Assembly: GCA_028284945.1 (NCBI GenBank)
Contig: JANQQJ010000028.1
Location: 124,001-188,000 of the forward strand
DNA length: 64,000 nucleotides
Source of the DNA: Alphaproteobacteria bacterium
Lineage (GTDB): Bacteria; Pseudomonadota; Alphaproteobacteria; SMXS01
Direction of reading: 5' to 3'
The notes under the pieces are model-generated. The model searched no databases. It saw only the letters and a program-made list of their open reading frames with translations, and had not been told where the DNA came from. Of this stretch, positions 1-64,000 are shown piece by piece (positions within the stretch are counted from its first letter, which is position 1; each line of letters opens with the position of its first letter). The position numbers and the translations under genes were made by a program.

Positions 1-204
1 TTCAAGCGCGACCCGCATGCCAAGATCGAGGTTGTGCCCCCGGACTTTGATGGCGAGCTGCTCACCGCCCGTGATCTCCATGTCGTGGCCGTCGCCAGTG
101 ACACGGACGACTTGCCACCAGTTCGCGTACCGGTCCTAAAACGGTCAGACCCCGCTCAAGTGGCGGCCTTCATCCTCGGCCACCTTGGCCTGACCGCTGA
201 TTGA
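1..204 (+). CDS. C-terminal fragment of an unidentified protein
   Basis: The first 204 bases are open in frame 1 and end at TGA (202-204), giving the last 67 residues of a protein that begins before the window. The fragment ends in AAFILGHLGLTAD and shows no motif I recognise. It lies 32 bases upstream of an Fe-S scaffold gene on the same strand, so the two may be cotranscribed. No function is proposed. Codon choice and GC content match the neighbours, which supports real coding. Confidence 0.55.
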   Translation, partial: FKRDPHAKIEVVPPDFDGELLTARDLHVVAVASDTDDLPPVRVPVLKRSDPAQVAAFILGHLGLTAD

Positions 205-236
205 CCAACGCCCGGCGGCGGCGTAGGTATCGCGCC

Positions 237-701
237 ATGCTCAATGATCTCTATAGCAAGGATGTGCTGCGCTTGGCCGCGGTCATCAGCCGCACCGAGC
301 GGCTCGATGGACCGGACGTGACGGTCAGCCGCCGTGCGCCAACTTGCGGCAGCAGCATTACGGTCGATCTCACAGTCGATGAAGTCGGCCGGGTGGTGGA
401 CTATGGGCAGGATATCCATGCCTGCGCATTGGGCCAGGCCGCTGCGTCCATCGTCGCAAAAAACGTGATCGGCAAGGCATTGAAGGACCTGCAGCCGGTT
501 ACTGATCGCGTTCGCGCCATGCTTCTTGACGGCACCGAACGGCCTGGCGGCGACTGGGCGGCATTCGAAGCCCTGGCACCGGTGCACGGCTTTGCACCGC
601 GCCATGGCGCCGTGATGCTGGCGCTGGAAGCGGTTATTGATGGGCTGAGCCAGCTTGCTGGAACATCAGCGCCCGACGATCAGCTCACACGGCGGTCGTG
701 A
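237..701 (+). CDS. IscU/NifU-like iron-sulfur cluster scaffold family protein
   Basis: A 154-residue protein of the IscU/NifU N-terminal family, on which Fe-S clusters are assembled or carried in the cytoplasm. The family signature is visible as APTCGSSI near residue 40 and HACALGQAAAS near residue 70, giving two candidate cluster-ligand cysteines. The third cysteine of canonical IscU near the C-terminus is not evident, so this is a divergent paralogue of the type often found in alphaproteobacteria outside the isc or suf operon. I chose the ATG at 237; an in-frame TTG at 201 would overlap the stop of the preceding gene. The 3' end overlaps the convergent acyl-CoA synthetase gene by 22 bases. 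Confidence 0.75.
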   Translation: MLNDLYSKDVLRLAAVISRTERLDGPDVTVSRRAPTCGSSITVDLTVDEVGRVVDYGQDIHACALGQAAASIVAKNVIGKALKDLQPVTDRVRAMLLDGTERPGGDWAAFEALAPVHGFAPRHGAVMLALEAVIDGLSQLAGTSAPDDQLTRRS

Positions 702-2284
702 CCCTTCCAATAGGGTTCGCGCATTACATGCTTGAGCAGCTTACCGGACGCATTGCGCTGCAGCGCCTCTACGAACTCAACCTGTTTGGGCACCTTATAG
801 CCGGCAATCTGCGACCGGGCGAAGGTGACCAGATCTTCCGCGGTCAATTCCTGGCCGGGCTCAAGCGCGACAATGGCAAGAACTTCCTCGCCCCACTTTT
901 CTGACGGCACGCCGATAACGGCAGCTTCGCGCACGGCGGGGTGCTCAAACAGCGCGGCTTCCACTTCAGCGCAATAGATATTCTCACCGCCCGAGACGAT
1001 CATGTCCTTCAGCCGGTCCTGGATGTAGACATAATCTTCCTCGTCCATCTTCCCGACATCGCCGGAATAGTACCAGCCGTCTTCATCTAGCACTTCCGCG
1101 GTCGCCTCAGGCTTCTTGTAGTAGCCCGTCATGGGGTGTTCGATACGGATGGCGATTTCGCCCGACTGCCCGCGTGGCACCTCCTTGCGCGTTGTCGGAT
1201 CGACGATCTTCATCTCGTGGAATTCGCCCGGCTTGCCAGCACTTTTCATTTTTTCGGTGGGTGTCAGCGTATGGTCTTCGGGCTCCAGGAACGTCGCGCT
1301 GCCACCGATCTCCGTCATGCCGTACATCTGCAGGAAGCCGCAGCCGATATATTCGACCGCTTCGCGCATCAGTTCAGGCGGGATCGGCGAGGCACCATAG
1401 GAGATCAGGTTGATAGCGCTCAGATCAGCGCCCTGTTTTGCCTTGTCGATCAAGATTTTAAGGACCGCAGGCACCATGAAGATCTTGGAAACCTTGTAAT
1501 CCAGAATAGCCTGGGTGGATTTCTGGATATCGAAGTCCGGATGAATCACAACGGTGGTGCCCATACGGATATTGGTCATGATCGACCCATTGCCGCTGAG
1601 GTGGAAGTTGGGCGCGATACAGAGCGACACCTCGTCCGGATCGTACTCTTTCCAGGTACCGACAATCTCTGGATCATCGGGGGCCTTCGGCCCCCCTTCC
1701 CAGCCCAGATAGACCGTGGCGTTGGACAGCATCACCCCTTTCGGGCGGCCCGTTGTGCCACTGGTGTAAAGCTGAACATCGACGTCTTTCGGCCCGGCCT
1801 CGATTCCCGGATCAGACGCATCCTGAGCATCGCGCCATTCCGCGAAATCGCCCCAATTACCCTTGGGGCCGTCCAGAACGATCACGGTTTCGAGCTTGGG
1901 CAGTTGGTCTTGAATGGTCTCCACAAGCCCGGCAAATTCGTCGGTAACGAACAGCACCTTAATATCGGCATCGTCCATCACATACTGGACTTCCGGCGGC
2001 GCCAGACGCCAGTTCACCGGGACCAGCACCGCATTCACCTTGTTGGTCCCACCCTTGATCTGCACGTGATAGTCGGAATTCTTGCCGTAATAGCCGACCC
2101 GCTCCTGCGGGTTGACGCCCAGCGCCAGCAGGCCGTTGGCAACCTGGTTACTCAGGTGATCAAGCTGGTTGTAAGTAACCGTGCGCTCTTCGAATATCGT
2201 CGCCGGCTTGTCCGGAACCCGCTCGGCGTGAAAGCGGATGCTGTCCCCAAAATTGTAGGCTTCCTGCAATTTGTAATCGGGCAT
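680..2284 (-). CDS. Class I acyl-CoA synthetase (AMP-forming)
   Basis: A 534-residue ANL-superfamily ligase that activates a carboxylic acid to its acyl-CoA through an acyl-AMP. The P-loop-like motif LYTSGTTGRPKGV, the A5 motif YGMTEIGG, the hinge region YYSGDVGKMDEEDYVYIQDR and the C-terminal catalytic lysine in NASGKLLK are all present and in order. The start at 2284 follows a GGGGAG ribosome site; the frame stays open further upstream but without coding character. It is transcribed away from the 2-hydroxyacid dehydrogenase gene at 2423, with a 138-base shared upstream region. Substrate cannot be read from sequence; medium-chain, aryl or branched acids all fit the FadD-like class. Confidence 0.9.
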   Translation of the reverse strand: MPDYKLQEAYNFGDSIRFHAERVPDKPATIFEERTVTYNQLDHLSNQVANGLLALGVNPQERVGYYGKNSDYHVQIKGGTNKVNAVLVPVNWRLAPPEVQYVMDDADIKVLFVTDEFAGLVETIQDQLPKLETVIVLDGPKGNWGDFAEWRDAQDASDPGIEAGPKDVDVQLYTSGTTGRPKGVMLSNATVYLGWEGGPKAPDDPEIVGTWKEYDPDEVSLCIAPNFHLSGNGSIMTNIRMGTTVVIHPDFDIQKSTQAILDYKVSKIFMVPAVLKILIDKAKQGADLSAINLISYGASPIPPELMREAVEYIGCGFLQMYGMTEIGGSATFLEPEDHTLTPTEKMKSAGKPGEFHEMKIVDPTTRKEVPRGQSGEIAIRIEHPMTGYYKKPEATAEVLDEDGWYYSGDVGKMDEEDYVYIQDRLKDMIVSGGENIYCAEVEAALFEHPAVREAAVIGVPSEKWGEEVLAIVALEPGQELTAEDLVTFARSQIAGYKVPKQVEFVEALQRNASGKLLKHVMREPYWKGHDRRVS

Positions 2285-2422
2285 TGTGACGCATGCTCCC
2301 CGTTTTGATTTTGTCCCGCGTTTGGGCGGCGATTTTAGCCGTCTTGTGCCGTGCCGCAACATGCAACCTCGCATGTATTTCCCTGCCTTGCTATGTAGAG
2401 CGCCGAGCTGGAGGACCAAGCT

Positions 2423-3394
2423 ATGAAATTACTTGTCTATAAACCCGCCTATGACCGCATTGCCCACCGGCTGCCGGCAGAAGTTGAACCGATCCTGATT
2501 CATCAGGATTCGACCCTCACCTGCCGCGGCGAAGGGGTCGCCATTGAAGATGCGGAATTCGATATCGCTTGGGCCAGCAGCGATCTCTACATGCTTGGGC
2601 CGGCAAAGGTCATGTTCCAATTGTTGACGGGCGCAAAGGGCTTGAAATGGTTCCAGTCAGGGGCGGCTGGCTTCGATCACCCGATCTTCGGACAGGTTGC
2701 CGCCACCGGTACAATCATGACCCGCAGCGACGCACAGGGAATCTCTATTGCTGAATTCGTCCTGGGCCGGGTGCTTGAGGTTTTCCAGCCGACAACCGAA
2801 CGCCGGGCCTCTCAGTTGGCCAAGACGTGGGACCGGCATTGGCTTCGCGATCTTTTTGGCACCACCTGGCTGATCGTTGGCTTTGGCGCAATCGGGCGCG
2901 AGACCGCCAAACGGGCAAAGCCCTTCGGCACCCACATTATTGGCGTGCGGCGATCACCGGCAGCCGATGACGCCGCCGATGAAATGATCACACCCGATCA
3001 ACTGATTGAGACACTGCCACGCGCTGATGTTGTGGTCGTTTCCGCACCCCACTCCAAAGAGACGGACAAAATGGTTAACGCCGAATTCCTCAATGCCATG
3101 AAGGAAGACGCCGTGCTGGTCAATGTCGGTCGGGGCCGGCTGGTGGATGAAGAGGCACTTCTTGCCAGCCTTGATAATGCCAAACCGGCCACCGCCATTC
3201 TGGATGTCTTTGAGACCGAGCCTCTGCCGGAAGACAGCCCTTTCTGGGACCACCCGCGTGTCCTCGTCTCTGCTCATTGTGCGGCGGAGAGCGAGATGAA
3301 CCTGCTGCGCGGCGACGAGGTCTTCATGACCAATATGGAACGCTATGTGAAGGGCGAGCCACTCCGATTGGTCGTCGAAGGGCTCGCCCCGTAA
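2423..3394 (+). CDS. D-2-hydroxyacid dehydrogenase, NAD(P)-dependent
   Basis: A 323-residue member of the D-isomer 2-hydroxyacid dehydrogenase family, which interconverts 2-oxoacids and D-2-hydroxyacids. The Rossmann nucleotide motif GFGAIG lies near residue 155. The catalytic Arg is not placed with certainty, but the family block NVGRGRLVDEEAL, the acidic stretch DVFETEPLP and the His in VLVSAHCAAES are in the expected order. The start ATG follows GGAGGA at good spacing. The SGAAGFDHP block in the N-terminal half resembles the GHRPR/YcdW-type subgroup. It is divergent from the acyl-CoA synthetase gene, which suggests a shared control region. Confidence 0.88.
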   Translation: MKLLVYKPAYDRIAHRLPAEVEPILIHQDSTLTCRGEGVAIEDAEFDIAWASSDLYMLGPAKVMFQLLTGAKGLKWFQSGAAGFDHPIFGQVAATGTIMTRSDAQGISIAEFVLGRVLEVFQPTTERRASQLAKTWDRHWLRDLFGTTWLIVGFGAIGRETAKRAKPFGTHIIGVRRSPAADDAADEMITPDQLIETLPRADVVVVSAPHSKETDKMVNAEFLNAMKEDAVLVNVGRGRLVDEEALLASLDNAKPATAILDVFETEPLPEDSPFWDHPRVLVSAHCAAESEMNLLRGDEVFMTNMERYVKGEPLRLVVEGLAP

Positions 3395-3415
3395 ATTGCC
3401 TAACGGCCTGGATTT

Positions 3416-3901
3416 TTAGCTGCAGACAGTGCGGTCAGGTGACGCACCTGGTCCACCAATCGGCCCTGGCGGATTTTCCCAATTGGTTCCCGGGCCGCCG
3501 CGCAGTCCCGGCGGGTTCTGGTCGTCATCGTGGAACCAGCAATCGTGGAACGGATGCCACACCCAGACGATTCCACCCCAATAAGTGCGGCGCCAATCAG
3601 GCTTCGGGTACCAGCGGTCAGGTGAGACACCCGGCCCGCCAGCCGGTCCTGGTGGGTTTTCCCAGTTCGTCCCGCGCCCACCAACAGGTCCCGGTGGGTT
3701 GTTATCGCGGTCCCAATGCCTGCGATTGGGGGAGGCGCCGGGCCCTCCTGCCGGTCCGACAGGGTTCTCCCAATTCGTGCCGCGCCCGCCCGCGGGGCCT
3801 GGTGGATTGTTGTCGCGGTCCCAGGCGGCCGCTGGCGTTGCGGCAACCAGGCCGCCCGCCAAAATAGCTATCATAGACAGTGACTTAACTGAGTTCAGCA
3901 T
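3416..3901 (-). CDS. Secreted Gly/Pro-rich repeat protein with NWENPPGP units
   Basis: A 161-residue protein with a signal peptide (positively charged start, hydrophobic core SMIAILAGGLVAA, AAA cleavage region). The mature part is built from three units of about 35 residues, each running (D)NNPPGP.GGRGTNWENP, then GPAGGPG.SP. Units one and two are adjacent. Unit three follows a Trp/His-rich insert (RRTYWGGIVWVWHPFHDCWFH). Only two cysteines are present, one in the insert and one three bases-codons from the end. The units recall short collagen-like or cell-wall repeat proteins, but I know no family with this unit. A periplasmic or surface location is inferred from the signal peptide. Ribosome site AGGAG lies before the ATG. 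Confidence 0.75.
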   Translation of the reverse strand: MLNSVKSLSMIAILAGGLVAATPAAAWDRDNNPPGPAGGRGTNWENPVGPAGGPGASPNRRHWDRDNNPPGPVGGRGTNWENPPGPAGGPGVSPDRWYPKPDWRRTYWGGIVWVWHPFHDCWFHDDDQNPPGLRGGPGTNWENPPGPIGGPGASPDRTVCS

Positions 3902-4063
3902 GGTGCTTCTCCTCTCTTTGGGTCGGTGTCATTCGGGAGATTCAACGCATGCGAAATGATAATCCTTCGAAAAAGTTAACGAACGCCCGTTAGTCCAAAA
4001 CCTTCCGAAACCGTGACTCAATCCCTATATGTTGTTCCGTAAGCGGTATCAGTGAGGAGCCGA

Positions 4064-4729
4064 ATGGAACCGATCCAATATATCGCACTGGCCATGGGTG
4101 CGGCCTGGGCAAGTGGCGTTAATCTCTATGCGACGATTGCCGTTCTGGGCCTGATGGGCGCAACCGGCAACGCCACCCTGCCCCCGGAACTGGAAGTCGT
4201 GCAGAACCCGTTGGTGATCGGCGTTGCGATGATCATGTATGTGGTCGAATTCGTAGCCGACAAAGTACCTGGGGTCGATTCCGCCTGGGATACGGTTCAT
4301 ACCTTCATTCGAATACCGGCCGGTGCCGCGTTGGCAGCCGGGGCCGTCGGCGATGTCAGCGCCGGTGTCGAACTGGCCGCCATTCTGGCGGGCGGCACGA
4401 TGGCCGCAACTACCCACGCAACCAAAGCCGGCTCGCGGCTGATGATCAATACGTCGCCGGAACCGGTTTCAAACTGGACGGCCTCGCTGGCCGAGGACTT
4501 TGCGGCCATTGCCGCCGTTTGGGCCGCGATCAACTATCCGTGGGCCATGGCGGCGTTTCTAATCCTGTTCATTGTGGCCATGGTGTTTCTGCTGCCGCGG
4601 CTGTTCCGCGCGATCAAGGCGCTGTTTCGCCGCATCGGGCAGTTGTTCAGCGGTAAGAAACCAGAGCCTACACCGGCCGCTCAAACCCAACCCGGACCTG
4701 ATGCGATCTCACTAAGGCCGCCTGAGTAG
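4064..4729 (+). CDS. DUF4126 family membrane protein
   Basis: A 221-residue integral membrane protein of the DUF4126 family, whose function is unknown. Hydrophobic segments cover about residues 5-30, 45-65, 85-115 and 155-185, and a charged proline-rich cytoplasmic tail follows. Family-typical stretches include ASGVNLYATIAVLGL near the start, PG.DSAWDT.HTFIR and THATKAGSRL. The ATG at 4064 is preceded by GAGGAG; an in-frame GTG 12 bases upstream would overlap that ribosome site and is less likely. It stands alone between a divergent repeat-protein gene and an aldolase gene. Confidence 0.8.
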   Translation: MEPIQYIALAMGAAWASGVNLYATIAVLGLMGATGNATLPPELEVVQNPLVIGVAMIMYVVEFVADKVPGVDSAWDTVHTFIRIPAGAALAAGAVGDVSAGVELAAILAGGTMAATTHATKAGSRLMINTSPEPVSNWTASLAEDFAAIAAVWAAINYPWAMAAFLILFIVAMVFLLPRLFRAIKALFRRIGQLFSGKKPEPTPAAQTQPGPDAISLRPPE

Positions 4730-4825
4730 GACGCGGAACACCATCCGCGGTGGTGGTTGCGGCGGGTGCGGCGGCCCGGCACAATAGAGGCACCTGATTC
4801 TGTCTATATTGAAGGAGCCTCCCAA

Positions 4826-5623
4826 ATGGCTACCCAACCGTCTGTTGCTATGCGGTCCGATGCGACCGACCTGCCGCCGTTCAGCCGCGAGACCTGTTCC
4901 GATGAGGAGTGGAAAATCCGCGTTGAACTGGCCGCGACCTATCGCCTGATTGCCCATTATGGATGGGATGACCTGGTGTTCACCCACATTTCCGCCCGGG
5001 TGCCTGGGCCCGACCATCACTTCCTGATCAATCCCTATGGCGTGGGATTCGACGAAATGACCGCGTCGGAACTGGTTAAGATCGACCTGGATGGCAACCC
5101 GCTGCACGCATCGCCTTATCCCGTTAACGCGGCAGGCTTTACTATTCACGGTGCAATGCATGAGCACGCGGATGAAGCCAATTGCGTCATTCACACCCAT
5201 TCGGATGACGGCGTTGCCGTATCGGCCCAGAAAGAGGGGCTGATGCCGCTGACGCAAACCGCGATGGTGCTGTGGAACGATATCGCCTATCACGACTTTG
5301 AAGGCATCGCGCTTGATCATGATGAGCGGGAACGCCTGGTTGCGGATATCGCCGACAAGCACTGCCTGATCCTGCGCAATCACGGGATCCTGACCCATGG
5401 GCGCAGCTGCCCTGAGGCATTTATCCGGCACTATTTCTTTGAACGTGCCTGCACCTATCAGATCAAGGCACTATCAGCCGGCATTGACAATATGAATATG
5501 CCGAACCAGGGCGTGCCAGAGCACACCAACAGCCAGGGCCGCAGCGCAGCGGGCGCCGAGCGAATTGCGTGGCCTGCCCTGTTGCGCAAACTGGACAAGC
5601 ACAATCCAGGCTATGACGCTTGA
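4826..5623 (+). CDS. Class II aldolase/adducin family protein
   Basis: A 265-residue protein of the class II aldolase/adducin fold, related to L-fuculose-phosphate aldolase and ribulose-5-phosphate 4-epimerase. The zinc-site histidines are visible in VIHTHSDDG near residue 120 and LRNHGILTHG near residue 190, and the substrate-side block INPYGVGFDEM is present. Many proteins of this shape in proteobacteria act on non-phosphorylated substrates, so the reaction is left open. The start at 4826 has an AAGGAG ribosome site eight bases upstream. The gene appears monocistronic. Confidence 0.85.
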   Translation: MATQPSVAMRSDATDLPPFSRETCSDEEWKIRVELAATYRLIAHYGWDDLVFTHISARVPGPDHHFLINPYGVGFDEMTASELVKIDLDGNPLHASPYPVNAAGFTIHGAMHEHADEANCVIHTHSDDGVAVSAQKEGLMPLTQTAMVLWNDIAYHDFEGIALDHDERERLVADIADKHCLILRNHGILTHGRSCPEAFIRHYFFERACTYQIKALSAGIDNMNMPNQGVPEHTNSQGRSAAGAERIAWPALLRKLDKHNPGYDA

Positions 5624-5630
5624 TTGACGG

Positions 5631-5765
5631 CTATTTGAGGACTTCCTCACCCTTTTTGCCGACGCTTTCAATATCCTGGCCCACGCCCTGCACCGTATTG
5701 CAGCCAGCCACTGTGATGCTGATCAGAAGAAGCAGTGTCAGTCGGGTATTCCGTAAATGAGCCAT
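5631..5765 (-). CDS. Entericidin A/B family small lipoprotein
   Basis: A 44-residue lipoprotein. The N-terminus has a charged start and a hydrophobic core, then the lipobox VAGC with the acylated Cys at residue 22. The rest, NTVQGVGQDIESVGKKGEEV, matches the short helical entericidin pattern CNT..G.G.DI...G. Entericidins are small membrane lipoproteins linked to envelope stress and, in enterobacteria, to an EcnA/EcnB antidote-toxin pair. Only one copy is present here. GAGGAA precedes the ATG. The gene ends seven bases from the convergent aldolase stop. Confidence 0.8.
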   Translation of the reverse strand: MAHLRNTRLTLLLLISITVAGCNTVQGVGQDIESVGKKGEEVLK

Positions 5766-5862
5766 GATAATTCCTCGTTGGAGCGCTGTACCGGCAGACC
5801 GGCGATAGAGTTGTTGAGAACATAGGATAGACTGGACTTCAATCAAACCTGGGGAGATTGAA

Positions 5863-6495
5863 ATGGACGTTTTCGAGGCGATGGAGACCTGCAGGGCGAT
5901 CCGGTTCTTTAAAAAAGACCCGGTGCCGCAGGAAATGATCGACAAGATCATGTATGCCGCAACCCGTGCGCCAAGCCCTGGCAACACGCAGGGGTGGGAT
6001 TTCATTGTGGTGACGGATCAGGAAAAACGCACGCAACTGGCCGATGGTATCGCGGCTGTTATGCGCCCAGCAGTGGCGGCGGCGACCGAACAGTTCGGTG
6101 GCGCTGATGCCATCGATCCGGTGCAGAAACGCATGCTGGACGGCGCCCTGAACCTGGCTATCCATCTGGCCGACGTGCCCGTGCATTTGCTCGTCTGCGG
6201 CAAGGCGATTTATCCGCCCAACGCCCCGTCTGAAACCTTTGTCTGGTCAGCGCTTTATCCAGCCGCGCAGAACATCCTGGTCGCGGCCCGCGCATTGGGG
6301 CTGGGCACCTGCATGACCACTTATCAGCAAACCTGCGAGCCGCTCATCCGCGAGGTGTTGAACATCCCCGAGGATGTCCATATTGCGTGTTATCTGCCGC
6401 TGGGTTGGCCGGATATCAATTTCGGTCCGCTGGCCCGCCAGCCGGTGGAAAACTTTGTCCATAATGACGGCTGGCAGGGTGATTTGAGGGGCTGA
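5863..6495 (+). CDS. Nitroreductase family FMN protein
   Basis: A 210-residue protein of the nitroreductase fold, which uses FMN and NAD(P)H to reduce nitro compounds, quinones or related substrates as a homodimer. The FMN phosphate-binding start ETCRAIRFF, the block ATRAPSPGNTQGWDFIVV and the C-terminal LGLGTCMTT region are typical. GGGGAG seven bases before the ATG sets the start. It is divergent from the entericidin-like gene. Nitroreductase-fold domains also occur as the C-terminal half of mycobacterial FbiB; because an F420 locus lies 10 kb away, a role with F420 is conceivable, but the sequence looks like an ordinary nitroreductase. Confidence 0.85.
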   Translation: MDVFEAMETCRAIRFFKKDPVPQEMIDKIMYAATRAPSPGNTQGWDFIVVTDQEKRTQLADGIAAVMRPAVAAATEQFGGADAIDPVQKRMLDGALNLAIHLADVPVHLLVCGKAIYPPNAPSETFVWSALYPAAQNILVAARALGLGTCMTTYQQTCEPLIREVLNIPEDVHIACYLPLGWPDINFGPLARQPVENFVHNDGWQGDLRG

Positions 6496-6526
6496 AGCGT
6501 TCTCCAATTCGCTTGCTCCAAATCCC

Positions 6527-6660
6527 GTTCGCTCTGAGGAGCTTGGCATCAGCCAAGCGTCTCGAAGAGTGAACAGGCCGCTCGCACTTCGAGACGCCCG
6601 CTTTCGCGGCCTCCTCCCCGCGGCGCAAGCGCCCGCGCGGCGCGAGCACGAACGGCGTAA
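6527..6660. repeat. Type A intergenic palindromic repeat, copy 1 (degenerate)
   Basis: The segment begins CCCGTTCGCTCTGAGGAGC, contains CGTCTCGAAG and its complement CTTCGAGACG, and ends in a GCACGAACGGCG arm, so it can fold into a long interrupted hairpin. The same arms recur at 15.99, 17.83, 29.45 and 36.18 kb. This copy is imperfect in its right half. It lies between convergent genes. Confidence 0.7.
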
Positions 6661-6669
6661 GGCTTCAGG

Positions 6670-6984
6670 CTAAACCGGCTCGTCGTCGCGGCCAGTATAA
6701 GGAATGTGACGGCGTTCCTGCCGCTCGATTTCCTTCTCGATCATCCGTTCCTTGACCTTGCCGCCGGAGGCAAACAGGAACACGGAAAGTCCGTGCAGGA
6801 AGACACCGATTCCCCAACCAACCACCGGCCAGACGAACCAGAGGTTTTCCGGAGTCATCGCCAGATTGACGCCGATCATCAGGGAACAGATGCATATGAA
6901 TACGCCGAGGTGGATGTAAAACCCGATTTTCGCCTCTACCCGCTTGCGGGCGTGGTCATAGACTTCATCACCTGACATCGCCAT
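6670..6984 (-). CDS. 2TM domain-containing small membrane protein
   Basis: A 104-residue protein with two hydrophobic helices (about residues 22-41 and 50-71) flanked by charged helical ends, DHARKRVEAKIGFYIHLGVF at the N-terminus and KERMIEKEIERQERR at the C-terminus. This matches the 2TM domain family, which is often attached to LytTR or histidine kinases but also occurs as stand-alone proteins of unknown role. The start at 6984 follows an AGAAGG ribosome site. No operon partner is evident. Confidence 0.78.
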   Translation of the reverse strand: MAMSGDEVYDHARKRVEAKIGFYIHLGVFICICSLMIGVNLAMTPENLWFVWPVVGWGIGVFLHGLSVFLFASGGKVKERMIEKEIERQERRHIPYTGRDDEPV

Positions 6985-7071
6985 CGGCCTTCTATCTTTG
7001 TTGGGTCACTTTTATATTGTGAGCCGACAAGCCAAGGTCGAGCTAATTCTGGCGTCTCACTGCTCCCGCTG

Positions 7072-8043
7072 TTACGGATAAGTCCTGTCCAGCCAGTCGA
7101 TCATGATCCGGCTGAGTTCCTCCGGTTTTTCATGTCCGGTCCAGTGGCCGCAGTCCTGGATCACCGTGCTTTCCAAATTCTGGATATAGGGGCGCATCTG
7201 TTCGGTGCAGCCCGGCGGGCCCGATGGATCGTCGGTCACCTCGATCATCAGGCATGGGACATGGATGTGCTTGTCCAGGTCCTTCGTATCGCGCCAATTC
7301 TGCGAAATATTGCGGTACCAGTTCAGCCCCGGCGTAAAGCCAGTACGGGTAAACGCATCGACGAAATAGGCAAGTTCTTCATCATCCAGCACAAACTCAC
7401 CCGGCGGATCCGGGTTGAAGACGATGTTGTCCATGGTCAGTACGCGCTGTTCCTTGGGCAGCTTTAAGAAATCATCCATTTTGAACAGCGCCTTGCGGTA
7501 AAGGCCACGAAACACCTTTTCCACATTGGCGTTGTATTTCACGTCCGATGAGTCCGGATGATCCGGTCCCTTATTGTGGAAGTTGACCATGTAGTGCTCG
7601 TCGCCCCACTCCTCGCGCAACAGTTTCAGTGGGTCGTCAGGAATCTCCGGCGTGTAGGGATTGTTCACCCCGATAACACCGGCGACATGGTCGCGCTGCA
7701 GGATCGCCGAATTCCAGACCACGGGCGCGCCCCAGTCATGACCGACATAGACGGCTTTATCGAGGCCCAGGGCGTCAAGAAGCCCGGCAACATCGCCCGC
7801 CAGGTGCTTAACCGCATAGTCCTCTGTATTCGGTGGTGCTTCGGTCTGGCCATAGCCGCGCTGATCGACAGCAATGGCGCGGTATCCGGCTTCCGCAAGC
7901 CGCGGCATCACCTTGTGCCAGGAAAATGCAAGTTCTGGAAAGCCGTGGCACATCACCACCGGCATCCCCTCCCCCATCTCGTAATAGGCCATGCGGATAC
8001 CGTTGGTATCGGCAAATTTAGCGTCCGGAAAATCAATCGCCAT
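7072..8043 (-). CDS. Alpha/beta hydrolase, epoxide hydrolase-like
   Basis: A 323-residue alpha/beta hydrolase. The oxyanion-hole motif HGFP is at residues 33-36 and the nucleophile elbow GHDWG at 101-105, with Asp103 as nucleophile, which points to epoxide hydrolases or haloalkane dehalogenases rather than serine esterases. The cap region has Trp/Tyr-rich stretches (GLNWYRNI) that could hold the ring-opening tyrosine, and the general-base histidine lies in CGHWTGHEKP near residue 300. AGGGGA precedes the ATG at 8043. The enzyme likely opens epoxides formed during catabolism of cyclic compounds; the substrate is not readable. Confidence 0.87.
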   Translation of the reverse strand: MAIDFPDAKFADTNGIRMAYYEMGEGMPVVMCHGFPELAFSWHKVMPRLAEAGYRAIAVDQRGYGQTEAPPNTEDYAVKHLAGDVAGLLDALGLDKAVYVGHDWGAPVVWNSAILQRDHVAGVIGVNNPYTPEIPDDPLKLLREEWGDEHYMVNFHNKGPDHPDSSDVKYNANVEKVFRGLYRKALFKMDDFLKLPKEQRVLTMDNIVFNPDPPGEFVLDDEELAYFVDAFTRTGFTPGLNWYRNISQNWRDTKDLDKHIHVPCLMIEVTDDPSGPPGCTEQMRPYIQNLESTVIQDCGHWTGHEKPEELSRIMIDWLDRTYP

Positions 8044-8197
8044 TGTGATCCCCTGTTTTGGCAAATTCTTCGATGTCGAGCATGGCCCAGAGCGCGTCAT
8101 GCATCAATCCGCCTTTGTGAGCGGTCCACACGCAAATGTGACGACCGGGTCAGATTGATTCCGAGTAGCGTCACGCTTCCACACGACAGATAATCGC

Positions 8198-9352
8198 ATG
8201 GCCAACATGCTTGATACCGAATCCACAACGTTTTCACCCGCTGGCGGCAGGCAGGCCCTGAACTGGATCAGCGTTTTGCTGTTGCTCTATCTGCTGATTA
8301 GCGCCGTCAGCGTGGTGGGAGGCGGTTTCAAGACAGCCGCTGGCGGTGAGGCACGCGAGCTGTTCGAGTTTGCCAGCAATCCCCTGCTGGGATTGATGGT
8401 CGGTATTCTGGCGACGGCCCTGATCCAATCGTCATCGACAGTTACGTCCATCATCGTGGGGCTGGTGGCCGGCGGGCTTCCGGTGATGATCGCCATACCG
8501 ATGGTCATGGGCGCGAATGTAGGAACGACGATCACTAACACGATCGTCAGCCTTGGCCATGCGCGGCAAAACGACGAATTTCGCAGGGCCTTTGCCGCTG
8601 CCACGGTCCACGACTATTTCAACGTTCTGGCTGTCGTGATCTTCCTGCCTCTGGAACTGGCAACCGGCATCTTGGACAAAATCGCCGCGTTTATCGCACA
8701 GGGATTGCTGAGCGGCGACCCGATGAGCCTTTTAGGCATGAATTTCATCAAAACAGCGACCGCGCCGGTGATGGACCTGGGACGGGTGATTGTTTCGCCT
8801 CTGCCGGGGCCATTTGACGGCATTGCACTCGTTGCATTGGGCATCGGCTTGATTTTCTTTTCCATCCTATTGCTGGGTCGATTGCTCAAAACCGTCATGA
8901 TTGGCCGGGCGAAGCGCATTTTACACGGCGCCATAGGGCGCGGCCCCGTCTCTGGCATCGTATCCGGTGCAGGCGTGACGGTGCTTGTCCAATCGTCTTC
9001 GACAACCACCAGCCTGATGGTGCCCCTGGCGGGGACCGGCCTGTTCTCCCTGCGCGAAATCTATCCATTCACGCTGGGCGCCAATATCGGCACGACCATC
9101 ACGGCGCTGCTCGCCGCTATTGCGGTTTCAGGCGACAATGCCGTTTTTGCGCTGGAAATCGCGTTGGTTCACCTGCTCTACAATACCCTTGCGGTTGCGG
9201 TGATCTATGGGGCGCCTTTCCTACGCAACCTGCCCCTGAAGGGCGCGGAATGGCTGGCAAACGTTGCCGCTGAGCAAAAACTCCTGGCCCTAGGTTATGT
9301 GCTGGGTGTGTTTTTTCTGGTGCCGGGCGCAATTCTGGTGCTGAGCGGATGA
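8198..9352 (+). CDS. Na+/phosphate symporter family protein (NptA/PNaS)
   Basis: A 384-residue inner-membrane transporter of the Na/Pi cotransporter family. Two inverted halves each carry the hallmark QSSS motif: ALIQSSSTVTS near residue 75 and VLVQSSSTTTS near residue 265. Each half also has a GAN.GTT block (GANVGTTITNT and GANIGTTITAL). About eight to nine membrane segments are visible. It should import phosphate with sodium. It lacks the C-terminal PhoU-like domain seen in YjbB-type relatives; a separate coiled-coil protein is encoded immediately downstream and may supply something similar. Confidence 0.88.
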   Translation: MANMLDTESTTFSPAGGRQALNWISVLLLLYLLISAVSVVGGGFKTAAGGEARELFEFASNPLLGLMVGILATALIQSSSTVTSIIVGLVAGGLPVMIAIPMVMGANVGTTITNTIVSLGHARQNDEFRRAFAAATVHDYFNVLAVVIFLPLELATGILDKIAAFIAQGLLSGDPMSLLGMNFIKTATAPVMDLGRVIVSPLPGPFDGIALVALGIGLIFFSILLLGRLLKTVMIGRAKRILHGAIGRGPVSGIVSGAGVTVLVQSSSTTTSLMVPLAGTGLFSLREIYPFTLGANIGTTITALLAAIAVSGDNAVFALEIALVHLLYNTLAVAVIYGAPFLRNLPLKGAEWLANVAAEQKLLALGYVLGVFFLVPGAILVLSG

Positions 9353-9372
9353 TGCCGGAAGGAGGTGCGACC

Positions 9373-9600
9373 ATGGCTGCCGACCTGAAAAATATTTCGC
9401 TCGACGATCTTAAGAAAATGATCGAGGAAACAGAGGCGCTGTTGATCGACCTAAGGCATGAAATGGTGCGCCGTATAGAGGCTGCCGAACACCAGGAGAT
9501 CGACCGGCTGGAAGTTCACCTTCAGGACACCGGGCATAGGCTTCATCATCTGCGGGAATTCCTGACAGCGGTACTTGCAGACCTCCGCGGACCCAAATAG
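9373..9600 (+). CDS. Small coiled-coil protein following the Na/Pi symporter
   Basis: A 75-residue, charged, helical protein (EETEALLIDLRHEMVRRIEA and LHHLREFLTAVLADL) with a likely coiled coil over most of its length and no membrane segment or cysteine. The start ATG at 9373 has a very strong GGAAGGAGGT ribosome site. It follows the symporter stop by 20 bases and is surely cotranscribed. It might regulate or stabilise the transporter, as the PhoU-like tail does in related symporters, but that is inference; I do not recognise the family. Confidence 0.7.
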   Translation: MAADLKNISLDDLKKMIEETEALLIDLRHEMVRRIEAAEHQEIDRLEVHLQDTGHRLHHLREFLTAVLADLRGPK

Positions 9601-9609
9601 CGGTTTTAA

Positions 9610-9672
9610 CTAGAGCAAAACCACCTTAGTTGGAATCGAGAGGTTCCAACTAAGGTGGTAAATTTGCTCTAG
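9610..9672. repeat. Interrupted perfect inverted repeat between convergent genes (first of two)
   Basis: Outer arms CTAGAGCAAA (9610-9619) and TTTGCTCTAG (9663-9672) and inner arms CCACCTTAGTTGGAA (9621-9635) and TTCCAACTAAGGTGG (9644-9658) pair perfectly, leaving an eight-base loop. RNA from either strand would form a stable hairpin. It could stop transcription from both converging genes or be a mobile palindromic repeat unit. Confidence 0.8.
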
Positions 9673-9685
9673 AAACCAATAGATT

Positions 9686-9745
9686 AGATCATCTTTATCT
9701 GTTGAGTTTGACCGCCAAGCGCTTCCAACTCAACAGATGATGATC
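9686..9745. repeat. Interrupted perfect inverted repeat (second of two)
   Basis: Outer arms AGATCATC (9686-9693) and GATGATCT (9738-9745) and inner arms ATCTGTTGAGTT (9697-9708) and AACTCAACAGAT (9727-9738) are complementary around an 18-base loop. Its sequence is unrelated to the first palindrome 14 bases away. The last base touches the stop codon of the MFS gene. Confidence 0.78.
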
Positions 9746-11085
9746 TAACCCCAGGCCTCGGCTTCTTCACTGCCCTGCCTGAAGGGCTTCATTGTCAGCG
9801 CCAGCACCAGAATCGAAACCGGCGTCGCGACGGCAATCGTTGCAGCCAGCGATGACCCCAGCATCATTTCATCGGCAAAGACCCGGTCGGTAAACAGGCC
9901 AACCACGACGGGCCCAATCCCCAAACCGATTAGATTGGCGCAGAAAATCCACAATGCCGACATCTGTGCACGCATCTGATTGGGGGTCACCAGTTGAAGT
10001 GCTGCCGGGGCAACACCCTGCGTCATCGCCTGAAAGAAGAAGGTGACTCCCAACAGTACAAGCGCGAGCCAGGGATTGCCGCACAGGAACGCGCCAACCG
10101 CAAACGGCAAAAGGCCGATGGTCCCGATTAGCCCAGCGCGGATCGCACCATCGCCGCGCCCACTGGCCCGGAACCGGTCGGCCAGCCAGCCGCCAAAGAC
10201 GATCCCCGGCACGCCAGAGACCAGTACAACTATCCCGAACCAGAGCCCCGCATCGAAACGGCTCCAACCCCAAATCCTGATCAGATATTCCGGAACCCAG
10301 CCCAGCAACGCGTAACCGACCAGCGACATCAGGCCAAAACCGACATTATGGCCAAGATAGGTGCGCCACCGGGCCTTGCCGAACCGCCACACGTCCCCAA
10401 GCGGCACATGTTGGACGGTCCCGTCGTCACTCGCGATGACATCCCGGCGCGCCGGTTCGCGGACGGTCAACATCAGCGCCGCAACGAGCACACCGGGCAA
10501 CCCGACGATGAAGAATGTCGCCTGCCAGGAAAACACCTCACCGACCAACGGCAGCATCATCGTCGGTTGATGCATGACTGCTTCGACCACTGCCCCGCCG
10601 ACGACCAGCGCCAGGCTGGCGCCAATAAATATACCCGTCGCATAGAAGCTTATCGCGGTGCCAAGTTTTTCCTTCGGGAAATAGTCAGCAATCATCGAAT
10701 AGGCCGATGGCGACAGCGCCGCTTCGCCCACACCAACGCCCATTCGGGCGAGAAATAGTGTCGTATAGCTTTTGGCCAGCCCACAGACCGCCGTCATCAA
10801 ACTCCAGATCAGAATCCCCCAGGCAATGATTCCCCGGCGGCTGTGACGGTCGGCTAGCCGGCCAATAGGAAAGCCAAGAGCCGTATAGAAAATGGCAAAG
10901 GCCAGGCCCTGCAACAGGCCGATCTGCGTGTCGCTAATTCCTAGATCAGCCTTGATGGGCCCGACCATCAGGCTGAGGATCTGCCGGTCGATGAACGAGA
11001 ATGTATAGGCAATCATCAGTACGCCAACGACGTACCATGCATAGGTCTGGCTGGGCTCCCGCACAGCCGGATTAGCACTGCTCAT
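9745..11085 (-). CDS. MFS transporter, spinster-like subfamily
   Basis: A 446-residue, 12-helix major facilitator. The N-terminal FSFIDRQILSLMVGPIKADLG block, the loop 2-3 motif GRLADRHSRR and the helix-4 ARMGVGVGEAALSPSAYS region mark the spinster-like subfamily common in proteobacterial catabolic clusters. It probably moves an organic acid or lipid-like substrate across the inner membrane. GGGGAGGG precedes the ATG. It lies 104 bases downstream of a TauD-type dioxygenase gene on the same strand and may carry that enzyme's substrate. A second member of the same subfamily is encoded at 46.8 kb. Confidence 0.87.
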   Translation of the reverse strand: MSSANPAVREPSQTYAWYVVGVLMIAYTFSFIDRQILSLMVGPIKADLGISDTQIGLLQGLAFAIFYTALGFPIGRLADRHSRRGIIAWGILIWSLMTAVCGLAKSYTTLFLARMGVGVGEAALSPSAYSMIADYFPKEKLGTAISFYATGIFIGASLALVVGGAVVEAVMHQPTMMLPLVGEVFSWQATFFIVGLPGVLVAALMLTVREPARRDVIASDDGTVQHVPLGDVWRFGKARWRTYLGHNVGFGLMSLVGYALLGWVPEYLIRIWGWSRFDAGLWFGIVVLVSGVPGIVFGGWLADRFRASGRGDGAIRAGLIGTIGLLPFAVGAFLCGNPWLALVLLGVTFFFQAMTQGVAPAALQLVTPNQMRAQMSALWIFCANLIGLGIGPVVVGLFTDRVFADEMMLGSSLAATIAVATPVSILVLALTMKPFRQGSEEAEAWG

Positions 11086-11141
11086 AAAGCACCCTCCCCG
11101 GTGCGGCCTTAAGGCTCGGGGGACACTATACTCACTACGTG

Positions 11142-11166
11142 GAGATACAGTAGGGGCTTATCGCTG
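11142..11166. repeat. 25-bp element matching an inverted copy upstream of the TauD gene
   Basis: This stretch contains GTAGGGGCTTAT (11150-11161), whose exact complement occurs at 12337-12348. The similarity extends outward: GAGA..CA before the core and GCTG after it. The site lies in the leader of the MFS gene, between it and the TauD-type gene. A shared regulator site or a short repeat would explain it. Confidence 0.55.
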
Positions 11167-11189
11167 ACCTGCCGTCAGTCCTGCTTCAA

Positions 11190-12272
11190 TCAGACCGTAT
11201 CGGCCCGTGGAACCGAGACTTCACGAATATTGAAGTGGCTGCGTTCATGTTCTTCGCCATCACGCGGTTTATCCCGGACTTGAACCACCGCGTTCTTGCC
11301 GAAACCGTCCACCACCGGGCGCTCGGTATCGCGGCTCAGCCACAGACGCAGCAGATGCCGCCGCCGCTGCGGTTCGGGGAAATCCTGGAACCCTGTCCGC
11401 GAATGCAGCGCGGCGTAGTTCGACAACCACTGGATATCCCCGGGACGGAAATCCATCTCGATCGCCATGCCTTCCTCATAAGTGATCTGGTCAAACAGTT
11501 CGATGACCTCGATCTGTTCCTTCGTCAGCTTCGGCACGCCGGGATAATCCTGCGCGGTAAAAATATAGGTGGAGCCGGCATACATGCTCAGCACGCCATC
11601 CTTGATGCTGATGATCGGTGACAGATAGGTGTTTGCCGGGGCTTCGTGATCCTGGCGTTTCCAGTCCCAATGGAACGGCTCCAGCAGCAGGGACGCCAAA
11701 TCAGGGCGACGTTCCAGAATTTCATTGTAGATCTGCGCGCCAGACACAAGACACGACGCGCCGCCGGCCTTTGACGGCCGCAGACACATGAGCGCCACGA
11801 CATCGGAACTATCGGAATGGAAGACCAGCTCGTCCCTGATTTTGGACGGCCTTGCAGTCGGGTCGTCCATCGTTTTGTCAGATGTTGCGTAGATGTGATC
11901 GATCAGATCACCCATTTCGTTCTGGCGTATCGGGTCCCCCATATGGAGACCGAGGATGTAGTAAATCGCTGACGACAAGGCGTCCGAATAAAGGTCACTG
12001 CGCAAGCCCCGAACCAACAGAAAACCACGGCCGAAATCGACTTCCTCACCCCATTCCTTGACCGCGTCGGCGCATTCCACGAGCGGATAATCAGAAGCCT
12101 GAACCGTGCGCAGGTCCGGATTCTCTTCCACAAATCGGACACCGAGCTTTTCAAGTTCTGAAACCTGCGCTTCAGACAGCCTATAGATCCAGTCATCGCC
12201 CTGGCTCAGCGTGTCCCCGCGCCAGGCAGCAGCGGTGCGCACAGGTTCAAGTCGATCCATTGTCATAGACAT
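11190..12272 (-). CDS. TauD/TfdA-type Fe(II)/2-oxoglutarate dioxygenase
   Basis: A 360-residue protein of the TauD/TfdA clavaminate-synthase-like fold. The iron motif HxD appears as FHSDSSDV near residue 140, and the distal histidine in AALHSRTGF near residue 290 is followed by the arginine-rich RRRHLLRLWLS, which holds the 2-oxoglutarate-binding Arg. Such enzymes hydroxylate small substrates using O2 and 2-oxoglutarate; this one is longer than taurine dioxygenase. The ATG at 12272 has GGAG eight bases upstream, whereas the ATG at 12284 has none. The MFS gene follows on the same strand. Confidence 0.85.
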   Translation of the reverse strand: MSMTMDRLEPVRTAAAWRGDTLSQGDDWIYRLSEAQVSELEKLGVRFVEENPDLRTVQASDYPLVECADAVKEWGEEVDFGRGFLLVRGLRSDLYSDALSSAIYYILGLHMGDPIRQNEMGDLIDHIYATSDKTMDDPTARPSKIRDELVFHSDSSDVVALMCLRPSKAGGASCLVSGAQIYNEILERRPDLASLLLEPFHWDWKRQDHEAPANTYLSPIISIKDGVLSMYAGSTYIFTAQDYPGVPKLTKEQIEVIELFDQITYEEGMAIEMDFRPGDIQWLSNYAALHSRTGFQDFPEPQRRRHLLRLWLSRDTERPVVDGFGKNAVVQVRDKPRDGEEHERSHFNIREVSVPRADTV

Positions 12273-12332
12273 TCTTATCTCCATAGACGGCGTTCACGCG
12301 CATGCCGCTACGATCGAACGGCGGGCTTCGCG

Positions 12333-12356
12333 CAGCATAAGCCCCTACATAGTCTC
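12333..12356. repeat. Inverted partner of the 25-bp element, upstream of the TauD gene
   Basis: ATAAGCCCCTAC (12337-12348) is the exact reverse complement of 11150-11161, with further matches on both sides. It lies about 60 bases upstream of the TauD-type start, where a regulator could act. Confidence 0.55.
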
Positions 12357-12428
12357 AAATCCTGAGCGGTTCTTGTCGCGGACCGTCCAAAAACTATCCT
12401 ATCCGGCGCCGATTGGCCCTATCACCAC

Positions 12429-12896
12429 CTAAAACCAACGGCGTGTTTCCGCGCAGTAATCGCGGTAGTCCTCGCCGAATTTCTCGGTCAGATACACTTC
12501 TTCGGGACGGACGACACCGCGGTCGATGATAACAACCACTGGTACCAGGAGAAGAACCGCCCAAAGGCTGTCTGCCATGACAGCGATCCCCAGATAAATT
12601 AGGGAAAGAGCAATATAGATCGGGTTGCGGGTGTGTTTATAAGGACCATCAGTAGCGAGTGCCCTTGTAGGTTCGTTGGTCGGCACTGAAGTGCCCACCG
12701 CCTTGAACCGGCCCATGGCCGCCATCATCAGGGCAATGCCGGCGACAAATGGCCCCGGCCCGACACCCCATCGGATCCATCCTGGAATGGTTACAAGCGG
12801 CCAAAGAGCGGACAGTCCGCCCCCCAATGCCAGCGCACCGAGATAAAGCAGCGGTGGGCGGATAACAACGAGAGCGCGGTCGGGTGTATCAGCCAC
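12429..12896 (-). CDS. Isoprenylcysteine carboxyl methyltransferase (ICMT)/PEMT-like membrane methyltransferase
   Basis: A 155-residue membrane protein with about four hydrophobic helices and the SAM-binding C-terminal signature of the ICMT/phospholipid methyltransferase family: GPYKHTRNPIYIALS, then RPEEVYLTEKFGEDYRDY and a terminal TRRWF. Bacterial members methylate unknown lipids or small molecules, or confer resistance to toxic compounds. The start is a GTG with no obvious ribosome site. A perfect 7-3-7 palindrome lies 34 bases upstream, directly after the MarR stop codon, so MarR probably controls this gene. Confidence 0.83.
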   Translation of the reverse strand: MADTPDRALVVIRPPLLYLGALALGGGLSALWPLVTIPGWIRWGVGPGPFVAGIALMMAAMGRFKAVGTSVPTNEPTRALATDGPYKHTRNPIYIALSLIYLGIAVMADSLWAVLLLVPVVVIIDRGVVRPEEVYLTEKFGEDYRDYCAETRRWF

Positions 12897-12929
12897 GGGT
12901 TGGTACCAGTATCTGGATCAAAACTATTA

Positions 12930-12946
12930 TGACAACCTAGTTGTCA
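12930..12946. promoter_or_regulatory. Predicted MarR-type operator
   Basis: A perfect inverted repeat, TGACAAC-CTA-GTTGTCA, spans 12930-12946. The 17-base size, AT-poor spacing and TTGACAAC-like half site are typical of MarR-family operators. On the minus strand it overlaps a TTGACA -35-like hexamer (12947-12942) upstream of the ICMT-type gene. Binding by the MarR protein encoded just beside it is inferred. Confidence 0.65.
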
Positions 12947-12948
12947 AT

Positions 12949-13431
12949 TCATCCCTCGTCAAGCGGCTGCAGATCATCTTCTTCAATGGTCCGCATGAGC
13001 TCGCTGCCCATGGCCTGCAACGTAACAAGCGTTGTTTCCAGTGCATCCGCGCTGATCCCCTTGACCCAGTCCTCCGACATGGTCGAGATCAACTCCAGCC
13101 GATCTTCGTACCAGGCCTGCCCCTCGGGCGTTAGACGGACGAGTTTCGACCGCTTATGCGCAGGATTGTCGACAAACTCGACAAGGCCCTGTTTCGCTGC
13201 ATCATCGGCCAGCCGTTGGATACGTTGCCGGGCCACTGGCCGGGTGCGCGCAATCTGCGGTACGGTCATGGCCCCTTCCACCGCTAGAGTCCGCAGCATG
13301 GCGAACAAGCCGCCGCCCCACTCCGTCACCGCACCGCGGGGCCGCCCCACGGTGCGCATCCGGTGAAAGGTCAGGCCCACCTCGGCCAGGACCGAGACCA
13401 CCATGTCGGATTTGGCGGGCGCTTTGGCCAT
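12949..13431 (-). CDS. MarR family transcriptional regulator
   Basis: A 160-residue winged-helix regulator. The recognition helix region is MTVPQIARTRPVARQRIQRLADDAAKQGLV (about residues 55-84), followed by the wing FVDNPAHKRSKLVRLTPEG, which carries the conserved D.R/K pattern of the family. MarR proteins dimerise and usually release DNA when they bind an aromatic or lipophilic ligand. Its ATG overlaps the stop of the thioesterase gene by one base (TAATG), so translation is coupled. The palindrome at 12930-12946 is a likely target. Confidence 0.88.
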   Translation of the reverse strand: MAKAPAKSDMVVSVLAEVGLTFHRMRTVGRPRGAVTEWGGGLFAMLRTLAVEGAMTVPQIARTRPVARQRIQRLADDAAKQGLVEFVDNPAHKRSKLVRLTPEGQAWYEDRLELISTMSEDWVKGISADALETTLVTLQAMGSELMRTIEEDDLQPLDEG

Positions 13432-14363
13432 TACGCAGCCAAGCCGGGCACGACCAGTGTTTCCAAATGTTTGCGCCGTTCTTCCGGCAACGCGACGACC
13501 TTGCGGGCCTCAAGATCGAGCGTGATGCCCACAGCCTCGGATGACGAAACAAGCGCGCCGGTTTCACCATTGAACGTCCAATGCACCATACGGTTGGCCT
13601 TCTCCAGCACCTCTTTCAGGCCGGAGCGGATCACGATGATGTCGCCCTTGCGCAGCGGTTGATGGAACCGCAGCCGGTATTCCAGCACCGCGCCGCCATA
13701 CTTCGTCAGCGAGCGTTCTTTGCCGGTGTCCGATGGCCGGAAACGCCGCGTGAGATGAACAATGCCGTCGGAAATACGGCCGATGTAGTATTCGTTCAGC
13801 AGCCGATCATAGTCGTCACACTCGACAGAATGAATCAGGCCTCGGCTGATTTCATGCAGGTTCATGTCGTCCGTATCGGAAAGGCTGGGCGCGCCGGAAT
13901 CAGCAATGCTGGGGCCATCCAGCGGAATGCTGCGCGGGGCGCCATAGTCGGGCAGCTCCATTGCCAGCGCTTTTGCCCGATCCTGCACATCCGATGGAAT
14001 TGCTTCCGGGTTGCCTGTCTCTGTTCCGAGATAATGGATGAGCATATTGAAGGTCGCCGCGACGGCATCGCTGTGGCTGTTCACCAGTTCGACATAGACA
14101 CGCATCCAATGATCGCCGACCTCCAGCACGCCAGCCCGGCCAATCAGGCCTTGCCCGGGGTGCACCTCGCGCAGGAACCGCAAATGCTTGTCGAGGACGA
14201 CCATATCGGCACCAGCAGCGCCTCTTACGCTGCGGGTCAGGCCAATATCGTGCCACAGGGTGGCCAGCCCTTCGCGTACCTTGGCAACATAATAGCGGAC
14301 ATTGAGGTGACCATTCTCGTCACACTCCCACGTATTGGCCATGCCCTTATAGATGTCGATCAT
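13431..14363 (-). CDS. Double-hotdog acyl-CoA thioesterase-like protein
   Basis: A 310-residue protein made of two hotdog-fold halves. The first half begins TWECDENGHLNVRYYVAKV, the 4-hydroxybenzoyl-CoA-thioesterase-type pattern in which the Asp is catalytic. The second half begins VECDDYDRLLNEYYIGRIS, a degenerate version. Such enzymes hydrolyse acyl-CoA thioesters, or carnitine esters in some double-hotdog relatives, in the cytoplasm. GGAGAG precedes the ATG. It heads a tight thioesterase-marR pair, which suggests that acyl-CoA or acid levels are sensed by the MarR protein. Confidence 0.8.
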   Translation of the reverse strand: MIDIYKGMANTWECDENGHLNVRYYVAKVREGLATLWHDIGLTRSVRGAAGADMVVLDKHLRFLREVHPGQGLIGRAGVLEVGDHWMRVYVELVNSHSDAVAATFNMLIHYLGTETGNPEAIPSDVQDRAKALAMELPDYGAPRSIPLDGPSIADSGAPSLSDTDDMNLHEISRGLIHSVECDDYDRLLNEYYIGRISDGIVHLTRRFRPSDTGKERSLTKYGGAVLEYRLRFHQPLRKGDIIVIRSGLKEVLEKANRMVHWTFNGETGALVSSSEAVGITLDLEARKVVALPEERRKHLETLVVPGLAA

Positions 14364-14491
14364 GCAGCGTCTCTCCTTCGTGGCCTAAGGGTCTATCGCG
14401 GTGCGATGGCCAAGTAAACTCCGGGGCCGTCTGGCCGGGGTGCCAGGCGCGTGGTAGCGTCGACGTCAACTCAGGAACAAGGGACAGACTA

Positions 14492-14908
14492 ATGACAGCA
14501 CCATTTCAAGGCGGCTGCCGCTGCGGTCAACTGCGTTACGAGGCGGCCGCCGAGCCGATCTTCTTCGGCCATTGCCATTGCCGGGACTGCCAGTACGCGT
14601 CTGGCGCCGGATTTTCGTCGATCCTGGCCGTACCCAAAGCAGCGTTCAAGATACTCCAGGGTAGCTATGCTGAATTCGACCTGGAGGCGGAATCCGGCAA
14701 TATGGTCAGCCGGAAGTTCTGTGCGACCTGTGGCACATCGTTGTTCAGTGAATTGAAGGCCGCGCCGGATATTTGGATCATCAAGGCCGGCACCTTGGAT
14801 GACCCGAGCTGGCTGCAGGCGGGCATGCAAATTTGGTGCGACAGCGCTCAACCCTGGGCCACGCTGACCGAGGGCATTCCCACCTTCGGCAAGAACCCCG
14901 AAATGTAA
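14492..14908 (+). CDS. GFA/CENP-V domain zinc protein
   Basis: A 138-residue protein of the GFA (glutathione-dependent formaldehyde-activating enzyme-like) family. The zinc-ligand pattern is clear: GGCRCGQLRY at residues 7-16, HCHCRDCQ near residue 30 and CATCGTSLF near residue 75. Most family members are not true formaldehyde-activating enzymes and have unknown substrates. AAGGGA precedes the ATG. The gene is divergent from the thioesterase operon and is followed by a PPOX-family gene 93 bases on. Confidence 0.88.
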   Translation: MTAPFQGGCRCGQLRYEAAAEPIFFGHCHCRDCQYASGAGFSSILAVPKAAFKILQGSYAEFDLEAESGNMVSRKFCATCGTSLFSELKAAPDIWIIKAGTLDDPSWLQAGMQIWCDSAQPWATLTEGIPTFGKNPEM

Positions 14909-15001
14909 GTGTATCCTCTTCGGCTTGCGGCTTCACAGTTGACCGCCTAGGTTGGCGCCCTACCTGCAGGGGTAACTTTTTCCAACCAAGAGGGTCAGGG
15001 G

Positions 15002-15514
15002 ATGAACAAGTCCAACTACGCCGAAGACTACGAAGACGTCACACAATATCCGCTGGATATGGAGCGCGAATATGAGCTGCGCGACAAGCAGCGCGAGTGC
15101 ACCTTTATCTGGACTAACAAGGCCGGTGAGCCTGTCGGTGTGATCATGAGCTATCTGGACACCAAGGATGGCCGTCTTTGGCTGACCGGCGCCGAACAGC
15201 GCCTGCGCTTTCCCGCCGTCAAGCGTGACCCGCGCACCTGCGTCGTAATCTCCAGCGCCGGCACCGATATGAACGCAGGAAAGACCGTGACCTATAAGGG
15301 TATTTCGGTCATTCACGACAAAGCGAACCGTGAAATCAAGGACTGGTTCTATCCGAACTTCGCGCGCAAGCTTTATGGCCATGTCAGCGAAGCCAAGGTG
15401 CAGCAATTCGTCCAGTTCCTGGATTCACCGGCACGTGTGGTGATGGAGTTCATCCCAACCAAAAAGATCGTCTATGACGGCGACAAGATGGCCGCTGCCA
15501 CGCCTGAAGTTTAA
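15002..15514 (+). CDS. Pyridoxamine 5'-phosphate oxidase-like split-barrel flavin/F420-binding protein
   Basis: A 170-residue protein of the split beta-barrel PPOX superfamily (EYELRDKQRECTFIWTNKAG, then VKRDPRTCVVISS). Members bind FMN, F420 or heme; the subfamily cannot be fixed by eye. Because the F420 biosynthesis locus starts 600 bases downstream of the next gene, an F420-dependent FDOR-type reductase is a fair possibility. AGGG lies close to the ATG. The next gene, an NTF2-like protein, follows after 23 bases, so the two are likely cotranscribed. Confidence 0.75.
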   Translation: MNKSNYAEDYEDVTQYPLDMEREYELRDKQRECTFIWTNKAGEPVGVIMSYLDTKDGRLWLTGAEQRLRFPAVKRDPRTCVVISSAGTDMNAGKTVTYKGISVIHDKANREIKDWFYPNFARKLYGHVSEAKVQQFVQFLDSPARVVMEFIPTKKIVYDGDKMAAATPEV

Positions 15515-15537
15515 ACACGGAGATTGGGAGAAAAATC

Positions 15538-15975
15538 ATGAGCGATTTCGAAGATCGTATGGAAATCCAGCAGTTGGCGCAGGTCTATGCAGATGGTGTG
15601 ATGCAGCGGGACGCCGAAATTTGGGGCAGCACCTGGGCCGAAGACGGCGAATGGGAGCTTGGCCTGGGGGACCCGGTTAGCGGCCGTGAAAACCTAAAGG
15701 CCTTCTGGACGCAAGTTATGAGTGGCTTTCCCTGGGTCTTGCATTGGGTGCAGCCAGGCATCATCGAGGTCAACGGCGATACGGCCACCGCACGGTTCTA
15801 TGTCCAGGAAAACATCAAGGACGCGCAAGGCGAGATGACCCGCAATGCCGGCGTCTATAACGACGAACTGGTCCGCGAGAACGGCGCCTGGAAGTTCAAG
15901 AAGCGGGTGTTCTCCACCCTCTATCGTGGTCCCGTCGACCTGACCGGCGACTATGCGGGTTATCCAGAGGGTTAA
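15538..15975 (+). CDS. NTF2-like/SnoaL-type family protein
   Basis: A 145-residue cone-shaped alpha+beta barrel protein of the NTF2-like superfamily, recognised by the start RMEIQQLAQVYADGVMQRDAEIW, the middle W.EDGEWELG and the C-terminal strands GDTATARFYVQENIK and NGAWKFKKRVF. Family members include SnoaL-type cyclases, dehydratases, isomerases and steroid delta-isomerase-like enzymes. GGGAG precedes the ATG. Pairing with a PPOX-family reductase fits a small catabolic or detoxifying unit. Confidence 0.8.
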   Translation: MSDFEDRMEIQQLAQVYADGVMQRDAEIWGSTWAEDGEWELGLGDPVSGRENLKAFWTQVMSGFPWVLHWVQPGIIEVNGDTATARFYVQENIKDAQGEMTRNAGVYNDELVRENGAWKFKKRVFSTLYRGPVDLTGDYAGYPEG

Positions 15976-15988
15976 CCGTAATCCAAGG

Positions 15989-16086
15989 CCGTTCGTACTG
16001 AGGAGCACGCGCAGCGGGCGTCTCGAAGTATGAGCGGCCCGTTCCCCTTCGAGACGAGGCCTCCGGCCTCTCCTCAGGACGAACGG
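15989..16086. repeat. Type A intergenic palindromic repeat, copy 2
   Basis: An almost ideal copy: left arm CCGTTCGTACTGAGGAGC, CGTCTCGAAG, central region, CTTCGAGACG, and right arm CTCCTCAGGACGAACGG. It sits between convergent genes, the NTF2-like gene and cofD. Confidence 0.8.
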
Positions 16087-16098
16087 AATCGATTTGGT

Positions 16099-17040
16099 TT
16101 AACGCTTCAACATTCTGGTGAAGTCGAGGGCCGCACGGGCCAGATCCGTGCGGTCTTCTAATGTCCGCATCACCGTATTTGTGACATGGGTCGCGACGGG
16201 CAGGCTGCCGGCGATTTCAGCGTCCTGTTGATCGACGATAAATCCGTCCAGCAAATTACCGTAGTGCGCCACAATCCCTGCGGCTGAAACATCATGGCCC
16301 AGCTCGGCCATCATTTTGGCTGTTGGCCCCTTGATCGCCTTGCCGCCAACAATAGGTGACACAGCGATCACGGGCACCCGGTGCCCTTCCAGCATTTTGC
16401 GCAGGCCGGGAAGGGCGAGAATCGGATCGACGCTGAGCAGTGGGTTGGACGGGCAAATGACGATGGCGGCGAGATCCGGGTCCTGCAGCGCCGTTTGAAA
16501 CGCCTTACAGGGTTTGGCATCACCGGCTCCCGCGAAACGAACCTTCTTCACCACCGGCTCGCACCGGTCACGGACAAAATAGTGCTGAAACGCCAGTTCA
16601 CCCTCTTCCGTATCGACAATGGTCGCGACCTGGTCGTTGGTCATGGGAATGATGGCAGGCTCAATCCCGAGACGTTTCGCAAAATCAGCGGTGATGTCGC
16701 TTAACTTTTCTCCCTTAGCCAGTCGGCCTGTGCGTTCAACATGGATCGCCAGGTCCCGGTCCCCCAGATTGAACCAGTCTTCCCCGCCCAGCGCCCGAAG
16801 CGCCTCCATGAAATCCCAGCTTTCGTCCTCGCGGCCCCAGCCCAGTTCCTTGTTGGCCAGGCCGCTCAGCGTATAAGTCACCGTATCGATATCCGGGCAG
16901 ATACGCAGACCTAGATGGGTGAAATCATCACCCGTATTGACCACAACCGTTAGATCTTCAGGCGGCACAATGTGAGCCAGTCCAAGCGCCAGCTTGGCCC
17001 CGCCAACCCCGCCGCACAGCGCCAGAACCTTGCCGCTCAT
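16099..17040 (-). CDS. cofD: 2-phospho-L-lactate (or phosphoenolpyruvate) transferase, F420 biosynthesis
   Basis: A 313-residue CofD/FbiA protein. It transfers the phospho-acid moiety from the GDP-activated precursor made by CofC to the deazaflavin FO, giving (dehydro-)F420-0. The Gly-rich GGVGGAK motif is at residues 10-16, followed by VVVNTGDDF and the LGLRICPDIDTVTYTLSG block, all diagnostic. ICPSNPLLSVDPILALPG is the conserved second site. Its ATG overlaps the cofE stop by four bases (ATGA), so cofE-cofD is a coupled operon. Whether the donor derives from lactate, PEP or 3-phosphoglycerate cannot be read with confidence. Confidence 0.95.
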   Translation of the reverse strand: MSGKVLALCGGVGGAKLALGLAHIVPPEDLTVVVNTGDDFTHLGLRICPDIDTVTYTLSGLANKELGWGREDESWDFMEALRALGGEDWFNLGDRDLAIHVERTGRLAKGEKLSDITADFAKRLGIEPAIIPMTNDQVATIVDTEEGELAFQHYFVRDRCEPVVKKVRFAGAGDAKPCKAFQTALQDPDLAAIVICPSNPLLSVDPILALPGLRKMLEGHRVPVIAVSPIVGGKAIKGPTAKMMAELGHDVSAAGIVAHYGNLLDGFIVDQQDAEIAGSLPVATHVTNTVMRTLEDRTDLARAALDFTRMLKR

Positions 17041-17804
17041 CGAAACAGATCCTCGTCTTTGGCCCGGACGGCCACACTGGCGGGTCGGTCAGTCCGCGGG
17101 CCACCATAACCGCGCACAATGGCAAGCGGCGTGCCCTCACCCGCCTCACCCATCACCAGATTGGCAGCGGACGCGATCTGGTCTGCAATGGCAACCTCGG
17201 TGACTTCCAGAATCCGCCCAAACATGTCCGTATCCCCGCGCTGATCCCAAAGCGGTTCAATGCCCGCACAGCCGATGGCCAGCCCGACTGTCCCATATCT
17301 CCAAGCGCGCCCCACACTGTCGGCGATCACAACGCCGACATCTATACCCGTCGACTGCTTCAGCTTATCGCGTAGCGCCCTAGCGCTTGCGTCAGAATCT
17401 TCTGGCAGAAGCAACGCAATCTCGCCGTCGGCGTCTTCCGTAATGTTCGACCGGTCGATGCCCGCATTCGCCATCACAATTCCGGATTTATGCGCCGTGA
17501 TGACGACGCCGCGGATAGCCCGCAGAACCTCGGTGGATTCCTGCAGTACCAATTCCATCAACCGAGGGTCCTTGTCAGCCGTGGCTGCCAGCGCCTTAGC
17601 CTCGGGCGACGGCGTTACCTCCGCGAGCGGAAACAATCGGCCTTCCGACTTGGAGACGATCTTCTGGGCAACCACGACAACATCCCCATCGACGAGGGAG
17701 TCGGAAATTCTATCCAGCCCATCGGCGATCAGGGCCGACAAGTCATCACCCGGCTGAACCAGCGGCACACCAGGTAATGCAAAAATGTTAAGTTTACCGC
17801 TCAC
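17037..17804 (-). CDS. cofE: Coenzyme F420-0:L-glutamate ligase (monodomain)
   Basis: A 255-residue CofE-family ligase that adds L-glutamates to F420-0 with GTP. Recognisable blocks are LPGVPLVQPGDDL, VVVAQKIVSKSEGR, GIVMANAGIDRSN and IADSVGRAWRYGTVG. The length equals archaeal CofE; the C-terminal FMN-binding domain that forms the second half of actinobacterial FbiB is absent. I chose GTG 17804 because the frame upstream runs into a palindromic repeat; TTG 17822 is an alternative. Since dehydro-F420-0 needs that reductase domain, a separate reductase or a saturated donor is implied. Confidence 0.92.
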   Translation of the reverse strand: MSGKLNIFALPGVPLVQPGDDLSALIADGLDRISDSLVDGDVVVVAQKIVSKSEGRLFPLAEVTPSPEAKALAATADKDPRLMELVLQESTEVLRAIRGVVITAHKSGIVMANAGIDRSNITEDADGEIALLLPEDSDASARALRDKLKQSTGIDVGVVIADSVGRAWRYGTVGLAIGCAGIEPLWDQRGDTDMFGRILEVTEVAIADQIASAANLVMGEAGEGTPLAIVRGYGGPRTDRPASVAVRAKDEDLFR

Positions 17805-17824
17805 GAGTTTCTGGCGATTCAAAC

Positions 17825-17932
17825 GCCGTTCGCCCTGAGGAGCGAGCAACGAGAGCGTCTCGAAGGGTGAACGGTTCCAAACCCGCCCGCACTTCGAGAC
17901 GGCTGCTCTGCAGCCTCCTCAGCGCGAACGGG
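17825..17932. repeat. Type A intergenic palindromic repeat, copy 3
   Basis: Left arm GCCGTTCGCCCTGAGGAGC, CGTCTCGAAG, then CTTCGAGACG and CCTCCTCAGCGCGAACGG. It occupies almost the whole space between fno and cofE, which are on the same strand, so it may reduce read-through or act on mRNA stability. Confidence 0.8.
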
Positions 17933-17959
17933 TTTTAGGAAAGCGGAAATCATCTGGAA

Positions 17960-18631
17960 CTATGCAGCCTCGCCCGGGGTACCGGTGATGCGAATGCCCG
18001 ATCCGTTGATCTTGTACCGGCGGTTGATGGTGATGAGAATCGACGTCAGCGCCTCAGCCGCGGCCGAATTCGCAAGCGGTCCGGCGTGCCAGGCCTTCAG
18101 GCCGGCGTCTTCAACCAGCCCGACGACGATTTCGCGGGCATCCTTGTCATCCCCCGATACAAGCACGTCACAGGCGATTTCGTGGTCGCTGTTCAGATGT
18201 TCAGCGCCAATATTCTGGAATGCAGCGATCACCTTGACGTCTTCACCGACGAAATTTTGCGCCCGAACGGCGGCAGAGTCTTCTTCGGGGAGCTGGACCC
18301 GGCCCACCTTGGGCGGCATCAGCGGCACGGTTGCATCGATCAGGATTTTGCCCTGAACACCGTCCTTGATGGCTTCCAGCATCGGCTGCTGGTTTGAAAA
18401 CGGAACGGTCAGCGCAACAATTTCGCCGGCTGCCGCCGCTTCGCCGTTTTCCATGCCCGACAAGGACCCGCCGATTTCGGTCTGAAGCGCTTCTGCCGCT
18501 TCCTGAGCCCGGCCACCGTCACGCGAGCCTATGATCACATGGTGCCCGGCTTTGGCCCAACGGCGGGCAAGCCCCCCGCCCAGCGCACCGGTCGCTCCGA
18601 TAACAGCAATCGTCTTGGGTGAGTCAGTCAT
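17960..18631 (-). CDS. fno: NADPH:F420 oxidoreductase
   Basis: A 223-residue Fno/NpdG-type enzyme that passes hydride between NADPH and F420. The Rossmann start IAVIGATGALGGGLARRWAKAG, the NADP phosphate-binding GSRDGGRAQEAA, the motif VALTVPF and the F420-side block AFQNIGAEHL are all in the family order. It sits in the F420 locus, upstream of cofE-cofD on the same strand and divergent from the LLM oxidoreductase gene. It most likely supplies reduced F420 to that enzyme. Confidence 0.92.
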   Translation of the reverse strand: MTDSPKTIAVIGATGALGGGLARRWAKAGHHVIIGSRDGGRAQEAAEALQTEIGGSLSGMENGEAAAAGEIVALTVPFSNQQPMLEAIKDGVQGKILIDATVPLMPPKVGRVQLPEEDSAAVRAQNFVGEDVKVIAAFQNIGAEHLNSDHEIACDVLVSGDDKDAREIVVGLVEDAGLKAWHAGPLANSAAAEALTSILITINRRYKINGSGIRITGTPGEAA

Positions 18632-18779
18632 GGTTCAGGTGTTCCTTTGTTTTCGAATTTTGAGGGTGTGTAACATGGTTGCGAGCACTGGCCGCACCAA
18701 AAAAGATGTGCAAAGCTGCACGCCACTCTAGGGGGAGACCGGCGAAAGGCCGGCGCGACATTTTATCAGGAGAGACTTC

Positions 18780-19760
18780 ATGAAGGTTGGCTTCAATATG
18801 CCTCAGCTGACGGCCCATTCCAGTCAGCGGGCGGTACGGGAATTCGCGCTGCGGTGCGAGCAACTTGGTTACGATTCGCTTTGGGTTCAGGATCACTTTC
18901 TCTATCCGGAAAACCCGAACCAGAGCCATCCAGTGCATCAGTTTGCGCTGGGACCCGATAAAATCGTCCAATGGCCAGATGCCTATGAAGATATGTTGGC
19001 CCCGCTGGAAGCTTTGGCCTACGTGGCTGGCTGCACCGAGAACATCCGGCTGGGCACGTCGATCCTGGTGTTCGGCTATCACCGTCCGGTCACCCTTGCC
19101 AAACAGGTCGCAACCATCGACCAACTGTCCGGCGGACGGTTCGATCTGGGTCTGGGCCTGGGCTGGGCGACGGAAGAGTTTGCTCATATGGATACGCCGT
19201 TCGAAAAGCGCGGCGCCCGATGCACCGACTTCATCCGCGCCCTGCGCGCTGCGTGGCAGGACAATCCGACCGAATATGAGGGGCCGTTCTACAATTTCGC
19301 CAAAGGCTCGACTTCACCCAAACCCGCCCAGCAGGACTGGAACGGCAAACCCGGCGTGCCCGTTCTCGGCGCCTTCCTGAACGACGCCGGTTTCGACCGC
19401 GTGGCCGAGCTTTGTGACAAGTGGCACCCCGCCGGTCACCCGCCGGACTTGGCCATGATGCGCCTGGGTCAGATCAACCAGATCGCGCAGGAGAAATATG
19501 GCCGCGACCCGCTTGAGTGCGTGCTGCGGGTGTTTGCTGCGCCGAAGTTACCGGGTATTGCCGAAATCGGGGACCAGCTGATGCAGCCGAACTGGACTGG
19601 CACCGTCGACGACATGATGCCGCATTTGAAAGAGGCCAAAGCCGCCGGGTGCAGCGAAATCGTAATCGATTGCAGCTTCATGCCTGAGATCACCAGCGAC
19701 GATCACTGGATTTCACAGCCGGACTTCTTCCTGCCGCTGCTGGAAGAAGCCAAGAGCTAA
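18780..19760 (+). CDS. LLM class F420-dependent oxidoreductase
   Basis: A 326-residue TIM-barrel protein of the luciferase-like monooxygenase class. Typical blocks are the MKVGFNMPQ start, YDSLWVQDHF, NIRLGTSILVFGYHRPVTLAKQ, LSGGRFDLGLGLGW and a C-terminal region ending PLLEEAKS. In LLM enzymes that use F420 the cofactor sits in the barrel; the flanking fno and cofC strongly favour F420 over FMN. AGGAGAG precedes the ATG. The substrate is unknown; relatives act on sugars, alcohols, imines or nitro-aromatics. Confidence 0.9.
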   Translation: MKVGFNMPQLTAHSSQRAVREFALRCEQLGYDSLWVQDHFLYPENPNQSHPVHQFALGPDKIVQWPDAYEDMLAPLEALAYVAGCTENIRLGTSILVFGYHRPVTLAKQVATIDQLSGGRFDLGLGLGWATEEFAHMDTPFEKRGARCTDFIRALRAAWQDNPTEYEGPFYNFAKGSTSPKPAQQDWNGKPGVPVLGAFLNDAGFDRVAELCDKWHPAGHPPDLAMMRLGQINQIAQEKYGRDPLECVLRVFAAPKLPGIAEIGDQLMQPNWTGTVDDMMPHLKEAKAAGCSEIVIDCSFMPEITSDDHWISQPDFFLPLLEEAKS

Positions 19761-19783
19761 CGCTAGCCGGTGACCCTTTCAAA

Positions 19784-19890
19784 TGTCATTGCGAGGAGCC
19801 TTGAGCATGTCGAAAGGCGACGAAGCAATCCAGAATTTCTGCGGTCGTGAACAATCTGGATTGCTTCGCCCTTACGGGCTCGCAATGACA
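19784..19890. repeat. Type B intergenic palindromic repeat, copy 1
   Basis: Arms TGTCATTGCGAGGAGCC at the left and GGGCTCGCAATGACA at the right, with an inner pair GAAGCAATCCAGA and TCTGGATTGCTTC. It forms a long cruciform-like hairpin between the LLM gene and cofC. The same type recurs at 44.5, 50.5 and 61.1 kb. Confidence 0.82.
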
Positions 19891-19934
19891 GGCGAGGCTG
19901 TGGCTAAAGCCGGATATTGCAGAAGGCCCATCGC

Positions 19935-20606
19935 ATGCCGCTGAGCCCGAACATCTGGGCGCTTGTCCCGGTCAAACGTCTGACCGGAGCAAAGAAGCGC
20001 CTCGCCGACGTGCTCTCGGAAGACGAGCGCACGGCACTGTCGCACGCCATGTTGGAAGATGTGCTCAGTGCGTTGCGCAGCGCCAATGGCCTTGCGGGCA
20101 CTGCCGTTGTGACCGCCGACGAAGAAGCCGTTGCCGTCGCACGGCAATACGGCGCTGCTACCATCGCTGACCGGGCAAGTGGCCTCAACGAGGCCCTGAC
20201 CGAGGCATCAAATGTTTTGGCGACCTATGCCGCGAAGGGAGTGTTGATCGTCCATGCCGACCTGCCGCTAGCGTCATCGTCGGAGATTACAGCTGTGGTC
20301 GAACATGCCGGGCCTGCACCATCGGCCACCCTGGTGCCGGCGCGCGCCGATGGTGGGTCCAATGCCATGCTGCTCAAGCCGCCAAACACCATTGAATTGG
20401 CCTATGGCGAGGGCAGTTTCGCCAAACACCGGACGGCAGCCCATCAAGCTGGCCTGGACGTCAGGGCATTGGATTCGGCCGGTTTGGGCCTAGATATCGA
20501 TAGGCCGGAAGATCTTGAGGCGCTGCTGGCGGACCCTACGCCCTGTAAAACGCGGGATTATTTGCTGGCGAGCGGGATCGCAGACCGGCTAAAACGGTCA
20601 GCCTGA
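19935..20606 (+). CDS. cofC: Nucleotidyltransferase CofC, F420 biosynthesis
   Basis: A 223-residue CofC/FbiD protein that activates 2-phospholactate, PEP or 3-phosphoglycerate with GTP. The nucleotidyltransferase start is WALVPVKRLTGAKKRLADVLS; the metal-site motif VLIVHADLPLASS and the LVPARADGGSNAMLL block match the family. The ATG at 19935 has AGAAGG upstream. The stop is 19 bases before fbiC, so cofC-fbiC form an operon, perhaps extending to the NUDIX gene. Confidence 0.93.
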   Translation: MPLSPNIWALVPVKRLTGAKKRLADVLSEDERTALSHAMLEDVLSALRSANGLAGTAVVTADEEAVAVARQYGAATIADRASGLNEALTEASNVLATYAAKGVLIVHADLPLASSSEITAVVEHAGPAPSATLVPARADGGSNAMLLKPPNTIELAYGEGSFAKHRTAAHQAGLDVRALDSAGLGLDIDRPEDLEALLADPTPCKTRDYLLASGIADRLKRSA

Positions 20607-20625
20607 AGGGAAAAGGACCAAAATC

Positions 20626-23040
20626 GTGGACGCTTTGCTGAAACAGGTGGAGGCTGGGCACCGGCTTTCCCACGAGGAAGCCCTTGGGCTGGCCGCCGAA
20701 GACGATACCGCCCGCCTGATGCAGACCGCTGCCGTACTGCGCGATCAGGGGTTTCGCAACGTCATCACCTTTTCCAAGAAGGTGTTCATTCCCCTAACCC
20801 ATCTGTGCCGAGACGTTTGTCATTACTGCACCTTCGCTAAACCGCCGAAGAAGGGCGAGCAGGCCTATATGACGCCGGATCAGGTGCTGGAGATCGCCCG
20901 CCAGGGCGCTGCCGCAGGCTGTAAAGAGGCCCTGTTCACGCTGGGTGACAAGCCAGAGCTGCGATACAAGGCCGCGCGCGACGGCCTGACCGAACTGGGC
21001 TATGAAACCACCCTCGATTATTTGGCGGCCATGGCCAAGCTGGTTTATGAGGAAACCGGCCTGTTCCCGCATCTCAATCCCGGCCTGATGACGCCGGAAG
21101 ATTTTGCGATGCTGCGGCCGCTCGCCCCCTCCATGGGGATCATGCTGGAGAGTGCGGCACCCCGCCTTTCGGAAAAAGGCATGCCGCACTATGGCAGCCC
21201 TGACAAACACCCCAAGGTGCGGCTCGAATGCCTGCGGCTCGCGGGTGAAGCACAGGTACCGTTTACATCCGGTATTCTGATCGGCATCGGTGAGACTCGC
21301 GAAGAGCGCGTCGAGAGCATGCTGGCGCTGCGCGACATCCAGAATGACCACGGGCATATCCAGGAAATCATTATCCAGAATTTCCGCGCCAAGCCCGACA
21401 CCAAAATGAAGGACGCGCCGGAACCGGACATGAACGAGCTGCAGTGGACCCTGGCGGTCGCTCGCATCGTCTTCGGTCCGGAAATGAGCATTCAGGTACC
21501 GCCCAATCTAAGCCCGGGTGATCTGGCACCACTGGTTGATGCGGGCATCAATGACTGGGGCGGCGTCTCACCGATCACGCCCGATTTCGTCAATCCCGAG
21601 GCCCCCTGGCCGCATCTGGACAAGCTGGCTGCTGAAACCGCTGCTGCCGGAAAAGTGTTGCAAGAGCGGCTGACCGTCTATCCCGCCTATGCCAAGGACC
21701 CGGAGCGCTGGCTGGATGAAGGGATGCGCACGCCAATCATTCAGGCGATCGATGCGGAGGGCTTTGCCCGCACCGAAGACTGGTCACCGGGCGCGGAAAT
21801 CGACCCGCCGCAGCATACGCTGGACCTGGTCAACGCGCCGAACCCAGAGGCCATTGAGCCAGCGTTACAAGCGATCATCGACCGGGGTGTCGCCGGAGAG
21901 CGCCTAAACGAATCCGAAATCGTCCGTTTGTTCCAGGCGCGCGGGCCCGAATTCACCGCCGTGTGCCACGCAGCCGACAAACTACGGCATGACACGGTCG
22001 GCGATACGGTGTCCTATGTCGTCAACCGCAACATCAACTACACCAATGTCTGTTACTTCAAATGCCAGTTTTGCGCCTTTTCCAAGGGCAAGCTGACGGA
22101 GAACCTGCGCGGCAAACCCTATGTGCTGGGTATGGATGAAATCCAGCGCCGGGTGCAGGAAGCCTGGTCGCGCGGGGCCACCGAAGTCTGCATGCAGGGT
22201 GGCATTCACCCGTCCTATACCGGCCAGACCTATATCGACATCACCAAGGCGGTAAAAGAGGTCGCGCCCGACATCCATGTGCACGCCTTTACCCCGCTGG
22301 AAGTCTGGCAAGGCGCTGAGACGCTGGGTATCTCGATCCGCGACTTTTTGATCCAGCTGAAAGAGGCCGGCATGGGCACCCTCCCCGGCACCGCGGCGGA
22401 AATCCTGGACGATGAAATCCGCGAGATCATCTGCCACGACAAGATCAACACGGCCCAGTGGCTGGAGGTTATGGAAACAGCGCATTCGCTGGGCATCCGC
22501 ACCACATCCACCGTCATGTATGGCCATGTCGAGAGCCCGATCAATTGGGCGCGACACCTGCTTAATCTGCGGGACCTGCAGGCCAAGACCGGCGGCTTTA
22601 CCGAGTTCGTCCCCCTGCCCTTTGTCCATATGGAAGCACCGATCTATCTGAAAGGCCTGGCGCGTAAGGGCCCGACCTTCCGCGAGGCGGTGCTGATGCA
22701 TGCGGTCGCGCGCCTCGCGCTCAACCCGCTGATCACGAACATCCAGGCAAGCTGGGTGAAGATGGGGCCGGACGGGGTGACCGCCTGCCTCAATGCCGGC
22801 TGTAATGATCTGGGCGGGACCTTGATGAACGAGACCATCACCCGGTCCGCCGGCGCCAGCCACGGCCAGGAGATGGAACCCTACCGGATGGAAGAGATCA
22901 TCCGCGCCAACGGCCGGAACCCGCGCCAGCGCTCGACGCCCTATGGCGAGGTGTCGGAAGAACGCACCCGCCAGTCCTTCCAGGCCGCCCCGCTTGAGGA
23001 CATCAGGTTCACCCCCGCCAAGGAATATGAGCGGGCTTAG
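20626..23040 (+). CDS. fbiC: FO synthase, fused CofG-CofH
   Basis: An 804-residue bifunctional radical-SAM enzyme that joins tyrosine to 5-amino-6-ribitylaminouracil to make 7,8-didemethyl-8-hydroxy-5-deazariboflavin (FO), the F420 chromophore. Both radical-SAM CxxxCxxC motifs are intact: C61/C65/C68 (CRDVCHYCTF) in the CofG half and C476/C480/C483 (CYFKCQFCAF) in the CofH half. The fusion order is that of actinobacterial FbiC, whereas archaea have separate proteins. The start is GTG with a GGGAAAAGG ribosome site. No frameshift or degeneration is seen. Confidence 0.97.
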   Translation: MDALLKQVEAGHRLSHEEALGLAAEDDTARLMQTAAVLRDQGFRNVITFSKKVFIPLTHLCRDVCHYCTFAKPPKKGEQAYMTPDQVLEIARQGAAAGCKEALFTLGDKPELRYKAARDGLTELGYETTLDYLAAMAKLVYEETGLFPHLNPGLMTPEDFAMLRPLAPSMGIMLESAAPRLSEKGMPHYGSPDKHPKVRLECLRLAGEAQVPFTSGILIGIGETREERVESMLALRDIQNDHGHIQEIIIQNFRAKPDTKMKDAPEPDMNELQWTLAVARIVFGPEMSIQVPPNLSPGDLAPLVDAGINDWGGVSPITPDFVNPEAPWPHLDKLAAETAAAGKVLQERLTVYPAYAKDPERWLDEGMRTPIIQAIDAEGFARTEDWSPGAEIDPPQHTLDLVNAPNPEAIEPALQAIIDRGVAGERLNESEIVRLFQARGPEFTAVCHAADKLRHDTVGDTVSYVVNRNINYTNVCYFKCQFCAFSKGKLTENLRGKPYVLGMDEIQRRVQEAWSRGATEVCMQGGIHPSYTGQTYIDITKAVKEVAPDIHVHAFTPLEVWQGAETLGISIRDFLIQLKEAGMGTLPGTAAEILDDEIREIICHDKINTAQWLEVMETAHSLGIRTTSTVMYGHVESPINWARHLLNLRDLQAKTGGFTEFVPLPFVHMEAPIYLKGLARKGPTFREAVLMHAVARLALNPLITNIQASWVKMGPDGVTACLNAGCNDLGGTLMNETITRSAGASHGQEMEPYRMEEIIRANGRNPRQRSTPYGEVSEERTRQSFQAAPLEDIRFTPAKEYERA

Positions 23041-23049
23041 GCCACCCAA

Positions 23050-23496
23050 ATGAAAACGCTTAGCACCGCCCGCATCCTGCTGTTCGATCAGGATGCCCGG
23101 CTGCTGCTATTCAAATACCGCGATCCACCAAAACCGGTCTTCTGGGGCACCATCGGAGGGCGATTGGAACCCGGTGAGACGCTGGTCGAGGCGGCCCGGC
23201 GGGAGTTGTTGGAAGAAACCGGCCTGACCACTGAGTTATCCGAACCCGCCGCGTGGTTCCTGGAACACGAAATGATGCGCGGCGGCGAACCGCACCTCAT
23301 GAAAGAATGGTTCTTTCGGGCCGTCACCACGACCACCGCGCTGGACGACTCCAGACAGACCATCGAAGAGCGGCAGGTTATCGTCGGCGAAAAATGGTGG
23401 CCGGTCGATGAGATTGAAACGACCGACCAGATTATCCTTCCCGAGGAACTGCGAACCGTGATCCGCGCGATTGCTGAAGGTGGTTTAACAACCTGA
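23050..23496 (+). CDS. NUDIX hydrolase
   Basis: A 148-residue NUDIX protein with an intact box at residues 36-58 (G.x5.E.x7.REx2EEx G: GGRLEPGETL then RRELLEETGL). Such enzymes hydrolyse nucleoside diphosphates linked to another moiety. It starts nine bases after fbiC and is probably cotranscribed, so a housekeeping or flavin-precursor role linked to F420 is possible but unproven. The WFLEHEMMRGGEPHLMKEWFF region fits the ADP-ribose/8-oxo-dGTP group broadly. Confidence 0.88.
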   Translation: MKTLSTARILLFDQDARLLLFKYRDPPKPVFWGTIGGRLEPGETLVEAARRELLEETGLTTELSEPAAWFLEHEMMRGGEPHLMKEWFFRAVTTTTALDDSRQTIEERQVIVGEKWWPVDEIETTDQIILPEELRTVIRAIAEGGLTT

Positions 23497-23497
23497 A

Positions 23498-23598
23498 CGT
23501 CATTCCGGACAAGCCGCGAAGCGGCGCGATCCGGAATCCAGAGCAGCATCGAAGCAGCTGCAATATCTGGCTGGATTCCGGCCTTCGCCGGAATGACG
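23498..23598. repeat. Type C intergenic palindromic repeat
   Basis: Arms CGTCATTCCGG and CCGGAATGACG enclose an inner pair CCGGAATCCAG and CTGGATTCCGG, with further short stems GCCGCGAAGCGGC and CCTTCGCCGG. It lies between the convergent NUDIX and thiolase genes and may end transcription from both sides. Confidence 0.8.
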
Positions 23599-23608
23599 AA
23601 TTAGAGTT

Positions 23609-24793
23609 TTACGCCACCTCGAACAGGCCTGCCGCGCCCATCCCGCCGCCGATGCACATGGTAATAACCACATTCTTAGCGCCCCGGCGTTTGCCCTCAA
23701 TGAGCGCGTGGCCAATCATCCGCGACCCACTCATGCCATAGGGATGGCCGATGGAAATCGCGCCGCCATTGACGTTCAGGTTTTCGTTGGGAATGCCCAG
23801 CTTGTCGCGGCAATACAGTACTTGGACGGCAAAGGCTTCGTTCAATTCCCACAGATCGATGTCGTCCATGGAAAGCCCGGTTTTTTCCAACAGCTTTGGT
23901 ACGGCAAAAACCGGGCCGATACCCATCTCATCCGGCTCGCAGCCGGCGACCGCCATGCCGCGATAGATACCCAGCGGTGCGATGCCACGGCGTTCGGCCT
24001 CGCTGGCCTCCATCAGCACATTGGCTGACGCGCCGTCCGAAAGCTGGCTGGCATTGCCCGCGGTGATCGTCTTATCTGGGCCCATCACCGGCGGCAGGCC
24101 GGCCAATGCTTCCGCTGTCGTACCGGCGCGCATACCCTCATCGGCGGTGAGCGTGACTTCCTGATGGGACACCTCTTTGGTTTCCTTGTCGACGACTTCC
24201 TTCACCGTCGTCATCGGCGCCAGTTCATCATCGAACTTGCCCGCTTGATGGGCCGCGGCCGTCCGCTGCTGACTTTGCGCGCCATATTCGTCCATCGCTT
24301 CGCGGGCCACGCCATAGCGTTCAGCCACAATTTCAGCCGTATCCAGCATCGACATATAGATTTCCGGCTTGATCTCCATCAGCTTGGGATCGCGGGCGCG
24401 GTGAAGGTTCATATGGTTGTTCTGCACCAGGCTGATTGAATCCAGCCCGCCGCCCACGGCAATGGTCATACCGTCATCGACGATCTGTTTTGCCGCCGTT
24501 GCGACCGACATCAGGCCCGACGAACATTGCCGGTCTATCGTCATGCCGGAGACAGTGACCGGCAGACCGGCCGCAATAGCGCATTGGCGTGCGACATTGG
24601 TGCCTTGTGTTCCCTGCTGAAGCGCGGCCCCCATGATCACATCTTCAATCTCTGCAGGGTCAACACCTGCGCGCTTTATCGCTTCTGCGATGACATGGCC
24701 GCCCATGGTTGGCGATTCAGTGTTATTGTAGGCACCGCGATAGGCCTTGCCGATCGGGGTGCGCGCGGTGGAAACGATGACAGCTTCGCGCAT
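23609..24793 (-). CDS. Acetyl-CoA C-acyltransferase (thiolase)
   Basis: A 394-residue degradative-type thiolase. The nucleophilic cysteine is C90 in [10 protein letters not shown], the histidine is in [14 protein letters not shown] and the second cysteine in [15 protein letters not shown] near the end. It cleaves 3-oxoacyl-CoA with CoA in beta-oxidation. CAGGAGC precedes the ATG. It stands apart from other beta-oxidation genes in this window, of which acyl-CoA synthetase, MaoC hydratase and SDR are elsewhere. Confidence 0.93.
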
Positions 24794-24839
24794 GATACTG
24801 CTCCTGACGTTAACGGGTGGTAACCCGCACTATCGGCTG

Positions 24840-25235
24840 TCAGGGCGTTGATGTCGACTCAGTCGCATCGTCTTTCGGTTTACGGACGATCCGTTCAAAT
24901 TGCCCAAGCCCGCAGGGCTTGAACCGGGTATGGATCATATCGACGCTGCACAGCAATGGCGCCCCGCCGGTGCTGTAAGCAAAGCCATTCTCGATCCGCA
25001 GGCCACCGCAGCTATGGGGCAGTTTATTCAGGTACCAGGTGTTGCCGACTGTTCTGAACAGGATGGTTTCGTTGTCGAGAATCTTGGTTTCCTTGATGCG
25101 GTTGTTTCTGATGCAGTTCTCGATTTCACCGGTGCGTTCGAACTTGTCGAGATAGGTGATGTCGATCCGCGCTTGCGCGCTGGTTACCGTCACCAACACC
25201 GCGCCAAGACAAATGGCCATGACCGTAGACTTCAT
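24840..25235 (-). CDS. Secreted four-cysteine protein, DUF6491-like (paralogue of 25875-26231)
   Basis: A 131-residue protein with a clear signal peptide (MKSTVMAICLGAVLVTVTSAQA). The mature part follows the pattern C..NNRIKETKILD, ILFR, WYLNKLPHSCGGL, FAYST, LLCSVD and CGLGQFERI, with four cysteines that could form two disulfides. This resembles the DUF6491 group of small secreted proteobacterial proteins, a tentative match from memory. AAAGGAGG before the ATG is a strong ribosome site. It is a paralogue of the gene at 25875; the shared core is about 30-40% identical by eye. Confidence 0.78.
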   Translation of the reverse strand: MKSTVMAICLGAVLVTVTSAQARIDITYLDKFERTGEIENCIRNNRIKETKILDNETILFRTVGNTWYLNKLPHSCGGLRIENGFAYSTGGAPLLCSVDMIHTRFKPCGLGQFERIVRKPKDDATESTSTP

Positions 25236-25303
25236 TGATCGCCTCCTTTGACCTCACCCTATAATGTCGTGGGGAAACCGCCCGCCGCAAGAGCCCAACC
25301 GAC

Positions 25304-25873
25304 ATGGATCAAGCCGCCTTTAGCGATCTCATTCTGACCAACCGGAACAATCAGGCGATTCTTGAGCGGCTGCCGTCGCTTGACCTCAAAGATGCGTGGC
25401 TGGTTTCCGGCGCACTGTTCCAGACCGCCTGGAACCACTTGACGGGACGCCCGCCCGGCCACGGCATCAAGGATTATGACATCTTTTATTTCGACGATGC
25501 GGACCCGTCATGGGAGGCAGAAGATGCGGTCATCCAGCGCGCGGCGAACGTGTTTGAAGATCTGGATATTGAGATCGAGGTCCGTAATCAGGCCCGTGTG
25601 CACCTTTGGTATGAAGGTCACTTCGGCCTACCCTATCCGGCGCTTTCCTCATCCTGCGAGGGGATCGACCGGTTCCTGGCCAAGGCATGCATGGTGGGTC
25701 TGCAGCCGGATGGTGGCGATCTGACGCTCTATGCGCCTGTTGGGTTAGATGACATTGCGGACTTGATTATCCGGCCCAACCTCACCGCCAATTTCGACGC
25801 CGGTCATTATGCGGCCAAGGCCGCGCGCTGGAAGTCCTGCTGGCCGGAGTTGACGGTGCTGCCATCGGATTGA
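25304..25873 (+). CDS. Nucleotidyltransferase-like protein (NTP_transf_6/DUF925 family)
   Basis: A 189-residue protein of the nucleotidyltransferase family formerly called DUF925. The fold's metal-site pair is visible in HGIKDYDIFYFDD near residue 60, and the partner acidic cluster in DLDIEIEVRNQARVHLWY. The GIDRFLAKACMVGL helix is also typical. The reaction and substrate are unknown. It is flanked on both sides by opposite-strand genes for two paralogous secreted proteins, and it ends one base before the second of them. Confidence 0.8.
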   Translation: MDQAAFSDLILTNRNNQAILERLPSLDLKDAWLVSGALFQTAWNHLTGRPPGHGIKDYDIFYFDDADPSWEAEDAVIQRAANVFEDLDIEIEVRNQARVHLWYEGHFGLPYPALSSSCEGIDRFLAKACMVGLQPDGGDLTLYAPVGLDDIADLIIRPNLTANFDAGHYAAKAARWKSCWPELTVLPSD

Positions 25874-25874
25874 G

Positions 25875-26231
25875 TTAACGCCGCTCCAACCGTTCGAAGG
25901 GGCCCAGAGCGCAGAAGGTATAGGCAAAGATAATATCTTCTGCACACAAGCCCTCGGCACGCGCCGTCGAATAGCTGATTCCGGTGGCGCCCTTCAATCC
26001 CTCACACAATGCGGGCAAGCGGTTCATGAAGTGGCTATCATCCTGCAGTCGAAAGACAACCGTCGAATCGTCAAGGATGATGGTGTGTTGGACCTGGCTT
26101 TCGTCGACGCAGTCGTGCAAGTCGCCGGTTGCGCCATAACCGGCCAGAACCGGTTCAGCCTGTGCGTTAGAGATAGCGGTCGCGAATACGATCACGGTGG
26201 CAATCAGCGCATAAATGACCGGTTGTTGCAT
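25875..26231 (-). CDS. Secreted four-cysteine protein, DUF6491-like (second paralogue)
   Basis: A 118-residue protein with a signal peptide ending ISNAQA. It repeats the pattern of the gene at 24840: HDCVDESQ, IILDDSTVVFR, FMNRLPALCEGL, SYST, GLCAED and CALGPFERLERR. The four cysteines are conserved in number and spacing. GGAGG precedes the ATG. A gene duplication with the nucleotidyltransferase gene between the copies is the simplest reading. Function is unknown; export to the periplasm is inferred. Confidence 0.78.
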   Translation of the reverse strand: MQQPVIYALIATVIVFATAISNAQAEPVLAGYGATGDLHDCVDESQVQHTIILDDSTVVFRLQDDSHFMNRLPALCEGLKGATGISYSTARAEGLCAEDIIFAYTFCALGPFERLERR

Positions 26232-26294
26232 GGATTGGCCTCCAACTGGCGCACACGCACCATGTGCGACCCGTTCCCGGAGCCTTAAAGCAGA

Positions 26295-29200
26295 TTAGTG
26301 GAAGAATCTGCCCTTGTCGATAAAGGTCTCCGCTGGCTCACCGTGCCGGGTAGTCAGGCTGGCCAGCCAGCCATTCAGTTCGAACACCTTGTCGACGATA
26401 ACGTGGATCACCCCGTCGACCTTCTCCACCTTGCCCTTGCAGGCCATGAAGCGGGCAGTGAGCGTGGCGCGGCGATACTGTTCGAATACGCCGGGGAAGA
26501 TCACCAGATTGGCCACGCCCGTTTCATCTTCCAGGGTAATGAACATCACCTTCTTCGCCGTACCTGGCCGTTGCCGTGCCAACACCAGCCCGGCAATGGT
26601 GATGCGGCTGTCATTGGCGATGGTCAACAGGTCGGCGGCCGGGCGGGTACCGCGCTTTGCAAGCTGGCCACGCAGCAACGCCACCGGATGTTCTTTTAAA
26701 GACAGGCCCGCGGTCTGATAGTCCGCCACCACATGTTCGCCCAGATGCATGGCGGGCAGATGCGGTTCGGTCTCGATCTTTTGTCCAAAATCCAGCGCTT
26801 CGAACAACGGCAGCGGTTTGGTTTCCGTCAACTTCTTCACCGCCCAGGCGGCCTGGCGCCGGTCGAGGCCCAGTGATTGGAACGCATCGGCCTCGGCCAG
26901 GCGCACCAGCGTCGACGGCATCAGGCCCGCGCGCTGCCACAAATCGAGCGGCGAGCGGTAGCCGGAGCCTCGGTGATGAAGCAGCTTTTCAGCCTCTTCC
27001 TTTTTCAGACCCTTGATCTGGCGCAGGCCCAGGCGTAACGCGCATATCCCACTTGCGGCGGGCTCCAATGTGCTGTCCCAATTGGAGCGGTTGACATCGA
27101 CCGACCTGATCTCACCACCATGGTCGCCCAGATCGCGGACCAGTTGCGCCGGAGCATAGAATCCCATCGGCTGGCTGTTCAGCAACCCAGCGGTGAACGC
27201 TTCCGGGTAATGGCATTTCAACCAGGACGACACATAAGCCAGCAGCGCAAAGCTGGCCGCATGGCTTTCGGGAAAGCCATAATCGCCAAAGCCCTCGATC
27301 TGGCGGAAGCAACGCTCGGCAAAGTCCCGCTCATAACCCTTGGCCACCATGCCTTCGACCATCTTGTCCCGGAACTTGTGGATAGTGCCCATATTGCGGA
27401 AGCTGGCCATGGCCCGGCGCAGAGAATCCGCCTCGGCCGGGGTGAACCCGGCAGCGACGATAGCGATCTTCATCGCCTGTTCTTGAAACAGTGGCACACC
27501 ATAGGTTTTTTCCAAAACCTGACGCAGTTCTTCTGAGGGGTACTCGATCTTCTCGATACCCTGCCGCCGCCGCAGATAGGGATGCACCATGTCGCCCTGG
27601 GTCGGCCCGGGCCGCACAATCGCCACCTCGATCACCAAATCATAGAAGGTGGCCGGCTTGAGGCGGGGCAGCATGGCCATCTGCGCCCGGCTTTCGATCT
27701 GGAAGACGCCCACCGTGTCGCCCGCCTGGATCATCTCGTAAACCTTGGAATCCTCTTGCGGAATATTGGCCAGGGTCAGCGGCCGGCCATAATGGTTGGC
27801 AATGAACTCAAAACTTTTTTGGATGGCGGTCAGCATGCCGAGCGCCAGCACATCAACCTTGACCAGCCCCAACACATCCAGATCGTCCTTGTTCCACTCG
27901 ATCACCGTGCGATCTTCCATCGCCGCGTTTTCGATCGGCACCACCTCGCAAAGCGGTCCGCGCGAGATCACGAACCCGCCTGTATGCTGCGACAGATGAC
28001 GCGGGAACCCGCGCAGCTGATCGGCAATTTCAAGCGCCAGCCGCAGCGTGCGGTCGTTGGGGTCGAAGCCTTCTTCCTGCGCCAGGAATTCATCGATCGG
28101 GCCGGACCACCACGTCACTGTCCGCGTGAGCTTATCGATCACATCGGTGCTGAGCCCCATCGCCTTACCCACATCGCGGATTGCGCCCTTGGTGCGGTAG
28201 GTAACGGTGGTCGCCGTCAGGCCTGCCCGGTCGCGGCCATATTTCTGATAGATATACTGAATGACCTCTTCGCGGCGCTCATGCTCGAAATCCACATCGA
28301 TGTCAGGCGGCTCGTTGCGTTCAGCAGACAAAAACCTCTCGAACAGCAGATCGATCGTTGTCGGGTCGACCGACGTGATCCCGATACAAAAACACACCGC
28401 CGAATTCGCCGCTGACCCCCGCCCCTGGCACAGAATCCCCTCCCCTCGGGCGAACCGAACCACGTCGTAAACGGTGAGGAAGTAGGGCGCATAATCGAGC
28501 TGGGCGATCAGCGCTAATTCATGTTCAACAGTTTTGCGCACTTTGTCGGGGATGCCGTCTGGATAGCGCTCCGCCGCACCGATCCAGGTAACGTGTTCCA
28601 ACTCCTCCTGCGGCGTGCGGCCTTCATGGGTGATCTCGTTAGGATATTCATAGCGCAACTCGTCCAGGGAAAACGGGCACTGGTCCATAATCTCCTGGGT
28701 GCGCGCCACCGCTTCCGGATAATCACGGAACAGGCGTGCCATTTCATCAGGCGCCTTTAGATGCCGCTCGGCATTGGCCGCCAGCCGCCAGCCCGCCGTC
28801 TCGATGGTACAGCGCTCGCGAATACAGGTCAGCACATCCTGCATCACCCGGCGATCCGGCACGTGGTAATGCACATCACCCGTGGCCACCATCGGCACGC
28901 CTGCCTTCTGTGCCAGATCGGCCAATTGCCGCAGCCGTTTGGCATCGTCACCACGATAATAATGGGTCGCCGCTAGATAAAGTGGGGCCTGTAGACCCTT
29001 ACGATAAGCGGCCAGCTTGGCGGCAAAATCTTCCGTCAGCACCACTGGCGGAATGACGACGAATAGGTTGTGATCGGCAGCCCCGTAAACGTCACCGCGA
29101 TAGAGGATGCAGTCGCCCTTTTCCGCCCGGCGGCGGCCGGTGGTGATGAGCCGCGACAACCGCGCATAGCCTGCCCGGTTCTTGGGAAAGCACAGCAGGC

Positions 29201-29423
29201 TGGGCCCATCCTTCAGGTCCAGCCGGGCACCGGCCAACAGGCGGATGCCCGCTTCTTTCGCTGCGCCATGGGCCCGCACCACACCGGCCAGCGTATTGCG
29301 GTCCGTCACCGCAATCGCGCTGTGGCCCAGGGCGGCCGCCTGCAGCGCCATCTCCTGCGGGTGGGAGCCGCCGCGCAGGAAGCTGAAATTGGTGGTGACC
29401 TGAAGTTCGGCATAGGCGGTCAT
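26295..29423 (-). CDS. dnaE2: Error-prone DNA polymerase III alpha subunit DnaE2
   Basis: A 1042-residue C-family polymerase that, with ImuB, carries out mutagenic translesion synthesis after DNA damage. The N-terminal PHP domain starts AELQVTTNFSFLRGGSHP. The polymerase aspartates lie in PPDIDVDFEHERREEVI near residue 375, and the OB domain near residue 960 (RITIAGLVLARQRPG). Its length fits DnaE2 and is shorter than replicative DnaE1 (about 1160). ATG 29423 is chosen; an in-frame GTG lies 12 bases upstream. It follows imuA-imuB on the same strand, but a 230-base spacer with a palindromic repeat separates it from imuB. Confidence 0.95.
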   Translation of the reverse strand: MTAYAELQVTTNFSFLRGGSHPQEMALQAAALGHSAIAVTDRNTLAGVVRAHGAAKEAGIRLLAGARLDLKDGPSLLCFPKNRAGYARLSRLITTGRRRAEKGDCILYRGDVYGAADHNLFVVIPPVVLTEDFAAKLAAYRKGLQAPLYLAATHYYRGDDAKRLRQLADLAQKAGVPMVATGDVHYHVPDRRVMQDVLTCIRERCTIETAGWRLAANAERHLKAPDEMARLFRDYPEAVARTQEIMDQCPFSLDELRYEYPNEITHEGRTPQEELEHVTWIGAAERYPDGIPDKVRKTVEHELALIAQLDYAPYFLTVYDVVRFARGEGILCQGRGSAANSAVCFCIGITSVDPTTIDLLFERFLSAERNEPPDIDVDFEHERREEVIQYIYQKYGRDRAGLTATTVTYRTKGAIRDVGKAMGLSTDVIDKLTRTVTWWSGPIDEFLAQEEGFDPNDRTLRLALEIADQLRGFPRHLSQHTGGFVISRGPLCEVVPIENAAMEDRTVIEWNKDDLDVLGLVKVDVLALGMLTAIQKSFEFIANHYGRPLTLANIPQEDSKVYEMIQAGDTVGVFQIESRAQMAMLPRLKPATFYDLVIEVAIVRPGPTQGDMVHPYLRRRQGIEKIEYPSEELRQVLEKTYGVPLFQEQAMKIAIVAAGFTPAEADSLRRAMASFRNMGTIHKFRDKMVEGMVAKGYERDFAERCFRQIEGFGDYGFPESHAASFALLAYVSSWLKCHYPEAFTAGLLNSQPMGFYAPAQLVRDLGDHGGEIRSVDVNRSNWDSTLEPAASGICALRLGLRQIKGLKKEEAEKLLHHRGSGYRSPLDLWQRAGLMPSTLVRLAEADAFQSLGLDRRQAAWAVKKLTETKPLPLFEALDFGQKIETEPHLPAMHLGEHVVADYQTAGLSLKEHPVALLRGQLAKRGTRPAADLLTIANDSRITIAGLVLARQRPGTAKKVMFITLEDETGVANLVIFPGVFEQYRRATLTARFMACKGKVEKVDGVIHVIVDKVFELNGWLASLTTRHGEPAETFIDKGRFFH

Positions 29424-29452
29424 GGGGTGACGCACTTAACCAGCAAGGAAGC

Positions 29453-29630
29453 CCGTTCGCCCTGAGGAGGGTTGAGCATCGCGAAACCCGTCTCGAAGCC
29501 TGTCCAGAGCGACGCCGCAGGCGGCGTCGAAGGGGGTCCCTGCGAACGGGCGTCAACACCAACAAAGCCATTCGCAAGAAGCCTTCGAGACGCCCATCGC
29601 TCCGCGTTGGGCTCCTCAGGCCGAACGGCT
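29453..29630. repeat. Type A intergenic palindromic repeat, copy 4 (expanded)
   Basis: A 178-base version with arms CCGTTCGCCCTGAGGAGG and CTCCTCAGGCCGAACGG, CGTCTCGAAG and CTTCGAGACG, plus extra inner hairpins (GACGCCGCAGGCGGCGTC). It occupies the spacer between imuB and dnaE2, two genes of a cassette that are usually close together. Confidence 0.8.
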
Positions 29631-29655
29631 TTGTTAAAATGCCTGCAAAAACTAC

Positions 29656-31176
29656 TCACCCAAACACCCCGTGCAGATACCAGTTGGGCGAACGTTCGGG
29701 ATCGTAAAGCCCCTCGCGGTAAAGCCAATAGCGGCAGCCTTCCTCATCCTCGACCAGATAATAATCCCGTGGCTGTTGGTCCTTCAGCCACCATTCGCCT
29801 TCCAGCCGCTCAGGCCCATCGGCGGCTTTGACCCGAAACACCCGGCGGTGCCAGCGGAACAGCACGGGCGGGTCGTCGGGCACCGGTGCGGTGACCTCAA
29901 CCGGTTCGGGATGGGTGAGCAGACGCAAAGGCCGATCCCGCCCTGCAGGCCAACGCGCGCCTTCGGGATCGCCTTCAAAGGGCGCCGCCTTCGCGACAGC
30001 CCGTTCCGGCAACCAGCTCTGCCGGGGCCGGGGCCGGGCGATCCGGCCAAATCCGAACCGGTTGCCCAACCGGTCCATCAACTGGGCCAGACCGTCTTCA
30101 TGGCCAGCGCCCTTCTGCTGCCAGTTGGCCTGGACCGCTTTCAAGGGTTCAGCCTGAGTGGCGGCCAGCACCATCACCTCAATCCCAAAGCCGGGATCGA
30201 TCTCGTCCAGCCGCTCTGCAAACAAGCGAAACAATGGCTGGGGCCAGCGCGACGGACGGCTGGTACCCAGGCCGATCCGGCCAACCGTGCTATCAACCCG
30301 GTGACAGGCCAAAGTCAAATAGCGCGCACCGTCCCCTGCCTTTGCCAGGCTGGAGCACAATGTCTCGAGCAATCCTTCCAGCGCGGCTTCCACATCCTCC
30401 TGCGCGCCAATCGGATCAACAAAGGCACAGCGTGCGTGATAGGGCGGCACCGGCTGCAACGGCGAAATCGGTTCGTCTGCCACGCCCAGCGCCTGATCCA
30501 ACCGCTCTACAGGTGAAGCATCAAACCGTTCGGTCAGCGCCCGCCGTTCCAGCGGGTAAAGCGCGCCCACGGTACGCAACCCAAAACCATGCAACGCATC
30601 AACGGTGTTTTCGCTCAGCCGCAAGGCCGCGACCGGCAAATCCTTCAACGCCTCCATCGCATCACTGACCGTTTTGCTGGACGGCTGAATATAGACTGAC
30701 TGGTCTATATAATGGGCGAAAGCCCAGGCAACGCCTGGAGTATCGGCGATACCAATACGCGCGGTAAGCCCAAAGGTAGACAGCCGGTCCAGCATATCCT
30801 GCGCCATCGATTCTTCGCCGCCAAACAGATGCGCGCAGCCGGAAATATCCAGGAAAAGCGTATGCCCTTCTCCCACTGAGGCCCAGGGCGTGTACCGCGT
30901 CGCCCACCCGGCCAGTTTTTTCAGCGCGGCACGATCGGCCCGAGGCTGGGCGAACCGGGTTTCCAGATCCGGCGCCACCGCACGGGCATCGGCCAGCACC
31001 ATGCCCGGACGCAGGCCCGCCCGTCCGGCCCGTGGGCTGACCGCCTTTAAAACCAACCGGCCGCGCGCCTCTTCAATCAGCACCAGCGCCTGCCGGGCGA
31101 GCGCTTTATCACGGCGGATCAGCCGTTCGGCTGGAAACCATGGCAGCCAGACAGCAGCAATGCGGCGGTTCTTCAT
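29656..31176 (-). CDS. imuB: ImuB, catalytically inactive Y-family polymerase-like protein
   Basis: A 506-residue Y-family polymerase homologue acting as the hub of the mutasome, binding the beta clamp, ImuA and DnaE2. The start MKNRRIAAVWLPWFPAERL lacks the D.D.FF motif of active Y polymerases, as expected for ImuB. The HhH-like region near residue 190 is present. The C-terminal tail contains a Trp/Tyr-rich block (RDYYLVEDEEGCRYWLYREG). The ATG at 31176 is four bases after the imuA stop and follows GGGGTAGGG. Confidence 0.93.
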   Translation of the reverse strand: MKNRRIAAVWLPWFPAERLIRRDKALARQALVLIEEARGRLVLKAVSPRAGRAGLRPGMVLADARAVAPDLETRFAQPRADRAALKKLAGWATRYTPWASVGEGHTLFLDISGCAHLFGGEESMAQDMLDRLSTFGLTARIGIADTPGVAWAFAHYIDQSVYIQPSSKTVSDAMEALKDLPVAALRLSENTVDALHGFGLRTVGALYPLERRALTERFDASPVERLDQALGVADEPISPLQPVPPYHARCAFVDPIGAQEDVEAALEGLLETLCSSLAKAGDGARYLTLACHRVDSTVGRIGLGTSRPSRWPQPLFRLFAERLDEIDPGFGIEVMVLAATQAEPLKAVQANWQQKGAGHEDGLAQLMDRLGNRFGFGRIARPRPRQSWLPERAVAKAAPFEGDPEGARWPAGRDRPLRLLTHPEPVEVTAPVPDDPPVLFRWHRRVFRVKAADGPERLEGEWWLKDQQPRDYYLVEDEEGCRYWLYREGLYDPERSPNWYLHGVFG

Positions 31177-31180
31177 CGCC

Positions 31181-31924
31181 CTACCCCGCCAACGAGAACG
31201 CGGCCTGGCGCGGCGCGGGTTCAAGCGCCGACCAGCCGTCCTGATCCCAGATCACACTCCATGAGCCCGGACGCCCGGCCCGGCACCGCAACAGATCGAC
31301 ATGCCAGGCAGGCATGCCGACACTTTGAAGGCCATGATGGGGTAGACCGGTGGGCAGGCTGGGGGCGGCCCGCACCTGCCAGCGGGTCAGCGCGGTGCTG
31401 GCCCCCACATCTGATCCTTCGCTAAGCAGAAACCCTGTCACCCCGGCGGTTTCAGCCGCCAGCTGCACCCGGCGGCTGGCGGTGAAATCGGCCTGACGAA
31501 TTTCGGCGACAACGGCACAGAGCGCCGTACAGCGCAACGCCTCTTCCATCGCCCACAGCATGTCGGCCTGTTTGGCAATCCGCGAGACCGTCAGCAGCGG
31601 GCCGGGCCGCAGGCCAAAACGCATCAGACCCGGCAGATAAAGGTCCTCCCCGCGCGACAGCCAGAGAACGGGCCTACCGTCTTCCGCCGCCAGCCGCGCC
31701 AGTATCGCCGCGCAGAACCCGGTGGCCGCCCCGCTACCAGACGCCGCGCCCGGCCCACGCACTTCATGCACCCCACCCAGTGGCAAGCCGCCCTCGGGCA
31801 AGGCCTCATCAATGGCGGGGATGCCAAGCGGCAATACCGGATGACCGGCGGCTTCGCCAACCCCTTCAATCTGACGGATCTGATCACGCAAACCCGCCAG
31901 CGCTCGCTGGTTACGGATCTTCAT
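31181..31924 (-). CDS. imuA: ImuA, RecA/SulA-related mutasome protein
   Basis: A 247-residue ImuA protein, the RecA-like partner of ImuB in damage-induced mutagenesis. Family features are the LPLGIPAIDEALPEGGLPLGG start, VLWLSRGEDLYLPGLMRFGL and the GFLLSEGSD block near residue 170. The Walker A motif is degenerate. It is the first gene of the imuA-imuB-dnaE2 cassette and has a LexA box 23 bases upstream of its ATG. Confidence 0.92.
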   Translation of the reverse strand: MKIRNQRALAGLRDQIRQIEGVGEAAGHPVLPLGIPAIDEALPEGGLPLGGVHEVRGPGAASGSGAATGFCAAILARLAAEDGRPVLWLSRGEDLYLPGLMRFGLRPGPLLTVSRIAKQADMLWAMEEALRCTALCAVVAEIRQADFTASRRVQLAAETAGVTGFLLSEGSDVGASTALTRWQVRAAPSLPTGLPHHGLQSVGMPAWHVDLLRCRAGRPGSWSVIWDQDGWSALEPAPRQAAFSLAG

Positions 31925-31946
31925 TAAAAGAACGCCTGCGTTAAAT

Positions 31947-31961
31947 GTTCTTGTTTTGTTC
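31947..31961. promoter_or_regulatory. LexA (SOS) box upstream of imuA
   Basis: GTTC (31947-31950), seven bases, GTTC (31958-31961) is exactly the direct-repeat LexA box GTTC-N7-GTTC described for alphaproteobacteria. It lies 23-37 bases from the imuA start codon, as expected for an SOS-repressed promoter. Confidence 0.85.
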
Positions 31962-32075
31962 TATTTTGAGTCGGCCACCGGAGTCAAGGACGGTACAAAG
32001 AGCATGACCCTCAAAACAAAAGGCGATAGAGCTTGAACGCTCGAAATTGGTTTACGAAAAGAAAAGACAAAAAAG

Positions 32076-32519
32076 ATGGTAGACAAAAATAGTCATAAAA
32101 TAGAATGGGATAGGGCCTCAATCGAACTCGACTCCGAAGGGTGGAATGGCGTGCTTTATGCCCCCAATGACAACATGCCGTTCCTCCTCGCATACCGACC
32201 GCAAGTATCAAGATTTCTTAGACTCTGCCGAATCCTGGGCGCAACTCGAGCACTGGTATCAAAAGAGACCGGCTTACAGGGATTGAACCAGCTGAACAAT
32301 GCCTTGATCGCGTTGGCGGACCAAAAAGGTGATTTCACCGCAATCTGGCATAAAGAACACCACCGAGACATGTTCAACGAGGCGCTAGGCCAAGCGCTTT
32401 CGCTAGAAGACGAGGATCCCGAAGAACAGCTATTGCACCTCTTCGATGACCAACTGGGGCCACTGAAAGCTAAATGGATGCAACTATTCGAGACGATGCG
32501 CGCCAGAGAAACCCTCTAG
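32076..32519 (+). CDS. Hypothetical soluble protein
   Basis: A 147-residue hydrophilic protein with no signal peptide, membrane segment or recognised motif. The central helix-rich part (QVSRFLRLCRILGATRALVS, LNNALIALADQKGDFTAIW) and acidic C-terminal stretch (LSLEDEDPEEQLLHLFDDQ) suggest a small helical domain. Its upstream region is AT-rich compared with the window. It is divergent from the SOS cassette across 150 bases and overlaps the next, convergent gene by four bases. No function is proposed. Confidence 0.6.
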   Translation: MVDKNSHKIEWDRASIELDSEGWNGVLYAPNDNMPFLLAYRPQVSRFLRLCRILGATRALVSKETGLQGLNQLNNALIALADQKGDFTAIWHKEHHRDMFNEALGQALSLEDEDPEEQLLHLFDDQLGPLKAKWMQLFETMRARETL

Positions 32520-33523
32520 CGTGCGCCGATCGACGCGCAATCCGTAGTGTAATGGTCGAAGGGGTCGCCCGGCTGCGGTTTCAACGGGACTTCGCGTGCC
32601 GTGACATCCTGCAGGTAACACATGCCGGTCTTGCGATAGTCGACCGACCGGCACCAGGAAACACTCTCACACGCAGCCTGACATTCGGGAACAGAAAGCC
32701 CGCGCCGCTGCTGACGATTGTTGCCCGGAATGGCAAGGTTGGGGGCTTTACACCAACGCTGGGTCGGTCCTGCACTATCACTGGCCGGGCTGGCCGCTGC
32801 CGCGCACTGGTCCAGCACAGCCTGACGTAAATAAGTGCCTTCCGCCGGCACCGGGTTGCGCGGCCGGGTCAGGCACCAGTCATAGTGATAACGATAATTG
32901 GTGTTCCACCATTCCGGCTGACCACCCTGGCAGCTGCGGTCACTGTACTGCTGGGATTGATCAACGGCTGAGCGCGCATAGGCATCACAGGCCTGCTGCA
33001 GCGCTGCCGTGACGGGACCCGCTGGCGGACACGCCCCACCACTCGGTGGCGCAGGTTGTATGCTTGCAGCGTCCGCCAGACATTGCCGGATAAAGGACTC
33101 CATTCGCGGTACCCCGGCCCGATTCCACTCGGCACGCCGCCAGCCCAGATCCGGGTTGGATTTATAGTGCCCCCAGATATAGGCGTAGCGGTTGCGGTCA
33201 TAGGTGGCCCAGTCATCCGGTTCATAGTTCGAGCGGATACCGCGCCCGACCAGAATACCGTACTGGTTGATCGCCCAGGGCTTGCGGCCGTTGAACTCAG
33301 CCGAGCCGTTATAGGTGTTCAGCTGGTTCATTGCCGTGCTGATCCACGCTTCAAAACAATAGGGACCATCAGGCTCTTGCCAGGGCGCATCCTGCGCCTG
33401 GGCGCTGGTCGAATACCCTCCGCCGAGCACGACCAAAATCCAAACAGCCCACACTGAAACAATCAATGACTTGCGAGGCGTGCTGACTCGCCACACTAAC
33501 AATGATTTTATCGCCTTGCTCAC
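32516..33523 (-). CDS. Secreted cysteine-rich protein with C-terminal PAN/Apple-like domain
   Basis: A 335-residue exported protein. The first 44 residues hold a long signal sequence ending TSAQAQDA. The middle (residues 45-240) is Trp/Tyr/Asn-rich with scattered cysteines (FEAWISTAMNQLNTYNG, WWNTNYRYHYDWCLTRPRN). The C-terminal 75 residues (CKAPNLAI, VPECQAACESVSWCRSVDY, TGMCYLQD, TTDC) follow the cysteine and Trp spacing of a PAN/Apple domain, which binds proteins or sugars. The middle part matches nothing I know. A surface or periplasmic binding role is inferred. Confidence 0.72.
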   Translation of the reverse strand: MSKAIKSLLVWRVSTPRKSLIVSVWAVWILVVLGGGYSTSAQAQDAPWQEPDGPYCFEAWISTAMNQLNTYNGSAEFNGRKPWAINQYGILVGRGIRSNYEPDDWATYDRNRYAYIWGHYKSNPDLGWRRAEWNRAGVPRMESFIRQCLADAASIQPAPPSGGACPPAGPVTAALQQACDAYARSAVDQSQQYSDRSCQGGQPEWWNTNYRYHYDWCLTRPRNPVPAEGTYLRQAVLDQCAAAASPASDSAGPTQRWCKAPNLAIPGNNRQQRRGLSVPECQAACESVSWCRSVDYRKTGMCYLQDVTAREVPLKPQPGDPFDHYTTDCASIGAR

Positions 33524-33780
33524 GGCGCCCCCTTGCCAATCGCTTCGGGTGCCCGCGCCAGACCATGAGGTTCACCGGCACCTACACATAAACCTTAACC
33601 CAACTCGCGCTTCTGGACCAACGAGACAGTCATGATGGGAATACGAGTGCGCCACACACCTGCGGTCAGAGACATCGAACAGCTTGCAAACCGTCACAAG
33701 CCAGCCGATCATCAGACAATCAAGAGGTCTTACAGAGGGGACAGGGCCGTTAAGAAGCGAGTGCCCGAAGCCTAATCACA

Positions 33781-34935
33781 ATGCAGTTTAAGGACGTCTT
33801 GTTCGGGTCCATTTTGGCGCTTATTGGCCTGCTGATCCTGGAGTTGGGCGCATTTGCGCTCCACTCGGTCTATGACAGATTTCTCAGTCACGAGGACATC
33901 GTTCTCAAAGCGCTGAACGAACAGGCGCCAACCTATCCGGCGTTTCTGGCAAGCACTTATGATGGTGAGAGCGGCTGGCGCAACCGCACGTCAGAGACAG
34001 AAGAAAAAACCAGTTGTCACGGCCACCCCATCATCTATGCCACAGATATTAACGCGGCCCGGCTCAATGGTTCTCAGCCCCATGACCCCCAACAGGTTCA
34101 GATTATCACCGTAGGGGATTCCTATACATACGGCGACGACGAAACAGGCCATCACACCTATCCGGCACAACTCGAACAACTGACCGGCGCTACAGTCATC
34201 AATCACGGCGTCGGCGGCTTCGGTCCGCTGCAAGCGACCCTGCGGTTCGAGCAGATTGCCCCCCTTTACCCAAACGCACGGATCGCAGTCTTGGGCATCA
34301 TGCATGAAAACATTCGCCGAATGCTCAATTCGTACCGGCCGGTTCTGTACAAGAAATCCCGGTCCTATTTTGCCTTCAAGCCCTATGTGGACGTCACGAG
34401 TGAAACCCCTAAGGTCATGCCCAATCCGAATGGCCCCTCCCCCACGCGATTTGCTGATCTGAAAACCATGGCGGCGCGTGCGTTCGAGGAAGACTACTGG
34501 TCCAGACCCAAGGCGCAGTTTCCTTACGCTCTCAATCTGCTGCGCAGCCTGGGCACAAACAATACACACAAAACAAAAATCGGCGGCCTGGCGCTTGCCC
34601 TGGGTTACGACGAATTCACGATTGATTACGGTGATCGTGACATGCAAGCAGCGCTGGAAGCGGTGATTGCACGCTTTGCCGCAGCAGCTCAGGCCCACAA
34701 CATGAAAGCCGTCGTGGCTTTTATCCCTATGTCCGTCAAAGACCTGACGACATCAGACAATTTTGTTGCCCGGCTGGAAAACCTGCCGACGTTCGCGACC
34801 ACACTCTTTGTTCGCGTTGGCCATGCGAATGCTGACTGGGCCACCTATCGACCCAATCACATTTGCCATCCCTCGGCGGAAGGATATGGGATCATCGCAG
34901 CCGCCATTCACGCCGTGATCGCCGCTCAGAATTGA
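33781..34935 (+). CDS. SGNH/GDSL-family hydrolase-like protein, membrane-anchored
   Basis: A 384-residue protein starting with a hydrophobic anchor (GSILALIGLLILELGAFAL). The SGNH blocks are visible: TVGDSYTYGDD (catalytic Ser) near residue 118, GVGGFGP (block II Gly) near 145, IMHENI (block III Asn) near 175, and ICHPSAEGYGIIAAAI near 365 with the catalytic His. In block V the usual DxxH appears as NHICHPS, so the acid residue is uncertain. It may be an O-acyl esterase acting on cell-surface polymers, as in AlgX/DltD-like proteins. Confidence 0.78.
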   Translation: MQFKDVLFGSILALIGLLILELGAFALHSVYDRFLSHEDIVLKALNEQAPTYPAFLASTYDGESGWRNRTSETEEKTSCHGHPIIYATDINAARLNGSQPHDPQQVQIITVGDSYTYGDDETGHHTYPAQLEQLTGATVINHGVGGFGPLQATLRFEQIAPLYPNARIAVLGIMHENIRRMLNSYRPVLYKKSRSYFAFKPYVDVTSETPKVMPNPNGPSPTRFADLKTMAARAFEEDYWSRPKAQFPYALNLLRSLGTNNTHKTKIGGLALALGYDEFTIDYGDRDMQAALEAVIARFAAAAQAHNMKAVVAFIPMSVKDLTTSDNFVARLENLPTFATTLFVRVGHANADWATYRPNHICHPSAEGYGIIAAAIHAVIAAQN

Positions 34936-34983
34936 TCACTAACGTCGTCTCTAGTTTAGTCAATTCGTACCGATTGGCTCAGA

Positions 34984-35286
34984 TCAAGCTGCCCAACCAT
35001 CAAAATCCGGCAACCCATGAGCGAAGTCAGGGTGAACACCCATGACCCCTGTGCCACACCGGTCGCAGATAAAGCCACGCTCGGCACCGTCATGAGTGCC
35101 GCGATGATCGTGTAGCTTGACGAAGTCTGGGAAATCGAACCGCTTGGCAAGCTTTTCCATGTCGAAAACGCATGCAAAGTAAATCCATACCCCTGCCGTA
35201 TTCGACCAGGCCTTGCCACGGAAGGTCTCCTCTACCCCTGCAGCGTTAAGCGCATTTTCCAGAGGGGCAAGGTGTCGACAAGCCAT
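34984..35286 (-). CDS. Small His/Cys-rich hypothetical protein
   Basis: A 100-residue protein with HLAPLENALNAAGVEETFRG at the start, AWSNTAGVWIYFACVFD in the middle and a metal-site-like segment HDHRGTHDGAERGFICDRCG near residue 60, followed by VMGVHPD. The H..H...C..C arrangement could bind zinc. I recall similar uncharacterised bacterial proteins but no named family. It starts eight bases after the FAH hydrolase stop on the same strand and has no ribosome site of its own, so translational coupling is likely. Confidence 0.68.
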   Translation of the reverse strand: MACRHLAPLENALNAAGVEETFRGKAWSNTAGVWIYFACVFDMEKLAKRFDFPDFVKLHDHRGTHDGAERGFICDRCGTGVMGVHPDFAHGLPDFDGWAA

Positions 35287-35293
35287 CGAAAAT

Positions 35294-36139
35294 CTATGCG
35301 TCCGCCACTACGGTCTGCTGCTGTTCGCCCAACCCCTCGACGCCCAAACGCACAATGTCGCCGGGATTAAGATAGGTTTCCGGCGTCATGCCCATGCCAA
35401 CGCCAGCCGGGGTGCCGGTGGTGATGATATCGCCGGGCATCAGCCGCATAAACTGGCTTAAATAACTGACCAGGAACTGCACGCCGAAGATCATGTCGGC
35501 AGTGGTGCCGTCCTGGCGGCTTTCGCCATTGACCTCCAGCCAGACGCGCAGGCTTTGCGGATCCGGCACCTCATCTCTGGTGACCAGCCACGGGCCGATG
35601 GGTCCGAACGTATCGGCCGACTTGCCTTTGACAAACTGGCCGGCGCGGTCCTTCTGGAACACCCGCTCTGACACGTCATGGACAACGCAGTAACCAGCCA
35701 CATGGTCCATCGCCTCGGCTTCGGAGACATATTTGGCTTCGGTACCAATGACGAATCCCAGTTCGGCTTCCCAATCCAACTGGGTCGATCCGCGAGGCTG
35801 CACGACATCGTCATTGGGCCCGCAGATGCAGGTGCGCGCCTTGGTGAACAACATCGGTTCAGCAGGCAATGCCATGCCGGTTTCCGCCGCATGGTCACGG
35901 TAATTCAGGCCGATCGCATGGAACTGCCCCACACCGGTTATGCACGGGCCGATCCTTGGGTTACCATCCACCAATGGGAGGGACGCCGGATCAAGCGCGG
36001 CGAGCCGGGCCAGATTTTCAGGTGCGACTGTTGTGCCATTAATGTCGTCAACGTGGCCGGACAGATCGCGGATACCGCCATCGGCATCAAGCAGGCCGGG
36101 TTTTTCCGAACCGACGGGACCGTATCGAAGCAGCTTCAT
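35294..36139 (-). CDS. Fumarylacetoacetate hydrolase family protein
   Basis: A 281-residue FAH-family enzyme. The substrate site region GQFHAIGLNYRDHAAETG, the metal-binding E.E in LDWEAELGFVIG and the Asp in GYCVVHDVSER are present in order, followed by TGTPAGVGMG and a C-terminal GLG. Family members hydrolyse or decarboxylate 2,4-dioxoacid-type intermediates of aromatic and sugar-acid catabolism using Mg2+ or Mn2+. The ATG at 36139 is chosen. It is probably cotranscribed with the small gene downstream. Confidence 0.88.
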   Translation of the reverse strand: MKLLRYGPVGSEKPGLLDADGGIRDLSGHVDDINGTTVAPENLARLAALDPASLPLVDGNPRIGPCITGVGQFHAIGLNYRDHAAETGMALPAEPMLFTKARTCICGPNDDVVQPRGSTQLDWEAELGFVIGTEAKYVSEAEAMDHVAGYCVVHDVSERVFQKDRAGQFVKGKSADTFGPIGPWLVTRDEVPDPQSLRVWLEVNGESRQDGTTADMIFGVQFLVSYLSQFMRLMPGDIITTGTPAGVGMGMTPETYLNPGDIVRLGVEGLGEQQQTVVADA

Positions 36140-36183
36140 CTGATGTTCACCCAAATGTCCAGAACGGGCCCAATCCCGGTCGC

Positions 36184-36233
36184 AGGAAGCCTTCGAGACG
36201 AGGCCTTCGGCCTCTCCTCAGGCCGAACGGGAT
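36184..36233. repeat. Type A intergenic palindromic repeat, copy 5 (right half only)
   Basis: Only one arm is present: CCTTCGAGACGAGGCC, then CTCTCCTCAGGCCGAACGG. No matching left arm was found nearby, so this looks like a truncated remnant. It lies between the MaoC and FAH genes, which are on the same strand. Confidence 0.7.
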
Positions 36234-36264
36234 TGGTATGGCAGATAAATTCTGGGACAAGACG

Positions 36265-37122
36265 TCAACCGGTAATCTCACACCGGCCATTATTGATCAC
36301 CACCACGTCGCGTTCTTTCAGGCGGCAACGATAGGAGACCACATTGCCGTCGACCCAGATATCGGTAATCACCGTCTCACCCGGGAAGACAGGCGAGGAG
36401 AACCGGGCATCGAACGTCTTGATGCGCGTGTGGTCGTAATCACAAACCGACTGAAGCACGGCACGGCACGCCACACCATAGGTGCACAATCCGTGTAGAA
36501 TCGGCTTGGGAAAGCCGGCGGCGTCGGCAAAATCCGGATCGGAGTGCAGTGGGTTCCGGTCACCCGATAGGCGGTAAATCAGCGCCTGATCGTCCCGTGT
36601 CCCCAACTCGCAGGACATATCCGGGTCACGGTCGGGGATCTGATGCGTTTCCACCGGGGCAGGCCCGGCCGGGCCGCCAAAGCCGCCATCACCACGGGCA
36701 AAGATCGTCGAGACTGCGGTTGAGACCGGCTCGCCGCTATCCTTTAGGCGCGTTGTGGTTTCCGAGTAGATGACTGCGCCCTTGTCAGCGCCTTTATCCA
36801 GCGCTTCGATGATCTTGGAATCGACCAACAGGTCCGCCTCGTAGGGCAATGGCTGATGCAACGTAATCCGCTGCTCGCCATGCACGACCAGGGTGAAGTT
36901 GATTCCCGCATCGGCCATGGCGTTGGACCGGCCGCCGAACAGCGCGGCCATGGTTGGAACGGTTTTCAGGTCCTTTTCGAAGGTATAGCGCAACTCGTTC
37001 AGATCGAGTTGGTCGCGGGACATACCTAGGCCGAGGGCATAGAGCATGGTCTCCCGGTCGCCATAGGAATAGGGCACGTTCTCGATCCCTTGGCCGACGA
37101 GTTTGTCATAGACGATTGGCAT
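36265..37122 (-). CDS. MaoC family (R)-specific enoyl-CoA hydratase
   Basis: A 285-residue double-hotdog protein like the hydratase-2 domain of peroxisomal MFE-2. The hydratase-2 signature YRLSGDRNPLHSDPDFADAA lies near residue 180, with Asp and His as catalytic pair. The N-terminal half is a degenerate hotdog that binds the acyl chain. It hydrates trans-2-enoyl-CoA to (R)-3-hydroxyacyl-CoA. GGGGAGA precedes the ATG. The FAH-family gene follows after about 125 bases with a half-repeat between. Confidence 0.92.
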   Translation of the reverse strand: MPIVYDKLVGQGIENVPYSYGDRETMLYALGLGMSRDQLDLNELRYTFEKDLKTVPTMAALFGGRSNAMADAGINFTLVVHGEQRITLHQPLPYEADLLVDSKIIEALDKGADKGAVIYSETTTRLKDSGEPVSTAVSTIFARGDGGFGGPAGPAPVETHQIPDRDPDMSCELGTRDDQALIYRLSGDRNPLHSDPDFADAAGFPKPILHGLCTYGVACRAVLQSVCDYDHTRIKTFDARFSSPVFPGETVITDIWVDGNVVSYRCRLKERDVVVINNGRCEITG

Positions 37123-37258
37123 ATTTGTGGTCTCCCCTGATACGAATTGGGCCGCATGTTAACCCGTAACCGGGTCACGGGCATGTGAATTTCCCAGCAT
37201 GTTCGTGGCAGCAGTCGTCCGTTTATACTCGGCCGTGACGAAAGGCGGGAAACCGGCC

Positions 37259-38122
37259 GTGAACAAACTGAAGTCGATTTTTGTGATCGCGATGATGTTG
37301 GGCATGATGGTCATTGCCCTGGCGAGCATCGTCGGCGTTTTTCGCACTGACTTCCCCTTGGGTCACATCGGCGCACTGTTTACCACGGGGCCTTTTCTCG
37401 CCCTGCTGGGCTATCTGATGATCTTCAAGAATGCCGCGCGCACGTCCCGGCGCCTGCCCGTTGTTACCGCCCTGGCAGCCTTGGGGCTGGGCATGGCGGT
37501 CTTTGATTATGTGATGCTTGGACCAGTCGAACCGTTGGTCCTGGCCATTTTGGGCACGCTTCTCTTCTTCGGTTATAATTTCTGGTACTCGGAATTGGGC
37601 CGCCGCCCCGCGGAATTGCTGCAGGTCGGGCGAATGCTGCCGGACTTCACGGTCGAGGACACAGCGGGAAACATCGTTTCATCCAGCCAATTTGTTGGCA
37701 GCCCTGCGATCCTGTTGTTTTTTCGTGGCAACTGGTGCCCGCTCTGCATGGCGCAGATCAAGGAATTGGCAGGCGAATACCAGCAACTTACAGATCTCGG
37801 GGCGCGGATTGCACTGATCAGTCCGCAACCGCACGGCCATACCCGTAACCTGGCCGCACGGTTCGACGTCGATTTCGAATTTCTGGTCGATAGCGGCAAC
37901 AAGGCCGCCAACCAACTGGGAATCGCGATGAAAGACGGCCTGCCTTTTGGTTTGAGTCTGCAGGGATACGATCCGGATACGGTGTTACCGACCGTGGTGA
38001 TTACAGATGCCGCAGGCAAAATCATCTTCGTCGACGAAACCGACAATTACCGGGTGCGGCCAGAACCTTCGACATTTGTAAAGGCACTGGAACGGGCTGG
38101 TGTGGCCGCACAGACCGTCTAA
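37259..38122 (+). CDS. Membrane-anchored redoxin, AhpC/TSA-like
   Basis: A protein of about 287 residues. The first 100 residues contain three to four hydrophobic helices. The rest is a thioredoxin-fold domain of the AhpC/TSA family, starting LLQVGRMLPDFTVEDTAGN, with the redox site FFRGNWCPLCMAQIKEL (CxxC) near residue 160 and the cis-Pro strand VLPTVVITDAAGKI. The CxxC rather than a lone peroxidatic Cys suggests a thiol-disulfide or bacterioferritin-comigratory type redoxin facing one side of the membrane. GTG 37259 follows GGCGGGA; an upstream ATG at 37199 would add 20 residues. Confidence 0.78.
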   Translation: MNKLKSIFVIAMMLGMMVIALASIVGVFRTDFPLGHIGALFTTGPFLALLGYLMIFKNAARTSRRLPVVTALAALGLGMAVFDYVMLGPVEPLVLAILGTLLFFGYNFWYSELGRRPAELLQVGRMLPDFTVEDTAGNIVSSSQFVGSPAILLFFRGNWCPLCMAQIKELAGEYQQLTDLGARIALISPQPHGHTRNLAARFDVDFEFLVDSGNKAANQLGIAMKDGLPFGLSLQGYDPDTVLPTVVITDAAGKIIFVDETDNYRVRPEPSTFVKALERAGVAAQTV

Positions 38123-38128
38123 GTACTT

Positions 38129-38485
38129 CTAACCCTCAGGCAGTTCGCCGACAGGGCGAATTTCGATCGTCCCAGTCTGTGCGCTGGGGATCCTGCCCGC
38201 CCAAGCCTTGGCATCTTCAATGTTCTTACATTCAAGAATGTAGTAGCCGCCCAGATGCTCGCGCGTTTCAGCAAAAGGGCCATCGACGCTGACCACATCG
38301 CCATCGCGGCATTGAACAGCAACAGGCGCAGGGTCATCGCGCAGCGGGTTCGCGTCAATCAGCTTGCCTGCTGCAGTCACATCGCGGGAATAGGCCTGGA
38401 AGTCGCGGGTCAACGCCTGCCAGTCATCCTCGGTTCTGGCACCACGAACATCCGGGTCTTCGAAGATCAGAAACATGAATTTCAT
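38129..38485 (-). CDS. YciI/DGPF family protein (copy 1)
   Basis: A 118-residue protein of the YciI-like, ferredoxin-fold DGPF family: KFMFLIFEDPDVRG at the start and VDGPFAETREHLGGYYILE in the middle, with a conserved EIRPVGELPEG end. It is the last of three tandem paralogues. In many bacteria DGPF genes adjoin ECF42 sigma-factor genes and form part of their target set. An ECF42-type gene lies 4.6 kb upstream on the same strand. AGGAGC precedes the ATG. Confidence 0.88.
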   Translation of the reverse strand: MKFMFLIFEDPDVRGARTEDDWQALTRDFQAYSRDVTAAGKLIDANPLRDDPAPVAVQCRDGDVVSVDGPFAETREHLGGYYILECKNIEDAKAWAGRIPSAQTGTIEIRPVGELPEG

Positions 38486-38494
38486 CGCTCGCTC

Positions 38495-38851
38495 CTATCC
38501 GGTGGGGATTTCGCCAAGCGGCCGCACCTCGATCGTACCGAGCCGGGCGCTCGGGATCTTCGCGGCCCAGATTTTAGCTTCTTCCAGATCCTCACAATCG
38601 AGCAGGTAATAGCCACAAAGCTGTTCTTTGGTTTCAGCAAAGGGCCCGTCGACCGTCAGCACCCCACCGTCCCGTGCCTGAACAGCGGCTGTTCCCTTAC
38701 TGTTATCGAGCGGACTGCCCCCATGCATTTTGCCCGCCGCAGCCGCTTCATCGGCAAAGGCGTTGTGTTCGCGGCCCATTTGCCGCCAGTCATCATCGCT
38801 CATCGTCGCCATCAGCGCGGGATCTTCGAAAATCAGGAACATATATTTCAT
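38495..38851 (-). CDS. YciI/DGPF family protein (copy 2)
   Basis: A 118-residue paralogue with KYMFLIFEDPALMA, then LTVDGPFAETKEQLCGYYLLD and IEVRPLGEIPTG. The catalytic role of the family is unsettled; YciI has a His-Asp pair in the fold. It overlaps the third paralogue by four bases and leads into copy 1 after nine bases, so all three are translated from one message. AAGGAAA precedes the ATG. Confidence 0.88.
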   Translation of the reverse strand: MKYMFLIFEDPALMATMSDDDWRQMGREHNAFADEAAAAGKMHGGSPLDNSKGTAAVQARDGGVLTVDGPFAETKEQLCGYYLLDCEDLEEAKIWAAKIPSARLGTIEVRPLGEIPTG

Positions 38852-39210
38852 CGGTTTTCCTTCGAGTGATTGGCGACCGGCCGGACTTCAATCGTACCGG
38901 TTTGAGCAGCGGGAATCTGCGCTGCCCACTCAAGCGCCTGATCGAGATTGTCACAGTCGAGCATATAGAATCCGGCGAGCTGTTCCTTGGTCTCGGCAAA
39001 GGGTCCGTCAGTGGTTACCGACTGACCCGCGCGAACCCTGACACTGGTTGCCACGTCGATCATTTCGAGTGGGCGCGCCGCAACCACTTGGCCTGACGCG
39101 ACGACATTGTTGGTGAATTCGTCGAAGGCGTCATAGCGCGCTGCTAGTTCATCGGGTGACATGGTTTTGCGGACGGCCTCGTCCTCATAGATCAATAGAA
39201 GATATTCCAT
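38848..39210 (-). CDS. YciI/DGPF family protein (copy 3)
   Basis: A 120-residue paralogue with EYLLLIYEDEAVRK, TTDGPFAETKEQLAGFYMLD and TIEVRPVANHSK. It is the first of the three in transcription order and starts four bases after the MAPEG stop, with a GGGGTAGGG ribosome site that lies inside the end of that gene. The C-terminal sequence is the most divergent of the three. Confidence 0.88.
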   Translation of the reverse strand: MEYLLLIYEDEAVRKTMSPDELAARYDAFDEFTNNVVASGQVVAARPLEMIDVATSVRVRAGQSVTTDGPFAETKEQLAGFYMLDCDNLDQALEWAAQIPAAQTGTIEVRPVANHSKENR

Positions 39211-39214
39211 CGCC

Positions 39215-39607
39215 CTACCCCGTGAAGAAGCTATAGATTAGCCAGCCACCACACCCGAGCAGCACCAGCAAGGTCAATACGGTGCCGATGAACCGGCCCG
39301 CCGTCGCCGCCTTTTCCGCGTCCAGGCCCTGCGCGTGCGCCAACCGGCCGATCACGAGCGCGCCGCCCGCCAGATGCACTGCCCAGGCCGCCACTCCGCT
39401 GTTTTCCAACAACAGGATCGCGACCAGCGCAATCGGCACATATTCGGTGAAATTGCCGAAGACGCGCATCGCGCGGCGCAGTTCAAGATCGCCGCCATCA
39501 AGCAGCGAAATCTCCGTGCGGGCCCGGTGCTTCAGCACGCCGGCGGCAAGCATCACAGTCAGAATGGCAAGAATGCCCGCATATAGGGTCGTGATGTGGA
39601 ACGCCAT
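39215..39607 (-). CDS. MAPEG family membrane protein
   Basis: A 130-residue, four-helix membrane protein of the MAPEG family, related to microsomal glutathione S-transferase. The motif RVFGNFTEYVPIALVAILL near residue 50 is characteristic (family E.P..L). It probably conjugates or isomerises lipophilic electrophiles in the inner membrane. The ATG at 39607 follows GAGGGGAGA. It sits in a five-gene operon with DUF2461 upstream and the three DGPF genes downstream. Confidence 0.86.
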   Translation of the reverse strand: MAFHITTLYAGILAILTVMLAAGVLKHRARTEISLLDGGDLELRRAMRVFGNFTEYVPIALVAILLLENSGVAAWAVHLAGGALVIGRLAHAQGLDAEKAATAGRFIGTVLTLLVLLGCGGWLIYSFFTG

Positions 39608-39630
39608 TGTTAGTCTCCCCTCATTTTTTG

Positions 39631-40311
39631 TCAGGCCACGTTGTCGGTCAGCCACGCCTGGACCGGCCGCAGTTTTTTGAATTCACGAACGCAATGCGCC
39701 ACAAAATCACCGCCATAAAGAGCGCCGGGCAGCGGGGCCTCGCCACCAATCACCAGACTGTTCTGGCGCAGCAGATCGGCACGCGGATGGTCCGCATCAA
39801 AGCCTCTGGGCACCTTTTTGTAGTGCGGGTCGCGCAGCGAATAGGGCGATTTGGCCGCGGCCTTGATCGCTTTTTCCAAAGCGTCACCTGAGACGTCATC
39901 CAGCACGGCCTTGCGGTAACGGTCCAGCCGGGCCGGGTCGAACCCCATCATCCCGACCGCCATGCCGACCTCTTGGTCGTCGAACTTGAGGTACAGGCCC
40001 GGGCTGTCCTTGGCCTTGCCAGCGCCCTCCCAGAAGATGAAATGGATCGCCGTCTTATAAGGTGTCTTGTCCTTGGAAAACCGTGTGTCCCGGTTCATCC
40101 GCATGATGGAGCCATTGATCCGCGGCTCCGCACGAATGCCCGGCGCAATCTTCTGTAGGGCCGAGCCCATGGCCTCGACAAAGTCCTTGGCCGGTTCCAT
40201 CAGCAGATTGTCATAGTCGTCCCGGTGGGCATCCAGCCAGTCCTTGCTGTTGTTCTTCTTCAGGCCCTTGAAAAAATTCTGCAGCTCTTTGGGAAAGTGC
40301 TTAAACCCCAT
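39631..40311 (-). CDS. DUF2461/TIGR02453 family protein
   Basis: A 226-residue member of the DUF2461 family, function unknown, often annotated TIGR02453. Diagnostic stretches are the helical start FPKELQNFFKGLKKNNSKDW, RMNRDTRFSKDKTPYKTAIH and GMMGFDPARLDRYRKAV. It heads the operon DUF2461-MAPEG-DGPF x3 (gaps 23, 4, -4 and 9 bases). The ATG at 40311 is chosen for its agreement with the family start. Confidence 0.86.
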   Translation of the reverse strand: MGFKHFPKELQNFFKGLKKNNSKDWLDAHRDDYDNLLMEPAKDFVEAMGSALQKIAPGIRAEPRINGSIMRMNRDTRFSKDKTPYKTAIHFIFWEGAGKAKDSPGLYLKFDDQEVGMAVGMMGFDPARLDRYRKAVLDDVSGDALEKAIKAAAKSPYSLRDPHYKKVPRGFDADHPRADLLRQNSLVIGGEAPLPGALYGGDFVAHCVREFKKLRPVQAWLTDNVA

Positions 40312-40370
40312 AACAGCTCCATCCTTTTCGTTCTCTTTGACGGTTAGACGAACCAGATCACCCAAATCCG

Positions 40371-40553
40371 ACCCTTGCCTCAAGATTCTACCGTAATTGC
40401 CGAAACGACGGCTCCACCTTTAGCCACACCTGCAGGTATATGCACGAAGCCGAGAATACAGTGGGTGGTAAACGCGATATTCCCGGCGACGGGACGTCCA
40501 GTGTCAATTGCAAGAACGACTGGTTCGGCGTTTGTCAGTGCACCAAGGGCTGA
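40371..40553 (+). pseudogene. 5'-truncated relic of a fourth six-cysteine secreted protein gene
   Basis: In frame from about 40371 to TGA 40551-40553 the sequence reads HTCRYMHEAENTVGGKRDIP, then SSVNCKNDWFGVCQCTKG and stop. This lines up with the last 45-55 residues of the three intact genes downstream (CVYRHEAEGTVGGSRDVHGD, then TCKNDWAGVCQCKKD). Homology fades upstream of about 40390. The signal peptide and the first cysteine block (NCSPW) are missing and no start codon fits, so it is a gene remnant. Its 5' end abuts the promoter region of the opposite-strand DUF2461 gene. Confidence 0.75.
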
Positions 40554-40673
40554 TACATTACGGCGTCAGCCTAAGGAAAAAACCGAAAATACTACCTTGG
40601 ATTGATTGATATAGGGTACGTCGCTACTAAATTTCTATTTCAGCAGTGCTGATGACATCGCGTGGAGGGCATG

Positions 40674-41081
40674 ATGGCGAGAGTCTTCTTACTAGCAGCG
40701 TTTAGTCTGAGTATGACGGTCTCCGCACACGCCATCGACAGCAGCGGTGCCGTTGTCCTGAACTCTGTAACGATCCATAATAACAATTGCAGTCCATGGG
40801 GTTCCGATCACGTGCGGGTCAACGTCTACGATCCTCTCGATGACCGCAACTGGCTTGAGAAATGCACATCGACGACCATCAGTCTCAAACACGGCGCAAC
40901 AACGACACTCACGCTCAATGCGTCGATCACAAGCCCGGAGGGAGATAGCACAAAAGCCTGTGTATACAGGCATGAGGCCGAAGGGACAGTAGGCGGCAGC
41001 AGAGACGTCCACGGCGACGCCGTATCGCATGTCACCTGCAAGAACGACTGGGCTGGCGTTTGCCAGTGCAAGAAGGATTAG
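40674..41081 (+). CDS. Secreted six-cysteine protein, tandem family member 1
   Basis: A 135-residue protein with a signal peptide (MARVFLLAAFSLSMTVSAHA). The mature part has six cysteines: NNNCSPWGSDHVRV, WLEKCTS, KACVYRHEAEG, HVTCKNDW and GVCQC. SLKHGATTTLTLNAS suggests a beta-rich core. The end KNDWAGVCQCKKD is nearly constant in the family. All three paralogues have GGAG exactly six bases before the chosen ATG, which fixes the start at 40674 rather than the ATG at 40671 or the GTG at 40662. The family is unknown to me. Confidence 0.8.
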   Translation: MARVFLLAAFSLSMTVSAHAIDSSGAVVLNSVTIHNNNCSPWGSDHVRVNVYDPLDDRNWLEKCTSTTISLKHGATTTLTLNASITSPEGDSTKACVYRHEAEGTVGGSRDVHGDAVSHVTCKNDWAGVCQCKKD

Positions 41082-41104
41082 GTGAAGGCGCCATGGAGAA
41101 GATG

Positions 41105-41530
41105 ATGCAGAAGTTTATCGTTGGTTTGGCGTTCTCCTTGGGATTGACCACCCCGGCGCACGCCATCGATGCTAGCGGCGCTGAAGTTCTTACTTTCGTC
41201 AACGTCCACAATACAAATTGCAGCCCTTGGGGGCAGGACCACGTGGTCGTCAATATTTGGGACCCGGACCAACCTGGCTCGATCACGGAACCGAACCAGT
41301 GCACACATACTAAAGTTGCCCTCAAACACAACGAGACAAAAACAGTCCTGCTGAAGGGGCGCGTCGAGGGAACCGTCCCGGATGGCGGTGCCCATTACAG
41401 CCATAACTGCGTCTACAAGCACGAGGCGGACGGCACGGCTGGCGGTGCACGCGACGTTCACGGCGATCAGCAGTCGGGCGTGACGTGCCGCAATGACTGG
41501 ATTGGCGTCTGCCAATGCACCAAGGATTAG
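41105..41530 (+). CDS. Secreted six-cysteine protein, tandem family member 2
   Basis: A 141-residue paralogue with signal peptide MQKFIVGLAFSLGLTTPAHA. It keeps all six cysteines (NTNCSPWGQDHVVV, PNQCTHTKVALKH, HNCVYKHEADG, VTCRNDW, GVCQC). The DVHGDQQSGVTC block matches DVHGDAVSHVTC of member 1. It starts 23 bases after member 1, with GGAG six bases upstream of the ATG. ATG codons at 41093 and 41102 are in frame but fit the family pattern less well. The loop after cysteine two is longer than in member 1. Confidence 0.8.
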   Translation: MQKFIVGLAFSLGLTTPAHAIDASGAEVLTFVNVHNTNCSPWGQDHVVVNIWDPDQPGSITEPNQCTHTKVALKHNETKTVLLKGRVEGTVPDGGAHYSHNCVYKHEADGTAGGARDVHGDQQSGVTCRNDWIGVCQCTKD

Positions 41531-41552
41531 GTGGACATCTGTGGAGAGCACC

Positions 41553-41948
41553 ATGCAAAGACTACTTCTGGCATTTCTATTTGTATTCAGCGTGGCGGCA
41601 ACTGCCCATGCTGGTTCGTTGACCATTCACAATAACAACTGCAGCCCCTGGCTGAAGGACCATGTCAGGGTTCATGTGTATGGCGGCAATCCGCCGGGCG
41701 ACCAGTATCCCGGCACGTGTACAGATACATGGGTGTCGCTGAAGCACGGCGAAACGAAAACTATTTCGCTGACCGGTCGGCTGGAATACTTCTCGCAAGC
41801 CGACAACGTGTCATACGCCTATGACTGCAAGTACACCCACGAAGCCGAGGGCACCGTCATGGGCGACAGCGACATTGACGGCCGGGAAGACTCCCACGTG
41901 ACCTGCAAGAACGATTGGGCTGGTGTATGCCAGTGCAAAAAGGACTGA
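41553..41948 (+). CDS. Secreted six-cysteine protein, tandem family member 3
   Basis: A 131-residue paralogue with signal peptide MQRLLLAFLFVFSVAATAHA. It lacks the ID.SGAVVL stretch that follows the signal peptide in members 1 and 2, so its mature form begins directly with the strand SLTIHNNNCSPW. The six cysteines and the C-terminal CKNDWAGVCQCKKD are intact. GGAG lies six bases before the ATG. The three genes run head to tail with 22-23-base spacers and are surely one operon. An exported role, perhaps in adhesion, defence or inhibition, is open. Confidence 0.8.
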   Translation: MQRLLLAFLFVFSVAATAHAGSLTIHNNNCSPWLKDHVRVHVYGGNPPGDQYPGTCTDTWVSLKHGETKTISLTGRLEYFSQADNVSYAYDCKYTHEAEGTVMGDSDIDGREDSHVTCKNDWAGVCQCKKD

Positions 41949-42017
41949 CACTGCTTCAGCCATCTACCGCCTGAAGAAATTACCGCAAAGGGCTGGGCGG
42001 TGCTTAGAATGCTGCGG

Positions 42018-42503
42018 ATGGCACACCTACTGATCGTCTACCATTCCAAAACTGGCGGCACACGCCAAATGGCTGAGGCGGCGGCAGACGCCGCCGGTGA
42101 AGAAACACAAACCACGTTGATCCGCGCACAGAACGCAGGTCCCGACGACCTGTTAAGTGCAGATGGCTATATCTTCGCCGCGCCAGAGAATCTCGCAGCG
42201 CTGGCAGGCGTCATGAAGGATTTTTATGACCGCTGCTACTATCCCGTGCTGGGCCGCATTGAAGGCCGGCCCTATGCCCAGATGGTCTGCGCAGGCTCTG
42301 ATGGCGAAAACGCCGTGCGGCAAACCGCGCGCATCCTAACCGGGTGGCGGCTAAAGGAAGTGCAGTCGCCGATCATCGTCTGTACCCATGCGCAGACCTC
42401 CGAAGCCACCCTTGCTGAAAAAACAATCCCCGAAGACGAGCTTGCCCGCTGCCGCGACCTCGGTGGCGCCATGGCCGCAGGGCTCGCCATGGGCGTTTTT
42501 TAG
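42018..42503 (+). CDS. Flavodoxin-like NAD(P)H-dependent oxidoreductase family protein
   Basis: A 161-residue flavodoxin-fold protein. The FMN phosphate loop is YHSKTGGTRQMAEA at residues 8-21, and the second flavin loop is APENLAALAGVMKDFYDR near residue 60, similar to WrbA- and NADPH-dependent FMN reductase-like proteins. The third region is CAGSDGENAVRQ. It could shuttle electrons or reduce quinones. ATG 42018 is chosen for its fold-consistent start; ATG 42009 and GTG 42000 are also in frame. It follows the six-cysteine array by 69 bases. Confidence 0.8.
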   Translation: MAHLLIVYHSKTGGTRQMAEAAADAAGEETQTTLIRAQNAGPDDLLSADGYIFAAPENLAALAGVMKDFYDRCYYPVLGRIEGRPYAQMVCAGSDGENAVRQTARILTGWRLKEVQSPIIVCTHAQTSEATLAEKTIPEDELARCRDLGGAMAAGLAMGVF

Positions 42504-42567
42504 CGAACACTAGGTGGCGACCGCATGTTTCGGCTAGCCTCACTCCAGTCAATCTGGGGAGGGTACA

Positions 42568-43065
42568 ATGGACCTGCAAAACATCTACTACATTGGTGAG
42601 TTGATCGCGGCTTTTGCTGTTGTCGCCTCTCTGATCTTTTTAGGCATTCAGATGCGGCAGAACACCGGCGCGCTTAAAGCCACTGTCGAAAGCGATATGA
42701 TGTCGAGTTGGATAACCGTGATGTCGCCGCATACGACCAGTAGCGAATTCGTTGCAGCACAGATCGAGTTTTCCGAAGCCAAGGGGCCGGCTGATATATC
42801 TACCGAAGCACTGATCAGGCTTTTAGCCTTCTGGTCCGGCGGCATGAAGAACGCGGAATTCTCATACTATCGCTATCTGAGCGGCGATATGGAGGATGGA
42901 CTCTGGCTCGCCATTCGCAATGGCGCGTTACGGCCCTTTAGTTCCGCGGTCATGAAGGAAGCGATCTGGCCAACCATCAAACCTGAGCTGTCGCCGAAGT
43001 TTGTTCAGCATATAGAGGAGGCCGTTAACAACGGCGACCACCAGAAACTAACAGCCGCCATCTAG
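42568..43065 (+). CDS. Single-span membrane protein, uncharacterised
   Basis: A 165-residue protein whose first 25 residues form one transmembrane helix (YIGELIAAFAVVASLIFLGI), followed by QMRQNTGALKATV. This layout (membrane helix, then QxRQNT) is common in small proteobacterial proteins of unknown function, often annotated as hypothetical. The rest is a soluble helical domain with Trp-rich stretches (FWSGGMKNAEFSYYRYL). GGGGAGGG precedes the ATG. No neighbour explains its role. Confidence 0.75.
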   Translation: MDLQNIYYIGELIAAFAVVASLIFLGIQMRQNTGALKATVESDMMSSWITVMSPHTTSSEFVAAQIEFSEAKGPADISTEALIRLLAFWSGGMKNAEFSYYRYLSGDMEDGLWLAIRNGALRPFSSAVMKEAIWPTIKPELSPKFVQHIEEAVNNGDHQKLTAAI

Positions 43066-43072
43066 GCGCTGA

Positions 43073-44317
43073 CTAACTAACCTCAAGATCAGAAATCTTT
43101 CGGTCGATATGCCGCCGTTCCGCCGGGTTTTGGGCTAGCGCCGCCGCCGCTCGATAGGCTTCGATGGCCTCGGACGGACGTTCCGCTTTCTCCAACAGCG
43201 CACCCTGAGTCGAAAAAAACAGATGGTAGGACTTCATCTCCGGCATGTCCTGAATTTGGTCCAGTAGCGTCAGGCCTGCCTCTGGCCCCGATGCCATGCC
43301 ATGCGCCACAGCTTTGTTAAGCGCGACAACGGGTGTGGGCAGAAAGCGCTCGAGGACATCATAGAGCGCGGCAATCTGCAGCCAGTCGGTGTCCTCAGGC
43401 GTGGCCGCTTCACAATGCAACGCGGCAATCGCTGCCTGAACCTGATAGGGCCCGGCGTGTTTTAGCTTCAATGCGGCTTCGGCCAGCGCCTCACCTTCAG
43501 CAATCGCCTCCCGGTCCCAAAGCGACCGGTCCTGATCGTCCAGCGGAATGAGGTTTCCATCCTCCCCCACACGGGCTTCAGCGCGGGCATTCTGCAGCAT
43601 CAACAAAGCCAGCAGCCCCATCACTTCCGGCTCTTCACCGAACAAATCACGCAGAATGCCTGCCAGCCGGATCGCTTGCGCGCACAGTTCGCGGCGAATG
43701 AGATCGTCGCCCGACGTTGCCGCATAGCCCTCATTAAAGATCAGATAGACCACCAGCAGCACTGCATCGAGCCGTTCCGGCAAAGCCTTGGCATCTGGAA
43801 TTTCATAGGGGATGCCCGCGGTTCTGATCTTCTTTTTGGCTCGCGTCAGCCGCTGCTCCATGGTCTTGGGCGCAACCAGAAAGGCGCGGGCTATTTCCTC
43901 GACGGTGAAGTCGGCCACGGTTTTGAGAGTGAGCGCAAGCTTGGCCTCCAGCGCCAAAGCCGGATGGCAGCATGTAAAGATCAGCCGCAGCATGTCGTCC
44001 CGGAAGGTGGCCACCTGCATAAAGTCATCTTCATCGGGCACGTGCTTCTCCTCCGGCAACCCGTCGAGGATTTCGGCTTCTTTCTTGCTGCGGCGGAACA
44101 TGTCGATGGCGCGGTTACGGCCCGCCGTCACCAACCACGCGGCGGGATTGTCCGGCACGCCGCGTTCGGCCCAGACGACGACCGCACGGGCCAGCGCATC
44201 CTGCAGCACGTCTTCAGCCAGGTCGAAATCACGCAGCAGACGAATAAGGGTTGCCCGCGCCTTGGGCCCCTCGTCCCGGAAAATGGCCGCCATATCGAAT
44301 GTGGGCATGACAGTCAT
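43073..44317 (-). CDS. ECF-family sigma factor, ECF42-type (DUF6596 tail)
   Basis: A 414-residue ECF sigma factor. Region 2 is DFDLAEDVLQDALARAVVVW through NPAAWLVTAGRNRAIDMFRR. Region 4 is TVADFTVEEIARAFLVAPKT then MEQRLTRAKKKIR. A C-terminal extension of about 220 residues (LPERLDAVLLVVYLIFNEGY, ALNKAVAHGMASGPEAGL) is the ECF42 hallmark and replaces an anti-sigma factor as regulatory part. ECF42 genes normally neighbour DGPF genes; here three DGPF genes lie 3.9-4.9 kb away on the same strand. No clear ribosome site precedes ATG 44317 or 44308. Confidence 0.9.
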   Translation of the reverse strand: MTVMPTFDMAAIFRDEGPKARATLIRLLRDFDLAEDVLQDALARAVVVWAERGVPDNPAAWLVTAGRNRAIDMFRRSKKEAEILDGLPEEKHVPDEDDFMQVATFRDDMLRLIFTCCHPALALEAKLALTLKTVADFTVEEIARAFLVAPKTMEQRLTRAKKKIRTAGIPYEIPDAKALPERLDAVLLVVYLIFNEGYAATSGDDLIRRELCAQAIRLAGILRDLFGEEPEVMGLLALLMLQNARAEARVGEDGNLIPLDDQDRSLWDREAIAEGEALAEAALKLKHAGPYQVQAAIAALHCEAATPEDTDWLQIAALYDVLERFLPTPVVALNKAVAHGMASGPEAGLTLLDQIQDMPEMKSYHLFFSTQGALLEKAERPSEAIEAYRAAAALAQNPAERRHIDRKISDLEVS

Positions 44318-44354
44318 ACTATCACGCGGCTGCGCCGCGTCTCCTTCTGTGCCA

Positions 44355-44419
44355 TCCCTCACCCCCGACCCAACCACCCGGAAAGGATACCCTTGGGGCG
44401 GTTGGGTCGGGGGAGTGGG
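44355..44419. repeat. Long G/C-rich inverted repeat upstream of the ECF gene
   Basis: Arms CCCTCACCCCCGACCCAACC (from 44356) and GGTTGGGTCGGGGGAGTGGG pair over 19 of 20 positions around a loop of about 25 bases. It is unlike the type A-C repeats. It lies in the leader of the ECF42-type gene and would form a strong hairpin in RNA. The rest of the 379-base gap (44318-44696) holds this element and the type B repeat at 44535; I see no gene. Confidence 0.7.
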
Positions 44420-44534
44420 ATGGGCCAAGCGCCCGTCCGGGCAAGAAGCTTCTTCAAATCCTCGTTTGCTGGACGAACGGGCTGCTATAGTGCCGACAAC
44501 GAATGCTGATTTTTGGCGCAAGTCTCTCCAGCGT

Positions 44535-44639
44535 CGTCATTGCGAGGAGCCCTGGATAGGGCGACGCGGCAATCCATACCCGCCTGAACAACGGCAACAT
44601 CTCTGGATTGCTTCACCCCTGCCGGGGTTCGCAATGACG
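44535..44639. repeat. Type B intergenic palindromic repeat, copy 2
   Basis: Arms CGTCATTGCGAGGAGCC and GGGGTTCGCAATGACG with inner GGCAATCCA and TGGATTGCTTC. It sits upstream of the nitronate monooxygenase gene. Confidence 0.8.
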
Positions 44640-44696
44640 GTGGGTTGGGCGGCTCGTTAAATTTCAGCGCGGAAGTAACAGAAACAGGATTGCACC

Positions 44697-45713
44697 ATGA
44701 GCCTTCGAACCCCTCTTTGCGACATTCTGGGCGTTGAATACCCGGTGATGCTGGCCGGCATGGGCGGCGTCAGCTTCGCCAATGTGTGTGCCGCGGTCTC
44801 CGAGGCAGGTGGCTTCGGCTCGCTCGGCATGGCATCGAAAAGTCCCGATGGCATCCGCGAGGAGATGAAAAAGGTCAAGGACCTGACCGACAAGCCCTTC
44901 GGTGTCGACCTGTTGGCGGCCCTGCCGGAGACCCTCACCCGCTCCGTCGAAATCATCATCGAGGAAGGCGCCAAGGCCTTCATCTCCGGGCTGGGCGTGC
45001 CGGGGCCGATCCTGAAGGAACTGAAGGATGCGGGCATTGTCGTTATCTCCATGTGCGGCGCGACCCGCCACGCGGTGAAGGCCGAACAGGCCGGGGTCGA
45101 CATCGTGGTTGCCCAGGGCACCGAAGCCGGTGGCCATACGGGCCCGATCGGCGGCATGGCCCTGATCCCTCAAATCGTCGAGGCCGTGAACATCCCCGTG
45201 GTGGCTGCGGGTGCGATCAATGACGGGCGCGGCCTGGCCGCCGCGCTGGCCTTTGGCGCACAGGGCGTGTGGGTCGGCACGCGGTTCATCGCCTCGCAGG
45301 AGGCCAACGCGCATGTCGGTTACAAGGACCGGATTATCGGCGCCAGCGACCGCGACACGGTGGTCACCCGCTCCTATTCCGGCAAGACCATGCGCGTGAT
45401 CAAGAACGACTGGACCAATGATTGGGAAAGCCGCCCGGACGAGATCGGCACATTCGGCACCCAGGGCCAGGTTTCCGTTAAAGCCGGGGTGATGCACGCG
45501 CTGATGGGCGACACCTCCACCTTCGACCCGGAACAAGAAGCCGCCGCCGCGGGCCAGGGCTCCGGCGGCATCCATGACGTCAAACCCGCCGGCGACATTG
45601 TCCGCGAAATGGTCGCCGAAGCCGAAGAAACCATCGGCCGGCTAGGAGGGATTACAGGCGGTACCTATGCGGATACGCCGCGGAAGGGAGCAGCGGCGGA
45701 GATAGCGGAGTAA
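44697..45713 (+). CDS. Nitronate monooxygenase (2-nitropropane dioxygenase family)
   Basis: A 338-residue FMN-dependent TIM-barrel enzyme. Conserved pieces are YPVMLAGMGGVSFANVCAA at the start, GTEAGGHTGPIGGMAL (FMN-binding, with the catalytic His of the class) near residue 145, VPVVAAGAINDGRGLAAAL and GVWVGTRFIASQE. It oxidises alkyl nitronates such as propionate-3-nitronate, a plant or fungal toxin, though many paralogues have other roles. AGGA lies upstream of the ATG. Confidence 0.9.
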   Translation: MSLRTPLCDILGVEYPVMLAGMGGVSFANVCAAVSEAGGFGSLGMASKSPDGIREEMKKVKDLTDKPFGVDLLAALPETLTRSVEIIIEEGAKAFISGLGVPGPILKELKDAGIVVISMCGATRHAVKAEQAGVDIVVAQGTEAGGHTGPIGGMALIPQIVEAVNIPVVAAGAINDGRGLAAALAFGAQGVWVGTRFIASQEANAHVGYKDRIIGASDRDTVVTRSYSGKTMRVIKNDWTNDWESRPDEIGTFGTQGQVSVKAGVMHALMGDTSTFDPEQEAAAAGQGSGGIHDVKPAGDIVREMVAEAEETIGRLGGITGGTYADTPRKGAAAEIAE

Positions 45714-45733
45714 CAAATATCCAATTGAAAAAC

Positions 45734-45748
45734 TAACCCATTGGGTTA
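45734..45748. promoter_or_regulatory. Toxin-antitoxin promoter and operator
   Basis: TAACCCA-T-TGGGTTA is a perfect 7-1-7 palindrome. It sits between TTGAAA (45725-45730) and TATATT (45747-45752), a -35/-10 pair with a 16-base spacer. Transcription would begin close to the toxin GTG at 45758, which lacks a ribosome site, so a nearly leaderless message is possible. The XRE antitoxin is the likely repressor. Confidence 0.65.
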
Positions 45749-45757
45749 TATTGCGCT

Positions 45758-46099
45758 GTGCAAACTGTTGCTGAAACACCAACTTTTGTTCGACAAGCTG
45801 AGAAGCTTTTCAGTGCAGATGAACGCAAGGCAGTCATTGATTTCCTGGCGGCCCATCCGCTTGCGGGAGATGAAATTCCGGGCACAGGCGGTGTCCGCAA
45901 AGTTCGGTTTGCAGCTAAAGGAAAAGGCAAGAGCGGCGGTGCCAGAGTGATCTATTACTATTTTGACGAAGATGCGCCCATATATGCGCTGCTCGCTTAT
46001 GGTAAAGGGGAGCGAACAAACCTGACGCCAAACGAAACCAAGACCGTGGCTGCTTTCGCACAAGCAATCAAGGCGCAGTATAGGAGCAGGCGAGGATGA
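45758..46099 (+). CDS. RelE/HigB-type toxin of a type II toxin-antitoxin pair
   Basis: A 113-residue RelE/ParE-superfamily protein, likely an mRNA interferase acting on ribosomes. The fold signature is visible in ERKAVIDFLAAHPLAGDEIP, GVRKVRFAAKGKGKSGGARVIYYY and ALLAYGKGERTNLTPNETK. The Arg/Lys cluster KVRFAAKGKGKSGGARV fits the basic catalytic surface of HigB-2-like toxins. Start codon is GTG, with no ribosome site. It overlaps the XRE antitoxin gene by four bases; toxin-first order is typical for higBA. Confidence 0.87.
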   Translation: MQTVAETPTFVRQAEKLFSADERKAVIDFLAAHPLAGDEIPGTGGVRKVRFAAKGKGKSGGARVIYYYFDEDAPIYALLAYGKGERTNLTPNETKTVAAFAQAIKAQYRSRRG

Positions 46100-46392
46100 C
46101 AAAATTTGGCGACGATCTGACTCGAGCCTTGGAAGAAGCGCTAGCACACGCTCGCGGCAAAGACCTGACCGCATTGAAAGTTAATAGAGTGGAAACAGAA
46201 ACAGTCGATACCAAATCGGTTCGGCGAGCCCTTAAATTAACCCAAGAGGAGATGGCTCTACTCTTGGGCACCAGCACTTCGGGCTACCGTAAATGGGAAC
46301 AGGGCCAGCGTGAACCAAGCGGTGCTGCGCGTACGCTGTTAAAGGTCATGGAAAAAGAACCAGAGGCGGTCCTGCGGGCACTTGAACCATAG
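46096..46392 (+). CDS. XRE-family antitoxin, HigA-like
   Basis: A 98-residue protein with an HTH_XRE domain in its second half: TKSVRRALKLTQEEMALLLG, then TSGYRKWEQGQREPSGAA. The N-terminal half is a charged helix that would wrap the toxin. Its ATGA overlaps the toxin stop, so translation is coupled and the two are made in fixed ratio. It should neutralise the toxin and repress the promoter at 45734-45748. Confidence 0.88.
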   Translation: MTKFGDDLTRALEEALAHARGKDLTALKVNRVETETVDTKSVRRALKLTQEEMALLLGTSTSGYRKWEQGQREPSGAARTLLKVMEKEPEAVLRALEP

Positions 46393-46410
46393 GCTACGGC
46401 CATTGCGCCG

Positions 46411-46437
46411 CCCCTCAAAAACGTTACGTTTGAGGGG
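46411..46437 (+). terminator. Hairpin after the toxin-antitoxin operon
   Basis: CCCCTCAAA (46411-46419) pairs with TTTGAGGGG (46429-46437) around a nine-base loop. It begins 19 bases after the antitoxin stop. No clean T-run follows, so termination is likely but weak, or the hairpin protects the message end. Confidence 0.5.
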
Positions 46438-46465
46438 AAGAGTTCTGTTTCTGGGGAGGAACGCG

Positions 46466-46759
46466 TTGACGACTTTCAAACAGGTGGCGGCCACTTTGGC
46501 GCTTGCACTAATGCTGCCATGGATGACGGGTAGCGCGCTCGCGCAGGGCGACTGGGACACCAATGGTGACTTTGATTCCCAGGACCTGGACCCGATAGAC
46601 AAAGAAGACGATGGCGGCGACTGGACCACTGGCGACTGGAATGACGACGGGGACGCCAGTTCATCCGGCTGGGATGAGGAGGAGGGCGAAACATCAACTC
46701 CCAAACAAGATTACGGCGACAACCCCAATCCGCGCGGCGGCAATAATATGAACCGCTAG
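46466..46759 (+). CDS. Small secreted Asp/Gly-rich acidic protein
   Basis: A 97-residue protein starting at TTG 46466, with GGGGAGGA five bases upstream. A signal peptide ends TGSALA. The mature part is highly acidic (DWDTNGDFDSQDLDPIDKED, DWTTGDWNDDGDASSSGWDE) and has no cysteine. The DxNxD-like stretches could bind calcium, as in acidic surface proteins, but no full EF-hand is present. It is followed by the MFS gene after only three bases. Confidence 0.7.
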   Translation: MTTFKQVAATLALALMLPWMTGSALAQGDWDTNGDFDSQDLDPIDKEDDGGDWTTGDWNDDGDASSSGWDEEEGETSTPKQDYGDNPNPRGGNNMNR

Positions 46760-46762
46760 CCC

Positions 46763-48118
46763 GTGGTCGCGCCGCAAGTCCCTCAACCCCCAAAGGCAGT
46801 CTTCCCCAGCGAGGCTGAAAAGCCGCCCTGGTCGATCGGCGGGCGGAACTATGTTCTGATCCTGCTGACCCTGGTCGCGGCGATCAACTTCCTGGACCGG
46901 CAGATCCTGAGCGTCCTGCTGGAACCCATCAAAGCCGAATTCGGCCTGCCGGATTGGGCGCTGGGCGTGCTGACCGGCATTGGATTCGCCGCGTTCTATG
47001 CCACGCTGGGCATCCCCATTGCAGCGCTGGCCGACCGGTTCAACCGCCGCAACATCATCGTGGTCTGCACCGGGCTTTTCAGCGTGATGACCGCCCTGTG
47101 CGGGTTGGCGCAGAACTTCTGGCATTTGTTCCTGGCGCGCATCGGCGTGGGCGTCGGTGAAGCCGGGACCATGCCCGCCTCTCAGTCCATCATTTCCAAC
47201 CTTTTCCCAACCGAAAACCGGGCCGCGGCCATGGGCCTGCTGGCGACGGGCGGCAATATCGGCCTGATGCTGGGCATGCTGATCGGTGGCTTCGTCAACG
47301 ACTGGTGGGGCTGGCGCTGGGCGTTCGCGGTGGCGGCCATGCCCGGCGTGCTGCTGGCGCTGTCGATCTGGCTGACAGTGAAAGAACCGGTCCGGCCCAA
47401 GGAACCGGCCGCAGCAGCAGAGGCAAGACAGCACATCGTGCGCGGCATCCTCAAAAGCCTGTCGACCATGAGCAAAGTACCGTCGATCCGCTGGTTCACC
47501 ATCGGTGGCTCGCTTTATGGGCTGACGGGGTACGGGCTCTATACCTTCATGGCGCCCTATTACATGCGCTACCACGAGTACTCTACCAGCGAAGCCGGCG
47601 TGCTGATCTCGATCATGACGGGCGTGCTCGGCGCCACAGGCACCTTCGCCGGCGGCGTCGTCTGCGCCAAGCTGGCCACCCGCTTTGGCCTACATTGGAA
47701 CGGCTGGGTGCCGGCCATGGCTATTCTGCTCAGCGCGCCCTTCATGATCACCATGCTGCTGACGGACAATACATGGCTGGCGGTGTGCCTGTTCGTCGTG
47801 CCGGGGTTCCTGTCCAGCGTCTATGCCGGGCCGACCTGGGCGATCATTCAAGAGCTTGTTACACCCGCGCAGCGCGCCATGGCGGCATCGGTTTATATGC
47901 TGCTGTTTAACCTGATCGCGTTGGGCTTGGGCCCGGTTTATACCGGCGCTGTCAGCAGCGCCATTGAACCGGCAGTCGGCGATCAATCGCTGCGCTACGC
48001 CATGGCGTCGGTGGTCGTGATCAGCCTGATCGGCGCGTTCGCCTATGTGATGGCCGCCCGGCGTGTAACCGGAGATGTAAGCAAGGTCCGGGCGGCGCAA
48101 GAGCGGACCGACGCGTAG
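46763..48118 (+). CDS. MFS transporter, spinster-like subfamily (second)
   Basis: A 451-residue, 12-helix transporter closely matching the architecture of the MFS protein at 9745-11085: NFLDRQILSVLLEPIKAEFG, ALADRFNRRNIIVV, ARIGVGVGEAGTMPASQSII and PTWAIIQELVTPAQRAMAAS. It starts with GTG three bases after the stop of the acidic secreted protein, so the two share a message. The substrate is unknown. The C-terminal tail is hydrophilic. Confidence 0.85.
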   Translation: MVAPQVPQPPKAVFPSEAEKPPWSIGGRNYVLILLTLVAAINFLDRQILSVLLEPIKAEFGLPDWALGVLTGIGFAAFYATLGIPIAALADRFNRRNIIVVCTGLFSVMTALCGLAQNFWHLFLARIGVGVGEAGTMPASQSIISNLFPTENRAAAMGLLATGGNIGLMLGMLIGGFVNDWWGWRWAFAVAAMPGVLLALSIWLTVKEPVRPKEPAAAAEARQHIVRGILKSLSTMSKVPSIRWFTIGGSLYGLTGYGLYTFMAPYYMRYHEYSTSEAGVLISIMTGVLGATGTFAGGVVCAKLATRFGLHWNGWVPAMAILLSAPFMITMLLTDNTWLAVCLFVVPGFLSSVYAGPTWAIIQELVTPAQRAMAASVYMLLFNLIALGLGPVYTGAVSSAIEPAVGDQSLRYAMASVVVISLIGAFAYVMAARRVTGDVSKVRAAQERTDA

Positions 48119-48121
48119 TCC

Positions 48122-48502
48122 CTACTCCTCCGAGACCGAGGCCGCGACTTCGATATAAAGCGTCAGGATGTCGTCGGCACTGAGGAACGACAGGTCTTCG
48201 AATGCAGCCTTGGTGATCTTCTTCTTGCGCTTGCCTTCGCCGCGCAACGAATACCCACCTTCATGCTTGGTGAACGTGAAATAAGAACCCCGCGCGGGAT
48301 TGTCCGAGCGCGCGAGAATATAAAGGCTGGCACCATCGTCGCAGCCATAAACCAGCCAGTCGCTGCGCCCGAACCCCTTTTCAATCGGCCCCAATTGGCA
48401 GTCGGCCGGCGTAACCGACGGCTCCGGCTCTTCGGCCACCGACTGCGCCCCCAGCACACCCATGCCGACAAGCACGGCCATGGCTATCTGCATAACCTTC
48501 AT
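48122..48502 (-). CDS. Secreted hypothetical protein
   Basis: A 126-residue protein with a signal peptide (MKVMQIAMAVLVGMGVLGAQ then SVAEE). The mature part has two cysteines, in ADCQLGPIEKGFG and VYGCDDGASLYILA, which may form one disulfide. Beta-strand-like stretches follow (SYFTFTKHEGGYSLRGEGK) with a Lys/Arg cluster KRKKKITKA. AGGGAAA precedes ATG 48502. It is convergent with the MFS gene, three bases apart. No family is recognised. Confidence 0.7.
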   Translation of the reverse strand: MKVMQIAMAVLVGMGVLGAQSVAEEPEPSVTPADCQLGPIEKGFGRSDWLVYGCDDGASLYILARSDNPARGSYFTFTKHEGGYSLRGEGKRKKKITKAAFEDLSFLSADDILTLYIEVAASVSEE

Positions 48503-48607
48503 ACGCGTTTTCCCTGTTGCCTCGGTCTTCTTATTGGCCGTGAAACTAGCACAGGACATAGGTTGCCGCGCCAATGATTTCAGCAGTGATTTCAGCCCTT
48601 GACTCCT

Positions 48608-48627
48608 GTTTCAAACATGTTTGAAAC
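48608..48627. promoter_or_regulatory. Predicted TetR-family operator
   Basis: GTTTCAAACATGTTTGAAAC is a perfect 20-base palindrome located 7-27 bases before the regulator's ATG. Its length and symmetry are typical of TetR/AcrR operators. TTGACT at 48599-48604 could be a -35 box next to it. Confidence 0.75.
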
Positions 48628-48634
48628 TAGTGTT

Positions 48635-49258
48635 ATGTCAAAAGTGAGTCGCAAAGCAGAACCAAAACCCGACCCGAAGGATGACATCCTTCGTGCGGCC
48701 GAGAACATCCTGGCGACCAGTGGTGTCGATGCCGCCACAGTGCGAGCCATTACGGGCCTGGCGGGCGTCAATACCGCGGCGGTGAACTATCACTTTGGAT
48801 CGCGTGACGACCTGTTCCAGGTGATCTGCGGCCGCCGGATGCAACCGGCCAATCAGGTGATCCTGGACCATCTGGATGCGCTGGAAGCGCGGGCCGAACG
48901 GCCACGCGTATCGGACATTTTCAGGCCCCTTGTCGAGACCGCTCTCAATGTCTGGGTACAGGATGATGTGTTGCGGGCGCTCCGGTCACTTTTGTTTTTG
49001 AACCCGCAAACGGTTGAGGCGCTCAATGTCTCGCAGATGGGTGAAGTCTATGCACGGATGCGCGGCGCTCTGCGCCGCGCCTGCCCTGATATGGGCGCAC
49101 AGGACGTTCGCCGGCGGTTTCAGCTGGCGATGGGAACGATCATGAACACAGTCCATCAGGAAGACGCCGCGCTGGTCTGGTCAAAGCAGGAGATCAGTGT
49201 CGACGATCTGGTGGCCTTTATCGCGGGTGGTTTTGGGGAGACTGGCCATGGATCATGA
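48635..49258 (+). CDS. TetR/AcrR family transcriptional regulator
   Basis: A 207-residue regulator. The N-terminal helix-turn-helix reads DDILRAAENILATSGVDAAT, then VRAITGLAGVNTAAVNYHFGSRDDLF, the standard TetR DNA-binding domain. The C-terminal ligand domain contains a WVQDDVLRALRSLLF helix. ATG 48635 is chosen because the longer frame would start inside or before the palindromic operator. Its gene overlaps the Rieske oxygenase gene by 11 bases, so the two are coexpressed and the regulator probably controls it through the site at 48608-48627. Confidence 0.9.
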   Translation: MSKVSRKAEPKPDPKDDILRAAENILATSGVDAATVRAITGLAGVNTAAVNYHFGSRDDLFQVICGRRMQPANQVILDHLDALEARAERPRVSDIFRPLVETALNVWVQDDVLRALRSLLFLNPQTVEALNVSQMGEVYARMRGALRRACPDMGAQDVRRRFQLAMGTIMNTVHQEDAALVWSKQEISVDDLVAFIAGGFGETGHGS

Positions 49259-50471
49259 AACCGTCGAGAAACTGCGTCTCGCGATTGAGGCAGAGTTCGG
49301 CCGCAATGCCCCGCCAGACGGGTTTCCTAACCTGCCGCGCATTCCCGCCGCGCGCTATATGGATGAAGACTTTTTCGAACTGGAACGCGCGCGGGTGTTC
49401 GACCGGTCCTGGCTTTATGTCGGCACCAGATGGGATTTCCCCGAAACCGGTAGTTTCAAGGTCTTCGATAATATGGGCCGCGCTCAGGTGCTGCTGGTGC
49501 GCGGCAAGGACCACCAAATCCGCGCTTTCTACAACACTTGCTGCCATCGGGGCGCGACGGTCATCCGCGACGAGTGTGGCACGGCAAAGGGCGGGCGTTT
49601 CAGCTGCCAGTTCCATGCCTGGACCTATGATCTGGAGGGCCGGCTGGTCGGCATTCCTGACAAGCGCGACTTTTCCAACGACCCGTCACTTGAAGACACA
49701 GGGCTTCACCCGATCCGCTGTGAGGAATGGTGCGGCTTCATTTTTGTTAACCTGTCGGACGACGCACCAGACCTGAAGACCTGGCTGGGGCCGGTGGCGG
49801 AAGACTTCGCCTGGGTCGATGGCCTGCGCCCCTCGCACCGGCGCGAACGGCTGCTGGCGTGCAATTGGCGGGTCTGCATCGAGGCCTTTATCGAGGTCTA
49901 CCACATCGCGACCGTGCATCCTGAAACCGTCGGCCAGGGGCTCAACCACTTCGGCACCGTCTCGAACTTCTATCCGCACGGGCACTCGAGGATGATCGTG
50001 CCCAATCCCGATTGGCACGACCCGGACAAGGTTTTCCCGGAGAACAATGGCCATGACCCGGCTTTCGGGTTCCGGGGCGAGGCGAGCGTCTCCTACAATC
50101 TGTTCCCGAATGTGCTGGTGCCCGCAGGGCAGACCGGCTTTACGTTGATGGAGTTCTGGCCGGTCGATGCCACGCATACGCGGCTCGTCACCTCCTGCGT
50201 CGAGCCCGACACCATCCCGGATGAAGACCGCAAGGCGCGGCAGGACTTCTTCGACACCATCATGGACGAAGACACCTGGAACATGGAGCACATCCAGCAC
50301 TCCTATCAGGCGCCGCATTTCGAGGGCCCCAAGATCGGGGTGCATGAAAAACGCATCTACTACGTCGAGGAGTCGATCGACCGGATGATCGGGCAGGAGA
50401 ACCTGTCACCCGAGATGCAGGTCGAATTGCTGCTGGACAAGTACATCGTCGATACGCCACAGGCGGTCTGA
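49248..50471 (+). CDS. Rieske non-heme iron oxygenase, alpha subunit
   Basis: A 407-residue ring-hydroxylating oxygenase alpha subunit. The N-terminal Rieske [2Fe-2S] domain has TCCHRGATVI and FSCQFHAWTYD, giving the C-x-H and C-x2-H ligands. The catalytic mononuclear iron site is in FIEVYHIATVHPETVG near residue 215, with the carboxylate ligand further on. Reductase and ferredoxin genes are not adjacent. The ATG at 49248 follows GGGGAG. It is translationally coupled to the TetR gene, so its substrate may be the TetR ligand. Confidence 0.92.
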   Translation: MDHETVEKLRLAIEAEFGRNAPPDGFPNLPRIPAARYMDEDFFELERARVFDRSWLYVGTRWDFPETGSFKVFDNMGRAQVLLVRGKDHQIRAFYNTCCHRGATVIRDECGTAKGGRFSCQFHAWTYDLEGRLVGIPDKRDFSNDPSLEDTGLHPIRCEEWCGFIFVNLSDDAPDLKTWLGPVAEDFAWVDGLRPSHRRERLLACNWRVCIEAFIEVYHIATVHPETVGQGLNHFGTVSNFYPHGHSRMIVPNPDWHDPDKVFPENNGHDPAFGFRGEASVSYNLFPNVLVPAGQTGFTLMEFWPVDATHTRLVTSCVEPDTIPDEDRKARQDFFDTIMDEDTWNMEHIQHSYQAPHFEGPKIGVHEKRIYYVEESIDRMIGQENLSPEMQVELLLDKYIVDTPQAV

Positions 50472-50490
50472 CGGACGATGCATATCAACC

Positions 50491-50599
50491 CGTCATTGCG
50501 AGCGCAGCGAGGCAATCCAGGGCTCTTGCAGCCCGCAGGGCGAAACTGGATTGCCGCGTCGCCTCCTTCGACAAGCTCAGGAGGCTCCTCGCAATGACA
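50491..50599. repeat. Type B intergenic palindromic repeat, copy 3
   Basis: Arms CGTCATTGCGAG and CTCGCAATGACAG, inner GGCAATCCAGGG and CTGGATTGCC. It separates the Rieske oxygenase and amidohydrolase genes. Confidence 0.8.
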
Positions 50600-50628
50600 G
50601 CCATAATGAAGAGAACGGGAGAACTAAA

Positions 50629-52365
50629 GTGGCTGATTACGACATTCTGATCCGCAACGGCACGGTGATCGATGGCACGACGATACCGCGCTTCAAAGCC
50701 GATATAGGCATCAAGGACGGCAAGGTCGCCAAGATCGGCGGCATTGCCAGGTCGGCCACCGGCGACCGGGAGATCAATGCCGAGGGCAACATCGTCGCGC
50801 CCGGTTATATCGACATCCACACGCACTACGACGCGCAAATCACATGGGACCCCTATTGCACGATTTCTGGCTGGCACGGCGTGACCTCGGTGCTGCTAGG
50901 CAATTGCGGCTTCGGCTTTGCGCCGATTCCACCGCATCTGCGCGAGCGCGCCCAGCTGATGATGACCCGCAACGAGGCCATCTCCTTCGAAACCATGAAG
51001 GAAGGCATGCAATGGGACAAATATGGCTGGGAGACCCTGCCCGACTGGATCGACCATCTTAAGCGCATCCCCAAGGGGGTGAACTGCCAGACGCTGGTGC
51101 CGCTCAACCCCGTTTATGCCTATGTGATGGGCTCGGTTGAAGAAGCGAAAAGCCGCCGCCCGACGCAGGACGAAAAAGAACAGATGTTCAAGATCATGCA
51201 TGAGGCGATGGACTACGGCGCCTGCGGGTTCTCCTACCAGCGCTGTGGCGTCCCGTCGGTTCAGCCGGACTGGGACGGCACACCGATGCCGACCGATGTC
51301 ATTCCCGATTATGAACTGATCGAGTTTGGCCAGGAACTCGCTAAACGCGGCGAAGGCTTTATCGAAATGTTCGATTCCTCTCCGTCCGATCACGACACGG
51401 TCGAGGACTTCATGACATCGCTCGCCGAGGCCTCGGGCCGCCCGATTGTCCGCAACATTCTGCTCGCCAATGATGACCGGCCCGAAGACCACGAACGGTT
51501 CCTCGATTGGCTGGATGAGTCCCATGACAAGGGCCTGCAGGTCTTCGGCATGGGCTTTACGGTCCGATCGCCCACGCTGCTTACTTTCGAGGACTGGAGC
51601 CTGTGGGACAACGCGCCCACCTGGCACACAGTCATGAATGGCGACTATGAAAGCCGCGTCGAAAAGATGAAGGACGAAAGCGTACGGGCAAGTCTACGCG
51701 ACGAGATCGATCGCCGGATCGTCGGCGGGCTGGGCACCAGCGGCCCGGCGCAGGAACTCACCATGCATGGTGCAGCGGGATATGAGCAGCTGGAAAAGTA
51801 TGAAGGCCGCCCGGTCGCCGAGATCGCCGAGACCGAAGGCAAACATGTCGCCGATGTGATCCTCGACATTTCGCTCGAATCCGAGTTCAAGGCGGAGTTC
51901 GTCGGCAACGCCTATCCGACATCGGCAGAGACCACCGCCAAGGTGCTCTCCAACCCCTATGTGGTTCCGGGCATCTCGGATGGGGGAGCGCACTGCCACT
52001 TCGTCGTTCAAGGCGCCTACCCGACCGATCTTCTGGAGTGGATGGTCCGTGAGGAAGGCCTTATCAGTGCCGAACAGGCGCACTACGGCCTCTCACGGCT
52101 ACCGGCCCATATGTGCGGGCTGGGCGACCGGGGCATTCTGCGGGAAAACGCCCCGGCCGATGTGGTGATCTACGATCCGGAAACGATCCGCCGGACCCCG
52201 TCTTGGGACAAGATGGAAAAGCTCTATGACCAGCCGGCCGGTGGTTGGCGTCGGTCACAGAAAGCCGAGGGCTTGCACTATACCATGGTCAACGGTCAGA
52301 TCACCTTTGAAGGCCTGGACTGCACCGGCGCCACACCTGGTGAGGTGTTGTTGAACCGGGGGTAG
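50629..52365 (+). CDS. N-acyl-D-amino-acid deacylase/amidohydrolase family protein
   Basis: A 578-residue metal-dependent hydrolase. DIHTHYDAQITWDPY at the start of the barrel gives the HxH metal ligands, followed by LGNCGFGFAPIPP, which is typical of the D-aminoacylase branch. SDGGAHCHFVVQGAYPT supplies the late Asp/His ligands. D-aminoacylases release D-amino acids from N-acyl forms, but many members hydrolyse other amides or lactams. The start is GTG after GGGAGAA. Length fits the larger subgroup (about 560-580). Confidence 0.87.
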   Translation: MADYDILIRNGTVIDGTTIPRFKADIGIKDGKVAKIGGIARSATGDREINAEGNIVAPGYIDIHTHYDAQITWDPYCTISGWHGVTSVLLGNCGFGFAPIPPHLRERAQLMMTRNEAISFETMKEGMQWDKYGWETLPDWIDHLKRIPKGVNCQTLVPLNPVYAYVMGSVEEAKSRRPTQDEKEQMFKIMHEAMDYGACGFSYQRCGVPSVQPDWDGTPMPTDVIPDYELIEFGQELAKRGEGFIEMFDSSPSDHDTVEDFMTSLAEASGRPIVRNILLANDDRPEDHERFLDWLDESHDKGLQVFGMGFTVRSPTLLTFEDWSLWDNAPTWHTVMNGDYESRVEKMKDESVRASLRDEIDRRIVGGLGTSGPAQELTMHGAAGYEQLEKYEGRPVAEIAETEGKHVADVILDISLESEFKAEFVGNAYPTSAETTAKVLSNPYVVPGISDGGAHCHFVVQGAYPTDLLEWMVREEGLISAEQAHYGLSRLPAHMCGLGDRGILRENAPADVVIYDPETIRRTPSWDKMEKLYDQPAGGWRRSQKAEGLHYTMVNGQITFEGLDCTGATPGEVLLNRG

Positions 52366-52645
52366 CATTTGTCCCCTGCGGAGAATTCCCTTGCAATTCA
52401 AAGCGATCCGCTTCACATAGCGGCCATCACGTATCGCGCGTAGAGGTTTTCTGGTCCCCCGCGACCTGAATTTCAGCGGTGCACGATGACTGCGCAATTG
52501 TCCGACTGATCGTTGCCTTTCACCTCGCTGATGCGAGGGACAAATCCCCGGCAGCTCTTCTGCGCAAGCTTCCATGACAAAGACTCCGGCCATCGCCGAC
52601 CCCGTTTGGGTTTGGCGCGTGTACCATTATTGAAAGAACAATCTT
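52366..52645. other. 280-base intergenic region before the DEAD-box helicase
   Basis: I see no gene or clear promoter. A short inverted pair, ATTTGTCCC (52367-52375) and GGGACAAAT (52537-52545), is 160 bases apart and may be chance. A long structured leader is common for RNA helicase genes, so a cold-inducible 5' region is possible. Confidence 0.3.
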
Positions 52646-53932
52646 TTGACTCAGTTCAAAGACCTCGGCCTCGCCGAGCCATTACTTCGGGCGCTTGACG
52701 CCGAAGGCTATTCCAATCCCACGCCGATTCAGGCGAAATCAATTCCCGCGCTGCTTGAAGGCGGCGATCTTCTGGGCACCGCCCAGACTGGCACCGGCAA
52801 AACCGCAGCCTTCGTGTTGCCACTGTTGCAGCAAATCGCGACACAGCGGAAGAAGCCCCAATCAAAACACTGCACCGCGCTGATCCTCGCACCAACCCGC
52901 GAGTTGGCCGCACAGATCGCTGACAGCATCGCCACCTATGGCAAGCATGTGAGGCACTCAGCCACGGTTGTGGTCGGCGGCGTGAAACCCGGCCCGCAAA
53001 TCCGCAAGATGCAGCAAGGCATCGATATTCTCGTCGCCACCCCCGGCCGCCTGCTCGACCACATGGGCACCGGCGCGATCAAACTCGATTCAACGTCCAC
53101 CATCGTGCTCGACGAAGCCGACCAGATGCTGGATATGGGATTCATCCCCGCGATCCGGCGGATCATGGCCAAGCTGCCGGCCGATCGCCAAACGCTGTTG
53201 TTTTCCGCGACCATGCCGCCGCCCATTAAAGCGCTCGCGGATGACTTTCTGGATCGCCCCACCGAAGTGTCCATCGGCGCCGTCTCGCGGCCCATCGATA
53301 AAATCGACCAGCGTGTTATCAGAGTCGACAAGGCGAACAAAAACCGCACGGTCATAGAGCTACTGACCAATGCCAATCTGGACCGCGCCATCGTCTTCAC
53401 CCGCACCAAGCATGGGGCTGACAAGGTAAAAAAACAGCTGGAGCGCGCCGGCCTGGCGGCATCGGCAATTCACGGCAACAAGAGCCAGAACCAGCGCACC
53501 CGTACGCTGGAGGGCTTCAAGTCAGGGCGCGTTACCGTTCTGGTCGCGACCGACATTGCCGCGCGCGGCATTGACGTTGACGGTGTGTCCCATGTCGTCA
53601 ATTACGACCTGCCCAATGTGCCCGAAGCCTATGTCCACAGGATCGGCCGCACGGCGCGCGCCGGCAAAAGCGGCGAGGCGGTCACGCTGTGCGATAGCGC
53701 CGAACGCGGCCTGTTGCGCGACATTGAAAAACTGATCGGCCGCGCCATCCCGATTGAGGGTGAATGGTCCAACATTTCCGAAGAAGAAAAGCCGAAACGC
53801 GGCCAGAACAATCGTTCCCGCCCAAGAAACGGGCAACCAAAGAGCGGCAAGCCAGGTGGCAATCGGCCCAGACGCAACCGGCGCCGCAACCGCAGCCGGG
53901 GTGGCAACGGACAGACAGCCAAGGCGGCGTGA
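52646..53932 (+). CDS. DEAD-box RNA helicase, RhlE-like
   Basis: A 428-residue ATP-dependent RNA helicase. The Q motif GYSNPTPIQ, motif I AQTGTGKTAA, Ia PTRELAAQ, motif II DEAD, motif III SATMPPP, and motif VI HRIGRTARAG are all intact. The C-terminal tail is Arg/Asn/Gly-rich and basic (RPRRNRRRNRSRGGNG), typical of RhlE-type helicases acting on rRNA or mRNA. The start is TTG at 52646 with no good ribosome site. The gene ends one base from the convergent BVMO gene. Confidence 0.9.
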   Translation: MTQFKDLGLAEPLLRALDAEGYSNPTPIQAKSIPALLEGGDLLGTAQTGTGKTAAFVLPLLQQIATQRKKPQSKHCTALILAPTRELAAQIADSIATYGKHVRHSATVVVGGVKPGPQIRKMQQGIDILVATPGRLLDHMGTGAIKLDSTSTIVLDEADQMLDMGFIPAIRRIMAKLPADRQTLLFSATMPPPIKALADDFLDRPTEVSIGAVSRPIDKIDQRVIRVDKANKNRTVIELLTNANLDRAIVFTRTKHGADKVKKQLERAGLAASAIHGNKSQNQRTRTLEGFKSGRVTVLVATDIAARGIDVDGVSHVVNYDLPNVPEAYVHRIGRTARAGKSGEAVTLCDSAERGLLRDIEKLIGRAIPIEGEWSNISEEEKPKRGQNNRSRPRNGQPKSGKPGGNRPRRNRRRNRSRGGNGQTAKAA

Positions 53933-53933
53933 T

Positions 53934-55844
53934 CTAGGCGACCAGGTACTCTTCGGGCTGGAATTCCTTGGTCAGCCGCCAATAGTCGACCAGCCGCCAG
54001 GGGCTGACCGCAAACACCCGGCCTGCCTCGTTGCGGTACCAGTTTGTCATGCCGGGATGGGTCCACACCATGCGGCCATGCCGTTCGTCGACGATCTCGT
54101 TGTAGCGGTCGTGCACGTCCTGCCGGCAGTCCAGGGTCTGGTGGCCGCCCTCGATCAGCTCGCGGATCGCCTGCATAGTGTACCAGACCATGCATTCGGC
54201 CATAAAAATCTGGTTACCGCCATGGGCGAGCGCCGTATTGGGCCCGTTCATCATGAAGAAATTCGGAAAACCCGGCGCCGTGATACCCAGATAGGCGCGG
54301 GCATCATTGGGGCCCCAGACGTCGTGGATTTCCTGACCCCCACGACCGTAGACTTTCATCGGCGAGAGCATCTTGCTCGCCTCGAACCCGGTGGCCAGCA
54401 CAAGCGCATCCGCTTCCCAGACCGTCCCATCGGTCGTTTCGACCCCTTCCGGCACAATACGTGCGATATCGTCCGTAATCAGATCGACATTGTCGCGGGT
54501 TAGGGTCCTGAACCAATGATTGTCGATCAGGATGCGCTTGCCATAGGGCGGGTAGTCAGGAATCACCTTAGCGAGGAGTTCAGGATCGTCACCTATTTCA
54601 CGCCGGATATGCCGCTCCATGAAGTGCCGGTGACGCGCATTCACCTGATTGAGCGAGTGTTCCGGGTCTGACCATTCGGGATCAATCTCCAGCGCCGCAT
54701 GCAGCCCGTCGGCAAAGCCCCAGAACAGCTGGAAGCGGTACCAGCGCAGATAATAGGGCAAATGCTTCAGGATCCATTTCTTCCCGTCTGCAACGTCTGC
54801 ATGATAATTCGGGTTGGGCACGACCCAATGGGGCGAGCGCTGGAACACCATCAGCCTGTCGACATCATCTGCGATCGCCGGGCCGACTTGCTGGCCGGAT
54901 GCCCCGGTACCGATCATCGCGATCCGCTTGCCATGCCAGTCGAAGCTCTCATCCCAGCGCGCGGTATGGAATGACGGGCCCGCAAAACTCTCCAGCCCTT
55001 CTATCTGCGGCATTTTCGGGCGATTGAGGATACCTACGGCCGAGACCAGCACGTCGCCCTCGACAACCTCTCCGCCTGTCGTTGTCAGCCGCCATTGCGC
55101 GGTCTCATCATCGAAACGCGCCTCATCAACCTCGACGCCGAAGCGTATGTATTGCTTCAGGTCGAACCGCTCAGCCATGTCCTCCAGATAACGCCACAAT
55201 TCCTCGCGCTTGGCGAAGTACTCTGACCATTCGTGGTTCGGGGCGAAGGCAAACGAATAGAAATGGTTTGGCGTATCGACACCGCAGCCGGGATACCGGT
55301 TTTCCAGCCATGTGCCGCCGACGGTCTCATTCTTCTCCAGGATGGTGAATTTGATCCCGGCCTCCAGCAACCGAATCGCCATATAGATGCCGGATACGCC
55401 AGCGCCGATGATAACCACCTGGAAATCCTCGACCCGCTCGCGAGGCGGTTCTGTTCGCCATTCGAATTTGCCTGGGTCGCGGATATCCGCATTCAGATCC
55501 TCACGCATCATCGCGGCATAGTCGTCGCTGAGTTCGTCTGCGGCCGCAAAAGACATCATGTCACGCAGCAACTGGCCATCGGGGATTGCCGGCACCTCAC
55601 GGCCGGTTGCCGCAAAGTCGTTGACGGTTTTGAACAGCGCTTCACGAATGCGGCCCCGCAACTCGTCAGGCATCTCTTCTTGATAATTGAACGGGCCGCG
55701 CACGAATGGCCGGGCTTCATGCAGCCAGGACGCATCACCTGTCAGCTGCACCAGCACCAAAAGAAGTGTTGCCGGGTCTGCCGCCTCAAGCCCCGCGCGC
55801 AACCGGTCAGGATCTGCAGTCAGCGTCTCAAAGTCGAACTGCAT
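53934..55844 (-). CDS. Flavin-dependent Baeyer-Villiger monooxygenase, HAPMO-like
   Basis: A 636-residue enzyme with two Rossmann motifs, GAGVSG near residue 147 and GTGASG near residue 300, and the BVMO fingerprint as FAGPSFHTARWDE near residue 280. It has an N-terminal extension of about 135 residues, as in 4-hydroxyacetophenone monooxygenase (about 640 residues). It converts ketones to esters with NADPH and O2. It starts three bases after the purT stop, at the end of a VOC-NTF2-purT-BVMO operon. Confidence 0.9.
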   Translation of the reverse strand: MQFDFETLTADPDRLRAGLEAADPATLLLVLVQLTGDASWLHEARPFVRGPFNYQEEMPDELRGRIREALFKTVNDFAATGREVPAIPDGQLLRDMMSFAAADELSDDYAAMMREDLNADIRDPGKFEWRTEPPRERVEDFQVVIIGAGVSGIYMAIRLLEAGIKFTILEKNETVGGTWLENRYPGCGVDTPNHFYSFAFAPNHEWSEYFAKREELWRYLEDMAERFDLKQYIRFGVEVDEARFDDETAQWRLTTTGGEVVEGDVLVSAVGILNRPKMPQIEGLESFAGPSFHTARWDESFDWHGKRIAMIGTGASGQQVGPAIADDVDRLMVFQRSPHWVVPNPNYHADVADGKKWILKHLPYYLRWYRFQLFWGFADGLHAALEIDPEWSDPEHSLNQVNARHRHFMERHIRREIGDDPELLAKVIPDYPPYGKRILIDNHWFRTLTRDNVDLITDDIARIVPEGVETTDGTVWEADALVLATGFEASKMLSPMKVYGRGGQEIHDVWGPNDARAYLGITAPGFPNFFMMNGPNTALAHGGNQIFMAECMVWYTMQAIRELIEGGHQTLDCRQDVHDRYNEIVDERHGRMVWTHPGMTNWYRNEAGRVFAVSPWRLVDYWRLTKEFQPEEYLVA

Positions 55845-55847
55845 TGA

Positions 55848-57074
55848 CTACCCCGCCGCCTTGACTGGCTTAACCTGAGAGGCGGCATCCCGCGCGGCTT
55901 CACGGGCGGCTTCAACATCCGATCCGCGCGCCAGCGCGACACCCATCCGGCGTTTTTCAAAGGCTTCAGGCTTACCGAACAAGCGGATTTCCGTGTCAGG
56001 GATTGCAAGCGCACGCTCTACCCCTTCAAACGTGATGGCTTTTTCATCCATGCCGCCATAGATCACCGCGCTGGCCCCAATAGATGTACGTGCGACGGAT
56101 ACCGGCAAACCGAGCACCGCCCGCGCGTGCAGGGCAAACTCGCTCTGCGCCTGGGTCACCAGCGTCACCAGCCCGGTGTCATGCGGCCTTGGGCTGACTT
56201 CGGAAAACCAGACATCGTCTCCCTTGATAAACAACTCGACGCCGAAAAGCCCCTTTCCCCCAAGATCGGCTGTAACGGCTGCCGCAATGTCACGGGATTT
56301 TTGCAATGCAACGTCACTCATCGGCTGTGGTTGCCAGCTTTCAACATAGTCCCCGCCTGATTGGCGGTGACCGATCGGATCGCAGAAGTGGGTCTCAATC
56401 TCACCGGAGGCGCCGATGGCGCGCACGGTCAGCAGCGTGATTTCATAGTCAAAATCGACAAAGCCCTCGACGATGACGCGGGGTTGTTCCACACGCCCCC
56501 CGCTCATCGCATAGTCCCACGCAGGCGTTACATCTTCCGGTCCCCTCAAAAGGCTTTGGCCTTTACCGGAGGAGGACATGACCGGCTTGATCAAGCAGGG
56601 AAAACCGATGCCGCCGTCAATCGCCGCGCGTACGCCGTCGATATCAGAGGCAAAAGCATAAGGCGACGTCGGCAAACCAAGGTCTTCTGCCGCCAGCTTT
56701 CGAATGCCTTCCCGGTTCATCGTCAACTGCACCGCGCGCGCTGTCGGGATCACCTCGGCAAGGCCATCCGCCTCGATCTCCGCGAGCATGTCTGTCGCGA
56801 TCGCCTCAATTTCCGGGATGATCAGATGCGGTTTTTCCTGCTCGACCAGCGCTCGAACCGCCTTCCCATCGGTCATATCGATGGCATGCCAGCGATGGGC
56901 GACCTGGTGACCGGGCGCATTTTCATACCGGTCAACCGCGATCACCTCGATGCCCAACCGCTGCAGCTCGATAACGACTTCCTTGCCGAGCTCACCGGCA
57001 CCCATAAAAATCACCCTCGTGGCCGAGGGCGACAGCGGCGTTCCGATCTTGAGGGGACTTGGCAAACCGGTCAT
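55848..57074 (-). CDS. purT: Formate-dependent phosphoribosylglycinamide formyltransferase
   Basis: A 408-residue ATP-grasp enzyme of purine synthesis that makes formyl-GAR from formate, ATP and GAR. Diagnostic blocks are [21 protein letters not shown], the [15 protein letters not shown] motif, [15 protein letters not shown], and the metal-site [16 protein letters not shown]. It is placed, unusually, between an NTF2-like gene and a Baeyer-Villiger monooxygenase gene, with gaps of only four and three bases. Whether the cell also has purN cannot be seen here. Confidence 0.95.
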
Positions 57075-57078
57075 GGCG

Positions 57079-57453
57079 TCACGACATTACGTCGTCCACG
57101 GACTCCGGCGGATTGGAGACAAAGTCCTGATAATAAACGATCTTGCCATCGCGGACGCGGTAGATGGTAACGCCATCGGCGGTGCGATCCGGCATGATCC
57201 AGTTCCATTTCACCCAGGCGGCTTCGCCATCTGCGCACAGATCAAGACGTTCGAACCGGCCACCGCTTTCGCCAGCCAACTCGACCATCTTTCTCATATA
57301 GTCGCCAATGGCCGCCTTGCCGCTGATGGTGCCGAAGAATGGGTCGACCAGCACCGCGTCTTCCGCGTAGAGATCAATCAGTTTGGTGTAGTCACCGCCA
57401 TCATCCTGGATATCCCAGAACCGGGTGATGACGGCCTTCGCATCGTCAGCCAT
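57079..57453 (-). CDS. NTF2-like/SnoaL-type family protein
   Basis: A 124-residue NTF2-like protein with [20 protein letters not shown] at the start, [22 protein letters not shown] and [15 protein letters not shown]. Members catalyse isomerisations, dehydrations or hydrolysis, or act as scaffolds. It starts two bases after the VOC stop and stops four bases before purT, so it belongs to that operon. Its substrate may relate to the Baeyer-Villiger enzyme. Confidence 0.82.
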
Positions 57454-57455
57454 GC

Positions 57456-57875
57456 TTACCACTCGCCGGTGTTTTCCATACTGGCCCAGGGTTCGGCCGG
57501 TGGCAACGCCCCGCCTTTTTGCAGCAGCTCAACCGAGATGTTGTCGGGCGACCGAACAAACGCCATGTGGCCGTCCCGTGGCGGGCGGTTGATGGTCACA
57601 CCCTCGTCCATCAGCTTCTGGCACAGCGCATAAATGTCATCGACCTCATAGGCCAGATGGCCAAAGTTGCGGCCACCGTCATAGTCTTCCGGATCCCAGT
57701 TATAGGTTAGCTCAACCTGGGCATCGGGCTGCCCCGGCGGTGCCAGGAAAATAAGCGTGAAGCGTCCCTGAGGAACCTCGTGGCGGCGCTGTTCTTCCAG
57801 ACCCAGCTTGTTACAGAAAAAATCGAGCGATGCGTCCAGGTCCTTAACCCGGAGCATGGTGTGCAGGTAACGCAT
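57456..57875 (-). CDS. VOC-family glyoxalase I-like protein
   Basis: A 139-residue two-module VOC protein close to lactoylglutathione lyase. [39 protein letters not shown] and HLAYEVDDI place His and Glu metal ligands as in GloA, with the last Glu in [10 protein letters not shown]. It may isomerise the methylglyoxal-glutathione adduct or a related substrate. GGGGAGAGG precedes the ATG. It is the first gene of the operon that includes purT. Confidence 0.87.
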
Positions 57876-57958
57876 GATGCGGTGCCTCTCCCCTGATTGA
57901 GTTTGGCCGCACTATAGCGGACAATACGCTGGCTCGGCCACCCAAGGAGGATACCCCC

Positions 57959-58531
57959 GTGGAGATTTTGCTGCTCGTCATCGCGGTTATCGCGATCATT
58001 TTGTATTTCCTGTATGTCGCGCTGATCAAGCGCCGCAACACGGCCCGCGAGGCGTTGTCATCCATCGACGTACAGCTCAGGAAACGCCATGATCTGGTGC
58101 CCAATGTGGTGACGCTGGCGCAAAAGTTCATGACCCATGAGCGCGAATTGCTGGAGGGCATCACCCAGGCACGCAATCTGGCGCAGTCGAGCTATTCCCG
58201 TGACGATCCGGCAGCCGTTGCCGAACATCTTGGTGCAGAGGCCAAACTGCAATCCGGCCTCATGCATCTGTTCGCTGTCGCAGAGAACTATCCGGAATTG
58301 CGGTCTGCCGAGACGATCCAGAACGCGCAACAAACCGTCAACGAGGTCGAGGGGCATATCGCCGCAGCGCGTCGGTTCTACAACTCGGCTGTCACCGATC
58401 TGAATAACGCGGTCGAAATCTGGCCCTCCAGCGTGATTGCGGGCATGGTCGGCGTGAAACAGATGCCGTTCTTCGAGATCGAGGACGAGGCAGTGCGCGA
58501 GCCGGTTAATGTCGCGGATTATATGAAGTAG
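57959..58531 (+). CDS. LemA family protein
   Basis: A 190-residue LemA protein: an N-terminal membrane helix (LLLVIAVIAIILYFLYVALI) and a helical soluble domain with the family motif RRNTAREALSSIDVQLRKRHDLVPN, then RFYNSAVTDLNNAVEIWPSSV. Function is unresolved; LemA proteins sit at the inner membrane. The start is GTG after AAGGAGG. Two DUF3137 genes follow, an association seen in other bacteria, so the three may work together in the envelope. Confidence 0.93.
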   Translation: MEILLLVIAVIAIILYFLYVALIKRRNTAREALSSIDVQLRKRHDLVPNVVTLAQKFMTHERELLEGITQARNLAQSSYSRDDPAAVAEHLGAEAKLQSGLMHLFAVAENYPELRSAETIQNAQQTVNEVEGHIAAARRFYNSAVTDLNNAVEIWPSSVIAGMVGVKQMPFFEIEDEAVREPVNVADYMK

Positions 58532-58563
58532 TTTGATCCTGCCCGATTAGGCCGGCACACCCC

Positions 58564-59538
58564 ATGACGTCGATCATCACCGAAGACCGTCCGGCCCTTG
58601 CCGGGTTCAACGCCTACTACCAGACCGAGATCGCGCCCAGGGTCAACGCCGTCAAAAACAATAGGTGGCGAATTCTGAGCAGCACGCGCAACCGAATACT
58701 CGCTGCCATTCTTCCCATTACTGCGCTCGGCGGGGCGCTCTATGTCGTCCATCCAGCCGCCGGCGTTGCCGTACTGATCTGTGGGGCGATTGCCGCCAGC
58801 ATGTTTATGGCGCGGCAACGGAGCGCAACTGCTCACGACGACCTAAAGGAGTTTGTACAGGAGAAGTTAAGCGCATTCTTTGACCTCACGTTCGACCGCG
58901 AAGGGACCTACTATGATTTCGTAGCCTACCGCCATACGGGCCTGGTGCCAAACTATGACAGGTTGCGGGTCATTGACGGCCTCACGGGCACACGGAACGG
59001 CGTTCATTTTGCGCTTCACGAACTGCATCTCGAAGCGCGTAAGTCATTTCGAAACGCGGGCGGCTTTGCACTGATCGACAGGAATACCCAATGGCTGACC
59101 GTATTTCGGGGCACGGCGATCGTGATTGAGTTTCCCAAACCTTTTTCTGGGACGACCGTGGTCCGCCGGGACAAATCGGCCGCCGGAAATGCCGTGGAAG
59201 CGCTGACGCTGCCCTGGGAACGGGTCAGGCTGGAGGACCCGGAATTCGAACGGCACTTCGAGGTCTATGGCAGCGACCAGATCGAGTCCCGCTATCTGCT
59301 AACTCCTGCCTTCATGGAACGGCTGCTGGCCATGCACCAGAACCTTCACATGTCTTTCCAGGCTGCGTTTATCCACAATGAGTTCATCTGCTCTGTCAAC
59401 GACCTCAAGACCCGGTTTGCTGTACGCGCCTGGTCAGCCGAGGCAATAGAAGACCAGATTGCCGGTATTGCACGCGAAATCTGCTTTCTTTTCGACATGA
59501 TCGACGCCCTTCAGATGAAGCAACCGGTTCATGGCTGA
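58564..59538 (+). CDS. DUF3137 membrane protein (copy 1)
   Basis: A 324-residue protein with two membrane helices near residues 45-80 (AAILPITALGGALYVV, GVAVLICGAIAASMF), and a soluble domain ending in the family block RVRLEDPEFERHFEVYGSDQ then IESRYLLTPAFMERL near residue 230. The family's role is unknown. It overlaps the second copy by eight bases. The N-terminal part FNAYYQTEIAPRVNAVKNNR is likely cytoplasmic and helical. Confidence 0.88.
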   Translation: MTSIITEDRPALAGFNAYYQTEIAPRVNAVKNNRWRILSSTRNRILAAILPITALGGALYVVHPAAGVAVLICGAIAASMFMARQRSATAHDDLKEFVQEKLSAFFDLTFDREGTYYDFVAYRHTGLVPNYDRLRVIDGLTGTRNGVHFALHELHLEARKSFRNAGGFALIDRNTQWLTVFRGTAIVIEFPKPFSGTTVVRRDKSAAGNAVEALTLPWERVRLEDPEFERHFEVYGSDQIESRYLLTPAFMERLLAMHQNLHMSFQAAFIHNEFICSVNDLKTRFAVRAWSAEAIEDQIAGIAREICFLFDMIDALQMKQPVHG

Positions 59539-60490
59539 CCCATACGAAAACCAGACGCCCGCCCCCTGGCTGGAGGGGTTCGATACCTATCGGGCCAAGG
59601 AACTCGATCCGCTGCTCGAGGAGATGGACCAATCCCGCCAGCGCGCGCTCGCCAAGGCAAAGCAGCGGATGATGTGGGTCGCCCCCCTTGTCCTGCTGGC
59701 TGCTGGCCTATTATGGGTCTTCACCCAAAACCCCATGTTTGCCGTCTTTGCCGGCTTCGCGGGTGGCGGCTTGGGCTACGCCTTCGTCAAAGCGCCGTTT
59801 TCCGAGCATAACCACCTGGTAAAGCGCGAACTCGTTACCCGCCTTGCCCGTTTCTTTGATCTTAACTTCGAGCTCAAGCCGGTTGTGACGCCGGTCGGCG
59901 CACTGCGGCGACTGGGGCTTGTCTCGAGCTATGACCGGAAGTCCGCGGAGGACAGGGTCTATGGGGTCTATGAGGGTGTCGAGATTGATCTGGTCGAGCT
60001 GCATCTGGAACAGAAGCGCCGGTCGAAAAACCGTACCTATTACGTCACCGTCTTTCGTGGACCGGTATTCGTCTTTTCGTTCCCCAAACGCTTCAACGGC
60101 CGCACGATCATCAAGTCCGATGCGACGTCGGTCGGCAATTGGTTCACCGGCGTGTTTTCATCCGGCGAGCGGGTAAAACTCGAGGATCCGGAGTTTGAAC
60201 GCCATTTCGAGGTCTATGGTACCGACCAGGTCGAGGCGCGCTACCTGCTGACACCAAGCTTTATGGAAGCGTTACTGGGATTGCGCCAATCCCTTAAGTC
60301 AGGGGTTCAGGCGGCGTTCGACGGCGGACAACTCTATATTACCGCCAACAACAATCAGGACCGGTTTGAATCAGGCGGCTGGTCTCAAGACGAGACCATG
60401 GCACAGCAGGTTGACCGCTTCGTCCAGGAGCTCGGGGTTGTATTCAGAATTATTGACGATCTGAATTTGCAAAGCCGTACAGGGCTTTAA
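59531..60490 (+). CDS. DUF3137 membrane protein (copy 2)
   Basis: A 319-residue paralogue of the preceding protein. The block RVKLEDPEFERHFEVYGTDQ then VEARYLLTPSFMEAL is nearly the same, and the two membrane helices lie near residues 42-80. The N-terminal half is much less conserved. A strong hairpin terminator follows at 60529, which closes the lemA-DUF3137-DUF3137 operon. Confidence 0.88.
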   Translation: MADPYENQTPAPWLEGFDTYRAKELDPLLEEMDQSRQRALAKAKQRMMWVAPLVLLAAGLLWVFTQNPMFAVFAGFAGGGLGYAFVKAPFSEHNHLVKRELVTRLARFFDLNFELKPVVTPVGALRRLGLVSSYDRKSAEDRVYGVYEGVEIDLVELHLEQKRRSKNRTYYVTVFRGPVFVFSFPKRFNGRTIIKSDATSVGNWFTGVFSSGERVKLEDPEFERHFEVYGTDQVEARYLLTPSFMEALLGLRQSLKSGVQAAFDGGQLYITANNNQDRFESGGWSQDETMAQQVDRFVQELGVVFRIIDDLNLQSRTGL

Positions 60491-60528
60491 TTCTTTCACT
60501 TCACACAAAATTTCAAAGCACCATCAAA

Positions 60529-60554
60529 AAAGGGCGCGCCGCGGCGCGCCCTTT
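60529..60554. terminator. Strong intrinsic terminator-like hairpin
   Basis: AAAGGGCGCGCC (60529-60540), a two-base loop and GGCGCGCCCTTT (60543-60554) pair perfectly. A-rich sequence before and T-rich sequence after allow it to serve both the DUF3137 operon and the convergent DUF1344 gene. Confidence 0.85.
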
Positions 60555-60575
60555 CTCAATAAGTTTAACTCATGC

Positions 60576-60848
60576 TTATGAGTTATTCGCGGGGGACAAC
60601 ACCTTGACCTTGGTCACCCGGAAGAAGCCATTCTTGTTCTTGTACTTCACTTTGACCTTGGCGCCTTCGGCCAGGCCTTCTTCAGACACGTCGTCGTCAT
60701 AGTAGAAGGTAATGCCATTGCGGAGTGTGAACTGGTTGGCCTCGATATCGACAGAGTCGATACGGCCACGCATATCGCTTGCACTGGCCGGTGATGCCAT
60801 TGCCAAAACAAAGGCTGCAGGCAGGAGGAGGGAGAGGAGCTTTTTCAT
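60576..60848 (-). CDS. DUF1344 family small periplasmic protein
   Basis: A 90-residue protein with a signal peptide (MKKLLSLLLPAAFVLAMASPASA) and a mature part DMRGRIDSVDIEANQFTLRN then GITFYYDDDVSEEGLAEGAKVKVKY, the strand-turn pattern of the DUF1344 family. No enzyme motif is present. AAAGGG precedes ATG 60848. The 341 bases upstream hold its promoter region and a type B repeat. Confidence 0.8.
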   Translation of the reverse strand: MKKLLSLLLPAAFVLAMASPASASDMRGRIDSVDIEANQFTLRNGITFYYDDDVSEEGLAEGAKVKVKYKNKNGFFRVTKVKVLSPANNS

Positions 60849-61060
60849 ACGGGACGCCCTTTCGCGTTGGGGAGGTTGGTAAAGGGACACAAGCACTTAC
60901 CAGAAGTGCGCCCTTTTTCTACGCCCCCGGCGCGTGTGCAGGAACCCACAACAAAAGCACAGCTGCATTGCGAATTTGCACGTCTGAATTGGCGGGATTT
61001 ACTCGTCTAGGATTGGATTGCAAGAAAAGCCAATAACAGGCCATGAAATCCAACTAGAAA

Positions 61061-61164
61061 CGTCATTGCGAGGAGGCTACAGCCGACGAAGCAATCCAGC
61101 ACATAGCTTGGTTTCCAAAATATGTTCTGGATCGCCGCGGCTGCTGCGCAGCCTAGCGATGACG
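61061..61164. repeat. Type B intergenic palindromic repeat, copy 4
   Basis: Arms CGTCATTGCGAGGAGGCT and AGCGATGACG, with GAAGCAATCCAG and a degenerate CTGGATCGCCGCG. It is the most decayed type B copy. It is the only structure I see in the 341-base gap 60849-61189 apart from the DUF1344 promoter region. Confidence 0.72.
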
Positions 61165-61189
61165 GCGTGGAGCGCTGTTGAACTACGTT

Positions 61190-61942
61190 CTAAAGCGCCA
61201 ACCCACCGTCGATGCGATACTCGCCGCCTGTCGCGAATGAGGACTCATCAGAGGCCAGGAACAAGATTGTGTTCGCAATATCCTGTGGCTCACCCAACCG
61301 TTGCAGCGCATGATTGACGCGCATGTCCTCTACCGCAGCATCCGGGTCGGGCGCCAAGTTAACGAAGGCCTCGACCATCGGCGTCATCACCGTCCCCGGA
61401 TGCACCGAGTTACACCGAATACCGAACTGGCCCGCATGCAGCGCCACTGACTTGGTCAGCATGGCAACCGCTGCTTTCGAGGTATTGTAAGCGGCTAGGT
61501 CCGCTGACGCACTCAAGCCTGCAGCAGACGAAATATTGATGATTGAGCCGCCACCGTTCTTCTTCATCTGGCCGACCGCGTATTTGCAACCCAGAAACGT
61601 GCCATCGACATTGACGGTCATGATTTTCTTCCAGTCGTCGTAAGAGACGTCCTCAACCGATCCGGGCAGCACAACACCCGCGTTGTTGACCAGCACATCA
61701 AGGCGCCCGAAACGATCAACCGTGGCAGCCATCACGTTTTGCCACCCGGCCTCATCGACGACATTTTGCGCGACGAACAGAGCATCATCACCGAGTTCAT
61801 CAGCCAATGCCTGGCCATCTATCTCGTTCAGGTCGGTGATCACAACTTTGGCCCCCTCGCTATGCAGGGTGCGAGTGTGCGCCGCGCCCAATCCGACTGC
61901 GCCGCCTGTCACCAATGCGACCTTCCCCTCAACACGTCCCAT
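61190..61942 (-). CDS. SDR family oxidoreductase
   Basis: A 250-residue classical short-chain dehydrogenase. The NAD(P) motif TGGAVGLG is at residues 12-19, NNAG near 88, and the catalytic Ser-Tyr-Lys as SSAAGLSASADLAAYNTSKAA (Y about 152, K about 156). The acid D38 in VVITDLNE favours NAD. It resembles 3-alpha(or 20-beta)-hydroxysteroid dehydrogenases and 3-oxoacyl reductases. It is divergent from two Rieske oxygenase genes and may share their substrate pathway. Confidence 0.92.
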   Translation of the reverse strand: MGRVEGKVALVTGGAVGLGAAHTRTLHSEGAKVVITDLNEIDGQALADELGDDALFVAQNVVDEAGWQNVMAATVDRFGRLDVLVNNAGVVLPGSVEDVSYDDWKKIMTVNVDGTFLGCKYAVGQMKKNGGGSIINISSAAGLSASADLAAYNTSKAAVAMLTKSVALHAGQFGIRCNSVHPGTVMTPMVEAFVNLAPDPDAAVEDMRVNHALQRLGEPQDIANTILFLASDESSFATGGEYRIDGGLAL

Positions 61943-62017
61943 CCCTGCTCTCCCTGGCTTGTGAAGCGTGGCCCCTGTGCTACCTTATGACCCAAAGCAC
62001 GGCAAGGGAGACCGGCA

Positions 62018-63463
62018 ATGGATGTTCAGGAGAAAGATGTCACGCATGTCGAGGCGCCGTCGGGCGTACCCATGGGGCGCGAGGCAACCGCCGAGGACTT
62101 GGCCGCACGGCAAAATGGGGGGGATGTCATCCCCTCTGTCGAACCGCCGCTGCGGCTCAAAACATCGACGCGCGGTACGCCGGCAGACAAAGCCCCGGAC
62201 CCGGGCCTGACCTATGATGTGATCCCCAAGGCTCGTTATACCGACGAGCGCTATGTCGGGCTGGAGTGGGACCGGCTTTGGACCAAGGTCTGGAACCTGG
62301 CGGGACGGGTTGATGACCTGACCGAACCGGGTGACTACTTCACCTATGACCTGGGCAAAGAGAGCTTCATCATTACCCGCGACCGGGAGATGAATATCCG
62401 GGCCTATTACAATGTGTGCCTGCACCGTGGAAACCGGTTAAAGCCGGAACGCGGCGTCGGCTTTTCCAACAGTTTTCAGTGCATGTATCATCATTGGGAG
62501 TGGGACCTGGACGGGACGGTCAAACGCATTCCCGATGAGGAAACCTTTCCACAAGGGTTGAATCATGACTGCTTGAAATTAAAGGAAGTCAAAGTGGACA
62601 CCTGGGGTGGCATTGTCTTCATCAACCTGAACCCGGACGCCGAGCCGCTTGCGGAGTTCTTAGGCGTCATCCCGGAACACCTGGATCCCTATCATTTTCA
62701 GGACATGGTGCTGGTCAGCGACCAGACCGTGGAGTGGGACTGTAACTGGAAAACCTCACTCGATGCGTTCAACGAATCCTATCATGTGCAGGGTATCCAC
62801 CCGCAGCTGATGTCGTGGCTCGACGATTACTACATCCAATGGGACGTTTATGGGAAGCACACGCGCATGCTGGTGCCCATGGGCGTGCCCAGCCCGCGCT
62901 ACAAGAACCAGGACAGCCCTGTCAGCGACCTTGAAGAATTCATCGAACAGGCGGGCCTCAACCCGGATGACTTCAAGGGCAAAGTGCGTGACGCCCGGCT
63001 GGCGATCCAGAAACACCGCCGGTCGCTCGAGAACGACACCCACCTGCCCTATAAACACCTGAACGACGACCAGTTGTCGGACGACTATCACTACACGGTG
63101 TTCCCGAACTGGACGATGAACATCTACGCCGATGCGATGATGCTATTCCTTAGCCGGCCGCATCCGACCGACCCCAACAAAATGTTCTGGGACCTGCAGT
63201 TCTATATGCATGTCGACCCGGCCCAACCGAAACCGGACCGGCCTGAACGCACGCAACACAAATATGACGAGGTCGATCTGGGTGAGGTGCTCAACCAGGA
63301 CGCCTATAACCTGCCCCATGTGCAGGCAGGGATGAATTCAGACGCCTATGAGGGCCTGATCCTGAGTGAACAGGAGGTCCGCATTCTGGCGTTCCATAAG
63401 ACCTGGGAAGACTATGTCGAGCCGGAAAAAACGGCCAACAAAAACAAGCAAGCGGCGGAGTAA
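62018..63463 (+). CDS. Rieske non-heme iron oxygenase, alpha subunit
   Basis: A 481-residue aromatic ring-hydroxylating oxygenase alpha subunit. The Rieske ligands are in NVCLHRGNRL and SFQCMYHHWEWD; the catalytic iron histidines in FNESYHVQGIHPQL near residue 255. The N-terminal extension of about 60 residues before KARYTDERYVGLEWDRLW is longer than usual. GGGAG precedes the ATG. The next gene, four bases on, is a second alpha subunit of the same type. Confidence 0.92.
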   Translation: MDVQEKDVTHVEAPSGVPMGREATAEDLAARQNGGDVIPSVEPPLRLKTSTRGTPADKAPDPGLTYDVIPKARYTDERYVGLEWDRLWTKVWNLAGRVDDLTEPGDYFTYDLGKESFIITRDREMNIRAYYNVCLHRGNRLKPERGVGFSNSFQCMYHHWEWDLDGTVKRIPDEETFPQGLNHDCLKLKEVKVDTWGGIVFINLNPDAEPLAEFLGVIPEHLDPYHFQDMVLVSDQTVEWDCNWKTSLDAFNESYHVQGIHPQLMSWLDDYYIQWDVYGKHTRMLVPMGVPSPRYKNQDSPVSDLEEFIEQAGLNPDDFKGKVRDARLAIQKHRRSLENDTHLPYKHLNDDQLSDDYHYTVFPNWTMNIYADAMMLFLSRPHPTDPNKMFWDLQFYMHVDPAQPKPDRPERTQHKYDEVDLGEVLNQDAYNLPHVQAGMNSDAYEGLILSEQEVRILAFHKTWEDYVEPEKTANKNKQAAE

Positions 63464-63467
63464 GTCA

Positions 63468-64000
63468 ATGAATAAAATGGATTTTCCGGCACAGGGAAGC
63501 ACCGAACTGGTCCCTGATGCGGATGTGAACTCGCCGGAAGCACTGGCGCCTTATGTCGACAACGGCACCGACCTGTTTTCCACCGACCGCTATGTGTCGG
63601 AAGACTGGGCCAGGGCCGAGTGGGAACGCATGTGGACCCGGGTCTGGACCCTGGCGGGTCTGGCCGCCGATGTGCCGGAAGTGGGCGATTACTTCAAATA
63701 TGACCTGGGGCCTGAAAGCTTCATCGTCACCCGCTGCGGCACCGGCGAAAACGACATCAAAGCCTATTACAATGTCTGCCAGCACCGGGGAAACCGGCTG
63801 GTAATGAGCGAGTTCGGCTCCACCACCAGTTTCAAGTGCATGTTCCATTCATGGGAATGGAATCTGGACGGCAGCCTGAAAAACATCCAGGACCGCGAAA
63901 CCTTCCGCGAGGAAGTGGTGGCGGACAATCCGCCCCTCACCGAGGTTCGCTGCGAGATCTGGGCCGGGTTTGTGTTCATCAATATGGATCCCGATGCAGG
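63468..64000 (+). CDS. Rieske non-heme iron oxygenase, alpha subunit (cut by window end)
   Basis: The first 177 residues of a second oxygenase alpha subunit, ending at the window edge. It has NVCQHRGNRLVMSE and TSFKCMFHSWEWN for the Rieske cluster. GGAG lies seven bases before ATG 63468. It closely resembles the preceding protein (YYNVC.HRGNRL, FKCMFHSWEW), so these are tandem paralogues. Confidence 0.9.
   Translation, partial: MNKMDFPAQGSTELVPDADVNSPEALAPYVDNGTDLFSTDRYVSEDWARAEWERMWTRVWTLAGLAADVPEVGDYFKYDLGPESFIVTRCGTGENDIKAYYNVCQHRGNRLVMSEFGSTTSFKCMFHSWEWNLDGSLKNIQDRETFREEVVADNPPLTEVRCEIWAGFVFINMDPDA

What the first reader, a model, noticed from the sequence alone, without database searches (positions are those of the whole stretch)
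40674..41948. Tandem array of three secreted six-cysteine proteins with no recognised family
Three adjacent genes encode short exported proteins with six invariant cysteines, a shared NCSPW..DHV.V block, a SLKH..T.T strand and an almost constant C-terminus (C.NDW.GVCQC.KD). Their loops differ. Fixed spacing of GGAG six bases before each ATG and 22-23-base spacers show recent tandem duplication. Conserved ends with variable loops suggest a disulfide-stabilised beta fold with changing binding surface. I know no annotated family with this pattern; an effector, inhibitor or surface role is inference.
Basis: partly seen in the sequence, partly recalled or inferred. Interest (0 to 1): 0.78.

Follow-up and report, generated by a model that had tools for sequence, protein, structure and literature searches.

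The report
Orphan family of secreted disulfide-stabilised beta-sandwiches
Three neighbouring genes, with four more intact relatives and one broken copy in the same genome, encode small exported six-cysteine proteins found in no other genome or library searched; they probably form a stable transthyretin-like beta-sandwich used as a binding scaffold, but what they bind is unknown.

Summary
In detail: three tandem genes (40674-41948) encode exported six-cysteine paralogues, 46-55% identical. The family is larger than reported: a 5'-truncated fourth copy lies at 40407-40553, a divergent three-gene array about 130 kb away on the same contig, and a lone member on another contig. All seven intact copies keep the six framework cysteines; two have eight, so the count is always even. 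No homologue was found in nine other genomes of the family, samples of the class and phylum, 84,980 species' contigs (close relatives only), viral contigs, phages or plasmids. Pfam, NCBIfam, PHROGs, PADLOC and PDB sequences give nothing. The predicted structure (pLDDT 81, pTM 0.72) is a beta-sandwich; its weak matches (HGSNAT luminal domain, PepT ectodomain, TssJ, AlgF, cytolysin domain 4) are of the class called 'transthyretin-like'. 'Recent' duplication is wrong: synonymous sites are near or at saturation. Best reading: a lineage-restricted family of exported binding scaffolds with a conserved disulfide framework and variable loops; the ligand is unknown. A second, unrelated family of secreted six-cysteine proteins is also expanded in this genome. 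Interest moderate.

The parts
40407..40553 (+). 5'-truncated fourth copy: 48 C-terminal codons and TGA, DGSTFSHTCRYMHEAENTVGGKRDIPGDGTSSVNCKNDWFGVCQCTKG; 54-61% identical to the three intact copies over 46-48 residues; no start codon of its own, no signal peptide
40664..40667 (+). GGAG ribosome-binding site of gene 1
   Evidence: sequence
40674..41081 (+). Gene 1 (P0001), 135 aa, signal-like segment 40674-40733 (MARVFLLAAFSLSMTVSAHA), six cysteines
41105..41530 (+). Gene 2 (P0002), 141 aa from ATG 41105 (145 aa from ATG 41093), signal-like segment 41105-41164, six cysteines
41553..41948 (+). Gene 3 (P0003), 131 aa, signal-like segment 41553-41612, six cysteines (C30, C56, C92, C118, C126, C128); protein modelled as a ten-strand beta-sandwich

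Best explanation
A paralogous family (seven intact genes and one decayed copy in one genome), restricted as far as can be tested to this genus. It encodes small Sec-exported proteins that oxidise in the periplasm to three, sometimes four, disulfides and fold as a transthyretin-like beta-sandwich. The cysteines and the strand-end motifs (TIHN.NC, CT, C.Y.H.A.G, TC, C.C) form a constant framework. The beta2-beta3 loop (P0003 residues about 44-55) and the beta5-beta6 region (about 74-91) vary between copies. I propose that the proteins are extracytoplasmic binding modules (released, or free in the periplasm) that recognise a ligand through the variable loops, and that old tandem duplication with divergence gave a small repertoire of specificities. 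Shown: gene family, array structure, cysteine conservation, purifying selection, taxonomic restriction in the sets searched. Predicted: export, disulfides, fold. Inferred: that function is binding, and that the variable loops are the binding surface.
For: Seven intact members with the six framework cysteines invariant, in even numbers only (6, 6, 6, 8, 6, 8, 6). Signal-like N-termini in all, with no lipobox. AF2 model of P0003 from the seven-member alignment: pLDDT 81.4, pTM 0.72, ten strands. The lower-confidence model of the divergent paralogue P0005 has the matching strand order and both find the same structures: PepT2 ectodomain 5a9h Z 8.7/7.6, TssJ/SciN 3rx9 7.4/8.0, AlgF 6czt 7.3/6.4. 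HGSNAT luminal domain leads the Foldseek list at E 2.6e-3. PMC11357348 compares HGSNAT luminal domain with AlgF, PepT, TssJ and SPH structures and calls its fold 'transthyretin-like'. In TssJ one loop of that sandwich is the partner-binding element (PMC3213119). In plant PrsS, an SPH protein, loop residues are essential and proposed to contact the receptor (PMC13033167). Conserved positions are mainly cysteines and framework residues, with no evident catalytic set. Variable positions cluster.
Against: No Foldseek match reaches E 0.001, and a best Z of 7-9 is what models without known relatives often reach, so the fold assignment is tentative. Fold does not show function. The alignment is shallow (seven paralogues, no orthologues). 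pN/pS is below 1, so there is no sign of positive selection on the whole gene, and saturation prevents a loop-wise dN/dS test. Genomic neighbours give no functional link. Binding is not tested.
Confidence: 0.5

Rival explanations
1. Secreted antagonistic proteins: small stable toxins or membrane-active effectors against competing microbes or a eukaryotic host, diversified by duplication.
For: Exported, disulfide-rich, tandemly arrayed and lineage-restricted, as toxin and effector families often are. The predicted fold weakly matches domain 4 (membrane-binding) of cholesterol-dependent cytolysins, Z about 6-7. A second expanded secreted family lies next to a ricin-type lectin gene in the same genome.
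Against: No recognisable immunity or self-protection gene accompanies the arrays. Only the sandwich is shared with cytolysins, not a pore-forming domain. No PADLOC or PHROGs match. Purifying rather than diversifying selection overall.
Confidence: 0.2
2. Periplasmic inhibitors of foreign hydrolases (lysozyme or protease inhibitors) that protect the cell; variable loops fit different enzymes.
For: Size, export and disulfide-stabilised beta fold are typical of bacterial lysozyme and protease inhibitors (general knowledge, not a tool result).
Against: No Pfam or NCBIfam inhibitor family matches at any level. No inhibitor appears among the structural neighbours listed.
Confidence: 0.12
3. Structural subunits of a surface layer, pilus or matrix built from several related sandwiches.
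For: Weak structural matches to pilins, pilus chaperones and adhesin domains; several closely spaced paralogues in one apparent operon.
Against: No usher, chaperone, sortase or pilus genes recognised next to the array. Members are divergent and scattered over three loci.
Confidence: 0.08
4. Metal or redox protein: conserved His, Asp and Cys residues bind a metal instead of forming three disulfides.
For: His-rich motifs in the window array (DHV, LKH, Y.HEA, DVHG).
Against: Most of those His are absent from the second array and the lone member. The two members with extra cysteines have two extra each, as expected for disulfides.
Confidence: 0.05

Closest known systems
Plant SPH / S-protein family (Pfam PF05938, Self-incomp_S1; PDB 6g7g)
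   Same: Small secreted multi-copy cysteine-containing beta-sandwich; loop residues essential in PrsS (PMC13033167). Appears in the Foldseek list (prob 0.44).
   Different: Four conserved cysteines instead of six; plant family; no sequence match here; poor superposition (rmsd 13 A).
TssJ/SciN (T6SS lipoprotein, PF12790)
   Same: Predicted transthyretin-like sandwich of similar size, Z 7-8 in two models.
   Different: TssJ is a lipoprotein of a T6SS; these proteins have no lipobox, the T6SS-SciN profile has no match in the genome, and they carry six conserved cysteines.
HGSNAT luminal domain, PepT1/PepT2 ectodomain, AlgF
   Same: Best structural neighbours; of the class called 'transthyretin-like' in PMC11357348.
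   Different: Domains of larger or unrelated proteins; 16% sequence identity or less; shared cysteine pattern not tested.
MAX effectors of fungi (concept only, PMC4624222)
   Same: Small secreted disulfide-stabilised beta-sandwich families expanded in a lineage.
   Different: Eukaryotic, one conserved disulfide; no relationship claimed.

Membership tests
Self-incomp_S1 / SPH (PF05938) | match to the family profile | tested here: not met
   No PF05938 hit at E up to 10 for any of seven proteins; no match in the whole genome at E up to 1
Self-incomp_S1 / SPH (PF05938) | four conserved cysteines | tested here: not met
   Six framework cysteines invariant in all seven members; four in PrsS according to PMC13033167
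Self-incomp_S1 / SPH (PF05938) | SPH15-like sandwich topology | tested here: inconclusive
   6g7g at Foldseek prob 0.44, E 0.16, rmsd 13 A; not among the listed VIA rows
TssJ/SciN (PF12790) | lipobox cysteine at the signal cleavage site | tested here: not met
   Signal-like segments end before ID, GS or D; the first cysteine lies well inside the mature part in all seven
TssJ/SciN (PF12790) | match to the family profile | tested here: not met
   No T6SS-SciN match in the genome at E up to 1; the control search rings in E. coli
TssJ/SciN (PF12790) | transthyretin-like sandwich | tested here: inconclusive
   3rx9 Z 7.4 and 8.0, 4a1r Z 7.6 and 7.4, 3zhn Z 7.2 and 6.6 in two models; such Z is also reached without relationship
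Any Pfam, NCBIfam, PHROGs or PADLOC family | profile match over the curated cut-off or E below 0.001 | tested here: not met
Second secreted six-cysteine family of the same genome (C10 array) | homology of the mature parts | tested here: not met
   hhalign probability 87.6 with signal peptides but 0.3 with mature parts only

The most novel reading that the evidence does not exclude
This genus carries a private repertoire of secreted disulfide-stabilised recognition proteins, at least two unrelated families in several tandem arrays totalling some 16 genes, diversified by duplication in the way eukaryotic small secreted cysteine-rich ligands are, and used for contact with other cells or a host.
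Probability: 0.2. Interest if true: 0.75.

Novelty: new variant of a known kind. Interest (0 to 1): 0.42.

Why it matters
It defines a new orphan family with a testable fold and shows that one bacterial genome has expanded at least two unrelated families of small secreted six-cysteine proteins. Such lineage-specific secretomes are well known in fungi and plants and little described in bacteria (my own knowledge; the one literature search made found no such bacterial case). If the proteins bind other cells or enzymes, the arrays would be a compact natural set of disulfide-locked binding scaffolds. If not, they remain a clear case of lineage-restricted gene family growth by tandem duplication.

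Tried and rejected
Sequence families: no Pfam, NCBIfam, PHROGs or PADLOC match; weak hits such as WDR55 (E 0.11) or DUF3761 (E 0.086) are chance. PDB by sequence: best E 0.85, a ferredoxin subunit and carbamoyl phosphate synthetase, chance. The phylum-wide hit G636 (E 0.006) lies in a 1082-residue frame and matches the same profile region as the carbamoyl phosphate synthetase chance hit, so it was set aside. The G007 hit (E 0.02) lies in a 669-residue frame and was set aside. Relationship to the C10 secreted family: suggested by hhalign, rejected once signal peptides were removed. Recent duplication: rejected by synonymous saturation. Synteny with relatives: neither flanking gene (DUF2461, FMN reductase-like) has a match at E below 1e-20 in the other genomes of the family, so an empty site could not be defined. 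Viral structure library: weak matches only (best E 3.2e-3), no family. A first comparison of the truncated copy used the wrong frame (its rows are void) and was redone. Literature search for bacterial lineage-specific secreted cysteine-rich arrays: nothing relevant. The organism was not identified.

Full report
1. The observation. The three ORFs are present as described: gene 1 at 40674-41081, gene 2 at 41105-41530 (upstream in-frame ATGs at 41093 and 41102 also exist) and gene 3 at 41553-41948. Each protein begins with a hydrophobic segment ending in AHA and has six cysteines in aligned positions. From gene 2 alone, genes 1 and 3 are found at E 1.5e-45 and 6.4e-34 in the six-frame genome. Nucleotide changes are biased to synonymous positions (pN/pS 0.37-0.47), which supports real coding genes under purifying selection.

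2. A 5'-truncated fourth copy lies directly upstream at 40407-40553. It keeps 48 C-terminal codons with four of the six cysteines and the constant end (NDWFGVCQCTKG) and is 54-61% identical to the intact copies. The same genome has a second array of three divergent members on the same contig about 130 kb away (G000:C23:33685-34944, minus; P0004-P0006) and a lone seventh member (G000:C2:50352-50741). The seven intact proteins share N, C, C, T, C, Y, A, G, T, C, C, C as invariant columns. Cysteine counts are 6, 6, 6, 8, 6, 8, 6: always even, as expected for disulfide-bonded exported proteins. Within the window array synonymous sites are near or at saturation (dS 2.4 to infinite), so the duplications are old, not recent.

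3. Distribution. No relative was found in the nine other genomes of the family (all that is held of the order), in 385 genomes of the class or 398 of the phylum, in a scan of 84,980 species' contigs for close relatives, in viral contigs, plasmids or phages. No other species of the same genus was available, so conservation of orthologues could not be tested. The genome is 99% complete with 0.5% contamination, members lie on two contigs, one of 221 kb, and base composition at the array (G+C 0.547 in its 2-kb bin) is only slightly below that of the rest of the window (0.550-0.641), so a contaminant contig is unlikely.

4. Fold. AlphaFold2 on P0003 with the seven-member alignment gives mean pLDDT 81.4 and pTM 0.72, ten strands, and only residues 1-15 of the signal segment below 50. 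The divergent P0005 gives a lower-confidence model (pLDDT 62) with the matching order of strands. Foldseek finds nothing at E below 0.001; the top match is the luminal domain of HGSNAT at E 2.6e-3. The structural aligner lists for both models PepT ectodomains (Z 8.7 and 7.6 for 5a9h), TssJ/SciN (7.4 and 8.0 for 3rx9), AlgF (7.3 and 6.4 for 6czt), HGSNAT, and domain 4 of cholesterol-dependent cytolysins. Such Z values can arise without relationship. What lends them some weight is that the same set appears for two models, and that the HGSNAT paper independently lists PepT, TssJ, SPH and AlgF as the nearest structures to the HGSNAT luminal domain and calls its fold 'transthyretin-like' (PMC11357348); [quoted passage not shown] I take the fold class as likely but not proven.

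5. Variation. In the window array, invariant columns cover the beta1 end and following turn (HN.NCSPW..DHV.V), the CT...LKH block, C.Y.HEA.GT and the C-terminal 18 residues, whereas residues about 44-55 and 74-91 of P0003 (the beta2-beta3 loop and the beta5-beta6 region) are free of invariant positions. The clustering is modest but unlikely by chance (171 of 20,000 permutations for the poorest 20-column stretch). No set of conserved residues looks catalytic (inference).

6. Context. Neighbours are ordinary: DUF2461, MAPEG and YCII proteins upstream on the other strand, an FMN-reductase/flavodoxin-like protein, a sigma-70-type factor with DUF6596 and a nitronate monooxygenase downstream. They point to no function. 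The more telling context is at the second array, which is flanked by a cysteine-bearing lipoprotein-like protein and by a member of a second, unrelated family of secreted six-cysteine proteins. That second family has a large tandem array on contig C10, a further member on C13, and no match in 142 other genomes searched. The two families are not detectably homologous in their mature parts. Together they suggest a lineage-specific secretome of small disulfide-bonded proteins.

7. Mechanism. Shown: family, arrays, cysteine pattern, purifying selection, restriction to this genome among those searched. Predicted: Sec export, disulfides, beta-sandwich. Inferred: binding through variable loops. In TssJ a loop on a transthyretin-like sandwich makes the contact with TssM (PMC3213119), and in plant PrsS several loop residues are essential (PMC13033167). 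These are analogies of working principle, not membership: SPH and TssJ profiles were tested and not met, the cysteine number differs from SPH, and the lipobox of TssJ is absent. Rivals (toxin or membrane-active effector, hydrolase inhibitor, structural subunit, metal protein) are less supported but not excluded.

8. Verdict. A genuine, previously unclassified orphan family with a probably known general fold. Interesting mainly as part of a larger lineage-specific repertoire; function unproven.

Noticed in passing
L026:1067-5995 (+) (G000:C10), L008:6867-7454 (-) (G000:C23), L036:7186-7770 (+) (G000:C13): A second, unrelated family of secreted proteins of about 150-190 aa with six cysteines: seven copies in a tandem array on C10, one beside the second array of the present family and one on C13; no match in 142 other genomes and no Pfam family.
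   Followed up: partly
L026:107-1039 (+) (G000:C10): Exported protein with a C-terminal ricin-type beta-trefoil lectin domain (PF00652, E 6.8e-13) immediately upstream of the C10 array.
   Followed up: no
L026:2275-3146 (+), L014:5865-6221 (+), L008:8963-9535 (-): Further small exported cysteine-containing proteins without a family, each next to members of one of the two families; the L008 one looks like a lipoprotein with two internal repeats around a C.C motif.
   Followed up: no
window 38129-39210 (-) and 43073-44521 (-): Three tandem YCII-like proteins (only the one at 38848-39210 tested) and a sigma factor carrying DUF6596 nearby, separated by the present array.
   Followed up: no
window 16099-23040: Genes that look like a coenzyme F420 biosynthesis cluster (CofD-, CofE-, CofC- and CofG/H-like) with a luciferase-like monooxygenase; recognised from the sequences by eye, not tested.
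   Followed up: no
window 26295-31924 (-): Looks like a mutagenic-repair cassette (DnaE2-, ImuB- and ImuA-like); by eye, not tested.
   Followed up: no
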